Assembly (NCBI GenBank): GCA_023974075.1
Contig: JAMFTG010000262.1
Coordinates: forward strand, 32,501-96,500
Length of the DNA: 64,000 nt
Source of the DNA: Chaenocephalus aceratus
Taxonomy: Eukaryota > Chordata > Actinopteri > Perciformes > Channichthyidae
Reading direction: 5' to 3'
The notes beneath the pieces were generated by a model that was given only the letters and a program-made list of their open reading frames with translations, had not been told where the DNA came from and made no database searches. The translations under genes were made by a program, and so were the position numbers. Below, piece by piece: positions 1 to 64,000 of the stretch. Position 1 is the stretch's first letter. Each line of letters begins with the position of its first letter.

Positions 1-351
1 TCGCTGCGGTGGGTCTAACAACAAAAACCGTGAGTATAGCCGTGTTAGTTAAATCCTCACGCGTGTGTGAGCTGAAGGATGCTTGCTATGCGCTAAGGGA
101 ATGTACAGTACTGTACCTGTGCTGTTTGCATTCATGTCTAACTAACATATTCAATCAATCAAACAGTAACATCTATCTTTTAAGACTGGATCCTTCATTC
201 CTTAACTGTCCTTCGATGTATGTCTGATGTTGTCTGTTAGTGTGACAGTCTGAAAGATGTCAGAGAAGAAGAAGAAGCAGCAGCAGCAGAGAGATCTGCT
301 GTCACTCTGGGCAGTGGAGGGTCAACCACCCCTGCCCAGCGTGCCAGGTCA
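1..351. other. No recognised gene; possible short first exon near its end
   Basis: Nothing recognised up to about 240. An ATG at 257 opens a Lys/Gln-rich reading frame (MSEKKKKQQQQRD) that runs into the acidic VNTR that follows. It could be the first exon of the decayed gene at 1.6-5.6 kb, but no splice evidence links them. Confidence 0.3.
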
Positions 352-1124
352 GAGGACACAGAGGAGGACGCTCCAGAGGACACAGAGGAGGACGCTCAGA
401 GGACACAGAGGATGAGGCTCCAGAGGACACAGAGGATGAGGCTCCAGAGGAGACAGAGGAGGAGGCTCCAGAGAACACAGAGGATGAGGCTCCAGAGGAC
501 ACAGAGGATGAGGCTCCAGAGGACACAGAGGAGGAGGCTCCAAGAGGACACAGAGGATGAGGCTCCAGAGGACACAGAGGAGGAGGCTCCAGAGGACACA
601 GAGGAGGAGGCTCCAGAGGACACAGAGGAGGAGGCTCCAGAGGACACAGAGGATGAGGCTCCAGAGGACACAGAGGATGAGGGCTCCAGAGGAGACAGAG
701 GGAGGAGGCTCCAGAGAACACAGAGGATGAGGCTCCAGAGGACACAGAGGATGAGGCTCCAGAGGACACAGAGGAGGAGGCTCCAGAGGACACAGAGGAT
801 GAGGCCTCCAGAGGACACAGAGGATGAGGCTCCAGAGGACACAGAGGAGGAGGCTCCAGAGGACACAGAGGATGAGGCTCCAGAGGAGACAGAAGATGAG
901 GCTCCAGAGGACACAGAGGAGACGCTCCAGAGGACACAGAGGAGGACGCTCCAGAGGACACAGAGGAGGAGGCTCCAGAGGACACAGAGGAGGAGGCTCC
1001 AGAGGACACAGAGGAGGAGGCTCCAGAGGACCACAGAGGAGGACGCTCCAGAGGACACAGAGGAGGAGGCTCCAGAGGACACAGAGGAGGAGGCTCCAGA
1101 GGACACAGAGGAGGAGGCTCCAGA
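352..1124 (+). repeat. 21-bp acidic coding-like minisatellite (VNTR)
   Basis: About 36 tandem copies of a 21-bp unit of the form GAGGAGGCTCCAGAGGACACA, with variants (gatgag, gacgct, gagaca). In one frame it reads as the heptad EEAPEDT; single-base indels near 541, 690 and 1031 shift phase, so no single frame is acidic throughout. It could be the expanded acidic exon of the decayed gene downstream, or a non-coding VNTR. The reverse strand is also open, which is a by-product of the repeat length being a multiple of three. Confidence 0.9.
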
Positions 1125-1582
1125 GTCAAGTCTAAACCGGTTGTTGTTTATGCTGTGGGTCATGTGATTATAGATCATCATGTATTGCAGGTGTGTGGAT
1201 TTGATCCAGAGATCTGACTGGATGTGGGATACTGGTTTAAAGGAAGCACCAATCGTAAAGGTTACCTGACAGTATGTGCAGTCCAAATGAAATGCAGAAG
1301 AGTTCCATTAAATTGAAATTAAGAAGTTCCATTCTTGTCATAGAATTCTGTGAGCTCCATGGAAGCGAGTATTTAAGAAATAACTTAATGCACGTTTCCA
1401 CTCGATGGTTGAGCCTGGAGAGGTGTTTGACTCGTACCCTGCAGCTAGTATGAGCACTGGCAGCTTACTGCAGGTCATCAGGTAGGCATCACATTCAATG
1501 ATCCAAATGAACCGAGTATTATAAACAGACTGAAGTAAGTAAATGCATGTAGTATGCACAACCGTGTTTTTTGTATTCACAG
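1125..1582. other. Spacer or intron with nothing recognised
   Basis: Unique-looking AT-rich sequence between the VNTR and the first recognisable exon. No repeat, RNA gene or convincing reading frame was seen. Confidence 0.4.
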
Positions 1583-2924
1583 ATGAGAAACAACCGTGGT
1601 TCAGGAGGCTGTTGGAAGCATCCTCTAACCCAATGACAGAGGTGTACCTGCTGTTCTATCAAGCAGTCTTCTCCACCTTCAGCCTCCTCCTCCAGAGAGA
1701 GAAGTCCTCCATCTTCCTTCGACATGATGAGGTACATTGGGACGGTTGGGATACAGCATGCTAGTAATAATGTACTATGTTTGTTCCTTTTCTCATTAGC
1801 ACTCTACTCTAGGTTACATTTAATTTTGAGAATCTTTTCTGAAATACAAATGTGTAGATACGGAGTTTCATCCCGCAAGTTGCTTTCCAAGTTTCTGAAG
1901 CCCGCAGCACCGCAGCACCGGGAGTCGCATGAAATCCTCGATAAGGACCCATCGAACCGAGTGCCAGGCAATCCTCCAGGTTCCACATCAGCAGATGCAC
2001 GTGCACTATCCACTCACATCGTACTGGTGGTGTTTGCTAGAGGGCTGCTTGTGCAAGACAAGTTATGAGTTTGATCATCTCATCTCATCACACACGACCA
2101 CAGGAAACAAGTCCACAGGACTTTCCTATGTTCTCCTTTTAGCCCAAATGAGTGCCTGTACCTTGTGTCACTGATGTGATGAAGATACTTAAAGGGGTGC
2201 TTTCAAGTTAGCTATTGTGGTTGTTGATGATTGCTAAAGTGACTCAACACGGTCTCATACTGACATGTTGGTGTTGGGAATGAGAACATATTGCATCAAT
2301 CTTTCTCCAGAATCGCATCCAGCACCTTAATGAGGTGACGTTGTTGATGTATTGTGTCTCTCGTAGGAGAAAAGCTGGTGATCGGCTTCACTACTCGAGG
2401 TGCACTCAACAGGCTCCTTGATGCAGGAGTCATTACACCGCAGCAGGTGCAGAGGTTCCAGCAGGCAGCAGTGGCGTTTCTGGTGAGGGCTGTGGAGTCA
2501 CCATGAAGAAACTCCCCATGAGAGAGCCCCTCATAGAACATGCCATGTCTCTGGATGGCCAGCAGAGGGCAGAGTGTGGAGTGGAAGACGCCTTGTACTT
2601 TGTCCACAGGTTAGTTGGGGTATCAAGTCAAGTACATTTATCTATAGTGCCAAATCACAACACAAGTTATCTCAATATGCTCAATAAGTCGAGCAGGTTA
2701 AAGACTATTGGCACATGTTCTTAATAGATTGTAAAGTTTAATGACCACATCTGAAAAGCAACCCGTTTCAGCTACTTTACCAGATCAGTGCACATTGTGT
2801 TCTTTTTAGGTTTCCTGAACTTCTCCCATACAACGGACCTGAGGAGCGAGACACACTGGGTGAGCAGGTTCTGGACTACCAATCCATGCACATTGCCATG
2901 CCCGAAGACCCAGCCACGTTCGAC

Positions 2925-3786
2925 CTATACCCCTTTCACACCAGCGCCTTTTCAGCTCCGGCTCGGAGCTAGAGCCTGAAAAGCGCCGGGTTTTCCTGTT
3001 CACACCGGAGCTGTGCCGGCTCTTAGCTCCGGAATCCGCTTCATTTCCAGCTCCAAAAAATGGTCGGTCCAGAGGCAAGAGCTTCGGAGCTAAGAGGCGA
3101 CGTCGCTTACGTCTCTCTTACGTCGAGCGTGCAGGAAACTAAACCCACCTCCCCTGAACATGGGTCGACTGTCAGCCTGCCTACAAGCAGTAGCCTATAA
3201 ACACACGTTATAAAGTCAGGCAGCACTAACCAGGCTTCGTGTGGTTCTGTTTTGTGTACCTTACTTTGACCATCCGTTCACTGTTATCGATCATTGTGGA
3301 GAGAGGCAGACGTGTTGTTTTGTATTATTGCAGCTATCGGATGCAAGTAGTCAGTTTAGCTTCGGTTGCTATGCCAACATCACCCGTTTATACCAGAGAA
3401 ACTTTCATAACAGCGTTGTGATACCAAACAGCGTCAATTCAGACTGACACACATTCACTGAGGCTAAGGGGAACTGGGGATATGCATCAGCTGCTTGTGT
3501 GAGTCGGACAGTGAGTACTTTAGAGCGGCCGCTGCAGTGCGAGCTAACCGGGAGCTAACGGGAGAATAACCTCCCGTGGAAGAGCAGCCAGCACTGCAGT
3601 GTGAGCTAACCGGAGCTAACGGGAGAATAACCTCCCGTGGAAGAGCAGCCAGCACTGCAGTGTGAGCTAACCGGGAGCTACGGGAGAATAACCTCCCGTG
3701 GAAGAGCAGCACTGCAGCGGTCGGTAAATGCACCAGTCTGACAGGGTCCTCCTGCTTCCCACGACCATTCTGCGGCCACAGGTGGG
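2925..3786. mobile_element. Insertion that interrupts the decayed gene
   Basis: This block separates two pieces of the same protein family (a piece ending at PEDPATFD and one resuming at AVVEMWPMLQKY), so it is inserted or intronic sequence. It starts with a CG-rich stretch of repeated 'cagctccgg/gagctccgg' words and ends with a triplicated 62-bp unit. No clear terminal inverted repeat or target duplication was found, so its class is unknown. Confidence 0.45.
3534..3717. repeat. Three tandem copies of a 61-62-bp unit
   Basis: Copies start at 3534, 3596 and 3657. Each holds 'gagctaacgggagaataacc' followed by 'tcccgtggaagagcag'. The third copy lacks a few bases. Divergence between copies is low, so the expansion looks recent. 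Confidence 0.9.
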
Positions 3787-5639
3787 TTGAAAATGTCCGT
3801 GTGGCAGAGGAGAGCGGTTGTTGAAATGTGGCCGATGCTACAGAAGTACGTGGATGGTGTCAAGAACAAGAAGATCCGACACCCTGCCGCAGCCTCTTAT
3901 GAGCGGGCAGCACAAGGGGATCCACTCATCGTAGCCAAGCTGCAGTTCTTCTTTGCGATCTCCAGGACCTTCAGCCCCTTCCTGTTAACATTTCAAACTG
4001 ATGAGCCAGTGATGCCCTTCTTAGCTAAAGACTTGGCTGAGTTACTGAAGGTAATAACAACAGTAATTAAACTGAATTTGATTAATCCACACTAACGGTT
4101 CTGGTAGAGTGTACTGAGACGGTTTGTGAAGAGGGAGCTCCGAGAGGACATCACCCCCCTGAAGCTCACCAAAGTCGATGCAGCTGATGAGAAGAACTGG
4201 GTCTCCCGATGAATGCTGACATAGGCCTTGGTGCTGAATCTGTCATCAAGGTAATTTTGATATTATTTCAGAGATGTACAGATTTATACAGTTATGGGCC
4301 TACTATGTCTTTGCTCCTCTACCTGTACACTGATCCAGCCAGTGCAATATGATACATTGACCTTTTTTACCATTGTATTATGCTAATGAAGGCACATTTG
4401 TAAATCATCCATTCTGCACAATTTACAGTCCATGTATTGTTTGTCAGGCACTTCAGAGCACACCAGGGAGCCGAGCAGGTGAGCTTTCTGTGCTCACGTT
4501 CAGGAAAGAGTGCACGAAGGGCCTGGCTGCAATGGTCAAGAAAGTGCAGGAGAAAAGCCCCTCAAATGTCCAGTCGTCAGGCACAGTGCATGTTTGGATC
4601 CCACAAACATGAGCAGGGATCCAGAGTGGGGCATCGGAAAGGAAAGAGGAGAGTGTAGTCCAAAGATTCCTGCAGGACAAGCAGTTGGCAGGAGGAGTTT
4701 CAGCTGGAGGAACAAGTATTGTTTAGGGACAATAGAAGCTTGTGTGGATTTAATTATTACACATCTTGTTTACATTTGTTTTAGGAAATCTACAATACAC
4801 TGCTTTTTATGTGTACAGATGCTGCAGCTATGTATCTCTCAAACGAATGAAAGCAGACGACTGGAATGAAATATAATGATATATGAATATTTACTTCTTT
4901 CATTTTCTCTGTCAATGTTGTAGGTGATGTGATCGTCCAGCAATCTGAAAGATTTCTGTGTGTTGAGGGTAGAGGTGAAGGCTTCCTCTCCTTCAGCCAT
5001 TTGAGCAGCGGCTCGATGTTTTCCTGCACGAAGCTCTCGGCACACCCTGAGCTGCGGAGATTCTGCCAGAGCCTTCCACTTCTGTCCCACGGTCAAGCCA
5101 CGGTGGAAAGGGGGTTCTCGGTCAACAAGGAGGTTGAAACTGTCAACCTCCTTGAAGGATCCCTGGAGGCACAAGGTTGCTCTGCGACCAGGTTAGTGTC
5201 TGTGGGGGCGTTCTAAAGGTGCCACTCACCAAGGAGCCTGGCTTCTGCAGCCTTCAGGTACAGGATGGACCTGGATCAACAACAGAAGAAGAGACCGAGT
5301 GCCACACTGAGCCTCAAGAGAAGAGCAGTTGAAGATGAGCTAGACCCGCTCAAAAAGAAAAGGGAGATCCTAAAAGAAGTGTGCGGCGTCCTTCAGAAAG
5401 ATGCTGATCCACTTGCTGAGCAGGCTGAGGGGAAAGCTGGATCTTTAATGGCTCAACTGCTAACAAAGTCCAGCACCCTCAGGAGGAGGCCACAGAGAAC
5501 CGCATTGAGCTGGAACAAACCGAAAAGAGAGTGGACAGCAAAGCAAATGAGTTGAGGCACATGCCCATGATGGGTATTTGTGAGCTCCGACATGGCATTA
5601 CCCCGCTGAAGCTCACCAAAGTTTATGTATATTCATAGT

Positions 5640-6390
5640 ACAACATTTTGTCAATTGTTTTGTTTATTGGTCAAATACTGGTTTATTTTTTCTAATAAAC
5701 CTTGCATTGGGTTGGTCACAAAATGCATTCTCTTGTGCTTTGTTCTATCTGAATTATATTAAGGAGTTATCATACACGGTTTAGTTGTGCTGTCTTATAC
5801 TATAAATACTGTATATAGTAAATGTGAGGTAAAGTGTGTCGCAAATGTTAGAACTTGAAGTGGCGATGAGGTCTTAAAATGTATGGAAACGGTCTTAAAA
5901 GGTCTTAAAAAGTATTACATTGACTTCAGGATTCCTGCATACACCCTGTTGTTATAGTGAAAACATTATATAAAGATAGTGATTTAGATTGAGTTAAAAA
6001 GTATGAGCTGTGCTGGTGTCAGCAAAGCTTGATTCTGTCCTGAGGCGTTAATCAAACATCATCTCTCGTGTTGCTCACATCCCGTTCAGGGTCTCGTTCC
6101 ACGATTTGAATATTGCTATAAGAATTGTACTTATTGTAAGGTACACGATGGACATGTTGAACATAATCTCCCTTTACTGCAACACTTCAGAGGTGCTGAT
6201 TTCTACTTTAGGATTTATTTGAAATTAAGCTCTTTAGGTTTCAGTGTAAAAAACGGGCTCACGTGATTTAATAAAATACACAATCAAGAGAGGGCTTTCT
6301 TTCCCGCAGCACCGGTGTTCAATACAAAGTCATCTCTCGTGTTCCCCATATGTTTTTGTATGTGTAGTAGGGAGAGATCATACTGTAAAT
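5640..6390. other. AT-rich spacer with repeat debris
   Basis: No gene seen. The stretch 5860-5950 ('ggtcttaaaaggtcttaaaa') resembles a common fish interspersed repeat. The rest is AT-rich and unrecognised. Confidence 0.35.
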
Positions 6391-6470
6391 TAGGGATGCA
6401 CGATATTGGTTTTTTGATACCGATAACTTCCTGCTTCTCAAGACCGATACCGATAATAATATATATATAT

Positions 6471-6779
6471 TGTAGCGATCCTGCATAGGATGTTCAGGGT
6501 GTCACTCAGGCATCCCCCGTCTCTCTGCCAATCATAGAGCTGCACAGTGATGCTGGTTGAGGTGCGGGCCTGTGGTTGGGGGAGCGGACGGGGGAGGGCG
6601 GGGAGTTGTGACGTAGACACTGCTATATTTATATGTGTCGGGGTAGGAGTTAAGTCAGTGTGGGAAGTGTGAGTAGAACCCCCACAATGTACCGGTACCT
6701 GTGATCATCTGTAAGAATATCTGTTATTAAAGCCTAATAACGAGAAGCCTGTTTCCGACTCCACCTTGCGAACGTTACA
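6471..6779 (+). repeat. 5' LTR of the mini retrotransposon
   Basis: 309 bp, TGTAGCGATCC to GCGAACGTTACA. It contains a TATA-like 'ctatatttatatg' near 6625 and an AATAA-like 'attaaagcctaataa' near 6724, in the order expected for promoter then polyadenylation region. Confidence 0.85.
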
Positions 6780-6780
6780 T

Positions 6781-6794
6781 TGGTGTCAGAAGTG
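6781..6794 (+). other. Primer-binding site, tRNA-Leu type
   Basis: TGGTGTCAGAAGTG starts two bases after the 5' LTR. It is complementary to the 3' end of a leucine tRNA (CACTTCTGACA plus CCA), a primer used by several Ty3/gypsy-type elements. Confidence 0.75.
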
Positions 6795-6858
6795 ACTTTT
6801 CGAACGGAGGACGTCTGTCCTGACGGGAGTCCGTAACTGCGTCACGGAGCTAGCAGAG

Positions 6859-7116
6859 ATGGAAAAGTTCAGCAAGATGGGAGTGAAGCAGGAAAGTAGT
6901 GATGGAGAGGAAGAGGGAGCATGCGGGTGGTCGAAGGACATGAGCGGGGAGTTCATGAGTGCACGGGAGGCGAGAGAGCGCCTGAGAGAGTCGGCGGTGA
7001 AGATGGCTAGAGACGCGGGAATGTCGCCGTCTTCCGCGGCATTTCGCGCCATTTCCAAGCTGGATGTAAACAACAATGGCGGCGCCCATCGACCAGCAGC
7101 CTCTGAAAAGGCATAA
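6859..7116 (+). CDS. Short gag-like reading frame of the mini retrotransposon
   Basis: 85 codons from an ATG 65 bases after the primer-binding site. The product is charged (many E, K, R) and has no zinc knuckle, protease or RT motif. I do not recognise a domain. Position alone suggests a remnant gag N-terminus, perhaps kept for its packaging signal. A downstream frame overlapping its end (from 7076) runs through the minisatellite. Confidence 0.4.
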   Translation: MEKFSKMGVKQESSDGEEEGACGWSKDMSGEFMSAREARERLRESAVKMARDAGMSPSSAAFRAISKLDVNNNGGAHRPAASEKA

Positions 7117-7151
7117 GACCAGCCACACTCTCAGCCCATCTATAAAGGGTT

Positions 7152-7675
7152 CCCTCACAGCGTGGAGACCAGCGTGTCAGTGGACAGCGTGGAGACCAGC
7201 GTGGAGACCAGCGTGTCAGTGGACAGCGTGGAGACCAGCGTGGAGACCAGCGTGGAGACCAGCGTGGAGACCAGTGTGGAGACCAGCGTGTCAGTGGACA
7301 GCGTGGAGACCAGCGTGGAGACCAGCGTGGAGACCAGCGTGGAGACCAGTGTGGAGACCAGCGTGTCAGTGGACAGCGTGGAGACCAGTGTGGAGACCAG
7401 CGTGTCAGTGGACAGCGTGGAGACCAGCGTGGAGACCAGCGTGTCAGTGGACAGCGTGGAGACCAGCGTGGAGACCAGCGTGGAGACCAGCGTGGAGACC
7501 AGTGTGGAGACCAGCGTGTCAGTGGACAGCGTGGAGACCAGCGTGGAGACCAGCGTGGAGACCAGCGTGGAGACCAGTGTGGAGACCAGCGTGTCAGTGG
7601 ACAGCGTGGAGACCAGTGTGGAGACCAGCGTGTCAGTGGACAGCGTGGAGACCAGCGTGTCAGTGGACAGCCAGT
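7152..7675 (+). repeat. Minisatellite of 12- and 15-bp units inside the LTR element
   Basis: The array mixes 'gtggagaccagc' (12 bp) with 'gtgtcagtggacagc' (15 bp). They are arranged in higher-order blocks of two to five 12-mers per 15-mer. Both units are multiples of three, so two frames stay open across the array: one reads VETS and VSVDS, the other WRPA and CQWTA. Confidence 0.95.
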
Positions 7676-7760
7676 GGGTTGGTCCCTGCAGAGTACTGGA
7701 GAGGGTGGGGGGAGTGTTTGTGCTGTGTTTTATTTGTTCCTCGTGGGCGAGGAACTTTGT

Positions 7761-7773
7761 AGTGGGGGGGTAG
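7761..7773 (+). other. Polypurine tract before the 3' LTR
   Basis: 'agtgggggggtag' sits directly against the 3' LTR, as a plus-strand primer site should. Confidence 0.65.
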
Positions 7774-8082
7774 TGTAGCGATCCTGCATAGGATGTTCAG
7801 GGTGTCACTCAGGCATCCCCCGTCCTCTGCCAATCATAGAGCTGCACAGTGATGCTGGTTGAGGTGCGGGCCTGTGGTTGGGGGAGCGGACGGGGGAGGG
7901 CGGGGAGTTGTGACGTAGACACTGCTATATTTATATGTGTCGGGGTAGGAGTTAAGTCAGTGTGGGAAGTGTGAGGTAGAACCCCCACAATGTACCGGTA
8001 CCTGTGATCATCTGTAAGAATATCTGTTATTAAAGCCTAATAACGAGAAGCCTGTTTCCGACTCCACCTTGCGAACGTTACA
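7774..8082 (+). repeat. 3' LTR of the mini retrotransposon
   Basis: 309 bp. It matches the 5' LTR apart from one missing base pair near 7824 and one extra G near 7975. Confidence 0.85.
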
Positions 8083-8176
8083 ATATATATATATATATAC
8101 ATATTAAATGTACCTGTCGTTTTTGCACACCTGGTGGTAAAAAGAGACTAGTAGTGAAAGGACATGAGCATTACTA

Positions 8177-8404
8177 CTATGAACAAAACAAAGCCAAGAA
8201 CAGTTTGGACTCTTCAAAGTGACCATATTTATTTTCCCAAACAAAACTAGCCCTGGGGTCGTCTCTGGCAAACTCCTCCTTTTTCAAAAGCCTCGTGGAT
8301 AGGTCAAAGCCCGGTGCCTTTGCAGCTGGCTTTGGATTCGCCGCTAGTTTAGCAGCGCATGCGTCTTCGTACGCTGTTAACACACCATCGTAGCGTACAC
8401 ACAC
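8177..8404 (-). pseudogene. hAT transposase remnant
   Basis: A 75-codon minus-strand frame holds RYDGVLTAYEDA, which matches the RYDGVLKAYED piece beside the BED finger in the sister copy at 29.1-29.3 kb. It is only a small piece: no catalytic residues or dimerisation domain remain. Confidence 0.6.
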
Positions 8405-8683
8405 CCTCCCGGTCCCCCCGATGGCCAGTCGGTGCCTGCCGGTGAGCGTGGAAGTGTGGTCTGCTGCCAGCGGGCGGCAGGAGCGGGGCTGTCAGCATCA
8501 GCTTGTAGATGGCATTTTAAACTCGATGCGCTCTGAAACTACGGGGCGGCCGAGGAAAAAAAATACACATGCGTTAAAATAATTAGTGGCGTAACATTTT
8601 TTTATTATCGGTTATCGGTATCGGTCTTGAGAAGCAGGAAGTTATCGGTATCGGTTTCAAAAAACCAATATCGTGCATCCCTA

Positions 8684-9034
8684 ATACTTTTATAGTATTG
8701 GGTCTTTATGGTCCATGTGTTAAATTAATACGCAGAACTGTTCCTGAAAATGTTGTTCACTCATAAGTGATGGTTAAAATACAGATATTTCTCAAGGCCC
8801 TCGCACTGTGTTTAAGGTGTTTTTTAAAAGAGTTAAATATATTGAATTTGTATTGTGCTAAAATGCATTGTTCTTTTATAGTGGAAAATGGAATGTTGGC
8901 GATTTGCCAAAGCTGTTCAAATTATCAATAAATGCATTTTTATATATACACGGTGTGTTTGGAGATAATTCATTACACTATTATACATTATTATTATATT
9001 CTATTTAGCCCAACAATATAGTTAATTTCAATCA
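8684..9034. other. AT-rich spacer
   Basis: No gene, repeat or RNA recognised between the hAT element and the next transposase fragment. Confidence 0.35.
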
Positions 9035-9700
9035 CTAGCTTGGGTCAAATGAACAACCCAGCACATAGATATGTTCATGGAGACTGGCAATGTGAGTTGG
9101 GAGAATTGCATTGCGATTTGCACGGATGGGGCAGCTGCCATGACCGGACGCAAGAGTGGGGTGGTTGCTCGTGCCAAGGAGCGCAATCCAATGATGATAG
9201 CTACCCCCACTGCATGCTGCACAGGCAGGCTCTGGCGTCAAAATCGTTGAGTCCTGAGCTACAGTCCGTTCTCAGCACGGTGGTATCTGTGGTCAACCAC
9301 ATCAAGTGTAAGCCACAGTCCCGTTTATTCGGCCAGCTCTACAGGGAGACGGGCGCAGGACAGGACACCCTGCTGTTCCATTCAGAGGTGCGTTGGCTCT
9401 CCCGTGGAAAAGTGCTACAGCGGGTGTACGAACTGCGCTCAGAGCTGTGTGAGTTCATCCAGAATGACAAGCCAACCACTGCAGTACTCTTCTCGGACCC
9501 CGAGTGGATCGCACAGCTCGCCTACCTCGCAGATGTGTTCAACTTATTGAACGATCTCAGTTTGTCCGTTCAAGGCAGATATGCCTCTATCCTGGAGGTA
9601 AGCGACAAAATCCAGGCATTCCGTGCCAACACAGCAATCTGGAGAAGGCAGGTGCAACATGGCAGTACAGACATGTTCCCCCAACTCACAGTTTCACATA
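9035..9700 (+). pseudogene. hAT transposase fragment, ZBED5/SCAND3/FAM200-like (Charlie clade)
   Basis: The middle of a hAT transposase. CTDGAAAMTGRKSG carries the second catalytic aspartate region, followed after a frameshift near 9210 by HCMLHRQALASKSLSPEL, then FHSEVRWLSRGKVLQRVYEL and the helical region to FRANTAIWRRQ. The BED finger, the first catalytic block and the C-terminal dimerisation region are absent, so it is a truncated dead copy. The motifs are typical of the Charlie-derived gene families of vertebrates. An alternative is a decayed domesticated gene, but no splice sites or full-length frame support that. Confidence 0.8.
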
Positions 9701-9764
9701 ACTAAGACTATAGAAGTGTAAAAAATAGGCTACGTCAGATTATTCTAAGGGACATACATGTCAA

Positions 9765-9815
9765 ATCAAGTCAATTTTTATTTATATAGCCAAAATCACA
9801 AATCAGAATGAGGGG
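9765..9815. repeat. Common fish interspersed-repeat tail
   Basis: 'caatttttatttatatagcc' followed by 'aaaatcacaaatc' is a motif seen at many sites in fish genomes; related words occur at 2618-2660 and, inverted, near 62370. I cannot assign the parent element. Confidence 0.4.
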
Positions 9816-9902
9816 GTCCTTGGTGTATTCTCTATCTTGTAAGGGGTCCTTGGCTGAAAAACAATTGAGAACCTCCGCCTTAAAGCATCCCTATAACTCT
9901 TT

Positions 9903-10296
9903 AAAGATGTATCAGAACACCTTAAAGCATCCCTATAACCTTAAAGATGTATCAGAACACCTTAAAGCATCCCTATAACCTCTTAAAGATGTATCAGAAC
10001 ACCTTAAAGCATCCCTATAACCTCTTAAAGATGTATCAGAACACCTTAAAGCATCCCTATAACCTCTTAAAGATGTATCAGAACACCTTAAAGCATCCCT
10101 ATAACCTCTTAAAGATGTATCAGAACACCTTAAAGCATCCCTATAACCTCTTAAAGATGTATCAGAACACCTTAAAGCATCCCTATAACCTCTTAAAGAT
10201 GTATCAGAACACCTTAAAGCATCCCTATAACCTCTTAAAGATGTATCAGAACACCTTAAAGCATCCCTAGAACTCTTTAAAGATGTATCAGAACAC
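9903..10296 (+). repeat. 42-bp minisatellite
   Basis: About nine copies of a 42-bp unit containing 'aagatgtatcagaacacc' and 'ttaaagcatccctataacc', nearly identical in the middle and degenerate at the edges. It reads open as a 14-residue repeat (MYQNTLKHPYNLLK) only because 42 is a multiple of three. There are no start context, splice sites or flanking coding sequence. It stops about 50 bp before the TTAA that bounds the large transposon. Confidence 0.95.
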
Positions 10297-10352
10297 CTTA
10301 AATGTCCTCCTTAAATCCCCCAGGTCCCCTTAAAAATCTCGGAACCCTTAAA

Positions 10353-10366
10353 GATCAAATGCAAAG
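10353..10366 (+). repeat. Left terminal inverted repeat of the TTAA transposon
   Basis: GATCAAATGCAAAG, one base after the flanking TTAA. Its exact inverse lies at 21214-21227. Confidence 0.75.
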
Positions 10367-10530
10367 CTTTCAAATATGCTACATTTTTATAGAAATGTTG
10401 TTTTTAAGACTGCCTGTATTTAAAAATACAGGCAGAGATAATACACCCGAAAAAAAGCTTTTTATTGATACAAAACTCGACCCAAAGCCGTCTGAATTTC
10501 TGACATGACATTCCCAGCAGCCTCCGCGCG

Positions 10531-10553
10531 CGTGACGTCACTGTTGCCAAACA
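10531..10553 (+). promoter_or_regulatory. CRE-containing promoter motif of the THAP gene
   Basis: CGTGACGTCA, two bases, then GTTGCCAAACA. It contains a perfect palindromic CRE (TGACGTCA) and lies 70 bp before the THAP start codon and 180 bp inside the left end. The same 23-mer with two mismatches lies inverted at 21013-21035 before the other gene. Confidence 0.6.
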
Positions 10554-11244
10554 GTCTCTGGACCAAATATCTCGACTCGGCAGTTTCGGTCACATGTTTT
10601 TCAAAAAGAAAACGGAATTAACATGGGTTATTGTTGTGCTTTTTGTTGTACGAACGGTGCGGGATCTGGGAGAGTTTTCCATGCATTTCCCAAAGACCAA
10701 ATCATCCGCCAAAAATGGATTATTTGAGTGAATCGTGTTGGCTGGCAACCGACAAAATGGAGCAAGCTGTGTTCTGACCACTTCGCGTGTGATGCATACG
10801 ACGTTGATCCTGCTGTCATCAAGTCTGTTGGTGCAGAAGCATTAAAGTACATCGGAGGCTGAAACCCGGAGCCGTTCCCTCCATATTTCAGCACAAGAAA
10901 CCACGGAAAGAACGAAAGAGCCGGGCGATGGCGAAACGCCAAAGAATTGAGGTTAACAACTTTTATTAGATTTCAAAGCGCACGGAGCACTGCAGATAAC
11001 GGAATTGCAGTTTTATTAAGTTGTATTGCTTATAGAGGTGGGCACCGTTAGATTATGTGTCTTTACCATCATAAACGATGTGTTGGATGTGCAGCTAGGA
11101 TAAGTAATAAGGGAACTAGGAGTGATTTCGGTGCAGTAACAGGTTAGCATTTTTCGCTCGGGGCTAATTCACTGTTAGCATTGAAGTTTATCTGCAGCTC
11201 ATTCATCGCTCCTCCACTCATAACGGAAAAGTGTGAACAATGAA

Positions 11245-11345
11245 TTAATTTACCCCTTTTACAAGTGAAGATATAGTCTTTGTTGTGTTAGTGGCATTTT
11301 CGAGCCTGAAACCTGACAAACAGGCTCAGGGCTTAATAGGTTAAA
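11245..11345 (-). repeat. Dispersed repeat shared with 36898-37015
   Basis: Read on the minus strand, 'agccctgagcctgtttg' is followed by a 'caggctcgaaaatg' word. The same sequence is on the plus strand at 36.9 kb with a similar 'aaaaggggtaaatt' end. It is an intronic interspersed repeat of unknown class. Confidence 0.6.
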
Positions 11346-11599
11346 ATATTCCTTCAAACAGGTGGTGAAAAGTTTGATGCAGGACACCAGCACAGACACT
11401 GAGGATCCTGACATTGAGGGAGGTACTGAAGTCGAGCAGATTGGGACAGAGGAGCCACACTCTTCTGGAGCCATGCAAACCGAAGTAGAGGTAAACAAAA
11501 GAATAAAGAACACACCATCATGATGTAGTTGTTGTTCACATATATATACTAGTACCAATATCAGCCTTTTTGAATGGACACATGCCCGTTATTTTTGGC

Positions 11600-12572
11600 A
11601 GTAACTAGTACTCTAACGCATTACTTTTTAAATTCAGTAACTCAGTTACCGTGACTACATGGTGCGTTACTCCGCTACTGCGTTAGTTTTTTTATATAGT
11701 CAACAGCCAGGCGAACAGAGATGAGAACTGTACTTAAGTACTTGAGTAAATGTACTTAGATACTTCCTGTGTCTCATGCGGAGACGCGCTGTGGGCGTGT
11801 TTGTGTTGTTTACCAACAAGACTGTCATGGCGGCGGCGGAGCTCAAGTCTAGTTTCTCCACCTGGAGATATTCTCACTATTTCACTTTTATCGAGCACTA
11901 AGAAAAGAACGTTTTAGTTAAATGTAAGTTGTGTCCTGGCGGGTCAAAGAGCCTATCTACTGCCCAAACCAGTCATTCAAATCTCTTAAAACATCTGCAG
12001 AAACAACATGCTGGGACGAAGCCAGTAGCTCAGACCACAGAGACTCAGCCGACGCCACTCCACCTGCACCTGCACCTCAGCAACAGCGGCTGGATTTTAA
12101 CCGAGGGACTGCTAGCCAGGGGAAAGTGGATAAAGCGATTGCACGGTATGTTGTAGAACACATGCAGGCTGTTGCTCCAGTGGAGTCACCCGCTCTCAGG
12201 GAGCTAGTTAGCATGATAGCATGTCCGGGCGGCACACGGCATATGGGACGGAACACTTTTTCCAACTACCTGGAGAAAGAATATACAAACATGGAAAGCC
12301 AGCTAATATCGATGCTATCCAGATTGCATATAGTGCATGTCAAGTTGATCAACAGATTGTATTATTCTCCAATGCAATAACAGACTGAAATGAAGGCTAT
12401 AAGGGCATTAATATAATGGGAGCCCTTTTTTTAAGTAACTAAAACGTTACTTTTCACAGTAACGCATTACTTTCTGGTGTAAGAAATCAGTAAAGTAACT
12501 GAGTTACTTTTGAAATGAAGTAACTAGTAATGGTAACTAGTTACTGGGTTTCAGTAACTAGCACAACACTGG
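11600..12572 (+). mobile_element. hAT-type element with BED-finger fragment
   Basis: The ends are rich in 'gtaactagttac/aacgcattac' words and the right end finishes 'agcacaacactgg', typical of a large fish hAT group. Inside (about 11920-12300) a frame reads VKCKLCPGGSK and HLQKQH (a BED zinc finger), then a hAT N-terminal region (KAIARYVVEHMQAV, SNYLEKEY). There is no catalytic core, so it is an internally deleted, non-autonomous copy in an intron of the THAP gene. A 5'-truncated sister copy is at 49701-50356. The left boundary is approximate. Confidence 0.75.
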
Positions 12573-13087
12573 TTGTAATACACAATCAAGATTGTTCATC
12601 TTGTAAATGTTCAATTTGTTATTTTCCAATTTTATTACAGCTGCAAAACCGTGCCACTCAAACGTACGAGAGAGATTTTCCATCTCAGAAAAAATCATCA
12701 AGGTCAAGGGGAACCTGTACTTTGGGCCTCAAATCTGGTTCGGACTTCGGACAACAGACTGCACTCCTCACCACAACGATCGGGACATCGTACCAGCCTC
12801 CTCCCATAGATCTCGATGAAGACAGTGATCATTCCGAAGATCAGTCTGATGATGAGTCAGATGATGATCCTGACTGGCATTTTTCATGTGAAGATGCAAC
12901 AACAGACCAGGATGATGGAGACACAGATGATGACAATACTGTGTAAGTACATGTAGATGTTCAGCAAATATCGTGTTATGTCTTATACATTGAGATCTTA
13001 TTGGGATATAAACCCCATGGATATTGCTACTTATATTATAGCTACATTCACGGGATTTATGACAGATAATACACTGATGACGTTCTG

Positions 13088-13135
13088 TGTGATATCACTA
13101 TTAGATCGAGGCGTAGATCTAATAGTGATATCACA
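13088..13135. repeat. Perfect 20-bp hairpin
   Basis: TGTGATATCACTATTAGATC, an 8-base loop, then its exact reverse complement. It lies in an intron of the THAP gene. It may be a fold-back relic. Confidence 0.9.
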
Positions 13136-14561
13136 CCTCAGTGAAGACCCCTCTTGTATTATCTCACACATATTAAAGTGTATTATGTAGCTATTATAAA
13201 GAGCGATGAGAGTCAGACGGCATATATGAATACTGGTATGTGTATACATACCAGTATACACATACTGTCCAGTGTCCAATCTCATTTCCGACGGTGCCCT
13301 ATTTTCACGTTTACACATTTCAAATCTTATTTCAGGAAGAAAGAACTTTATCCAGATGCCTCGCCTCTGGAAGACCAAAAGTTCCTGGTCTATGGCAGTT
13401 GCCTGCTGAAGTTGCTGGCCATCTGCTCTGTGTGTTTCGCCACTTGTCGGGTCCAGCTCAAGCGCGTCATTGGGAGCATGGTGGTGTTTGAACAGTTGTG
13501 TGCACATGGCCACTCTAAGGTATGGGACTCCCAACCATGCTATGGAACAATGCCTGCAGGAAACCTTCAGATTGCTTCAGCCATTTTGTTTGGAGGGAAC
13601 AGCTCTGTGAAGATTCTGAATTTGTTTCGATACATGAATATCCCAGCCATATCTCTGCGAACATATTCCCTGCTCCAAACCTCGTACCTGATTCCTGCTG
13701 TTGAAAATGTGTGGAAAAGAAAACAACAACATCACCTGGCAGCGTTGAAGGATCGGCCAGCTAAGTTAGGAGGAGATGGTCGCTGTTGTTCCCCTGGTCA
13801 CACTGCAAAGTTATGGCAGCTACACCTTGATGGACCTGACTAACTCCAAAGTGCTTGACACACAGCTAATACAGGTGAGTTAGATTTGGTTCAATCACTC
13901 AGTAATAACCTGATATCTGTGTATAATCATGCTCTGGTTCTATATCCATCCAGAGAGCAATGAAGTCAGCAGCTCAAACGCCATGGAGTTGGAGGGACTG
14001 AAGAGGGGTCTTCAAAAGCTGAAGGATGAAGGTATCACCATAGCATCAATCACCACAGATCGGCATGGTTCTGTAAAAAAATATATAAGGGAGAAGGAGC
14101 CTTCAATTGAACACTGGTTTGATGTATGGCATGTAGCTAAAGGTAAGGTGCTATTTTACATAAAAACATACAGAAATAAACAAGTTCTTTAAGTAAGCAA
14201 GATAAACGGTGTACTATTTTATATAATACTGTAGGGATCCGAAAAAAGCTTGATGCCAAAGGGAAGAGGAAGATCCTGAACATACTGCTGATGTGGTCCA
14301 AGTCCATCAGTCACCACGTCTATTGGGTGGCATCAACCAGCCAAGGTGACGGACCATTGGTTGTTTGAGACGTGGCTGTCGCTGCTCAACCATGTCATCA
14401 ATGTCCATACTGGCCATGGACAGCTCTTTCAAAGCTGTGTACATGTCCACTGGAACAAAATGATGAACGAGACTGGCTTATCAAAGGTACTTAAGACACA
14501 AATGTGTATACACTTACAAGGACACATTTTTGCATCCTTCCAAAATATTTGGGGGTATCAG

Positions 14562-15000
14562 TAGGGCTGCAACAAACGACTAATTTGATAATCGATTAAT
14601 CTATCGATTTAATGAAACGATTTAATCGACTATTCGGACTATTACTGTATGCCTTGCACAATTTCTCAAACGCTCTTATTCAGCCATCAACTTTTAGATT
14701 TAGCTTGAGGTTGTTTTAGGCATGTGGAAACTAACAATGAAGGACAATAAAGATGATACTTGATTCAAAAATACATATTATTAAATTAACTAACAAATTT
14801 TGAACAAAATTAACATAGCTTTTATTTAAATAAAATAAATAATATTTCACATCAAAAAGAAACAGAATGTTTTAACAAATGTATTAAATAATCTGATGAC
14901 AGAATTGTAAACGGAATAGCTGAAACTTGTACAAAATAAATAACTCAGTTTCCTCTAATCATTAAACCATGTTTGCATAATGTAGTTAAACTCTGTGTGT
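14562..15000. mobile_element. hAT-like fragment, one end only
   Basis: Begins TAGGGCTGCAACAAACGAC with 'gataatcgattaatc', the known start of a widespread fish hAT-type family. No matching right end was found, so it is truncated. AT-rich body. It lies in an intron of the THAP gene. Confidence 0.6.
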
Positions 15001-15307
15001 TGCTGCTAGCATACAGAACACCTGACGTGGAAACGTTCCTCGTGGATGGGGCTGCATATGTCAGGACCGACAATGTCCAGTAATTGACGATGAAATATTT
15101 GTTCCCAAAGGTTCTAAACCCTACAAAGAGCTGGAGCTGATCGTCAAAAGCAAGCTGCTGTTGAAGGACATCGCTCGCCTGTCGCCTGCAGAAACAAACG
15201 TCGTCTTTGGATTCGTTTCATAAAGTCATTTTATTCTTTGCACCCAAGAGCGTGCATTTCCCATTCACTACTATGGCTGCCAGGTATTTCTATAAATTCC
15301 GTTGCTC

Positions 15308-15342
15308 GTGTGTGTGTGGTGTGTGGTGTGTGTGTGTGTGTG

Positions 15343-15428
<86 letters not shown>

Positions 15429-15456
15429 TGTTTGTGTGGTGTGTGTGTGTGTGTGT

Positions 15457-15489
<33 letters not shown>
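15308..15489 (+). repeat. (TG)n microsatellite
   Basis: About 180 bp of TG repeats with a few interruptions, directly against the left end of the long-inverted-repeat element. Open frames of Cys-Val are artefacts. Confidence 0.97.
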
Positions 15490-15493
<4 letters not shown>

Positions 15494-18400
15494 CCCTTTC
15501 CCGTCATTTTTTCTACCGGCAGGGCGTCCCATAGACCTTCCATTGCGGACACAGCGGACCCCTTGCCCGTCAGGCTTCTACGGGCAGGGCGTCCCATGGA
15601 CCTTCATAATGCCTATTTAAAGGTTCATTTGGCTTTAACATGCGTTTTGATGTCATTGTATGCGAGTAATGAGTTTTTATTTCTGATTATTGTGCTAGTA
15701 CATGTACATGATGTTTAGTTTGCTAGTTATGACGAAGATTCCTTCATGCATGTGTACACATTCATGGTTGCTAAGGTGGTTGCTATGGACGCTGCAACAG
15801 CTCCCAGACCACGTGATCAACATTTAAGGTTCATTTGGCTTTAAAATGCGTTTTGATGTCATTGTATGCGAGTAATGAGTTTTCATTTCTGATTATCTGT
15901 GCAGTACATGTACATGATGTTTAGTTTGCTAGTTTATGACGAAGATTACCTTACGTCTGTGAGGAAAATACACGGGGCTCAGAGCCTCGTATTTTTAAAA
16001 TCTTTTTTTCCTTCTAATTTGTTATTCTTTTCAAAATAACACACTGGTATTTACTCACCAATAACACACAATTATCCTTGCTTTTATTTATTGGTTTAAT
16101 TCCATAATCTCGGTCTTTTTTGGTGTCCGTCAGGAACTGAATTTCAAAATAAAAATAACCGGAAACAGACGTAGGCCTATAAGGGACAGTTCGAGCATCA
16201 TTGCGATTGTCAACATGTTTGAGTTTAGGATGGCCGAAGACACTACACTACCCATAATCCCCAGCTATCGTTTAGGACGACAGTCCCCGTGATTACTCTT
16301 CAAGGTCTGGGATTGGATGTTGGAGTGGCAGTGCGCCAAGGTTACAGCGTCAAACAGCTGTTGAAATGGAACGAAACCACGCCAGACTATCCAAAACTGG
16401 AATCGAACGCCCCCCCAGAACTACACACTACACTATTGTGTTTCGCAAATGTTTCTATGGGACGTCTCTACTGAACGTTTTCGTTTTTCCCACAATTAGA
16501 AGTTGCCAGTATTAAACACATTGGTGTTATCAAATGTAAAACATATAATTAATAAATGGGTGAAAATCGCTGTCCATAATGCGCAGCATCAATATATAGC
16601 ATTAATATATACCCACATGACAGCTCATTGCTACTTTGTAATTCTACTCCACTACAATTCAGAGGTTAACCTGGTATTTTTACTCCACTACACTTATTTG
16701 AGTTACTTTGCAGATTCTGATTAATTATGTGAAATATAAAACAACCCTTAAATCAGACTTTAGTTACACCTGAGTAACCATTCAGGTAAGGTGATTGTCA
16801 AGTGCCAACAATCAGGTGAGATATTTGATAGTTGGTGCTTGAGAAGACTAAACAGGTATCTGCAATTGACATGAATGGAAACGAGTAATAAAGTATATTA
16901 ATTACTCGTTATTCTCTACTAATAGTTAATTAAAGACTATATATTATGGCTATTTTGCACATCCCTTTCAAGATTTTAAAGGTGTATTGACATATCATTT
17001 AAACAACTTACGGTGTAGTTATGAAATGAATGAAAAACTTGGGCCACAGGTCCCTCAACAGTGCATTACAAGACATCTATCAATGTGTGTACCTCCACCA
17101 TTAAACTGTCATATTCTGCACATTTCTTATTCTATCTACATAAGAGTATAATTAATGTGTATAATATCAGTTAAAATAAGTGCTTCAACATAGTTAACAT
17201 TGCAGGAAAGCAATATATTAGACGTTAAGTACTTTGTATTTATCTGTAGATAGATACCCCCAACGTTTTTTTTCTTATTTAAAAGAAGACCTTATCTGTT
17301 ATTTAATGTTTAAATAAAGGTTAATTCGTTTTTCTGTTTTGCACCTCCTCCTATTAATATCTTTGTACATCCTGCACTAAACTGTTTTATTGAAGAGATC
17401 AACTTATAGTATCTTCTTGATTTTTTATATTCTATATTTCTATCACAGACCTTCTACTTTCCCCCTATGAAAGTATATGTACTCTTAATATTTTTTTTAA
17501 TCAAATATAACACATAAAAACAATAATTCAATAACGTGCTTTAACCACTAGGCACACAAGGTACACACAGATACTTGTATGTACAACATCTGAAGATGTG
17601 TAGTTTATTCATGCTTTCACATAATTTTACAGCATATTGCTTATACTATTTCAGACTCAGTATTTACATTCTTACATTCAAAATTCAATCCAATTCAAAT
17701 CAGTAATATCTTTTTATATCAGCTGTGCACCGTTATGGTGTAAATATAACTATCTATGAATTATATCAAATGTAAAAGTCAGCCAAATTAGTGTTGATAC
17801 TGCAAGGAGACGTATTGTGTGAAGAGAAATTGAGAAGTTTTTAATTGTTGATATATTTATGATCCACGTCAAGTATTCAGTTTCGGCGCCATTTCTTCAG
17901 TTTTTCCAAAGGTCTTCTCATCAGGGCGCTATACATAAAGAACTACGGCAGATCTGTAATATGTAATGCAGCCGAACCGTGTATTACAATGCCGTTATGT
18001 GATGACTTTCAAAGAGAAAAGCAAGAGCACTCGGAATTAAGTATTCTTTTAGTCTTTTCAAATGTTTTCCGGATTTCATATAATATAAACACCAAATCCC
18101 AGCATGCATTGCGGCTAACACATCCAATCAGTAGCTGAGAATCTTGGATAATCGCTCGAAATGCCCACGTCTGTTTCCGGTTATTTTTATTTTGAAATTC
18201 AGTTCCTGACGGACGCCAAAAAAGCCCGAGATTATGGATTAAACCAATAAATAAAAGCAAGGATAATTGTGTGTTATTGGTGAGTAAATACCAGTGTGTT
18301 ATTTTGAAAAGAATAACAAATTAGAAGGAAAAAAAGATTTTAAAAATACGAGGCTCTGAGCCCCATGTATTTTTCTCACAGACGTAAGGTAATCTTCGTC

Positions 18401-18640
18401 ATAACTAGCAAACTAAACATCATGTACATGTACTGCACAAATAATCAGAAATAAAAACTCATTACTCGCATACAATGACATCAAAACGCATTTTAATGGC
18501 CAAATGAACCTTAAAATAGGCATTATGAAGGTCCATGGGACGCCCTGCCCGTAGAAGCCTGACGGGCAAGGGGTCCGCTGTGTCCGCAATGAAGGTCTAT
18601 GGGACGCCCTGCCGGTAGAAAAATGACGGGAAAGGGGTAC
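15490..18640. mobile_element. Long-inverted-repeat DNA element (3.15 kb)
   Basis: The outer arms 15490-16172 and about 18166-18640 are inverted copies of each other, starting GTACCCCTTTCCCGTCAT. The left arm is longer because a block of about 110 bp ('aaggttcatttggctttaa' ...) is present twice (about 15617 and 15827). The middle is AT-rich with no transposase. A stretch of the middle (about 16740-17500) recurs inverted at 46870-47640. Another relative lies at 37083-38012 (shared 'ctatcgtttgggacta'-like block). Superfamily unknown; non-autonomous. Confidence 0.75.
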
Positions 18641-18706
18641 CCTGTACGTAATATAGCGACGGGAGGGCCCTGACCGTCCGTCAATATGTGACGGGATGAG
18701 AGTGAG

Positions 18707-18880
<174 letters not shown>

Positions 18881-19787
18881 TTCAGGTGCGGATGCCTATC
18901 TGATGAGCTTATTTACAATATAATGACAAAACCAGCCACAGGTCCCCGAGGCTGGCACCGAGAAAGTGCCCAGAGGAGTGAGACCGACGCAACCGCCTGG
19001 GCTCCTCCTTATCCCGCTTCACCAGGTGCAGCTCATCAGATAGCCATCCGCCCACAGGTGCGGCTCATCAGCACCTGAACAACCTGAACAAACCACACAC
19101 ACACACACACACGGCACCCCACGTGTGTGGTAGGGGTCATACAGGATTTATTTTGGTGAATTGTCCTACACAATTTATATTATTATTTTTTGATGCAGAG
19201 TACAATTAGCCGGACTACACTTCAATGAAAATTCTGCACGGGCTCAAGCTATGACGCAGACCGGGAAACACATGTGGGGCGTGTCGTTTCCGAAGGCCAG
19301 GAGGGGAGAGCCAGTCATCAAGCAGTCAAAGTTACACCAACTTTCGGTGAGTGTCTGCTCAATCGCTAAGCTTTCAACAGGCCCGAATGTGTTGTTTTGG
19401 AATATATTTTCCCCCTTGTTTATCTTTTCAGTTTATGTGCAAGAACTGATGGGAGAGGTTGTTGAGCTGCGGAATACTTACCCTACCTACAAGAAGGCCG
19501 AAGCGCTGAGGTCAAACAGACAAGTCCCACCGCCAATTGCGTCAGCATTTGTTAAACCTAACAAGCTTGTACTTGTTGGAGTACAGAGGAGCAGGAGTCG
19601 CTTTAATAAATAAATGGTGACATCTGTCGTGACCACACACACACATACACTGGGTTACATAATCCACACATGGAACTACAGTGGGGGGTTTGTGTTCCAC
19701 ATGGACATGTATGTGGATCTATATATATTGTGTGCCCTCCTGTCTTCTCTCTCTTCTTCCCGGACTGCAACCGGACAACATGTAACA

Positions 19788-19793
19788 AATAAA
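19788..19793 (+). promoter_or_regulatory. Polyadenylation signal of the THAP gene
   Basis: AATAAA 175 bp after the stop codon, in 'acaaataaagtctactg'. Confidence 0.5.
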
Positions 19794-19799
19794 GTCTAC

Positions 19800-20300
19800 T
19801 GTTGTACCTCCATTGCACCGCCTGCGACTCGCTATCTCTCGGCACTACACATCTTTCTTTTTGTACTGGTGCTCAAAATCAATTCATTTCATGTTGATCT
19901 TGGTTATACTTATGAGGGTTACCAGGGGGATACAATTGTGCATATCTAGTTTATTTTTGAGAAGACTGCTGTGGTCATGTTAGGTTTGAGGTCTGATATG
20001 AGTTATTTAAATCCAGATGATTCAAAAACACTCTTCCGTTGAGCAGCTGGTCTGGACGATAACTCTGGGTGTGTGTAAGAATTTCTGCTGTGTTTCTTTC
20101 AGAGTTCATATGGTGGTAAGCTACAGAGCCCTTGGCACTATTTTGTTCTATAATAATAATAAATTAATTAAACACTATGTACATTATGTTGTTTGTTTTT
20201 ATACTTTTGACCATACTGCACATAATGTTTTTCTTCATTTTATGCACAACTATTATACAATAAGACAACCATACACCTTAAGTACCAGTAATTCATGTAA
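19800..20300. other. Interval between the two convergent genes
   Basis: AT-rich, no gene seen. It should hold the 3' ends of both transposon genes. Confidence 0.4.
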
Positions 20301-20306
20301 TTTATT
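20301..20306 (-). promoter_or_regulatory. Polyadenylation signal of the P2X7C-like gene
   Basis: TTTATT on the plus strand (AATAAA on the minus strand), about 70 bp after the minus-strand stop. Confidence 0.45.
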
Positions 20307-20375
20307 TTTTACTGAATTTCGTGTTACACATAACTTATTATTATTCACATATAGATAATTGAAAACGTACACAGA

Positions 20376-20949
20376 TCATTCACTGACGGCTGGTTTAAAT
20401 CCTGTGTAGGCAACGCTTTCAGGATTAGGAAATGCTTTCCTGATGGCCAGTTACAGCGCAACTCGGAATAACACGTCTATTCCCACGGCCAAGTTTTTGC
20501 CCAAATCAGGAAGCAAAATCGCCGGTACGCCAGATGTCTGTAGACTTCATGTTCCGTTTCTTCGTCACCATACGGCCCATTGTGGTGGGCGTACTCATAC
20601 CGGGACACACGCAGCACATCACGGTCCAGACAGTTTATGTTGAACGTCCTACAGTCGGTGATGCAGACTTCTTCTCCCATCTCTTCCTTCACTTTCCCAT
20701 AGTTGTGGCAAGCACTTGTTTCTCGGCTTGTAGGCATGGTCTGGCAGTTTCCACATCGACACCAATTCTCAATACCCTCTGCCTCTTCCTCAGATGGCGA
20801 ACTTGAAGCATCGCCATCAGCACTTTCATCGGTGATATCAGGTGACGTTTCCTTGTATTCCTCTTCGACATCAGAGGCTCGTATAAATATGGTTGGATGT
20901 CGACAACATACTCCAGATATTGGGTGGCCTCCGACTCAGAATCAGACAT
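20376..20949 (-). pseudogene. P2X7 C-terminal (ballast) domain-like Cys-rich protein
   Basis: A single-exon minus-strand gene of about 190 codons. It begins MSDSESEATQYLEYV and passes an acidic Ser/Glu stretch. It then has WCRCGNCQTMPTS, a later C..C pair (EEVCITDCRTF), INCLDRDVLRVS, EHEVYRHLAYRRF, and in another frame LGKN, an IRKAFP core and YTGF before the stop. The WC.CG.C start and the LGK...IR.AFP...Y.GF end are hallmarks of the P2X7 intracellular domain family, which is common as stand-alone genes in fish. Damage: a frameshift near 20880, another near 20500, and one in-frame stop near 20456. No P2X channel part is present. It lies inside the TTAA element, convergent with the transposase gene, so I infer an accessory protein of the transposon. 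Confidence 0.68.
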
Positions 20950-21012
20950 GATAGACGAAACTAAGTTGTACTATCGGCGGGAGCCGCTGTGAGTGATAAG
21001 CCAGGGTTTGTT

Positions 21013-21035
21013 TGTTTGGCAACTCTGACGTCACG
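21013..21035 (-). promoter_or_regulatory. CRE-containing promoter motif of the P2X7C-like gene
   Basis: Minus strand CGTGACGTCA, two bases, GTTGCCAAACA: 21 of 23 identical to the motif before the THAP gene. It lies 64 bp before this gene's start codon and 192 bp inside the right end. A YY1-like CGCCATCTTG word follows just outside. Confidence 0.6.
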
Positions 21036-21213
21036 CGACGCCATCTTGCGGAGGAGCGGCTGAGAAAATAAATCGTCGGACTTGGTGTTGGGGGTTGAAC
21101 AAAAATAAATATTGCGCATTGCCAGACGCATATTATCTCCGATTTTAATACTGCAATATCTTAGATAGTGTGTAGCTATATGATTTTGATTTGACTGGCA
21201 ATTATAAAAAACC

Positions 21214-21227
21214 CTTTGCATTTGATC
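21214..21227 (-). repeat. Right terminal inverted repeat of the TTAA transposon
   Basis: CTTTGCATTTGATC directly followed by TTAA (21228-21231). It is the exact inverse of the left end. Confidence 0.75.
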
Positions 21228-21231
21228 TTAA

Positions 21232-22740
21232 CCTTTCCTGGATGTTTTATTGTGACTAAACGTTAACTTGAAATGTCCTGAAAAAGCCCTTTGCAAAGTG
21301 GATTCAGGATGTTGGTGATTTCCAAGACCCAGGAGTAGAAAGGCTTCCGGAAGGCTCTTTCTTTACGTGATAGTATTCCTGGAGCAGGTGTTTGAACGCT
21401 TCCAGTGAATCTGCTTTATTTCATGTTACTTTACATTTCCACGTGTGAGGTATCCGTGTGCAGCCGGTGGGTTTCTATCTAAATAAAAACACGTGTAACT
21501 TAGTGTTTCTTTACTAAGTGTTCCCGGTGGTTTGCTTCCTGTCATTAACGCTGAGCTTCCTTTAAATCCCTGCGAGGCTTCACAACATTTAGTAACATTT
21601 GAAACAAACAATAATCCAAGCATTAAAACACGGAGAAGTACAGCAGGGTGAATACTGCCTTTAAAGGGGAAACACTTTAGAAATCAAAGCTCAACATGTT
21701 CTTTCAATCTCAGGGACCTGTGACTCTTTGTTCCGCGGACACGTGGCGCCTCACAGTGGCAGAGGCGGTACTGCAGACCTCACATCCACTGCTCAGAAGG
21801 TCTGATCTTTCTACAGTTTTATACAATTTAGTCTTTATTTTAGTCCGAAATGTTCTTATATAAATCTTAGCAGGAGCAGGATAGAGACACTTAAGTATAA
21901 AAGGATAAAAGAAGACGTAATGCTGTAAGTACAAAGCAGGAATAAGTCACCTTTAAACATGTCACATAGATGTAGCGGCCAAAATCATATAGAACTAAAA
22001 CAGTTTACTTAACAGCCGCTGAGGCACTAGTTAGCGGATCTTACGCAGGCAATGATCCGGTCCAGACAAGATTCTCGTTGTGCATTTTATTCCTATAACA
22101 AAATACAATGAACAGGTTTCCTATATCTCGTCCTTAAGCCGTTGCTATGGCTCTCCCTGTGTAGCTTGAAACACCCTGGTAAAAAACCGTTGCCTACTCG
22201 TGCTCTGGCTCCCACCTCCACCTGTCTCAAATATATACAATTACACCAGGTGCTCTAATCACCCAGTGCCCAAAACATGCCTTCAAAATAAAAGCATAGA
22301 AACTACTTTAACTTATGTAATGTAACTAAGAATACATTTACAATAAACACTATAAAACAGCAAGAAAATAAATGTTAAACTATTAAATAATATAAAGCGA
22401 TATATAGCTCCAACAATAGAATAAGGTCAAACAGAACACTGAACATTAGAATATATTGTCTTTACATATACTGTAGTTAAAGAAGTGAAAGTAACGGATG
22501 CACGGATCAGTGCATTGTGCAGAGTATTTAGGAGAAGGTAAAGAGTGACATCTAGTGGAGGAAACTGCACATTACCGACCTGTGTAAACAGAATTCAATC
22601 TGCAACTACAAATCCTATATGTTGTAACATGTTAATAATGCAGTCTATCAAATGCCAAGAAATACCTTTTACTATCATTCCTCTAAGAAACATGGATATT
22701 TGAAATGAAGACCAACTCAACATTGCAAAGGCAAGCAGGT
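21232..22740. other. Intergenic sequence, nothing recognised
   Basis: Mostly AT-rich. No convincing open reading frame, tandem repeat or element end was found. Confidence 0.35.
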
Positions 22741-22959
22741 TATTGATACAGCAGCTTTCAACACGAGGCTATTCAAAGAGCTTTCAACAAACGGAAGACA
22801 TTCAGAGCGTTCAGAACCAGTGCAGCGGAAACACGTCATCAGATGGCTTTTCAAACGAGTCGTTCAAAAGAGAAGAGACTCAAAGAAACACGAAGCAAGA
22901 CCTGCAGGTTTCTGGGAGTTTGATCCAGATGTTTGGAGAGTAACAACTGGACTACTCAG

Positions 22960-23692
22960 GTTTAGTTCCGGTTCTGGGACAGAAAGCAGACCAGAAGACC
23001 TGAGGAGTTCTGGTTCTGGGGACAGAAAGCAGACCCAGAAGATCTGAGAGTTCTGGTTCTGGGGACAGAAAGCAGACCTGAAGATCTGAGAGTTCTGGTT
23101 CTGGGGACAGAAAGCAGACCAGAAGACCTGAGAGTTCAGGTCTGGGACAGAAAGAGTTCTGGTTCTGGGGACAGAAAGCAGACCAGAAGACCTGAGAGTT
23201 CTGGTTCTGGGGACAGAAAGCAGACCTGAAAACCTGAGAGTTCTGGTTCTGGGGACAGAAAGCAGACCAGAAGACCTGAGAGTTCTGGTTCTGGGGACAG
23301 AAAGCAGACCTGAAAACCTGAGAGTTCTGGTTCTGGGGACAGAAAGCAGACCAGAAGACCTGAGAGTTCTGGTTCTGGGGACAGAAAGCAGACCTGAAAC
23401 CTGAGTTCTGGTTCTGGGGACAGAAAGCAGACCCAGAAGACCTGAGAGTTCTGGTTCTGGAGACAGAAAGCAGACCCAGAAGACCTCAGAGTTCTGGTTC
23501 TGGGGACAGAAAGCAGACCCAGAAGACCTGAGAGTTCTGGTTCTGGGGACAGAAAGCAGACCCAGAAGACCTGAGAGTTCTGGTTCTGGAGACAGAAATC
23601 AGACCAGAAGACCTGAGAGTTCTGGTTCTGGGGACAGAAAGCAGACCTGAAGACCTGAGAGTCTGGTCTGGAAGAAGCAGACCGAGACCTGA
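22960..23692 (-). repeat. 42-bp minisatellite
   Basis: About 18 copies of a unit that includes 'gagttctggttctggggaca' and 'gaaagcagaccagaagacct', with some copies shortened by a few bases. The minus strand stays open (SGLLSVPRTRTLRS) because the unit is a multiple of three. It lies just downstream of the B30.2 exon of the NLR gene, where the 3' untranslated region or flank would be. Confidence 0.95.
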
Positions 23693-23735
23693 GAGTAGTG
23701 GATGCTCTGAACACACTGATCCTTTGTGTTCAGGG

Positions 23736-24383
23736 GGGGTTTATCACTCCCTGCAGAGCACACAAGAGACACTGAGGGAACCAAAGGACCAGAACCCAGA
23801 GGAGCCAGAACCCTAACCCAAAGGCCAAACCCAAAGCCAGCATAGAGAGGTTCAGTGATGACTGTGGTTCTGAAGGGGTGGAGGTGGGTTCAGTGAGTCA
23901 GAGGAGACTCTGTAGAAGGAGAGAGAGCCAGCAGGATGATCCAAGATACACTGCTAACTCTATGATAGGAGGAGGAGGAGGAGGAGGAGGAGGAGGAGGA
24001 GGAGGGAGGAGGAGGAGGAGGAGGAGGAGGAGGAGGAGAGGAGATGATGTCTGTTCCTCTCTCATTGCGCATCACAGAGTAACCTCTGGGAGAGGCAGCT
24101 CAGACTCCAGGACTGATCATTCTCTCCAAACCCACAGTCCCCTCCTCTCCCCCTGATTCCTCTGTAAGTCACTGATATAGAAACCCCTCTTCTCCACTCG
24201 ACCTCCCAGTAGCAGCGACCAGTCAGAGCTTCTCTGCACATCAGCTGAGCCAGCAGGACTCAAACCTCTCTGGATGATCAGGATAGTTCTGCTCCTCTCT
24301 CACATGTGTCACCGTCCTGTTGTCCTCAGACAGTCGGAGGTCTCTGCTCACCGTGTTGGAGTCCGGTGTGAGTCCACAGGAAT
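23736..24383 (-). pseudogene. B30.2 (PRY-SPRY) exon, interrupted
   Basis: The acceptor is at 24384-24385 (minus 'ctcctcag'). It opens SCGLTPDSNTVSRDL and RLSEDNRTVTHVREEQ (PRY), then TGRCYWEVEWRRGVSIS, YRGIRGRG and FGENDQSWSLSC (SPRY). After CDAQ the frame breaks beside a GGA/TCC tract at 23968-24045. Beyond it the C-terminal SPRY half resumes in pieces (SLSFYRVSS-like, EPLYAGFGFGL, SVSLVCSA). This domain is the presumed ligand-binding end of the NLR. Confidence 0.8.
23968..24045. repeat. (GGA)n / (TCC)n trinucleotide tract
   Basis: About 25 GGA triplets with two interruptions, inside the B30.2 exon. On the coding (minus) strand it reads poly-Pro or poly-Ser depending on the frame. Confidence 0.97.
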
Positions 24384-24439
24384 CTGAGGAGACACAGCAG
24401 GTGTTAGAGGTTATTGATGTCCCTGATGTCTCAGGGTGA

Positions 24440-25520
24440 AGATGCTCAGGATGAAACACACTCACACTTCCTGAGGCCTGGCCTCAAGAACCGGACTGCA
24501 GCAGGCTCCAGGCTGAAAGCAGAGGGGGTCAGTTAGTCTTTGAATGGTCTTCCATGTCCACAGACTGCCCCCCACATCCCTCCTGTTCCAGCTCCACACT
24601 CAGGATGGAATACGTTGATCACTTCCAGACACTCCAGCCCCCCACACATTATTTCACTTCAATCTTTATTTCAAACAGATTACAGAATAACAATGTGAAA
24701 GCAGAACAGCGTATTGTTAGAATAAAGTATGTATCAATGTTCATCATCATAATAATGAATCCTCTGTGTCCGAAGGGAGCAGGAGGAAGCATGCTCATTG
24801 GTCCCCTACTTCCTGCTGATCAGTGATTATCCTTTCAATCATGTCTGCAAGTTATTCCTACTCACATATTTACATTTATACATTTACAATCACTTCTCCT
24901 CTTCAATCTCCTGTCTTCATTCTCATGCTCTCCAGAGAAGTGTTTCTGTGCATCCTTCAAAGTGAACGCTATGTGTGCTTGTGAGCTCCTGCTCCAAAGC
25001 CCCCCCACAGATCGTTCTGCTCCTCTCAGAGTTCTCCTGACCTTGAGTTGTTCCAGACCTCCTCTCTGTCTGTGAACAACGTCTGTGGTTTCCTAGCAAG
25101 GAGACGATCTCTTGCTCTGTGCACGATGCACTTTGAAATGTAACCAGATCACTGAAGTGTATTTTAGACGACGGCGCAGGTGTTCAGGTGAGGTTTTCTC
25201 TGGTGCTTGTTTCCAGTAGAGAAACACTCTCTTATTCAATCATTGAAGTTAATGATGTGGTTCTAAAATAACTCAATTATCCTTTTAATTAAAATACCCT
25301 GAAAAGGCAGGAATGTTTGGAACTTGCATGTGAAGCTAACGTTTGCTTGTATTTGTGTTTTCAAGGTTTTCAACCTGATGACAATTATTGGCGTTGTCAA
25401 ATAATATAATAATTGTTAAAAATAAAGACAAAAAAGAATAAAATCTGAGTTGTCCAAGCGTCCTCTGTTGCCCTCCAGCCTCTCAAGTTCCAACTAAATC
25501 ACTATGTACCAAAACCCTGA
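24440..25520. other. NLR intron sequence, nothing recognised
   Basis: No exon, RNA or element end recognised in this part of the last NLR intron. Confidence 0.35.
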
Positions 25521-26051
25521 AGAACTTGACACTCAGAGTATATCACGATGTGAGAGTATCACTCAGAGTATATCATGATGTGAGAGTATCACTCAGAGTA
25601 TATCATGATGTGAGAGTATCACTCAGAGTATCACTCAGAGTACACGATGTGAGAGTATCACTCAGAGTATCACTCAGAGTATATCATGATGTGAGAGTAT
25701 CACTCAGAGTATATCATGATGTGAGAGTATCACTCAGAGTATATCACGATGTGAGAGTATCACTCAGAGTATATCACGATGTGAGAGTATCACTCAGAGT
25801 ATCACTCAGAGTATCACTCAGAGTATATCACGATGTGAGAGTATCACTCAGAGTATCACTCAGAGTATATCACGATGTGAGAGTATCACTCAGAGTATAT
25901 CACGATGTGAGAGTATCACTCAGAGTACATCACGATGTGAGAGTATCACTCAGAGTATATCACGATGTGAGAGTATCACTCAGAGTATATCACGATGTGA
26001 GAGTATCACTCAGAGTACATCACGATGTGAGAGTATCACTCAGAGTATATC

Positions 26052-26758
26052 TGTAAGGATTTGCAGTACTCCATTCCTTCTGCTTCCCTTTTTGTTGTTG
26101 TCTGTCTGTCTGTGTCTCCCGGGCTGGGCGTGGCTGACCTACTTCTGGTTCCTGCCAATTCATCTCCGCAGCTGCTTCTCATTCATCCTGATCATCTACT
26201 CATCCACACCTGCTTATTAACCCGGTCTCCTCATCCAGTCTTCACCAGTTCGTCGTCAAGGTTACACTGGTAAACGTATTGCTTTCTAGCCTAGCCTGAC
26301 ACAACTCTGGAATCAGTTTGTGTCTTACCTGTTTGTCTCTCTATCCAGAACCCATCATCACCTCCTCCGCTAGCCACGTCCAGCCACTTCCTCGTCGGAT
26401 TCTTCCGCTCTCCACGCTACCCGCCCAGCCTGCTCGCTCCCTCGCTCTGAAACCCCTGCTCGCCACACTCCTGTCTGGTAGGACAACTCTAACTCCTACT
26501 CCAACCTACTCGCTCTCGGGAGCGTACAGACTCAGGCTCAAGCCACCTCTCCTCTGCCTGGCGATATCCCCAGCTCCCTCCGGAGCCTCGGCTGAGGATC
26601 TCCATTCCCTAGTTTTGTATCCCCTTTCCTGGACTATATTACTCAGTTAGTATCCCCTGTCACGATTAGAGAATAAACCTTTTGCTACAAACTCCTGTTT
26701 TTCTGTCCGTGTTTGTATTGTGGGTTCAGTCCTGAAAAAGCGATCACGGAGCTTAACA
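26052..26758 (+). mobile_element. Solo LTR, 707 bp
   Basis: Starts TGTAAGGATTTGC and ends GAGCTTAACA (TG...CA), with an exact 5-bp target duplication ATATC on both sides (26047-26051 and 26759-26763). AATAAA at 26672 is placed as expected for an LTR. There is no internal region, so it arose by LTR-LTR recombination. A 5-bp duplication fits Ty3/gypsy-type integrases. Confidence 0.85.
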
Positions 26759-27436
26759 ATATCACTCAGAGTATATCACGATGTGAGAGTATCACTCAGA
26801 GTATATCACGATGTGAGAGTATCACTCAGAGTATCACTCAGAGTATATCACGATGTGAGAGTATCACTCAGAGTATATCACGATGTGAGAGTATCACTCA
26901 GAGTATCACTCAGAGTATATCACGATGTGAGAGTATCACTCAGAGTATATCACGATGTGAGTATCACTCAGAGTATATCACGATGTGAGAGTATCACTCA
27001 GAGTATATCACGATGTGAGAGTATCACTCAGAGTATATCACGATGTGAGAGTATCACTCAGAGTATATCATGATGTGAGAGTATCACTCAGAGTACATCA
27101 CGATGTGAGAGTATCACTCAGAGTATCACTCAGAGTACATCACGATGTGAGAGTATCACTCAGAGTATATCACGATGTGAGAGTATCACTCAGAGTATAT
27201 CACGATGTGAGAGTATCACTCAGAGTACATCATGATGTGAGAGTATCACTCAGAGTATATCACGATGTGAGAGTATCACTCAGAGTATATCACGATGTGA
27301 GAGTATCACTCAGAGTATATCACGATGTGAGAGTATCACTCAGAGTATATCACGATGTGAGAGTATCACTCAGAGTATATCACGATGTGAGAGTATCACT
27401 CAGAGTATATCACGGTGTGAGAGTATCACTCAGAGT

Positions 27437-28470
27437 TAGGGGTGTAACGGTACACGTACCCGTACCGAAATTATTCGGTACGGGCCCTTCGGTTCGGTAC
27501 ACGTGTACCGAAGTGTATCGAACGAATATAACGTTAAACGTAAACAATTGAGAACGTGAACAACTTCTTGGAAGTAATCTCAGGTGCTGCGTCGCAGCAT
27601 TCAGAGTAATTTGCTCCCATTGTGTTCAACGCGTCAGAGCGAGCAAGTCATTTCATTGGACGAGCTGAGGGATGCGTTCAAATGTAGTCAGTAATTTGAG
27701 GAACTGTCGAATGCAGATAAAGTTGAGCTCGAAAATCCTCCAGCATCATTGAAGTCTCCGGTTTGGGAACATTTTGGTTTCGCAGTTACGAACAAGGATG
27801 ACGGACAAAGACAGGTGGACCGAACCAAAGCTGTTTGTCGGCATTGTTCGACTAACATTCGTTACGCGGCTGGCAATACATCAAACGTGCACACTCATTT
27901 GAAAAGGCATCACCCGAATGTGAATATCACCGGTACCAAAAGACTGAAGTGCAAACCCAACTCCCACTCCACCACCACTCGCAAACATCAGACCGAGCCA
28001 AAGCTATTACAAACGCCAAATATCCTTATGTTGCCATGTTAGCAAAGCGCTACCTTGCTGTATCTGCTAGCTCTGTCCCTAGAGAGGGTGTTCTCCACAG
28101 CAGGAGACATTGCTAGTGCCAGCTGATCTGCCCTTTCGGAAAGCCATGTGGACAAGTTCATCTTTCTTTAAAAAAAACATGAAAATACAATGACAAGCAA
28201 GTCATAATGTCAAACTGGCTGCTTAGGTGCTAGTACAGTACAGTTCAAATACAGATTATTTCAGTTCATCGAAAAGCTGCACCTTAATGTTTATTTTATT
28301 ATATTTTGTATTTATTTGAGTGAATACATTATTCAGTTTAATAATAATAAAAAAAATGTTATGTTTTTTGATAATTATTTCTGCTGTACCGAAAACGTAC
28401 CGAACCGAACCGTGACCTAGAAACCGAGGTACGTACCGAACCGAAATGTTTGTGAACCGTTACACCCCTA
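27437..28470 (+). mobile_element. hAT element with BED finger, internally deleted
   Basis: The ends are inverted: TAGGGGTGTAACGGTACACG and CCGTTACACCCCTA, both followed inwards by 'gtaccgaa' words. Inside is a BED finger frame (27749-28042) and a short hAT C-terminal piece (28040-28175, YLAVSASSVP, then FSTAGDIASA in another frame). The catalytic middle is gone. The minisatellite resumes without a clear 8-bp duplication. Confidence 0.85.
27749..28042 (+). pseudogene. BED-type zinc finger of hAT transposase (ZBED-like)
   Basis: Reads VWEHFGFAV, then VCRHCSTNIRYA, then TSNVHTHLKRHHP: the C-x2-C / H-x4-H pattern and aromatic start of a BED finger. The frame ends after about 97 codons because the catalytic part is deleted. 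Confidence 0.8.
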
Positions 28471-28509
28471 TATCATGATGTGAGAGTATCACTCAGAGTA
28501 TATCACGAT

Positions 28510-29429
28510 TAGGGATGCACGATATTGGTTTTTTGAAACCGATACCGATAACTTCCTGCTTCTCAAGACCGATACCGATAACAAATTATTTTAACGCGAT
28601 TAACGCATGTGTATTTTTTTCCTTGGCCGCCCCGTAGTTTCAGAGCGCATCGAGTTTAAATGACCGTCTACCAGCTGATGCTGACAGCCCCGCTCCTGCC
28701 ACCCGCTTGTGGCAGACCACACTTCCACGCTCACCGGCAGGCACCGACTGGCCATCTGGAGGACCGGGAGGGTGTGTGTACGTGTGGTCCGAGCGAGCGA
28801 GAGAGAGACCTTACGTGCATTGTTGTTGTTAGCATCTGGTGCTAGCTAGCTGCGCTAACGGATATAAGGAGCTGTTTAAATGAAAACAGAGGAGCGACAT
28901 TTCGCCACAACTGCGCCGAGCACTTGACTTGATGCAGGAAGCAGACAGCGGGACATTGGAGGAGAAGTCAGCACACTCAGCACGGATAGTGCAACATGAT
29001 TGCAGCGTCCAGGCAGCTCCGGTTCGAGCATATGCCTTGAGTTGCACATAGCTACAACGCGCGCGCCCAGACACACACACACACCACACACACACACACA
29101 CACTGTATTGTATTATTGTCTTCGTACGCTTTTAACACACCATCGTAGCGATGGCGATGTTTCAGGTGACTGATCAGGTTCGAAGTATTAGGGAGCGCTG
29201 GATTTGTGAAGAACTCCCCTCTTCCTAAACCACTAACACCACAGTACTGGCAAACCGGGAGGAGCCGAGTGAAAAACAAGCGCCCCTCATCCCAACCCAC
29301 CCACACCGCAGGACCTCTTTCTTTTTTTTTACCCAAAAAATATATTGTATATTATCGGGGCTATTAATACTGTTATCGGGATGACGTCATAATTCCTAAT
29401 ATCGGACCGATAATTATCGTGCATCCCTA
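28510..29429 (-). mobile_element. hAT element, sister of 6391-8683, with exact target duplication
   Basis: TAGGGATGCACGATATTGG at the left and an inverted GTGCATCCCTA at the right, flanked on both sides by ATCACGAT (28502-28509 and 29430-29437). The 8-bp duplication is copied from the minisatellite unit. A minus-strand BED finger lies near the right end. Confidence 0.92.
29052..29336 (-). pseudogene. BED finger remnant of hAT transposase
   Basis: Minus-strand frame starting MGKKKERGPAVWVGW, then VCQYCGVSG and TSNLISHLKHRHRYDG: a BED finger with C-x2-C and H-x3-H. It stops shortly after in a CA repeat. Confidence 0.75.
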
Positions 29430-29445
29430 ATCACGATGTGTTCTC

Positions 29446-29990
29446 CAGAGTGTGTCTTGCTTTCCCCAACAGTGCGATAGTCTTAGCCAGTTTAGCTTTG
29501 ACGTGATGGATATGAGGTTTCCAGCTGAAGTTGCGCTCTAACACCAAGGAACTTGTTTACATATACTCTTTCTATGTTTGTGTTGTCTAGGATTAACCTG
29601 AGGATTTGTTTGATGTTTTCCAAAGAGCATAATCTTGTTCTGCTTTATTTAATGATCATTTGTTCTCATCAAACCAATGCTTGACTTTAATCATGTCTGC
29701 TGTTATTACCTCCATCAGCTGTTTCAAACTGTCACCAGAACAAACATATTAGTATCATCTGCAAATACAATACATGTCAATATATTTGATGCTCTGCAGA
29801 TATGGTTGATGTATATGATGTCTGTATCTTCCCCTTTAGTTGTTTCTACGCTTCGCATTCTTTCTGCCGATCTGGCCCCACATTCAAAAGACTTGGTTCA
29901 AACCATGAACCACTTCTTCTGTGTTATTGATAACATGATCTTTGTCAACAAGAAACTCAGGGTAACCTGAACTCTTTGCTCCGTTTCTAA
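29446..29990 (-). pseudogene. LINE reverse-transcriptase fragment
   Basis: On the minus strand: INHICRASNILTCIVFADDT (RT active-site box FADD), then LKQLMEVITADM, KVKHWFDEN, KTRLMLFGKH and YVNKFLGV, with frameshifts between them. This is the palm/thumb part of a non-LTR retrotransposon, truncated at both ends, in the NLR intron. Confidence 0.75.
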
Positions 29991-30227
29991 CAACACCATT
30001 AATACCTTCCATCAACCTTTCTGATTCTTAGTTTTATTATAGTATTCTTTCTTACATATTCTCATAATATTGGTTCATTTATTCTTCTATCTTTTATATT
30101 TATTTTCTGCTTCTGAAGTTCTATATTTGATGAATTGTCTTTACATGTATCGTGTATTTTCTCTTTGCAGGCATTGTTTGGGCCATACGTGTCTACCTCC
30201 TCCATCAGACTGAGTGCCTCTCCATAC

Positions 30228-30374
30228 CTGAGCGTGTCCAGTCCAGCAGACAGCAGCCTCCCCCCTGAGGCTCCTGGATGATTGTAGCTCAGGTCCAGCT
30301 CTCTCAGATGGGAGGGGTTTAAAGCTGAGGCCAGAGCATCACAGCCTTCCTCTGTGATCAGACAGCCTGACAGC
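30228..30374 (-). CDS. NLR exon: LRR 4 (last, shortened)
   Basis: 147 bp with AG/GT borders. Reads LSGCLITEEGCDALASAL, then LRELDLSYNHPGASG and LLSAGLDTLR. It is 27 bp (9 codons) shorter than the 174-bp LRR exons upstream, in frame. Confidence 0.8.
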
Positions 30375-30379
30375 CTGCA

Positions 30380-31150
30380 GACACAAAACAAGCCGTCAGA
30401 TCATCTGAGGGTCCAGGACTGGAAGGGGGCGGGGCTTATTACTGCATCACCTCTGGGTCATCTCTACACCCACAACTCCAGTCACTGCTTCACAGTTCAA
30501 CGGACAGCCATGGTAAGGGTCTTATTGATATGAACAGATCACAAAACAAAGGAATAGAGGATCATGTGAACAAAGACAAGAGAGATGACTACGAGAAGAT
30601 CTGCAGCCGACACACTCTACTACAGTTTGGACATCAGACCTCCAACACCACCAGGCAGATCGTCTCAGACGCTCACAGTGTGGCCTATCAGGGCTGCTCG
30701 TTGTGGAGATAAATGTAGTATTTCAGAAATCATCCAGAGTGTTAGACACAGAATAATGAAATGGTGTTTATCCAGCACCGCCTCAGCTCCTGCTGGCTGG
30801 TCCTAAGGCGTCCCAGGACACAAATTAAATCACTCGGCATGTTCTGTCTCTTCAGAGCTCCTCCCCCAATCTCTGAGGCCCAGTCAGCCTGCAGAAGAAG
30901 CTTCAGTCTGACGCTCAGTGAGACTGCTTGTGTCTGTGGTCTCATCCTTTCAGTGACTACCTAAAGCTCGTGACGGGGAGTAAGGGTTGGTCGCAGACGG
31001 ACCTCCAGCTCAGCTTCCTCTCTCTTAACGATGTGTACACCGCCTGCATCACTGCTGACTCTGCAACAGACCGCCTGTCCATCTAACGCTTCATTTGACC
31101 CTCCCTCGTTAACCAGACCCTGAGATAGTTGAACTCCTCACTTTGGAGAG
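30380..31150. other. NLR intron, nothing recognised
   Basis: No exon or element end recognised. Confidence 0.3.
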
Positions 31151-31156
31151 AAACTG

Positions 31157-31329
31157 GCCGTTTCTCAATGTCGAGTAAAGCTGCTGCAGAGCCACTATTT
31201 CAAGCATACTACATCACCGAGTAGCGCCGGAGGACTGTTTGAATGCCCAGCATTCGGCGCCACTCGATGTCGTAGTATACTTGAAATAGTGGCTCTGCAG
31301 CAGCTTTACTCGACATCGAGAAACGGCCG
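31157..31329. mobile_element. Small fold-back (MITE-like) element end pair
   Basis: Arms of about 67 bp, starting GGCCGTTTCTCAATGTCGAG, are inverted at 31157-31223 and 31263-31329 with few mismatches. They are separated by about 40 bp. This matches the end of a common fish non-autonomous DNA element. Confidence 0.7.
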
Positions 31330-31599
31330 CTCACTGCCAACCCGGAGGGAGCAATCCACCGTTTCCAGGAAGAGAGCCTCGGACTAGGAGGGGCTCGGCT
31401 GAAACTACCCAAATGAGTTCTGGAGGTCAAACGCTTCGGCCAATAAGAGCTGCCCAAATCACTAATGATGAAAGCTCCTTTTAGAGGCTTTAAAGAAGGT
31501 CGTGCCACGAGTCATTTGGAGGATTGTGACACATTTGTTGTGTCTCGCTTCACAACAACAATGTGAAGAGAGAGTTAACACCTGAGCTTGCACTGTTTT

Positions 31600-31725
31600 T
31601 AAATGTACGTCTTGTAATTGCACTGTTGAGGAACCTCTGACCTACGTGTTTCATTCATTGCATAACTACACCGTAGTTGTGTATTTGACATGACAGTAAA
31701 CCTCTGAATCTTGAATTGAATCGAT
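31600..31725 (+). repeat. LINE 3' tail
   Basis: 'gaggaacctctgacc', 'cattgcataactacaccg', 'gtatttgacatgacagtaaa' and 'cctctgaatcttgaatt'. Related tails occur at 47340-47470 and 56540-56640 (plus) and about 16970-17060 (minus). I think it is Rex1-type, but this is not certain. Confidence 0.6.
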
Positions 31726-31863
31726 GATGGTATAACGTGTGTTCTCTCATTGCTGCGTTACAAAGATACAGATGTGAGTGATGGCTTCCCACAGCACAGC
31801 AGCATGGCTGATGGTGGTATTGACTTGTATTGCTGGCTGAGTCAAAGTGTTCTGGTCTCTGAC

Positions 31864-32037
31864 CTGAGAGTCTTCAGTTCACAGAGTGGACTCTCCAGTC
31901 CAGCAGACAGCAGCTTCACTCCTGAGTCCCGCAGGTCGTTGTTACTCAGGTCCAGATCTCTCAGACTGGAGGACTGGGAGCTGAGGACTGAGGACAGAGC
32001 TGCACAGCTTCTCTCCGACAGCTTGCAGCCACTCAGC
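31864..32037 (-). CDS. NLR exon: LRR 3
   Basis: 174 bp, intact. Reads [18 protein letters not shown], then [18 protein letters not shown] and [13 protein letters not shown]. One ribonuclease-inhibitor-type repeat pair per exon, as usual in this family. Confidence 0.88.
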
Positions 32038-32822
32038 CTGAAGAGAACAGAGTGAACCAAAAGAGAAACAACAATTGTGTTTAAAATGAATCACCCTGGA
32101 TAAGATATGATATGTAGGATTGTAATGACGCATGTGATGGAACCAGCCAATAGGAAGTCTAGGGGGGTTTGCCTCCCTGGAGCAAACACACATGGAGAGT
32201 TTAGTCCGGTTTGTTCCATTGCTGCTTTCAGCAGAACGCCATCAACAGCGTATGTACTCGTGCCTACAAATACATCTGGATCTGGCTTCTCTGTTTTGAA
32301 TATCGGGAAATTCCTTGAAATCCCTGCAGTCTGCGCTTCTAGGCAACATTTAAAAAGGAAGTAGAAGACTGACTATTCCTATAAAGTTATTCTTAGTATA
32401 TGTCACATGGTCCAAATACCCACAAAGAAATCAGACTTAACGATGTTGACTGAAGTGAGGCGGGGGAGCTAGCTAGGTAACTTTGTCTCATTTAAGGTTT
32501 CATTAATATGAAATTCATTCTATCCAGGATCACGGTTTTCAAAGCTACTCAAGCTGTCATATTTCACAAATGGGTACTACAAAATATATGTAACACATTT
32601 GTTTTAGTGAGTTGCTAAAACAAAGCTAGCTAAGGCTTTGGCTAAAGTCACTTGGTTAAATGTAGCTAACCGAAATATGACACATGCATGTGAACGTGTG
32701 TTCTCTCATTGCTGCGTTACAAAGATACAGATGTGAGAGATGGCTTCCCACAGCACAGCAGCATGGCTGATGGTGGTATTGACTTGTATTGCTGGCTGAG
32801 TCAAAGTGTTCTGGTCTCTGAC

Positions 32823-32995
32823 CTGAGAGTCTTCAGTTCACAGAGTGGACTCTCCAGTCCAGCAGACAGCAGCTTCACTCCTGAGTCCTGCAGGTCGTTG
32901 TCACTCAGGTCCAGCTCTCTCAGACTGGAGGACTGGGAGCTGAGGACTGAGGACAGAGCTGCACAGCTTCTCTCGACAGCTTGCAGACACTCAGC
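32823..32995 (-). pseudogene. NLR exon: LRR 2, one base missing
   Basis: 173 bp against 174 in its two sisters. A single base is lost near 32975 ('ctctcgacagc' versus 'ctctccgacagc' and 'ctctttgacagc'), which shifts the frame. The rest reads [18 protein letters not shown]. Confidence 0.85.
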
Positions 32996-33781
32996 CTGAA
33001 GAGAACAGAGTGAACCAAAAGAGAAACAACATTTGTGTTTAAAATGAATCACCCTGGATAAGATATGATATGTAGGATTGTAATGAAGCATGTGATGGAA
33101 CCAGCCAATAGGAAGTCTAGGGGGTTTGCCTCCCTGGAGCAAACACACATGGAGAGTTTAGTCCGGTTTGTTCCATTGCTGCTTTCAGCAGAACGCCATC
33201 AACAGCGTATGTACTCGTGCCTACAAATACATCTGGATCTGGCTTCTCTGTTTTGAATATCGGGAAATTCCTTGAAATCCCTGCAGTCTGCGCTTCTAGG
33301 CAACATTTAAAAAGGAAGTAGAAGACTGACTATTCCTATAAAGTTATTCTTAGTATATGTCACATGGTCCAATTACCCACAAAGAAATCAGACTTAACGA
33401 AGTTGACTGAAGTGAGGCGGGGGGGAGCTAGCTAGGTAACTTTGTCTCATTTAAGGTTTCATTAATATGAAATTCATTCTATCCAGGATCACGGTTTTCA
33501 AAGCTACTCAAGCTCTCATATTTCACAAATGGGTACTACAAAATATATGTAACACATTTGTTTTAGTTAGTTGCTAAAACAAAGCTAGCTAAGGCTTTGG
33601 CTAAAGTCACTTGGTTAAATGTAGCTAACCGAAATATGACACATGCATGTGAACGTGTGTTCTCTCATTGCTGCGTTACAAAGATACAGATGTGAGAGAT
33701 GGCTTCCCACAGCACAGCAGCATGGCTGATGGTGGTATTGACTTGTATTGCTGGCTGAGTCAAAGTGTTCTGGTCTCTGAC

Positions 33782-33955
33782 CTGAGAGTCTCCAGTTCAC
33801 AGAGTGGACTCTCCAGTCCAGCAGACAGCAGCTTCACTCCTGAGTCCTGCAGGTCGTTGTTACTCAGGTCCAGCTCTCTCAGACTGGAGGACTGGGAGCT
33901 GAGGACGGAGGACAGAGCTGCACAGCTTCTCTTTGACAGCTTGCAGCCACTCAGC
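33782..33955 (-). CDS. NLR exon: LRR 1
   Basis: 174 bp, intact, in phase with the NACHT exon. Reads [18 protein letters not shown] and [18 protein letters not shown]. Confidence 0.88.
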
Positions 33956-34041
33956 CTGAAGAGACGATGAGGACAACAGTTATTCAGGAGACAGCAGTGT
34001 GTTTAAAACTGATTCACTAAATCAATGATCTCTGTACTCAC

Positions 34042-35846
34042 AGAGCCTTCCTGGAGGCTTTGACCACTGGCAGCAGCCTCAGAAGAGCCTCCTCTGAAGC
34101 AGAGTATTTCTGCAGGTCAAACACGTCCAGATCTTCTTCTGTTGACAGCAAGATGAAGACCAGAGCTGACCACTGAGCAGGAGACAGACTATCTGTGGAG
34201 AGACTTCCTGAACTCAGGGACTGTTGGATCTGCTCCACCAGAGAACGATCATTCAGTTCATTCAGACAGTGGAACAGGTTGATGCTTCTCTCTGCAGACA
34301 GACCCTCATCCATCTTCTTCTTGATGTACTGGACTGTTTCCTGATTGGTCTGTGAGCCACTTCCTGTCTGTGTCAGCAGGCCTCGTAGGAGTTTCTGATT
34401 GGTCTGCAGAGAAAGACCCAGGAGGAAGCGGAGGAACAAGTCCAGGTGTCCGTTTGGACTCCGTAAGGCCTGGTCCACAGCACTCTGGTAGAGATGTGTT
34501 AGTTCAGGTTTGGGTCTGAAGACTTTCGGCAGCCTGGAGGTTGCTGGTTCTTCTGACAGCAGGTTGACCCCAGAGCTGATGAAGGTCAGATGGACATGAA
34601 GAGCAGCCAGAAACTCCTGAACGCTCAGATGGACGAAGCAGAACACCTTGTCCTGGTACAGTCCTCTCTCCTCTCTGAAGACCTGTGTGAACACTCCTGA
34701 GTACACTGAGGCTGCTCTGATATCGATGCCACACTCCGTCAGGTCGGACTCGTAGAAGATCAGGTTGCCTTTCTGCAGCTGCTCAAAAGCCAGCTTCCCC
34801 AGAGACCCCATCATCTTCCTGCTCTCTGGACTCCAGTGTGGATCGGTCTCAGCTCCTCCATCATACTTGATGTTCTTCACTTTGGACTGAACCACCAGGA
34901 AGTGGATGTACATCTCAGTCAGGGTCTTGGGCAGCTCTCCTCCCCCTCTGGTTTTCAACACCTCCTCCAGAACTGAAGCAGAGATCCAGCAGAAGACTGG
35001 GATGTGGCACATGATGTGGAGGCTTCGTGAGGTCTTGATGTGGGAGATGATGGTGCCGGCCTGCTCCTGATCTCTGAATCTCTTCCTGAAGTACTCCTCC
35101 TTCTGTGGGTCAGTGAACCCTCGGACCTCTGTCACCATGTGCACACACTCAGGAGGGATCTGATTGGCTGCTGCAGGGCGGTGTGGTTATCCAGAGGCGA
35201 GCAGAGGGAAGCAGCTTCCCCCTGATGAGGTTTGTCAGCAGCCGATCCACTGAGGTGGACTCTGTGACATCAGTCAGGACCTCAGTGTTGAGGAAGTCCA
35301 GAGGAAGTCGACTCTCATCCAGACCGTCAAAGATGAACACGACCGGGAACTGATCGAACCTGCAGATTCCTGCGTCTCTGGTTTCAGGGAAGAAGTGATG
35401 AACGAGTTCCACCAAGCTGTACTTGTTCTCTCTCACCACGTTCAGCTCTCTGAAGGTGAATGGAAATATGAACTGGATGTCCTGGTGGGCTTTGCCTTCA
35501 GCCCAGTCCAGAGTGAACTTCTGTGTGAAGACTGTCTTCCCAATGCCAGCCACGCCCTTTGTCAGCACTGCTCTGATTGGTGCATCTCTTCCAGGTGAGG
35601 CTTTAAAGAAGTCTTCTTGTCTGATGGTTGTTTCTGGTCTGTCTGGTTTCCTGGATGCTGTTTCAATCTGTCTGACCTCATGTTCAGCATTGACCTCTGC
35701 AGACCCCCCCTCTGTGATGTAGAGCTCTGTGTAGATCTGGTTCAGAAGGGTTGGGTTTCCTGCTTTAGCGATGCCCTCAAACACACACTGGAACCTCTCC
35801 TTCAGGGTGGACTTAAGTTTACGCTGACACTCTGCAGCAAAGGTTC
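34042..35846 (-). pseudogene. NLR exon: FISNA + NACHT + winged-helix/NLR helical region
   Basis: One large exon of 1805 bp, the usual size for the family. Order: FISNA (KLKSTLKERFQCVFEGIAKA ... YTELYITEGG), Walker A GVAGIGKT near 35550, Walker B VVFIFDGLDESR near 35330, then ITT, where sensor-1 ITTRPAA is expected. After the frame break: HMVTEVRGFTDPQKEEYF, SLHIMCHIPVFCWI, CFVHLSVQEFLAALHV and helices to VVKASRKAL. One extra base near 35180 ('acaccgccctgcagc' where 'acacgccctgcagc' would keep frame) separates the two frames. All nucleotide-binding motifs are otherwise intact. Confidence 0.9.
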
Positions 35847-35989
35847 CTGAAAGAACACGCAACAAAGATCATTAGGTCCCACTGGAACTCTGGTTCTCTG
35901 GATGAAATATGGATAGATGCTGGTCTCTTGAGACATCAGCAGAGGAGACATTTATCCAGAGTGTTACATCGCTATAGAAACCCTCTTAC

Positions 35990-36209
35990 TGCGGTGCAGA
36001 CGCTCAGCCAGCTCCTCCTGCTCCATGCTCCTCAGGAAGTGCAGTGTGATGTTCAGGAATGCCTCTCTGCTGCTCCTCTGCTCTTCATCCTCAGCCTCCA
36101 ACACCTCCTCATCCTCACTCTCTAAGCATTCTGGGTAATCTGAACCCAGAGCCTTCTGGATCTTCTTCAGCTCGCTCTTCACAAAGGAGACGACGTGGTC
36201 CTCCAGCAG
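35990..36209 (-). CDS. NLR exon: N-terminal helical linker
   Basis: 220 bp with good borders. Reads LLEDHVVSFVKSELKKIQKA, DYPECLESED, an acidic run, then SREAFLNITLHFLRSMEQEE and LAERLHR. It is the typical exon just before FISNA in this fish family, predicted to be helical. Confidence 0.88.
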
Positions 36210-36348
36210 CTGGAACATCACATGAACGACACAAACTATAAACCATGGATCCAAACATCAGATCCGGACAGACGGACTCTCTGAAAGTGCAGCATGGAGA
36301 TGACTGTGAACAGAAGAGAGGTCAAGTATCTGTAGGACATGCACTCAC

Positions 36349-36428
36349 CGTGAATATGGAGTCCAGCTGTGTCTGATGCTGCTGGGGCAGACTGACCACC
36401 GGGAACCTCCGAGCTCTCCTGGTCCCCT
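36349..36428 (-). pseudogene. NLR exon: short N-terminal exon, one extra base
   Basis: 80 bp. Reads QESSEVPGGQSA in one frame and QQHQTQLDSIFT in the next. An extra C in a run of four (near 36390) causes the shift; 79 bp would join in phase to the next exon. Confidence 0.8.
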
Positions 36429-36729
36429 CTGTGGAGGAACCATGAAGCATTAGCTCACAGGATGTCTGTCCACACAGAGACACACTCGGGGTAAAGGAGG
36501 ACAGGGAAACAGGCTGCTGGTCCTGAAGGCTCAGTCTCCTCCATCAGAAGTGTTTGAGAGATGGTGGAACAGCTTCTGAACAGCCTGAGTTTTCAGGTGG
36601 AGTTTCACGGCCCCTCCCACTGTGGACGTTCACAACTAAACACTTTGGACATGAGGAGGGGTCGGACGAGACTTTAAGAACTAGTTTTATTTTATCATAA
36701 CCGGACTCTTGCTATGAGTTACAGCTTAC

Positions 36730-36837
36730 CTCTGATCAGCAGATGGAGGTCGTTCTTTAAAGGTTATGATGGCGTCCTTCGACCAGTCGCTCTTGAAGGA
36801 CAGACAGCTGGGAGAGTCTGCTCTCTGCTGCTGGACC
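36730..36837 (-). CDS. NLR exon: Ser/Lys-rich N-terminal exon
   Basis: 108 bp between a 'ttctgtttcag' acceptor and a GTAAG donor. Reads DSPSCLSFKSDWSKDAIITF, then KERPPSADQ. Paralogous exons are at 50833-50940 and 56174-56281. No further upstream start exon was recognised. Confidence 0.8.
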
Positions 36838-36897
36838 CTGAAACAGAAACAGATGCAAGCCGGACAGAAACGGATGTAAATGATGTTAAATCTCTTA

Positions 36898-37015
36898 ACC
36901 TGTTCAGCCCTGAGCCTGTTTTCAGGTCTCAGGCTCGAAAATGACGTGCCCAGAACAAATGACTATTTCTTCATTTCTAAAAGGGGTAAATTATTCATAT
37001 TTTTCTCAAAGCAAT
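36898..37015 (+). repeat. Dispersed repeat shared with 11245-11345
   Basis: 'cagccctgagcctgttttca' then 'ggtctcaggctcgaaaatga'; opposite strand to the 11-kb copy. Confidence 0.55.
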
Positions 37016-37082
37016 GATGAACCTGTGAGTTGGATGCAGATGAGTCAGAATCAATATAGATGTTTATTATGTTTCAACCTGG

Positions 37083-38012
37083 TCTCACCAGAATGCGTGA
37101 CTCCACCACGACTCCTTAACACTGCATTTCGTGGTGGAGTCACGCATTCTGCTACATGTACGTGTCGGCACCACGCAAAAAAAACAAACAATGTAAAGTG
37201 AATGAGGCTCTTTTGTCGTGGTGCACACACGCATTTCTACAACGTCCCGCAGTGAGCCTTTATTCTATAAAACGTTTTTAAATCTACTTTATAGCTTGTA
37301 GTAACTCACGGGAGGCTTCTTTTATTTTATTTGTATTCATAATAATTTTAATTTTTCGTCAGAATGTAAAAATTACATTAGTTACGAATTTGTATTCTCA
37401 AAAAACAGTGCATTGTGGGTAATGCAACTGTGATTTTTATTAAATTAGTTAGTTTTTAAGGAAGGCCAGAGCTTCAGCTGTGTCCAATAGATTGTTCCCT
37501 TTAGTTAACGTTATTTAAAAGATAATGATCATGTCCCCTGTATTGTATTACGAGCGTCCATTCCCATTGGATAACGGTGAAGTAAGTGTTCTGCTTACTG
37601 TCGATTGATTTCACAGTGATATCTGCACTACTCATCAACTCAAAAACACCAGAGTATCCTTGTTAATTACACAACATTGATTGGTTTAAATTGTGTGCAA
37701 TGCTTTTGTATTTTTCCCCTTCGATTCGGAGAAACAAATGTTTTTTCGGAGTAAAGGATGGCAGAAGACACTTCACTACCCAGAATCCCAGAATCCTCAG
37801 CTATCGTTTGGGACTACACCATGTGCTTAGCTTGACAAACCCCGTGATCAGTACTCAAGCTCTGTGATTGGTTGACCTCCAACTGCATTCCATATGAAAA
37901 AAAAACGTTTCATAAAAGATAAAATCATTCTTTATTCAGCAGTGCTTGCTTTACTCTTTGAAAGTCATCACATGAATGCATTGTAATAAATGGTTTGGCT
38001 GCATTAATATAT
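37083..38012. mobile_element. Non-autonomous DNA element related to the 15.5-18.6-kb element
   Basis: It starts with a 22-bp perfect hairpin. It then shares with 16225-16320 the block 'actacccagaatccc / cagctatcgtttggga / ccccgtgatcagtactc', and with 17960-18010 (inverted) the block 'ctttgaaagtcatcacatga'. No reading frame. It is cut off by the retroviral LTR. Confidence 0.55.
37090..37150. repeat. Perfect 22-bp hairpin
   Basis: Arms 37090-37111 and 37129-37150 are exact inverse copies (start agaatgcgtgactccaccac), with a 17-base loop. Confidence 0.92.
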
Positions 38013-38414
38013 TGTTAGAGAATATTCTCTTATTGTATGTGCAGGGGAGCATTTTAGTGTTTCCCTATGTGTCTTGTTTGTAATTTGAACAGGGCAAAGG
38101 TCAAGAGGCCCTGCTTTCCCTGTGGGGGGAAGTGTGGACCATGCACGTTGGCTTTAATAGACCAGTTCTTTGTCTTCAGCATGTCTGGTACTAATTAGGA
38201 AAAGCGCGCGATTACCAACTCCTCCTTTTCAACATATAGAGGTGCTTCATGCATTACGTGCTCAGTGATGCGTGGGGATTTCTCACAGCATGTTGTAAAT
38301 GCCTTGGACTCACTCACGGCCGTTGGCTCTCAAATTAAACTCAGTGTTTGATATAAAGCGGACTCCAGCCTCCATTTCTTCCAACAACATTGCTGAAAAG
38401 AAGTTTCTCTCACA
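38013..38414 (+). repeat. 5' LTR
   Basis: About 402 bp, TGTTAGAGAATATTCTC to TTTCTCTCACA. Its polyadenylation word is mutated (aattaaa) compared with AATAAA in the 3' LTR. Confidence 0.85.
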
Positions 38415-38416
38415 CA

Positions 38417-38436
38417 TTGGCGTCACGAAACAGGAC
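38417..38436 (+). other. Primer-binding-like site and leader splice donor
   Basis: 'ttggcgtcacgaaacaggac' follows the LTR and resembles a retroviral tRNA primer site, with a TGGCG start. A consensus donor (gctg|gtaag) follows at 38459, as in a retroviral leader. I cannot name the tRNA. Confidence 0.5.
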
Positions 38437-39302
38437 ACCAAAAGATTTTCAAGAGCTGGTAAGTTCAATTCTATTTTGAGATTGTCTTACCAGCGTTTGG
38501 GATCAAAGGTGTATCAAAATTACCTGAGAGAACTGAGCTGCTGCATTTGCCCGACACCAACGGGCAAATCAGTGCCTAGCGACAAGGACAGGTTGTATCC
38601 AATCACCACACAGACATTCAGTATGGTGCGAGAGACACAACGAGAAAGAAAAGGAGGAAGAATCAGGAGGATTGTCTCCCTCCCTGATCACAAATCAGAG
38701 ACTGTTTCTTTTAACTGTCTAGCTTCAATATGTGATTCATCTAACTGTATTATTGTATCTTATGTGTCCTTAGTTTACTCAACGTGGGAGATATATCCAA
38801 TGGACAGGTACCGTGCGGACGGAGTGGCGTCGGAGGGGGTGAGAATGGCACTCGACACCATTGAAGACATGCCCCCAGAACTGTGGTGTAGCACTAGAGA
38901 GCAGTATAAGGCAATGATAAGGGATCAAGTAACATGTAGAGTGAGGAAACCAGATTACCAGGTTCCCAATCCAGGTGCTACTGCATGCAAACTGTCTGGA
39001 CCAGATAGAAAAACAAATGTTCTATCCACTCCACTTAAACACTCAGGAGGTGATGTAGATTTTTCAAAAAAGGCCTTAATCACTCCTTTTAAACAAACTA
39101 AAACTAATTCTGCAGTAAGTTTAATGTTAGACTACGCACATGAACGTAATATTAGTAACTGTTGGCTGTGCCAAAATATGCCAGAATCCATGCATTCTCC
39201 TATGTTTAGCCCAATTCCTTTTGCAAAAGTGGATTATAAATTAATTAGTTGGAACGACATTTACTCTAGGATTAGCGATGAGGCTGAGGACTGCTATACT
39301 CC

Positions 39303-39411
39303 TTCATACATTACATTACATTACATTGCATTTAGCTGACGCTTTTATCCAAAGCGACTTACAATAAGTACATTCGACCAGGAAGACACAACCTTGAGGA
39401 AAACAGAATCA
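39303..39411 (-). mobile_element. L2-like LINE 3' tail inserted in env
   Basis: 'acattacattacattacatt' followed by 'gcatttagctgacgctttta' and 'tccaaagcgacttacaat'. This is the reverse of a well-known fish LINE 3' end with (TGTAA)n tail. The same end, longer, is at 45998-46800. Confidence 0.75.
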
Positions 39412-40192
39412 TATAAGTACCCAACAGACTCTGATAAACCGTTACAGGACAAGGGTCTGGTCTCTCTCATTGTTGAGACAGTAAATACAAATTATCTGCC
39501 TGACGGTTTCAAACGATTGATGTTTTTAAAACTAATATATGTGAAGAAATACATTAACCTAGCTTTTGAATACAGATTCCAGTTAGCTCTGGTACAAACT
39601 AATTGTTCGGTTAATTCCACAAGTCCAACATGCACAAAACAACCACACATGGCATCTTTGCTGGTTGAAGCCTTGGTAACAGTTGTGCCCTGGTTTGGCT
39701 CCAGAACAGTGAACTCCGTTGAGGTTAAAATACATGATTGTACGAAACCAATACCCCTAGGCAATACCCCTACACGGGACTGTTCAGTATATGTTCCCCC
39801 AATTGTAGTACACGAATGGAAGAATGTGTCCATCTGTTTCCAGAATGAAGCAGGATCTCACACCTCTCCGGATGTGGGACACAGCGACTGTAATACCATA
39901 GTGAGGGTACAATTAGCCAGAATTCCCCTCCCACAGAGAGGCGACCGGGCTTATGGCTGCGTACCATATGACGTTTTTTATGGCACCTGTTATCTAGCCT
40001 ACCTAATTCCTTTAATCCTAACGTAAAGTAGAGGCAAATGAGATTGCAGCGATACTTCCCTCTCTACACAGGAACAGCAGGTCCATTACAAAAGGACAAC
40101 AGGTAGCGAGCCTATTTTTGCCCTGGTACGGCATTTATGTCAGTCAGCAGGAGATCATGGCATTATCCAAAGTAGTGGAACATCATCTAAAT

Positions 40193-41338
40193 TAGGGCTG
40201 TGCGATTATGGCAAAAATCATAATCACGATTATTTGGGTCAATAATTGATATCACGATTATTTTGACGATTATTCATTGACCATTTATTGAACTTTAAAA
40301 CAAATAATATTTTACCAATAAACAAGAATAACAAATATGTTGGAGCGCACTTCCAAAACCTTACTAAACATATTATTAATATGATAAATAAAAATAAATT
40401 AGACCAAAATAAATTAAATCAAATATGATGCAGTGCACTGTCACAACATACTGAAAACATATAGCCAACATTTTGGTCAAACATATTCAACATATTCCAC
40501 TCAGTTAAACGTTGAAGGCTGGCCAACCGTCATGGTCCAGAAGTAACAGGAAATAAATGTTGAACTACAATTTAAGACCAAATAAAAATGTTTAGGCCAC
40601 CATGGCAAATGCTGGTAGGGCTGCTCATGCTAGAAACACCAGCCTGTATACATGGTCTGGTTTCAGAGATGAGCGCAGGCAGGTGACAAGCCACCTGTAC
40701 TGAAGACCCTCAGCCACGCCCGACACATGGGGTGACGCCGGCCAATCACAAAGCTTTGATGCGTTCAAGTGCATTATTCTGGCACAGGAAGATTATGTTA
40801 CAGGACATTAACGATAAAACAGAATATTGTTGTTCTATTTTTGGACACATCTCGCGATCGACTGGTTGGGCACCCCTGGGCTAGACCATAGGTCCGTTGT
40901 GGTGGCAAAGTAGTCAGCTGAAGCCACATCTCTCTCAACTTCCCCACGGCATGTGTCATATAGTGCAGGCAGCGCAGACCTGCTGAAATAATACCGAGAC
41001 GGCATCGCGTAACGCTTGTCCAACGTGTTGACAAGTTGCTTAAAGCCCTGGTTGCTAACAGTGCTAACTGGGCACATATCTTTAGCGATGTGAAATGTAA
41101 TGACAAAGTACTTATAGTGGAAATAGTTTTACCCTTCTTTTTAACGAGTTGCTGCTCTTGTTCTGACATCTTCGCTCGCGCTGAACACATGTCACTCACA
41201 GGTGGCCGAGTGGGCTTTTAGGGAGGGGCGAAAGCGCACCCAGCAAAATAATCGTATTTTGTCAATTATGCTGTTTTCATAATCGTCGCAAGCCATAATC
41301 GTAATCGCGATTAAAATACGATTAATTGCACAGCCCTA
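40193..41338 (-). mobile_element. hAT element inserted in env
   Basis: TAGGGCTGTGCGATTA at the left and its inverse ATTGCACAGCCCTA at the right. The target duplication is ATCTAAAT / CTCTAAAT (7 of 8). A minus-strand transposase remnant is inside. Non-autonomous, 1146 bp. Confidence 0.9.
40835..41199 (-). pseudogene. hAT transposase remnant (ZBED1-like)
   Basis: Pieces in two minus frames: CPVSTVSNQGFKQLVNTLDK, PSRYYFSRSALPALYDTCRG and DYFATTTDLWSS. These are the region before the catalytic core of hAT transposases, including the DLWSS block with the first catalytic Asp. The rest is deleted. Confidence 0.8.
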
Positions 41339-42589
41339 CTCTAAATGTATCAAATATCGCGATGTTAGCGGAACATAAAGAATTGCAGGAAGTTAGGACG
41401 GTAGCACTACAGAATCGCATGGCGCTGGACCTCCTCTTAGCTGCCCAGGGGGGCGCATGTAAAGTAATTGGTGCGGAGTGCTGTTCCTTTGTCTCTGACG
41501 CTACACCTGAAGTTATGGATATGATTCATGATACGGCTAATGGGATAAAAGAATTGCATGAAACTCATGGGTTTACATTTGGGGATTTAAGTGGAACGCT
41601 TGGATCCTGGGGAGCGGGGTTGGTTAAATTTGTTGTTACTGTTGCAGTGTTTATCTTGGTTGTGCTAATCCTAGTGACCTGTTTGATCACTGTAGTTAAA
41701 TTAGCATACGCAGGGTTGCCAAGACTACCCTCCAGGCCCCACAGAGACTAGTGGGGTATTCTACTGTAGATGACACAATGTTGATGTACGACGCCGAGCT
41801 TCCAGACCCATGGGTCTCCATGGCAGTTCCTGTACCTTGGGTACCTCCTTTCAGCGATTGATAAATTGATTAAAGTTGACACTCAGAATAAAGAATAAAT
41901 GTTTTTGACTTTTCCTTCCTCAGGTTGTTTACAATAAAATGTCTGACTTCTCCTTTTCAGATTTTTGAACAAATGTATTTGAATAAAATGTATGTAGTAA
42001 AGTGCCTTACTCTTGAATAAGTGTATTGAAGTAAACGTAAAGTAATGTTAAAGATTGAGGACACTCTACCTTTACAGATTACAGATTGATCTATTCATCA
42101 CTGTGAATTTATACCTTAACTTTGAATTTTAACTGAATCCCTAATGATTCTGATTTATACCTCAATTGGATTTCTTATAATCCTACATTCTAATTGTGTT
42201 TTAATAAGTAATTGCCTTGAAGTAAATCTTTAAAGATGTAAGCTGAATTTGAATTTGTGTTTGATGAATGAGATTAACTGAGTGATTAAATGATAAAATA
42301 TCTTGGTTTTTGAAACATATATTTTACATTATACTTTTGTATTGCATGTGTTATTATTGTGCCTTTTTGACAAAAAGAAATCAAACACTGAAGAAAGATT
42401 GATTTTTCTATTATGGTTGTCTGTATCAACCATTGTGATTGACTGTTTCAATCTTATTCTGCTTTTGATGTAATTAATGTAATGAGGAATCCACACAACT
42501 CTGAGGACGTTTTATTTGATTTAAGTAGTGACTGAATATTCTTAGACTAATGTTAATTGGTTATCCATAAATTGATAAAAGCGTGGATC

Positions 42590-43001
42590 TGTTAGAGAAT
42601 ATTCTCCTGTTGTCTGTGTATAGGGGAGAATTTGAGTGTTTCACATGTGTCTGCCTGCAACTTACAGCAGGGCACAGGTCAAAGGTCCTGCCTTCCTGTT
42701 GGGGGAAGTGTGGCCAACTAGGCAGATGAGTCTAAACAGACTTTCTTTGTCTCTGAAGATCCTTTATTTAATTATGATTAGAAAGGGCGCAAACAGAGGC
42801 TCCTCCTGGATCTGCTGGGTAGAATTGCCTGTGTTTTCTGTGTATTCCTCAGTGTTGACTCGGGATTTCTCAATGCACGTTGTGTAAATGCCTTGGACTC
42901 ACTCACGGCCGTGACTCTCAAATAAACTCAGTGTTTGATTTAAAGCGGATTCCAGCTTCCATTTCTTCCATCAACATTGCTGAGCAGAAGTTTCTCTCAC
43001 A
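42590..43001 (+). repeat. 3' LTR
   Basis: 412 bp, TGTTAGAGAATATTCTCC to TTTCTCTCACA. AATAAA at 42921. The 750 bp between env and this LTR (41830-42589) are AT-rich with no gene. Confidence 0.85.
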
Positions 43002-43009
43002 CTGTTCAT

Positions 43010-43860
43010 GTATGCAATTTTATTTGAGGGATGTTTCCCTTTCCTCTCTGACACACCCTGTACTGGGTGTCCTGTCGGAGTGAGTGACGTCAGGGAACCA
43101 GCGGTGCGCCTCTCTCCTGCCTCTCGGCACACAGAGAGCGGCCTGTTCCCCTCGTAGGAGAGGGATGTTCCTTTTACTCTGACACACTTCGTACGGAGTG
43201 CCTGATCAGAGTGAGTGATGTCAGGGATCCAGCTGAGCGCTCTCCTACCTGTCTGACACGCAGAGAGCAGCTGTTCCCCCTCTATGATCGCAGGATAAGG
43301 TGGGACCTTCGTCTCTACTTTCTCACAGCGGCCGGTATGTATTGTTCCCAGCCTTCACCCCGTCGGGAAGACAGGCATGTTTGCTATGTTCCAGGGACGG
43401 TGATGCGCCATTACGCATGGCACAACAGGCAGGGGGTGTTATTGAGCAGGTGTGTCTGTGCTTCTTGTGCCGGGCGGACCCAGTGGGGCGCAGACTACAT
43501 CATGCTTCGCCCTTAACCCAATAGCGATAGCCTTAGAGGGCGAAGCCATATACGAAATAGGACTGGGGTTACCTACTGTAACCCAGCTTCTATGAGTAAT
43601 GGCGCAGCCCTCTAAGCGCTGGGCCCCACTGGCTCCACGAGTAGCTGAAGAAAAGTTATTTTGTATGGGAGCAGATTGCCGGGCCTCCTTCCTATTTATA
43701 CCGGAAGGAGGCCCGAGGGTGGGGCCCACCTGGCGGGTGGGCGTGGACTACAAGTGTTTCAGTGCTGCGCGGGGGCGCAGAGGGATAACCCAATAGCGAT
43801 AGCCTTAGAGGGCTGCGCCATTACTCATAGAAGCTGGGTTACAGTAGGTAACCTCAGTTT
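43010..43860. mobile_element. DIRS-like retroelement end region
   Basis: Two 50-bp exact-looking inverted arms, 43567-43616 and 43804-43853, start GGTTACCTACTGTAACCCAG. The 27-bp phrase 'aacccaatagcgatagcctt' + 'agagggc' occurs directly at 43517 and 43790. Two related 'ctgacacac...gtgagtga(c/t)gtcaggga' blocks sit at 43050 and 43180. Fish DIRS elements have such 'gtaaccc...gcgcagccct' inverted ends. No tyrosine recombinase or RT is present here. The class assignment is tentative. Confidence 0.5.
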
Positions 43861-45997
43861 TCGATGGACGAGAGGGAAATGGAACGCACACGCTATTTGT
43901 TGTTTGTTTATATCATGCAGTCTGTTCTTCTTCTCTGTCTTCCGGTTGTTGCCTCTTTTGAATGACGAATACACACTACCGCCGCCTGCTGGTAAGGAGA
44001 GCTATTGCCACTCATGCACTGAAGTCTTTGCGGTGTGTTCCCGTGCGACACATGGCCAAGACGCAGGAGGACACGGCGACGCAACAGTCGGCGTCGGCTT
44101 CGGCGAGTTCTCTGGTGTCTGCTTGGTGTGTCAGGGCCTTTACACACGTATTAGTCAACTGAAAATATAAAGAGCACATTCATACTCTGCAATCCAAGAC
44201 TTGATTAAATCCACCAAAAACCTGACATGACGATAATGAGTGTTTTTTAGAAACACAAATCCCTCCCTGTGTCTCTGAGCCGCAGCGACAGGGCCTGATT
44301 CAGAGCGGGTCATTCTGCTGCTGGTTCTGGACTGGTGTTGCTGGAGAAAGCAGACTGCTCCGTGTGTGGTGTCGCTGTGCCGCTGTCACATCTGCTCCTT
44401 GATCTCTGCGTCACCGACTAATTTTATATTCGTGTGACAGAAAACAATTGTAAAATAAAAAAACGTTATTGTCCAGCCGCGGCCGAAAAATCAAGAAGCA
44501 ACGTTACTACGCTATAATCAATAATCGAGCGGCGAGCTACTGAAAAGCTGCCCGCAAGCTACCGGTAGCTCGCGATCGACGTGTTGGAGAGCCCCTGATC
44601 TACAGAGCATTGGCGACTGGTCATTAGGGGCACAGCCCCACCTAGTGTCAGCAGAAAGTATTAAAAATAATGATAACAAAAAAATGCAAAAAATAAATTA
44701 AAAAATATATAAAATATATTTTAAGATCATGTTTAATCGTCTGATTCGTCTCATTGCTGTTTCAGTCTGTGTTCTTCTAATTAGTGTCTACAGTGTGCCT
44801 ATTGAGCTGTTTAGAGCCATGTGGGACAAAACCCGATCCTGCCCCTCCCTCTCCCTGTCTGAGTGAACGGTGACTGTAGAAACTACACTGCGCATGCTCA
44901 GAAAATTGTCCTATTTAATGTGTGTGGCAAAGAAATAATGACCATAGGGGCATAGTGCTGCCATCCCCACCATAGGCCATCTCACATCATTCAGAGCTGA
45001 TTGGCTGTGAGTACGTGTGCCGCGAAAAGTGTGGTGTGTGAAGAGGAGACGAGAGAGCTGCAGTGACGCGTCCTAAAACCCGGAAGTAAACTGCGCATGG
45101 CTTCCCTCGACCTAAAAGCAACGAGATTTCTCCATAGGATTTTAGAAAATAGCTCAAAATAAGGTCTGTGGGAAACGAACCTGTTAGATAAATGCACGTT
45201 TTGTTCAGCCGGATAATATCCACATGTCTACCCTACTTTTATCATTTTAGAATCATAAATCTATCAATTAGATTAGATTTATGATAGACTTTTTAAACTA
45301 CAAGAAGATAAGGAGGACTTTTACAAAAAAGTAATAGAGATTTTTGTCCAGAGGGATAGGCAAATGGACTTCATCTTCAAGTCAAGGTAAGACCGCAATT
45401 TTATTGAAAATGGGATCTGACTAAGAGAGAACAATTCAATATTTAAATGATAACATTACATTTGTTGGGAATCCTTTTGTTGAACTTTGTTCAACCATTA
45501 ATTGAAGCATCAGAGAGAAAAAGCTTTTGAAAATAATATTATATTTTGATTTAGGTCAAAATATAATATTTGTAAACCTGAAGAGTCGGAGCCTCAGCAG
45601 CCACGAACCTCTCTGCAGAAGCTATAGACATCTGAGTTTGTTGTGCCCCACCACTTTTGTACATATAAAAACGCCACTGCTACAGAGATCGGGCATCAGA
45701 ATAGATCGGAAATTATTCTTTTACCGTTCTGTTTTAATTTCACAATAAAGTTAGTAGTAATAATTTGTTTTGATATTATTGTATTTAATTAACTACTAGA
45801 CCGCTAGGTCATGTTAAGAACATATTTTCTGTGTTGCTGTGGGTTTTTTCCATCGCTTTTGTGTTACAAATATCAAAACAATAACTAAATATAGCCGTCG
45901 TAAACTAAACCAGAAACAGCAGTATATTTTATTTTGTTAACACTGTACACCTGACAGCTTTTTAACCCAAACCTCCTACTGGTTAAAGCACGTTATT
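43861..45997. other. Intergenic sequence with element debris
   Basis: No gene recognised. The stretch 44545-44600 ('accggtagctcgcgatcgac ... gagcccctga') looks like the right end of a hAT-type element, but no left partner was found. A near-palindrome of 'aatctatcaattagat' type lies at 45250-45290. Confidence 0.35.
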
Positions 45998-46800
45998 ACA
46001 CATTACATTACATTGCATTGCATTTAGCTGACGCTTTTATCCAAAGGGACAATAAGTGCGTTCGACCAGGAAGATACAACCTTGAAGAAAACACATCAGG
46101 TACATCAGGCTTCATAGAGCCAAACATTTCAAGTGCTACTCTACTGGCTTTAGAGAAGCCAGTCCTTTGTTAGTATATAAGTGCTTTGTTAGCAGTTCTA
46201 TCCTCGAGGTGGAGTCGAAGGAGATGAGTTTTCAGTCTGGAAGGTGTGTGAGCTTTCTGCTGTCCTGATGTCAATGAGAGCTCATTCCACCATCTTGGAG
46301 CCAGGACAGCAAACCCACGTGTTTCTGCTGATGGGAACTTGGGTCCCCCTCGCAGCGAGGGTGCAGCGAGTCGTCTGGCTGATGCAGAGCGGAGTGCACG
46401 TGCTGGGGTGCACGGTTTAACCATGTCCTGGATGTAGGAAGGGCCAGATCCATTCGCAGCATGGTACGCAAGCACCAGGGTCTTGAAGTGGATTCTAGCA
46501 GTTACCGGAAGCCAGTGGAGGGAGCGGAGGAGCGGAGTGGGGTGGAACATTCAGGAAGGTTGAAGACCAGACGAGCCGCTGCATTCTGGATGAGCTGCAG
46601 AGGTCGGATGGCACATGCAGGGAGACCAGCCAGGAGGGAGCTGCAGTAGTCTAGGCGTGAGGTGACGAGAGCCTGGACCAGAACCTGCGTGGCTCTCTGG
46701 GTCAGCTGGGGACGCGTCCTCCTGATGCTGTAGAGCGTGTATCTGCAGCAGCGGGTTGGAGCAGCGATGTTTGCGACACATTTGGAGTAATTGCAATGCA
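45998..46800 (-). pseudogene. L2-like LINE 3' end with RT C-terminus
   Basis: Minus-strand frame (46170-46550 and an adjacent frame to 46817) reads LRSLHWLPVTARIHFKTLVL, then GPSYIQDMVKP, LRSASARRLAAPS and FAVLAPRWWNELS: the C-terminal region after the RT thumb in fish L2-type LINEs. It ends in the 3' tail 'gcatttagctgacgcttttatcc' (reverse) and a (TGTAA)n end. 5' truncated. Confidence 0.8.
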
Positions 46801-46869
46801 GGAAGATTGTGTTGCAATGACTGTTTTAAAATGCCTTTTTCTCAATGTCTTTCATTTTGGTAAAGCACT

Positions 46870-47640
46870 TTTGAATGTGTTATATTTGATGAAAACATTT
46901 AAATATTAAGAGTACATACAAAATAGTGGGAACGTAGAAGGTCAGTGATATAAATATAGAATAGAAAATATCAAGAAGATACTGTAAATAATATCTACAA
47001 TAAAACAGTTTAGTGCCGGATAGGAGGATGTGCAAAACAGACAAACTAATAAGGCTTTATTTAAACATTAAAGAATACTTTAGGTTAAGGTCTTCTTTTA
47101 ATTAAGAAAAAAGCTTTGGGGGTATCTATCTACAGATAAATAATAAGCCTGACAAAGTACTTAACGTCTAATATATTGCATGGTTTGTTTGGAACTTGAC
47201 AATCAACTTTCCTGCAATGTTAACTTTGTTGAAGCACTTATTTTAACTGATATTATACACATTAATTATACTCTTATGTAGATAGAATAAGAAATGTGCA
47301 GAATATGACAGTGTAATGGTGGAGGTACACACATTGATAGATGTCTTGTACTGGTGAGGAACCTGTGACCCAAGCTTTTCATTCATTGCATAACTACACC
47401 GTAGTTGTGTAAATGATATGTCAATACACTTTAGAACATCTTGACATCTTGAAATGGATGTTCAAACTAGCCATTATATACAGTCTTTAATGAACTATTA
47501 GTAGAGAATAACGAGTAATGAATATACTTTATAAGGATCTGCAGATAAATGTTTAGTCTTCTCACCAACTATCAAATATCTCTCCTGATTGTTGGCACTT
47601 GACAATCACCTTCCCTGAATTTTACTCAGGTGTAACTACA
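46870..47640. repeat. Inverted copy of 16740-17500
   Basis: Shared phrases in reverse orientation include 'agtatctatctacagataaa'-type, 'caaagtacttaacgtctaat', 'ggaggtacacacattgatag' and 'gtgtaactac'. It includes a LINE-type tail near 47340-47470. No reading frame. Confidence 0.75.
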
Positions 47641-48250
47641 TTTACAACGAATGGCGAAGCAAATGAAGTTGTTTGACTGTGGGGTAAAAAGTCCGGCCAA
47701 CCCGTCAACATCTCAAACGAATGATCAAAGTGATTCCACTGATAAAGCGCGAGTTGAACCCGAACGAAAGCAAAGAGGAAATGGGTAAAGTCTTGGGAGG
47801 CGAAACATATGGTGTTATTTGTGCGCCTCTATCCGGAGCAAGCAACGAAACATTTTGAGCATAGAAAACGTTATTGAGTGCGATTAACATTTTTGACCAC
47901 AGAACATTTTATTTTGCAAACATGTCAATTCTATTTTAAGAGAAATGTACTCGATATGAATATTTTGAGTGGGTTGATTTCATTCTGCTCCGTTGTGCAT
48001 TCACTTCCGGTAAAAGTTCCGTCAAAATAAGAGTCCCGATCTTATTACTACCAAAATAAAAGTGCTAAACGAAAACTTTACCATAGGAAATATTGGCATA
48101 AAAATATAATCACTTCTAAAAGGTAACACATGTTAAATATAGTTAGACTTATAAAAGGTCATTTACAGCATTAATAATTAATATCTAATTCTTAACTGTG
48201 AATGGTTTTCATTTATTCAACATTAGAAATGTATTAGTCTGACCAATCCA
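47641..48250. other. Spacer, nothing recognised
   Basis: AT-rich. A frame-like 'MAKQMKLFDCGVKSPANPST' start at 47651 resembles the first residues of some transposase ORFs but ends quickly. Confidence 0.3.
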
Positions 48251-48251
48251 A

Positions 48252-49243
48252 GACTTCAATGCTGAAGGGCCCGTGGATCTATGGTGGGGGTCAGCACAGA
48301 GGTCAAGACGTCAATGCTGAAGGGCCAGTGGATCTATGGTGGGGGTCAGCACAGAGGTCAAGACTTCAATGCTGAAGGGCCAGTGGATCTATGGTGGGGG
48401 TCAGCACAGAGGTCAAGACTTCAATGCTGAAGGGCCAGTGGATCTATGGTGGGGGTCAGCACAGAGGTCAAGACTTCGATGCTGAAGGGCCAGTGGATCT
48501 ATGGTGGGGGTCAGCACAGAGGTCAAGACTTTAATGCTGAAGGGCCAGTGGATCTATGGTGGGGGTCAGCACAGAGGTCAAGACTTCGATGCTGAAGGGC
48601 CAGTGGATCTATGGTGGGGGTCAGCACAGAGGTCAAGACTTCGATGCTGAAGGGCCAGTGGATCTATGGTGGGGGTCAGCACAGAGGTCAAGACGTCAAT
48701 GCTGAAGGGCTAGTGGATCTATGGTGGGGGTCAGCACAGAGGTCAAGACTTCAATGCTGAAGGGCCAGTGGATCTATGGTGGGGGTCAGCACAGAGGTCA
48801 AGACTTCGATGCTGAAGGGCCAGTGGATCTATGGTGGGGGTCAGCACAGAGGTCAAGACTTCGATGCTGAAGGGCCAGTGGATCTATGGTGGGGGTCAGC
48901 ACAGAGGTCAAGACTTCGATGCTGAAGGGCCAGTGGATCTATGGTGGGGGTCAGCACAGAGGTCAAGACTTCAATGCTGAAGGGCCAGTGGATCTATGGT
49001 GGGGGTCAGCACAGAGGTCAAGACTTCAATGCTGAAGGGCCAGTGGATCTATGGTGGGGGTCAGCACAGAGGTCAAGACTTCGATGCTGAAGGGCCAGTG
49101 GATCTATGGTGGGGGTCAGCACAGAGGTCAAGACTTCGATGCTGAAGGGCCAGTGGATCTATGGTGGGGGTCAGCACAGAGGTCAAGACTTCAATGCTGA
49201 AGGGCCAGTGGATCTATGGTGGGGGTCAGCACAGAGGTCAAGA
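48252..49243 (+). repeat. 55-bp minisatellite
   Basis: 18 copies of a 55-bp unit containing 'tgctgaagggccagtggatc' and 'tatggtgggggtcagcacag'. Copies differ mainly at one site (acttcaat, acttcgat, acgtcaat, actttaat), which gives a readable order of variants. A single further copy is at 55658-55714. Confidence 0.97.
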
Positions 49244-49249
49244 CAACCC

Positions 49250-49700
49250 ACATTAGAAAGGGAGACAACGGATGACCAAGAAACTAGTGATCTGTGAAGA
49301 ACATGACAACAGCTGCACGACTGGATAGTATCTTCATTATTTTAAATATAAGGTGACTAAAAATGGCAACCGTATTTTCAGTTTTGGCAACCAAAAGCTG
49401 ATGCCTGGTTGCCTGGCAACCACTTTTAAAAGTTAGCGTTGAGCCCTGCCATTGAGGAGTGAGAGTGAAGCGCACGCAGTTTGCCCAAAACCGGAAGCTC
49501 TGCTACTCTATTTGTAAAATACGTTTATTGCCATAAATGTTATGATGGATTATCAGTAATCATTTCAAAGTGACACAGAGACATTGGATTAACCTTCAGC
49601 AGCGTTTGTATGCGTTCAAATGCCCTTGAACACAACCTTTGATCAGAAAACAGCAAAGGTAAGACGTATGTGCCGTTTGGCTCCGTAAAGTGAAGTGTCT
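49250..49700. other. Spacer, nothing recognised
   Basis: No gene. Possible short repeat 'ggttgcctggcaaccac' at 49408. Confidence 0.3.
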
Positions 49701-50356
49701 GTTAAATGTAAGTTGTGTCCTGGCGGGTCAAAGAGCCTATCTACTGCCCAAACCAGTCATTCACATCTCTAAAACATCTGCAGAAACAACATGCTGGGAC
49801 GAAGCCAGTAGCTCAGACCACAGAGACTCAGCCGACGCCACTCCACCTGCCACCTGCACCTCAGCAACAGCGGCTGGATTTTAACCGAGGGACTGCTAGC
49901 CAGGGGAAAGTCGATAAAGCCATTGCACGGTATGTTGTAGAACACATGCAGGCTGTTGCTCCAGTGGAGTCACCCGCTCTCAGGGAGCTAGTTAGCATGA
50001 TAGCATGTCCGGGCGGCACACGGCATATGAAACGGAACACTTTTTCCAACTACCTGGAGAAAGAATATACAAAAATGTAAAGCCAGCTAATATCGATGCT
50101 ATCCAGATTGCATATAGTGCATGTCAAGTTGATCAACAGATTGTATTATTCTCCAATGCAATAACAGAACTGAAATGAAGGCTATAAGGGCATTAATATA
50201 ATGGGAGCCCTTTTTTAAGTAACTAAAACGTTACTTTTCACAGTAACGCATTACTTGTTGGTGTAAGTAATCAGTAAAGTAACTGAGTTACTTTTGAAAT
50301 GAAGTAACTAGTAATGGTAACTAGTTACTGGGTTTCAGTAACTAGCACAACACTGG
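49701..50356 (+). mobile_element. hAT-type element copy, 5' truncated
   Basis: Nearly identical to 11915-12572, including the BED finger word KLCPGGSK, the frame KAIARYVVEHMQAV and the right end 'agcacaacactgg'. It lacks the left end. A stop replaces a codon just after SNYLEKEYTKM. Confidence 0.8.
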
Positions 50357-50364
50357 TTGTCTTT

Positions 50365-50985
50365 CCTGGCTTTCGCTGCCGTGAGTTTTGGTCGCACAGT
50401 CATGATACTTATACTATTGGAATCAATATGAATTATCTTGTTTGTGCAGATCCGATGAATATACAATATTGCTACCGTAAGTTATTATAGTGCTAATTCA
50501 GACGCCCGGCGTTAGACTTGTGTTTTGTTTCGGTACAAATGTTTCATATCGTCAGTTAGCTGAGTTTCTTCCCGTTAAGTGGGTATGACACATTAGTAGG
50601 TTGATACATGTTAAGAAGCCCTGACACACAGTTCCGTGCCGGCGGGGCAAACACAACAATATTCAGGCTTAACAGGTTAAGTTCTCGCTGAGAAAAAACG
50701 ACTTCCTCTCTCCTGATTATGTGGCCGTAAAACATGCTGGAGAAAACCTGCTGGAAAATAAGTTGGCCAAGACTTCATACGGACTAGTTTTATTCTGTCT
50801 TAACCGGACTCTTGCTATGAGGTACAGCTTACCTCTGATCAGCAGATGGAGGTCGTCCTTTAAAGTCTATGACGTCGTCCTTCGACCAGTCGCTCTTGAA
50901 GGACAGACAGCTGGGAGAGTCTGCTCTCTGCTGCTGGACCCTGAAACAGAAACAGATGCTTTTGCCAGCTGGAGAGAAACTGATG
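50365..50985. repeat. Segmental duplication, copy A
   Basis: From 'gccgtgagttttggtcgcac' to 'gagagaaactgatggaa', almost identical to 55717-56328. It carries one NLR N-terminal exon. Confidence 0.92.
50833..50940 (-). pseudogene. Orphan NLR N-terminal exon, copy A
   Basis: 108 bp with the same acceptor and GTAAG donor as 36730-36837 and about 90% identical to it. No other NLR exon lies downstream on the minus strand within 12 kb that would complete a gene, and a hAT copy lies beyond it. Confidence 0.75.
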
Positions 50986-51046
50986 GAAAATATGTTAAAT
51001 CTCTTCGAGGCACTTTATATAACAACGTAATGCTAGTGATCGCTTT

Positions 51047-51304
51047 GTGTTGCCGATGTGTGAACAGATTGAAAAGAACATTAAACATTTAAACCTTCCC
51101 GACTTTCTGAGTTCCCTATATCAGCCGGTGGACTGCTCTCTATGTGAAGGACGGCTTTTCAGAGAAAATCCAAAAGACGTGAAGTTTATCTACGAAGCGC
51201 CTCGCCTCTCTTCAGCTGCACTCCAGCACCAGCAGTGTGAAGCTAACGTAAAGAATGTGTCTTTAAAGGGTAACGCCAGAGAGTTCATGCAGACTCCGGT
51301 CTGA
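51047..51304 (+). CDS. Unrecognised reading frame
   Basis: 85 codons with four Cys ([19 protein letters not shown]) and ordinary composition, between the duplicated segment and LINE sequence. I do not recognise it. The frame is open upstream of the ATG from about 51038. It could be an exon of a captured host gene copy or LINE-linked sequence. Confidence 0.3.
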
Positions 51305-51665
51305 TCCTGAACTTCCTGACGGGCAGACCCCAGGCAGTGCGGGTGGGAAACATCACATCCTCCACCCTGATCCTCAACACCGGAGCCCCTCAAGGCTGCG
51401 TGCTCAGCCCTCTCCTCTACTCCCTGTTCACTCACGACTGCGTGGCCACACACAGCTCCAACACCATCGTGAAGTTTGCTGACGACACGACCGTCATCGG
51501 CCTGATCACCGACGGCAACGAGACGACGTACAGAGAGGAGGTCGAAACCTGACATCTTGGTGCCAGGATAACAACGCTCCCCTCCGCCATCAATGGGACT
51601 ATGGTGGAGAGAGTCAGCAGCTTCAGGTTCCTCGGTGTCCACATCACTGAGGACCTGACGATGAT
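51305..51665 (+). pseudogene. LINE RT fragment (Rex1/L2-like)
   Basis: Reads [33 protein letters not shown] and [15 protein letters not shown] (the RT YADD-type box), then, after a frameshift, FRFLGVHITEDL. A shorter copy of the same 3' stretch is at 56329-56520. Confidence 0.8.
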
Positions 51666-51689
51666 GGTTCTTCGGGACTGCTTCTTAAG

Positions 51690-54600
51690 CTCTAATCACA
51701 CTCTCGCAGACTTTCCCAGTGTTTCCAAATTAGATGACGGTGTATGTGTGTCGCTTAAGAGGAAAAGATGCCTGTTTTTGTTGTTGTTATTACTGTCAGG
51801 AAATGTACAACCTAACCCTGGTCCGCCCAGTAGTAGTAGTCAGATCGCTACTCCTGCTGATTTTAGAGCTATGTCTGGGTTGGGTTTCATCCACTTGAAT
51901 GTGCGCAGTCTGTTAGGTAAACTAGATTTTGTCCGTATCTGGGCTCGACTGACGCTGACGTCATTGTTTTATCTGAAACATGGCTAAACAAGTCTATTTT
52001 GGCCTCTGACATTGCCTTAAATGGTTTTAATGTGTATCGTACCGACCAGCCTAATAAAGGTGGTGGCGTTGCCATTCATGTTAAGAATAAGTTCAGTGTA
52101 ACCACATTAGTTTCCAAATCGATCAGTAAGCAATTTGAATTTTTAGCCATAAATATAGAAGTGGCAAAGGGTCAACAGGTCATGGTGGTGGGCTGCTACA
52201 GACCCCCCTCAGCTGGCAAAGACTCCTTGTCTTCACTAGCAAATCCTTTATCACAACTAGACTACAAGGAAATAGTGCTGCTTGGAGATTGTAACTGGGA
52301 CTGGTTAACTGCAGTGTCAGAGGATTTAAAAAACCTTTGTATCTCTTTGAATGTTACTCAGATTGTGGACAGTCCTACTCGCCCTAACATCAAGTCCCTA
52401 ATAAATCCTCCCTAATTATCTCATTCTAACTAATGTTCCCCATAAATACTTATCTGTGGGAGTATTTGAGACTGATCTGAGTGATCACTGTGTTGTAGCC
52501 ACAATCAGGGACACTAAGGTCCAAAAGGTTAAACCTCGCATTATCATCAAGAGAGACATAAAGCACTTTGTAGAGCAGGGTTTAGTTCATGATCTGTTTG
52601 ATTTTGATTGGGGTAAAATCGATCTGTGTGCTGATGTGGAAACCGCATGGTCTTATTTTCATCTTGGTTTTATGGAGATCATTGATAGACATGCACCCCT
52701 GCGTAAATTCAGAGTAAAGGGACGAGACAATCCTTGGTTCTCTGCTGAACTGTCCAGTCTCCTTCATGAGAGAAACAAGGCCTGGGCAAAGGCTAGGAGA
52801 CCAGGCTCAGAGGTAGAGTGGCTGCGCTTTAGGCAGCTAAGGAATAGATTCACTTCAAATGTCAAAAGTGCAAAATCTAAGTACTATCTGTCAGTTTCCA
52901 CAAAGAATCTGAATAATCCTGGAAAATGTTGGAAAGCCATAAAATCGATATCCACCGGTGATATCCGTAATGAGCTCCTCCGTGCCTCACCTCAGCATCT
53001 GCTCTCTGTCGGACAGGGCTCTATGCTCAGCTGCTTTACTGAGCACTGTGTGTCCTGTGGCTCTCTGCTTGATTCCTTCACTAACTCTGCTTCTGTGAAC
53101 ACCACAGTCCGTGACTCTGAACAGCGTGGTCTGGAAAACCCTTTCAGTTTTACTCCTTTTACTGTTGATGTTGTTCATGAAGCTTTAACCAAGCTAGATC
53201 CTAAGAAACCGGCCGGCCCGGACAACGTAGAGCCTTTCTTTTTAAAGATAGCTGCAGATTTTATTGCTCCACTTCTCACATCTCTTTTTAACCTCTCCCT
53301 CAGCACTAATGCAATTCCTAAAGTATGGAAGTCAGCGTATGTCCTGCCTTTGCTGAAAGGAGGGGAGGCAACCTTATTAAATAACTATAGGCCGTCTCTA
53401 AGTGGTCAGTTCTGGCTCAGGCTCTTGAACGCCTAGTGAGTGAACAGGTAAAGGTGTTTTTATGTAACATCCTGTCTGAGCATCAGTCAGGCTTCAGAAA
53501 GCAGCGCAGCACCATCACTGCCACGATGAACGTGTGAACGATGTGGAGAGTATCTTAGATAATAAGCAGAGTTGTGCAGCTCTGTTTGTTGACCTATCCA
53601 AAGCGTTTGACACCGTTGATCATCACATCTTAAAGCAGAGGCTACTCAGTATCGGCCTATCCAGCCTTGCAGTGGGTGGTTTGTGAACTACCTCTCTGAA
53701 AGGTCCCATGTGTTCACTTTGATGGGCTGTCTTCTGAGTGGTTAAACATTTCTAATGGTGTACCTCAAGGTTCTGTTTTAGGACCACTTTTATTCAACAG
53801 TTTAGGGGAACATGTGGATGAAGCTACTTTACATTTGTATGCGGATGATCCCGTGATGTTCTGTGCAGGTCCCTTCATTCAGGAGCTGGTGTTACATTAC
53901 AGGCTGCTTTTAACACTATTCAGACTCAGCTCTCTGAACTAAAGCTTCTTCTAAATGTGGATCAAACCAAGGTAACGCTCTTTCTAAAGCTAAACAGACT
54001 CCAGAGCCTGTTTTAGATATTGTAACTACGCAAGGAACGAAACTTGAAGTTGTTACCTGTTACAAATACCTTGGTATCTGGCTTGATGATTGTCTCACTT
54101 TTAAACCTCAGGTCTCTAACCTGCTTAAAAAACTGAGGGTGAGGCTAGGGTTCTTCTCCAGGAACAAGTCCTGCTTCTCGCTTGAGGCCAGGAAGAGGCT
54201 CTGTGACCTTTGACCTGTGCTGGACTCTGGGGATCTGGTCTATATGAATGCACCTGCCCATTGGCTGGTCCAGTTAGATGCTGCGTATCACAGCGCTCTG
54301 AGATGTGTGACTAACTGTAAAGCATTAACCCATCACTGTCCCCTGTACGCAAGGGCTGGTTTGCTTTCACTAACTGTACGGAGGCTCAGTCACTGGTACA
54401 TTTTTATATACAAAGCCATGCTAGGGAAACTTCCATCTTATATCTGCTCCCTGATCTCACGGAGAATTGCAAGCAGCTATTGTCTGAGGTCACATGATGT
54501 AGTCTTGTTAGATGTGCCGAGAGCAAGGACTGTCTGAGGTGAGACAGCTGTTATGCGCAGCTCCTCTTGCTGGAACAATCTTCAGCAAGAATTGAAACGG

Positions 54601-54835
54601 AGCATCTCATTCCTCTGCATGTCTTTAGAGCTAGGCTAAATGAAATGCTTGCTGATACAATGGGCACTTGGAAATGTCTATAACTATGTGTCCTGTAAAT
54701 ATAATGTGTGATGTCCTTTATTGTTTCATGTTTCATGTGGAACCTATTTGCTGCAGGTCTCCTTGAAAAATAGATCTATGATCTCAATGGGACCAATGTG
54801 GTTAAATAAAGGTTTGAAATGAAATGAAAAAAATG
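51690..54835 (+). pseudogene. Non-LTR retrotransposon (L2/CR1-like), endonuclease and RT, decayed
   Basis: It starts with a basic segment and LSGNVQPNPGP, then an AP-type endonuclease: HLNVRSLLGK, SETWL (after a frameshift near 51945), GCYRPPS, GDCNWDW and DLSDHCVV. Linker helices follow. Then RT: KKPAGPDNVEPFFLK, FNLSLSTNAIPKVWKSAYVL, NNYRP, EHQSGFRK, ALFVDLSKAFDTVDHH, GVPQGSVLGP (read across frames) and YADD near 53840. The C-terminus has YKYLGIWLDD, FFSRNKSCFS and HWYIFIYKAMLGKLPSYIC. Many frameshifts from 53430 on. It ends in 'ggtttgaaatgaaatgaaaa'. It is almost full length but dead. Confidence 0.88.
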
Positions 54836-55656
54836 CTGACAAAATTATCGCGTTAACGGCGGTAATTAATTTTTGAATTAATTGCGTTAAAAATATTTAA
54901 AGCATTTAACGCATGTGCAGAATGGCCCGCCCCATACGTGCCACCAGTGGCAGCGCTGGGGTATGGCCAGGGTATGGCTGGGGTAGGCTACAGCCATACC
55001 AAGAAATGGCTCAGCCCCACCATGAAACATGATGTTAAAGAAAGCAAAATAAAGTCCGCCAACACGCGGAGTAAATTGCACAGACAGCAGTTAGTCAGAT
55101 TGATTTCAGCCACTCGTCTGGAAATACCGAAGACCAGAAACGGGTTTGTAAACTTTTGTCACGTAGTGATCGTCTTCTCAATAGAACATCTTTGATAATG
55201 TCTTCTGGCCAATCAGAATCAAGATAACGGCGTGGTGTTGTTGCAGGAAGTCCCGACGGAGAATACTTTTGCTGTAGTACAGGGGTGCACAAAACTGGTA
55301 CGCAGGTTATGGCGTAATCTGAAATGCGTACCGTCACTTGTGTCACAAAGCGCATTTGCGTACCGACGTACTTGTGAAGCTTTTCCAGAAGGCGGTTCGA
55401 TCACCGGACGACAGAGTCGGTCTCCGTGTGCACAGACAGGCTGCTGTTAACGTCGGTCTGTACAACGGACCTGTGCCAAAACTACGCCAACCGGCTGCGG
55501 AGGGATAGAGCAGTCCCATACCTTCTATTTGTTGTTAGAAATCAACACGTAATGAAATAAGGCCCAACGGTTTGATGATTGATAGGTGTGTGGGCTGTCT
55601 TTCATTTTGACACGCAGAACATTTTTATAATAAACATAGATACTGTATTTTATTTT
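54836..55656. other. Element debris
   Basis: 'cgcgttaacggcggtaatta' and 'gaattaattgcgtta' at 54850-54890 resemble ends of a hAT-type family. The stretch 55285-55400 has repeated 'gcgtaccg / tacgcagg' words. No gene or complete element was recognised. Confidence 0.35.
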
Positions 55657-55657
55657 C

Positions 55658-55714
55658 AATGCTGAAGGGCCAGTGGATCTATGGTGGGGGTCAGCACAAA
55701 GGTCAAGACTTCAA
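55658..55714 (+). repeat. Single copy of the 55-bp minisatellite unit
   Basis: One unit plus a few bases of the array at 48252-49243, directly before segmental-duplication copy B. Confidence 0.9.
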
Positions 55715-55716
55715 TG

Positions 55717-56328
55717 CCGTGAGTTTTGGTCGCACAGTCATGATACTTATACTATTGGAATCAATATGATATGATTTCTTGTTTGTGCAGATCCGATGAA
55801 TATACAATATTGCTACCGTAAGTTATTATAGTGCTAATTCAGACGCCCGGCGTTAGACTTGTGTTTTGTTTCGGTACAAATGTTTCATATCGTCAGTTAG
55901 CTGAGTTTCTTCCCGTTAAGTGGGTATGACACATTAGTAGGTTGTTAAATGTTAAGAAGCCCTGACACACAGTTCCGTGCCGGCGGGGCAAACACAACAA
56001 TATTCAGGCTTAACAGGTTAAGTTCTCGCTGAGAAAAAACGACTTCCTCTCTCCTGATTATGTGGCCGTAAAACATGCTGGAGAAAACCTGCTGGAAAAT
56101 AAGTTGGCCAAGACTTCATACGGACTAGTTTTATTCTGTCTTAACCGGACTCTTGCTATGAGGTACAGCTTACCTCTGATCAGCAGATGGAGGTCGTCCT
56201 TTAAAGTTTATGATGTCTTCCTTCGACCGGTCGCTCTTGAAGGACAGACAGCTGGGAGAGTCTGCTCTCTGCTGCTGGACCCTGAAACAGAAACAGATGC
56301 TTTTGCCAGCTGGAGAGAAACTGATGGA
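55717..56328. repeat. Segmental duplication, copy B
   Basis: Almost identical to 50365-50985. It switches into LINE RT sequence at 56329 ('tttgctgacgacacgacc'), where copy A instead continues into another 330 bp before reaching the same LINE sequence. Confidence 0.92.
56174..56281 (-). pseudogene. Orphan NLR N-terminal exon, copy B
   Basis: 108 bp, same borders as copy A and the complete gene. A few substitutions. No NACHT exon is near it on the minus strand. Confidence 0.75.
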
Positions 56329-56640
56329 AGTTTGCTGACGACACGACCGTCATCGGCCTGATCACCGACGGCAACGAGACTGCGTACAGAGAGGAGGTCG
56401 AAGCCTGACATCTTGGTGCCAGGATAACAACGCTCCCCTCCGCCATCAACTACGATGGAGAGTCAGCAGCTTCAGGTCCTCGTGTCCACATCACTGAGGA
56501 CCTGACATGGCTGCTTTATATATATGTCTAGATATTATTCAGTGTTATTGTTGGAGGAACCTGTGACCCTGTTTCTATTGCATTACTTCACTGTATCTGT
56601 GTATATGACAAATCAAACCTTTGACCTTTGGACTTCCTGA
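56329..56640 (+). mobile_element. LINE fragment and 3' tail
   Basis: Contains the [15 protein letters not shown] RT word, then skips to 'gaggaacctgtgaccctg' and 'atatgacaaatcaaacctttg', a Rex1-type tail. Internally deleted relative to 51470-51665. A second LINE-like end with 'tgtacaatgacaataaaagt' follows at 56750-56880. Confidence 0.65.
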
Positions 56641-56912
56641 AGGTTACACAGAAGCTTTAACACCGACAACAACTGACTTCATGGGAGGAGAAACAGGAGC
56701 TTCAAATCACGGACCAACAGACAGAAAAGCTGCGTGGGCCGTCAGGCTGCTGTTTATGTTGTCTGTCCTCCTGCCGTGTTTTTATTGTTAAGTATGTCTA
56801 GTTATTGCACACTGGGACAGGGCTGCACTCTGAATCTCATTGTATTTTTGTACAATGACAATAAAAGTCTATAACTTTATATCAAATGGCTTTTAGTCAG
56901 TTTGAGTCTTAC

Positions 56913-57044
56913 CCCCCATCAGCAGATTGAGGCTCCATTGAGCGGTCACTCTTAGAGGACTCAGGTCCAGGTCCAGGTCCGGGTTCAGGTCCGGGTCCAG
57001 GTTTGGGTCCAGGTCCAGGTTTGGGTCCAGGTTCCAGGTCCATG
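56913..57044 (-). pseudogene. Orphan NLR-type N-terminal exon with Pro-Gly repeats
   Basis: Minus strand, donor GTAAG at 56911-56912. From an ATG at 57044 it reads MDLEPGPKPGPGPKPGPGPE, more PGP, then SSKSDRSMEPQSADGG. The KSDRSMEP core is the hallmark of the N-terminal exon of fish NLRs (often MKSDRSMEPP). The short PG repeat is a 12-18-bp tandem expansion. The upstream border is uncertain. Confidence 0.6.
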
Positions 57045-57049
57045 TTGTT

Positions 57050-57430
57050 AGGACCCACTTCCTGTTGCTTCCTCTTTGCCTTTCTTTGGGATCACGCTTC
57101 ACTTCGATTGGACTCTGAAAATAAATTCTCCACATTTATTATTTTTTAAATGTATGTCTTTTATATTTAAACATTAATTTGCTTTATATTACCCCTTGTA
57201 TTTATAATTGTTTCATATATTATTTATATTGGATTACAATTTTTATTTATTTCATGATATGTTTCCACGATTCCTGTTTACAAAAGTATTTTAATATTAT
57301 TTATTGTAATATGTATTTTATTTCATGCTCCTTTACTCTTATCTCTGTTTACTATAGATTTGAATTGTTCTTTAGTGAACAGTGTTCCTGTGAATGAGGC
57401 TGCGGGGATCTGGCGCCCTCTGGTGGCCAA
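57050..57430. other. AT-rich spacer
   Basis: No gene or element recognised. A weak 'ggcgccctctggtgg' SINE-tail-like word lies at 57410. Confidence 0.35.
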
Positions 57431-57432
57431 TC

Positions 57433-57610
57433 TACACATGTACATATCATTATAAATCATTCCTCTTTATATTTCCACGAGTATATATCATTATAAATCA
57501 TTCCTCTTTATATTTCCACATGTACATATCATTATAAATCATTCCTCTTTATATCTCCACATGTATATATCATTATAAATCATTCCTCTTTATATTTCAA
57601 TGTGTATATA
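57433..57610 (+). repeat. About 42-bp tandem repeat, four copies
   Basis: The unit contains 'atcattataaatcattcctc' and 'tttatatttccac', at 57433, 57480, 57523 and 57563. A related word recurs at 60090-60135. Confidence 0.85.
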
Positions 57611-58588
57611 TTATTATAAATCGTGTATATGGGACCCAGCCCATTGAAAATGCCCACTGTAGTGGACATGTAGTTAAAATTGCATGCTGCGAAGTTCCTC
57701 TTTCTTTTCATCCAAAATGGCTGGCATACCAAAACACATGTTATAGAAGCAGGATGAGGAGAAGTCAAATATTGTTGAATAATTGTAGTTTTTACCATGA
57801 AAATCAAATATGTTCTTGTTTATTAACATGTAATTAGTTCTGAAAGCAATTCAATAATTCAAGTTTTCAAATAACAGCTCTTTTATAAATGTCCATCCTC
57901 GTGGACGTCAGGACGTCTTCATGGACTTTATGACTCAGTATCGTTGCAGGAGACGGAACTGAAGCAGACATTTTCTGCACCAGAAAGTTCAGGGAGATTC
58001 AGAGGATGAGATGTGAGGCTTTCACACCTGGGACAGAAGAGGGTTAAGAAGAGAGGGGGGGTGCAGGAGGCTCCATGAGCGCACAGACAGAGACAGAGAG
58101 GGACGAGCTGGAGAGACACGCCCCCTGTGGGCCCAGAGGAGCACGTGTGTCTTGTTGTTGTTTCTATCTGAAGTGGAGCCGTGACTAATGACATGACACA
58201 ACCAGTCGAGAGGACCTGCAGCCCGTGCCGACTGGAGTCAGTGAGGGACTTCCCAGACATCGACTACAAAGTCTTTGAAGATCCGGAAAGACTCACCAAC
58301 AACAAGCTAGTTGTGTATTGACCAAATACACAGCAACGTTCAGATCAATGACTTCTTCATGTTTTAAATAAAGCTGAGTGTATTATTGTATTAATATCAC
58401 TCTATAACCACAACACGTTACATAGTCCATCTGTTGTCAAACTGAAACGGCCCCACGTGCTCTCAGTGGACAGACTGTAACGTTTTAAAATAAAATAAGT
58501 CTAAATTATAAGATGTTTTTTTAACTCTAAATAGGAAATCACAAAAAAAGGAAATTGGAAGACGCTTCTTCTCCTCGGGTCCCACGAG
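57611..58588. other. Spacer, possible gene 5' end on minus strand not proven
   Basis: A 110-codon minus-strand frame (57928-58260) has ordinary composition, but I recognise no domain or splice site. No feature claimed. Confidence 0.3.
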
Positions 58589-60073
58589 CAGTGGCGTGCA
58601 CAGACATTTATAGGGCCAGGTGCTCAAGAGAAGAACAAAAGGGCACCTTCTGAGTCGTCGTCCGGATAATGGCGGATTTAGTTTCTTTTGGGTGTTCGGT
58701 TACTCCTTCCATCTCTCCCTCGTGTTGGTCATCGTCAGAGAGCACTGTTTCTGAACACGGTGCTGCTCTGGACTCTGACATGTCTGCTTCCTCTGTGTCT
58801 GACTCAGAGATACTTTCTATGGATTGCTCTCCCTCGTCTTAGATGGACTATTGCAGGACAGCAGGGGCTGCTTCCCTGAGCCTGCTGGAGCTAGAATACA
58901 CACAATATAGAATGTGATGTGTATTTCAATGATGTGGGGAAGGCAATGCAATGCATGAAACATCAAGACTCACCAGACTTTACCTGGCATGGCCGACATG
59001 CAACACCCGACCACGAGTTGTTGTTCTGTTGTCATTTGGCAAGTAGCTTCATGTCTGATTCAGTATCACCAAAGCACTTAGTGTGGTTAACATACATATT
59101 GGGCCTCTCAATACAATTATATTATTATTTATTATTGTTATTATTATTGTTATTATCACAGTTCAAATCTGAGCATGAAAGGGCTCTAGACAGACAGTGT
59201 GTCCCTAACATGACTCTGGCCTTTCTTCTTCATCTTCATCAGTGATGAAGGGTTCATCAGCACATCTGCATCCTCCTCCTCCTTGCTGGCTGCTCAGGCT
59301 GCTTCGCCCAGGAGAGCAGAGAGCTGCTTCCCGGCTGCTTGAGGAGCTCTCTTTGTTTCTTTTCTTCTCCCGTCTCTTCTTGGCATTATTCTACAAGTGG
59401 TAAATGAGCTAACTCAATGTCCTGCTCTGCTGTGCGTGATCATGAAGGGTTCATCTCAGAGAAACACTGAACAGCAGCATTCATGTGAACCTGGAAGGTT
59501 GCTAGGCTACTACTTATATTGTACTTTGTGAGGCATTTTTACTTTACTTGAGTATTTCCCATTTTCAATACATGTACTTCTACTCCACTACATCTCAGAG
59601 CAAATATTCTACTTTTACTCCACTACAATGATTTGAAAACTTTAGTCACTAGTTACTATGTAGATTTTGATTAAGATTATTACAAAACATGTAATCACTT
59701 CAGCCCGAGCATAATGACGCATCGTGAGATCTGCTATTTTCAAAAGTGCCGTGGCCTGTCTGATGAGTGACTGCGCGCTGCGCGTTCACGTTGAGAGCAG
59801 GGAAGGGAGGGGCTGCAGCCAGGGCACGGACGGGAGTTCCGCGGGGCACGTGTGGGGATGTCTGACACAATGACAACGCGCATTTGGGCATTGCTGTACA
59901 TTAGAAGCTTTGAATCCAGAAGGGATCGATGTCACCATGAGCCACATGCAGTACACTGTAAACAATAACATAACAAACTGTAAAAAACGAACTTTCAAAA
60001 GGGCACATTGCTGTCCAGAGGGCAACACGGGCAGGTGCCCAAGCACTACCGAGAGTCTGTGTGCACGTCTCTG
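58589..60073. mobile_element. Candidate DNA element with short imperfect terminal repeats
   Basis: Left CAGTGGCGTGCACAGAC, right (inverse) CAGAGACGTGCACACAGAC. Just inside both ends are inverted 'gggc(c)aggtgc' words. The interior has no transposase. It contains a common 'ttttactccactaca' fish repeat (59560-59690), also present at 16640-16730. No target duplication was confirmed. Confidence 0.45.
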
Positions 60074-60247
60074 CCCACGAGGACACATTATTATAAATAT
60101 TACTCTAAATATTTCCACATGTTTATATCTTTATACTTTATTAATCTTTCATTCCTTTCTTTCAATACTCCGCTGGTCATGTGACGAGGAACAACCAGCA
60201 GAGATCTATTTCCGGTGCTCTGTTCACTTCAGGAAATATGTCGGAGA

Positions 60248-60505
60248 ACACACACGCACACACACGCGCATACACACAACACACACACAAGCACACACAC
60301 ACACACAGGCACACACACACAGGCACACACTCACACACAAGCACACACACTCACACAAGCACACACACACACACGCAAACGCACACAACACACAAACACG
60401 CACAACGCAAACGCACACACACACGCAAACGCACACACACACTCACACACACACACAAACCACACACGCACAAACACACACACACACGCAAACACACGCA
60501 AACGC

Positions 60506-60546
<41 letters not shown>
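60248..60546 (+). repeat. Compound (CA)n microsatellite
   Basis: About 300 bp of CA with regular G interruptions (cacgca, aagcac, aggcac). His-Thr frames are artefacts. Confidence 0.97.
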
Positions 60547-60776
60547 GAGAAGTTTCCAGGACATACTTCAAAGTGATCAGAACACAGAGGTGGGGAGAAG
60601 CGTCCATGTGGAGTTACTCTCTGAGCACTGATTGGTCAGAAGAGGAGTCTCTAAAGCTCTAAAGTCACAAAGAGTTACAAAACCTTTCGAGAGAAGAAGA
60701 AGAAGAAGCTGCGACACCGCGAGGACAAGTGAAAGTAAACTGCAAACAGGAAGCCCTTCAAAATAAGAGCCTGTGA

Positions 60777-61354
60777 CTACCCGATCCGTCACCTGCCCGA
60801 TCGGTTCTGCGCATGTGCGAGAGGGTCCGCCATGTGGACAACTCCGGACGGCAACACCAGATGGACACTTGACACAGTGGCTTTTAGCAAGCTCAAAAAG
60901 AAAAACCGAGAGAGATGAGTTATTTGTTGTTACAACGTGACTTCACTTATTTTAACAACTCTTTTTATTGGGTTCTTTTATTTGGGGTTAAGTACATCGT
61001 CAGAATAAGTGAGGAATGAATTTAAACTTCTGTTAGACAGCCATATGCCATACATTTTTGGCATACATCCACAGTAAATATGTATTCAGTATGATAGCTG
61101 TCTAACAGAAGTTAAATCTATTTCTCACTTATTCTGACAATGTACTGAACCCCAAATAAAAGAACCCAATAAAAAGAGTTGTTAAATAATAGTGAAGTCA
61201 CGTTGTAATAACAATAACTCATCTCTCTCGGTTTTTTCTTTTTGAGCTTTGCTAAAAGCCACTGTGTCAAGTGTCCATCTTGGGTTGCCGTCCGGACTTC
61301 CGGACCATCTCGCACATGCGCAGAACCGATCGGGCAGGGTGACGGATCGGGTAG
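60777..61354. mobile_element. Fold-back (MITE-like) element, 578 bp
   Basis: Near-perfect inverted arms of about 260 bp each, starting CTACCCGATCCGTCAC and ending in the inverse, around a loop of about 55 bp. A 3-bp TGA lies on both sides as a possible target duplication. No reading frame. A 3-bp duplication would fit PIF/Harbinger or CACTA groups, but the ends do not let me choose. Confidence 0.85.
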
Positions 61355-61428
61355 TGACACAGAACAGTGATAGCTGACTTTAAACCGGAAGCTGGAAGCA
61401 TCAGACAGCTGCTGGAAGGAAGCTCGAG

Positions 61429-62505
61429 CAGGGGTGTCAAACTCAAGACCCGGGGGCCAAATCCGGCCCGCGACTTCATTTAATGCGGCCCCACAAGAGC
61501 TCTGAAAGAATATGATACGTTTCTTATACGGTTAAATGCCCATTTACAGAAGAACGTTGCCCATAAAACTACATGTCCCACAATGCATCTCAAATGTGAA
61601 TTTTCTTTCAGAATTTGACTTTTTTTTACATTCACATTTTTCCAGAATTTGGCTTTTAAACAAATAATAATTTTGTGACATTCTCACTGAAGAGACTTCC
61701 AATGATTTGCCCTAGACTTCTGCTTTCAGACGTAGTTAATTATGAAACTAACCCTCACCCTATCCAGGGATCACCAACTACATTTGTTCCAAGGCCAACC
61801 TTTATCCAATAGACACTTTCGCGGGCCAGCAATTTTTATATTGCCCAGAATTGTGAAGTTGTTGACTGGTGGGGGGGGGGGGTTGCGAGTGGAGCACGCT
61901 CAGGTACTGCGGACCACATAAAACTTAGCAGACTCTTCACGCTAACGAAGGCTACGCAGTACGCAGTCCTACTGTCCCGCAGCTGCTGCCTCTCTGTTGG
62001 ACTCCGGTACTGCACATTACTCACGAGAAGTTGTAAAAAACAAAAAATGAGTAGGGGGCGAATGCACTAACCACTCCGCCAACGCCACAGTCACTCCACG
62101 TGCGGGCCGGATGAGACTGTCTGGCGGCCGCATGTGGCCGCCAGTTGATGGTCCAGCCCTATCCCATAATATTCCAATGCAGAGGCTGTCGTAATACATT
62201 ATGTTATATATCTATCTAAGGACAGAGGGTGTCGTTTTTCTCATACTGATATTCTGAACAATCTGTGCTGTTGTATTTGCTGTAAAGAAAGCTCTTGTCT
62301 CTACTGTAGGCTATTTTTATTATATGTACAGCACTTTGGCTCGACCAAAAATCGTTATAAATGTGCTATATAAATAAAACTTGATTTGAATTGATATATT
62401 AAATATTTATACATGTATTTTCATATAGCCTTAAAGTTACAACCGGCACTTGAGTGCAACCACAATGCTGATGTGGCCCGTGATTAAATTTAGTTTGACC
62501 CCCTG
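61429..62505. mobile_element. hAT-type element, non-autonomous
   Basis: CAGGGGTGTCAAACTCAAGA at the left and AGTTTGACCCCCTG at the right, inverted; inside both ends are 'ggcccg' words. Flanking 8-mers AGCTCGAG / CTCTCGAG agree at six positions. This is the widespread 'ggggccacat / gtcaaactca' vertebrate hAT-type family. It holds a nested element. Confidence 0.8.
61766..62161. mobile_element. Nested hAT-type fragment
   Basis: Starts AGGGATCACCAACTACAT and ends CAGTTGATGGTCCAGCCCT (inverse AGGGCTGGACCATCAACTG). The terminal match is partial. 'atcc' is on both sides. Confidence 0.5.
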
Positions 62506-62584
62506 CTCTCGAGGCTCTCTCACTGCTTTGGTTTACCATCCAGTCACACATCTGTTCACAGCATGAGACAAGACACTCAGGGGG

Positions 62585-64000
62585 GACGAGTCCTCTATGT
62601 TAGAGTCAGAGTACAAAGTCCTCTAAATTAGAGTCAGAGTACAAGTCCTCTAAATTAGAATCAGAGTACAAGTCCTCTAAATTAGAGTCAGAGTACAAGT
62701 CCTCTATGTTAGTCAGAGTACAAGTCCTCTAAATTAGAGTCAGAGTACAAGTCCTCTATATTAGAGTCAGAGTACAAGCCCTCTAAATTAGAGTCAGAGT
62801 ACAAGTCCTCTATATTAGAGTCAGAGTACAAGTCCTCTAAATTAGAGTCAGAGTAAAGTCTCTATACTAGAGTCAGAGTAAAAGTCCTCTAAATTAGAGT
62901 CAGAGTACAAGTCCTCTAAATTAGAGTCAGAGTACAAGTCCCTATATTAGAGTCAGAGTACAAGTCTCTATATTAGAGTCAGAGTACAAGTCCTCTAAAT
63001 TAGAGTTAGAGTAAAGTCCTCTATATTAGAGTCAGAGTACAAGTCCTCTATATTGAGTCAGAGTACAAGTCCTCTATACTAGAGTCAGAGTACAAGTCCT
63101 CTAAATTAGAGTCAGAGTACAAGTCCTCTAAATTTAGAGTCAGAGTACAAGTCCTCTATATTAGAAGTCAGAGTACAAGTCCCTCTAAATTAGAGTCAGA
63201 GTAACAAGTCCTCTAAATTAGAGTTAAGAGTACAAGTCCTCTAAATTAGAGTCAGAGTACAAGTCTCTAAATAGAGTCAGAGTACAAGTCCCTCTAAATT
63301 AGAGTCAGAGTACAAGTTCCTCTATACTAGAGTCAGAGTAAAAAGTCCTCTAAATTAGAGTCAGAGTACAAGTCCTCTAAATTCGAGTCAGAGTACAAGT
63401 CCTCTATATTAGAGTCAGAGTACAAGTCTCTATACTAAGAGTCAGAGTACAAGTCCTCTAAAATTAGAGTCAGAGTACAAGTCCTCTATACTAGAGTCAG
63501 AGTACAGGTCCTCTATTATTAGAGTCAGAGTACAAGTCCTCTAAATTAGAGTCAGAGTACAGGTCCTCTATGTTAGAGTCAGAGTACAAGTCCTCTATAT
63601 TAGAGTCAGAGTACAAGCCCTCAATATTAAGAGGTCAGAGTACAAGTCCTCTATACTAGAGTCAGAGTAAAAGTCCTCTAAATTAGAGTCAGAGTACAAG
63701 TCCTTTAAATTAGAGTCAGAGTACAAGTCCTCTATATTAGAGTCAGAGTACAAGTCATCTATACTAGAGTCAGAGTACAAGTCCTCTAAATTAGAGTCAG
63801 AGTACAAGTCCTCTAAATTAGAGTTAGAGTACAAGTCCTCTATATTAGAGTCAGAGTACAAGTCCTCTATATTAGAGTCAGGAGTACAAGTCCTCTATAC
63901 TAGAGTCAGAGTACAAGTCCTCTATATTAGAGTCAGAGTACAAGTCCTCTAAATTAGAGTTAGAGTACAAGTCCTCTATATTAGAGTCAGAGTACAAGTC
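62585..64000. repeat. 27-bp satellite, runs off the right edge
   Basis: More than 50 copies of AGAGTCAGAGTACAAGTCCT + CTAAATT, with the last bases alternating among CTAAATT, CTATATT and CTATACT. Frequent single-base indels. The minus strand reads SNLEDLYSD where it stays in frame. Confidence 0.97.

Follow-up and report, generated by a model that had tools for sequence, protein, structure and literature searches.

The window, by which we mean the whole 64-kb stretch of Chaenocephalus aceratus DNA analyzed here, holds two convergent genes between a pair of inverted ends: a THAP transposase gene reading rightward and a gene for a P2X7 ballast-like protein, KolX, reading leftward. Neither gene is intact in this copy. 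The left end consists of a TTAA target-site copy (10348..10351), whose left flank is common to loci L086 and L088, and a terminal inverted repeat in its family form, AGATCAAATGCAAAG (10352..10366, plus strand). The right terminal inverted repeat (21214..21227, minus strand) is 1 base short of the family end, which reads TTAA followed by AGATCAAATGCAAAG, and adjoins the right TTAA copy (21228..21231); the base absent here is present in six loci with an identical right flank. A preliminary description had placed TTAA directly beside both inverted 14-mers, which is accurate for the right end, but the left TTAA is separated from GATC by one A. Across the 64-kb window, the 14-mer GATCAAATGCAAAG occurs exactly only at 10353-10366 (plus strand) and 21214-21227 (minus strand), and with up to two mismatches it has 3 matches versus 0.73 expected. 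Outside the element, tRNA-like calls at 9937-10285 fall within a tandem array, and we take them to be repeat artefacts.

The likeness between the two ends reaches past the 14-mer. After omission of the first 20 bp of each end, the observed score of 58 was equaled by none of 1000 dinucleotide-preserving shuffles (largest shuffle score, 53), and among 890 further 280-bp segments of the window none attained the local score of the two ends. The strongest additional inverted block, ~180 bp inside the ends, pairs 10529-10553 (plus strand, containing TGACGTCA) with 21013-21037 (minus strand) over 25 nt at 92% complementarity. The left member lies 5' of the THAP start codon and the right member 5' of the KolX start codon, and the TGACGTCA core was found at both ends in all six copies scanned for it.

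The transposase gene can be followed along the plus strand in several exons. Exon 1 (10623..10951), encoding the THAP domain, contains an in-frame TGA (10725-10727), a frame break near 10848, and a readable AVPSIF box. A putative exon 2 (11362..11490) and a putative exon for an acidic linker (12641..12943) are assigned on the basis of their open frames. The core exon (13334..13874) has a frame break near 13811; it is followed by an exon with TTDRH and DVWH (13953..14141), which carries a PF20700 match and fits the C/DxxH signature, and by an exon with an H..H..C.H finger (14234..14486; frame break near 14350). Exon pieces in a broken frame (15019..15290) overlap the edge of a nested insert, and the C-terminal exons lie at 19206..19610. 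When the pieces were joined in order, with X placed at the breaks, the resulting query matched Pfam THAP (PF05485, E = 2.4e-15, profile positions 1-87 of 87) and the Mutator-like transposase model PF20700 (E = 6.9e-7, above its cut-off). Read by eye, the order TTDRH, DVWH, HVINVH..CVH fits the Kolobok pattern of a C/DxxH motif after the second D and a zinc finger ahead of the last E; for a candidate DDE triad, the window copy and a related 11-kb copy, C5, both read GDGRCCSPG. Judging from its family, the transposase, with its THAP domain and catalytic core, would be the protein that moves the element into TTAA sites.

The assignment to Kolobok made in the preliminary description is upheld by the THAP domain and by the TTAA empty sites described below. 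The TTAA target, together with a KolX-like protein, could also be accommodated by a piggyBac element, which likewise uses TTAA. We regard this as extremely improbable: the transposase and ends differ from those of piggyBac, with THAP and PF20700 matches, a DVWH signature and 5'-AG ends, and a Pfam scan of the element's proteins up to E = 0.5 returned no piggyBac model, only THAP, PF20700 and weak unrelated matches. Moreover, KolX here has seven cysteines, most of which are missing from the KolX-like proteins of piggyBac elements (PMC9587614).

KolX is encoded in one exon (20382..20949, minus strand), the frame of which is broken at three places in the window copy. The match to P2RX7_C (PF20478) has E = 1.4e-15 when the protein is pieced together and 1.9e-7 for the largest open piece, in agreement with the earlier reading of the second gene as P2X7 ballast-like. 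In the C5 and C16 copies the frame is intact (190 aa), and the C5 protein matches PF20478 with E = 3.6e-18 and P2X7 chains of the PDB with E = 2.6e-8. Both intact proteins have the seven ballast cysteines C64, C66, C69, C80, C81, C96 and C164, according to a motif taken from PMC7016195. Single-sequence structure models of KolX (mean pLDDT 34.5 and 36.9) were too poor for use.

Three nested inserts account for the length of the window copy, 10.9 kb, starting from a full-length ancestor of ~5.6-5.8 kb. All three are missing from copy L023. L026 also lacks the first (11597..12571), give or take about ten bases, but keeps part of the second (14564..15056, edges approximate); the third (15308..19143) includes (TG)n tracts and an element whose inverted arms are long (~15508-18645).

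Copies elsewhere in the host genome

The end pattern, allowing up to two mismatches, has 418 matches in the genome of the window (205 forward, 213 reverse) versus 31 for the control (18 and 13). Of the first 100 end sites listed, 62 can be joined into 31 inward pairs no more than 15 kb apart, whereas ~0.6 close neighbors would be expected by chance. All 31 pairs, among the matches listed, matched both 300-bp ends of the window element, and THAP was detected by tblastn in every one. Likewise, all 31 listed pairs have 5'-AG termini at both ends, which fits the 5'-RR and YY-3' termini of Kolobok elements (PMC9587614); in the search pattern the A was a free position and the G was fixed. That TTAA is present at all 31 follows from the construction of the pattern. 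Free of this constraint are the loci fetched by KolX protein match, that is, independently of TTAA: 28 of 30 have the exact 15-bp end, and TTAA immediately adjoins it in 26 of those 28, the two in which it does not exactly adjoin being the window copy (1 base short) and L076.

Among the matches listed, three of the 31 pairs (the C5 11-kb copy, L023 and L026) contain transposase parts together with a full-length KolX match, interrupted in L023; all three have THAP and the C-terminus, and coverage of the core is 100%, 38% and 19%, respectively. Partial KolX was found in four of the 31 listed pairs: L029, L030 and L031 retain THAP and the C-terminus along with 26-38% of KolX by tblastn, and L035 has 13%. 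The remaining 24 have the THAP exon alone, with neither transposase core nor KolX match. It had been envisaged, as a refutation of the one-element reading, that other left ends might pair with a different right end excluding the P2X7C-like gene: the gene is indeed absent from the 24 THAP-only pairs, but their right end is the same and the transposase core is absent too, and therefore they are internal-deletion derivatives and not another element. Since so few of the listed pairs retain full-length KolX, most copies must have been moved by proteins from elsewhere.

The same pairs bear on whether the window contains one element or two adjacent ones, in which case the 14-mers would be paired by chance and the left part would be a Kolobok, the right part an unrelated host gene or P2X7C-bearing element. 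In the window alone, the nested inserts could conceal such a join. We find this hardly credible given that the subterminal blocks of the two ends match, that all the listed pairs carry both 300-bp ends, that C5, L023 and L026 hold both ends, transposase parts and a full-length KolX match, and that all three nested inserts are missing from L023. Positions 10352 and 21227 mark the ends of one element, as first proposed, with both genes between them.

Insertion at TTAA is shown by a pair of reciprocal empty sites. Two paralogous copies of one repeat carry the C5 11-kb copy and L048, a short copy, at positions 26 bp apart; each locus is empty where the other is occupied, with a single TTAA in each. 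The window and C5 copies align over 10,778 bases with 86 mismatches, 49 and 30 gap runs, and unrelated flanks. They have in common the stop in the THAP exon; if this stop is older than the move, neither copy was moved by its own full transposase.

KolX could instead have been a host gene of P2X7/nanor type, recently captured as cargo by a single lineage and distinct from an old Kolobok KolX. The lack of KolX in most pairs would agree with this, but we consider it very unlikely: each of the three more distant KolX matches read in the host genome again stands tail-to-tail with transposase exons, and the Kol0 lineage with KolX is reported in vertebrates, annelids, cnidarians and sponges (PMC9587614). 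We favor KolX as an old Kolobok gene. Changes between its copies are too few to show selection: over 127 codons, L023 and C5 differ at 5 synonymous and 7 non-synonymous positions (dS 0.059, dN 0.024), and C5 and L026 at 1 synonymous and 6 non-synonymous. No relative was found in viral contigs searched with KolX and transposase pieces or in prokaryote genomes searched for KolX; the end pattern matched once in each of 14 viral contigs, which we take as chance.

Relation to known systems and possible function

Taken together, the window copy is almost certainly a decayed, Kol0-type Kolobok DNA transposon. The arrangement had been thought not to be described before. This does not stand: the pairing of a transposase with a P2X7-ballast gene was published in 2022, when Kojima and Bao stated that the earliest Kolobok families to be reported (Kol0) encode a transposase and KolX, noted that KolX resembles the P2X7 cytoplasmic ballast, and proposed that P2X7 was derived from KolX (PMC9587614). 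The THAP domain is a usual Kolobok feature (PMC6004289). Kolobok-1_XT (Kol0), as published, resembles the window element in its TTAA target, 5'-RR end, C/DxxH signature and finger, and in a second protein similar to the P2X7 ballast, for which seven cysteines are characteristic in Kol0; we found no departure of the window element from Kol0, on whose gene orientation the published passages are silent. As for P2X7 and nanor (PMC7016195), KolX has in common with them the PSC..IR..FP..Y[ST]G tail and the clustered zinc cysteines; the ballast of P2X7 lies in exon 13 (Rump et al. 2020), and KolX occupies one exon here. Unlike P2X7, KolX lacks an ion-channel part; it belongs to a transposon and has relatives at many sites. 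The main text of PMC7016195 contains no word beginning with "transpos".

Our analysis adds modest points. The two genes are convergent, with matched starts and a promoter-like block at either end, and short copies retain an open THAP-only frame. The published view of the P2X7 ballast as a transposon gene gains support from another genome, including insertion evidence from empty sites and several copies with an intact KolX frame. The link of KolX to the origin of P2X7 has been published before. With the intact copies, the contribution of KolX to transposase activity would become open to study.

Read from the opposite end, toward the transposase gene, KolX encodes a free-standing protein bearing the zinc-binding cysteines of the P2X7 ballast. 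The literature passages on KolX assign it no function. As its likeliest role, we give about even chances to KolX being an accessory protein that aids assembly of the transposase complex or insertion and is made in step with the transposase, the latter suggested by the promoter-like block common to both ends. In MuDR of maize, convergent transposase and helper genes each begin at one end. The two-gene layout is alike, but the transposase, the target-site length and the helper protein differ, and we draw an analogy, not a kinship of the second genes.

KP derivatives of the P element are repressors of transposition. By analogy, the element could be imagined as a two-gene, two-promoter machine in which transposase and KolX are made together and the short THAP-only derivatives act as DNA-binding repressors of transposition, a reading we hold to be rather improbable. 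Of 19 short derivatives, 15 retain an open frame that runs for at least 100 codons beyond the THAP start. Among the THAP-only frames, with 1 of 20 omitted for a differing frame, 16 unique changes are synonymous and 33 non-synonymous, which gives a crude ratio of 0.6.

Structure of the element and its place among known transposons

The window transposon, of Kolobok type and decayed, occupies 10348-21231. The 14-mer GATCAAATGCAAAG is found at 10353-10366 on the forward strand and at 21214-21227 on the reverse strand, with TTAA next to each. As read from other copies, the family end is AGATCAAATGCAAAG; the left end of the window element has one A between TTAA and the 14-mer, and the right end is one base short, the junction TTAA-AGATC occurring in six loci that share the window's right flank. 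More inverted blocks common to both ends lie inside the terminal repeat at similar distances, foremost at 10529-10553 and 21013-21037. When the two ends were compared with each other, their global score (first 20 bp excluded) was reached in none of 1000 shuffles, and no other stretch of the window, of 890 compared, reached their local score.

Between these ends, forward-strand pieces at 10623-19610 encode the transposase, which carries a THAP domain at its N terminus and matches the PF20700 core; the P2X7 ballast-like protein KolX is encoded on the reverse strand, at 20949-20382. The two start codons are 271 and 278 bp from the element ends, each downstream of one copy of a shared subterminal block, and both reading frames are broken in the window copy. 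L023, another copy in the same assembly, lacks three inserts of the window element (11597-12571, about 14564-15056 and 15308-19143). Without them the window element would measure ~5.6 kb; L023, with other small insertions of its own, is of similar size (5,776 bp). The third insert contains (TG)n tracts and long inverted arms, which reach 167 nt at 99%.

We suggest that the THAP transposase would bind the element ends and move the element into TTAA, with KolX as a putative accessory in this movement and the shared subterminal block as a candidate promoter. In maize MuDR, convergent transposase and helper genes are started from the two ends, a similar layout that serves here as an analogy only.

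The element is real and well supported, and belongs to an already known kind. The preliminary description had regarded the arrangement as undescribed; this does not hold, because Kojima and Bao (2022; PMC9587614) have already described KolX alongside the transposase in the first Kolobok families (Kol0). They report that KolX resembles residues 476-595 of human P2X7 (the cytoplasmic ballast) and is the source of P2X7 and likely also of nanor. In the literature searched, that paper alone mentions P2X7, the ballast and transposons together; P2X7 and Kolobok co-occurred in one further paper, with P2X7 solely in its reference list, and KolX and Kolobok co-occurred in PMC9587614 only, among the matches listed.

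Copies elsewhere in the genome

We searched the window's own 1.06-Gb assembly, in which the window is positions 32501-96500 of contig C262. The pattern TTAANGATCAAATGCAAAG, allowing up to 2 mismatches, gave 205 + 213 matches, versus 18 + 13 for a control pattern. Pairing (inward, within 15 kb) was based on the 100 matches listed, every one without mismatch; 62 of them formed 31 inward pairs, leaving 38 sites outside pairs. Nineteen pairs measured between 1,567 and 1,908 bp, and the largest pair spans 11,055 bp. All 31 pairs were fetched; each of them matches both 300-bp ends of the window element over 250 bp or more, so the two ends do recur together, and THAP is kept in all 31. Both genes lie between the ends in some pairs only. 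The 11-kb copy on contig C5, L023 and L026 have THAP, the transposase C-terminus and a full-length KolX match, with transposase core coverage of 100%, 38% and 19%, respectively, and with the KolX frame of L023 interrupted by about 0.2 kb. Three more pairs (L029, L030, L031) have THAP, the transposase C-terminus and part of KolX; another (L035) keeps 13% of KolX, and the remaining 24 of 31 have THAP only. Since loss of KolX, seen in most pairs, always goes with loss of the core between the same two ends, the pairs lacking both are internal-deletion derivatives.

An open frame of at least 100 codons from the THAP ATG is present in 15 of the 19 short copies. KP elements have a repressor role, and by analogy the short derivatives may act as repressors. 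The open frames are also explained by a single founder that spread recently, and the crude ratio of 0.6 obtained for the short-copy THAP frame is indecisive between the two.

Target site and apparently duplicated insertions

The TTAA in all 31 pairs is there by construction, being part of the search pattern. Loci retrieved through KolX protein matches give a fairer figure: TTAA directly adjoins the exact end in 26 of 28 (30 loci were fetched, two without an exact end, and some are one place fetched twice). The C5 11-kb copy (C5:29201836-29212890; L027, L028) and a short copy, L048 (C9:4998204-4999988), are inserted in different paralogous copies of the same repeat. Their TTAA sites are 26 bp apart, and in either paralogue the site used by the other copy is empty and has a single TTAA. 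The element thus inserts at TTAA, and both genes are jointly present in some copies. Among the fetched sequences, no empty site was found for the window insertion or the remaining copies. Another copy, L053, is inserted in a relative of the third insert, 78% alike; the corresponding place in the window is unfilled and reads other than TTAA.

The alignment of the C5 11-kb copy with the window copy has 86 mismatches over 10,778 aligned bases, and about 80 gap runs, and the flanks of the two copies (on each side, 1 kb of the window and 0.5 kb of C5) have no common word longer than 11 bp. Both copies have the same in-frame stop within the THAP exon, at a position where 26 other loci, some overlapping, have leucine. 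If this stop predates the move, the 11-kb composite depended for its transposition on proteins supplied from elsewhere.

The window's right flank is common to KolX-matching loci on C324 (two), C1012, C85, C1500 and C1580, and its left flank also to one C324 copy and C1012, the copies compared on that side; the second C324 stretch has its left end outside the fetched piece. These loci look like duplications of one insertion rather than new insertions, and together with C262 they could reflect either segmental duplication or assembly redundancy of the window region.

The KolX protein and its relatives

KolX of the C5 copy and of a copy on C16 has 190 residues in a single open frame. The C5 protein matches PF20478 to its end (E 3.6e-18) and PDB P2X7 chains (E 2.6e-8). 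Cysteines are present in the three ballast clusters defined by Rump et al. (PMC7016195), the other letters of those motifs not all being kept. A whole-genome KolX search gave 790 candidates, and all 150 scored were matches (hence at least 150); among these, four were full-length at 100% (C5, C324 twice, C1012), C16 reached 97%, and many others are limited to residues ~135-188, at ~50%. We chose three diverged, Kolobok-like loci from the partial matches (L089, L090, L091): in 3/3, the KolX exon and the transposase exons are on opposite strands in a tail-to-tail arrangement, and Pfam P2RX7_C was confirmed in both of the two scanned. For L090 and L091, two blocks about 0.5 kb apart make up the KolX match, which may contain an intron.

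Other features of the window

Pieces of an NLR-type gene at 34038-35868 on the reverse strand match FISNA, NACHT, NOD2_WH and NLRC4_HD2; this FISNA-NACHT gene points to a bony fish host. At 38299-40026 on the forward strand, two long open frames of 346 and 228 aa adjoin each other; neither has a Pfam match. Repeat arrays with repeated-peptide open frames in several frames are found at 302-1147, 7007-7796, 9926-10310, 22864-23729 and 25442-27551.
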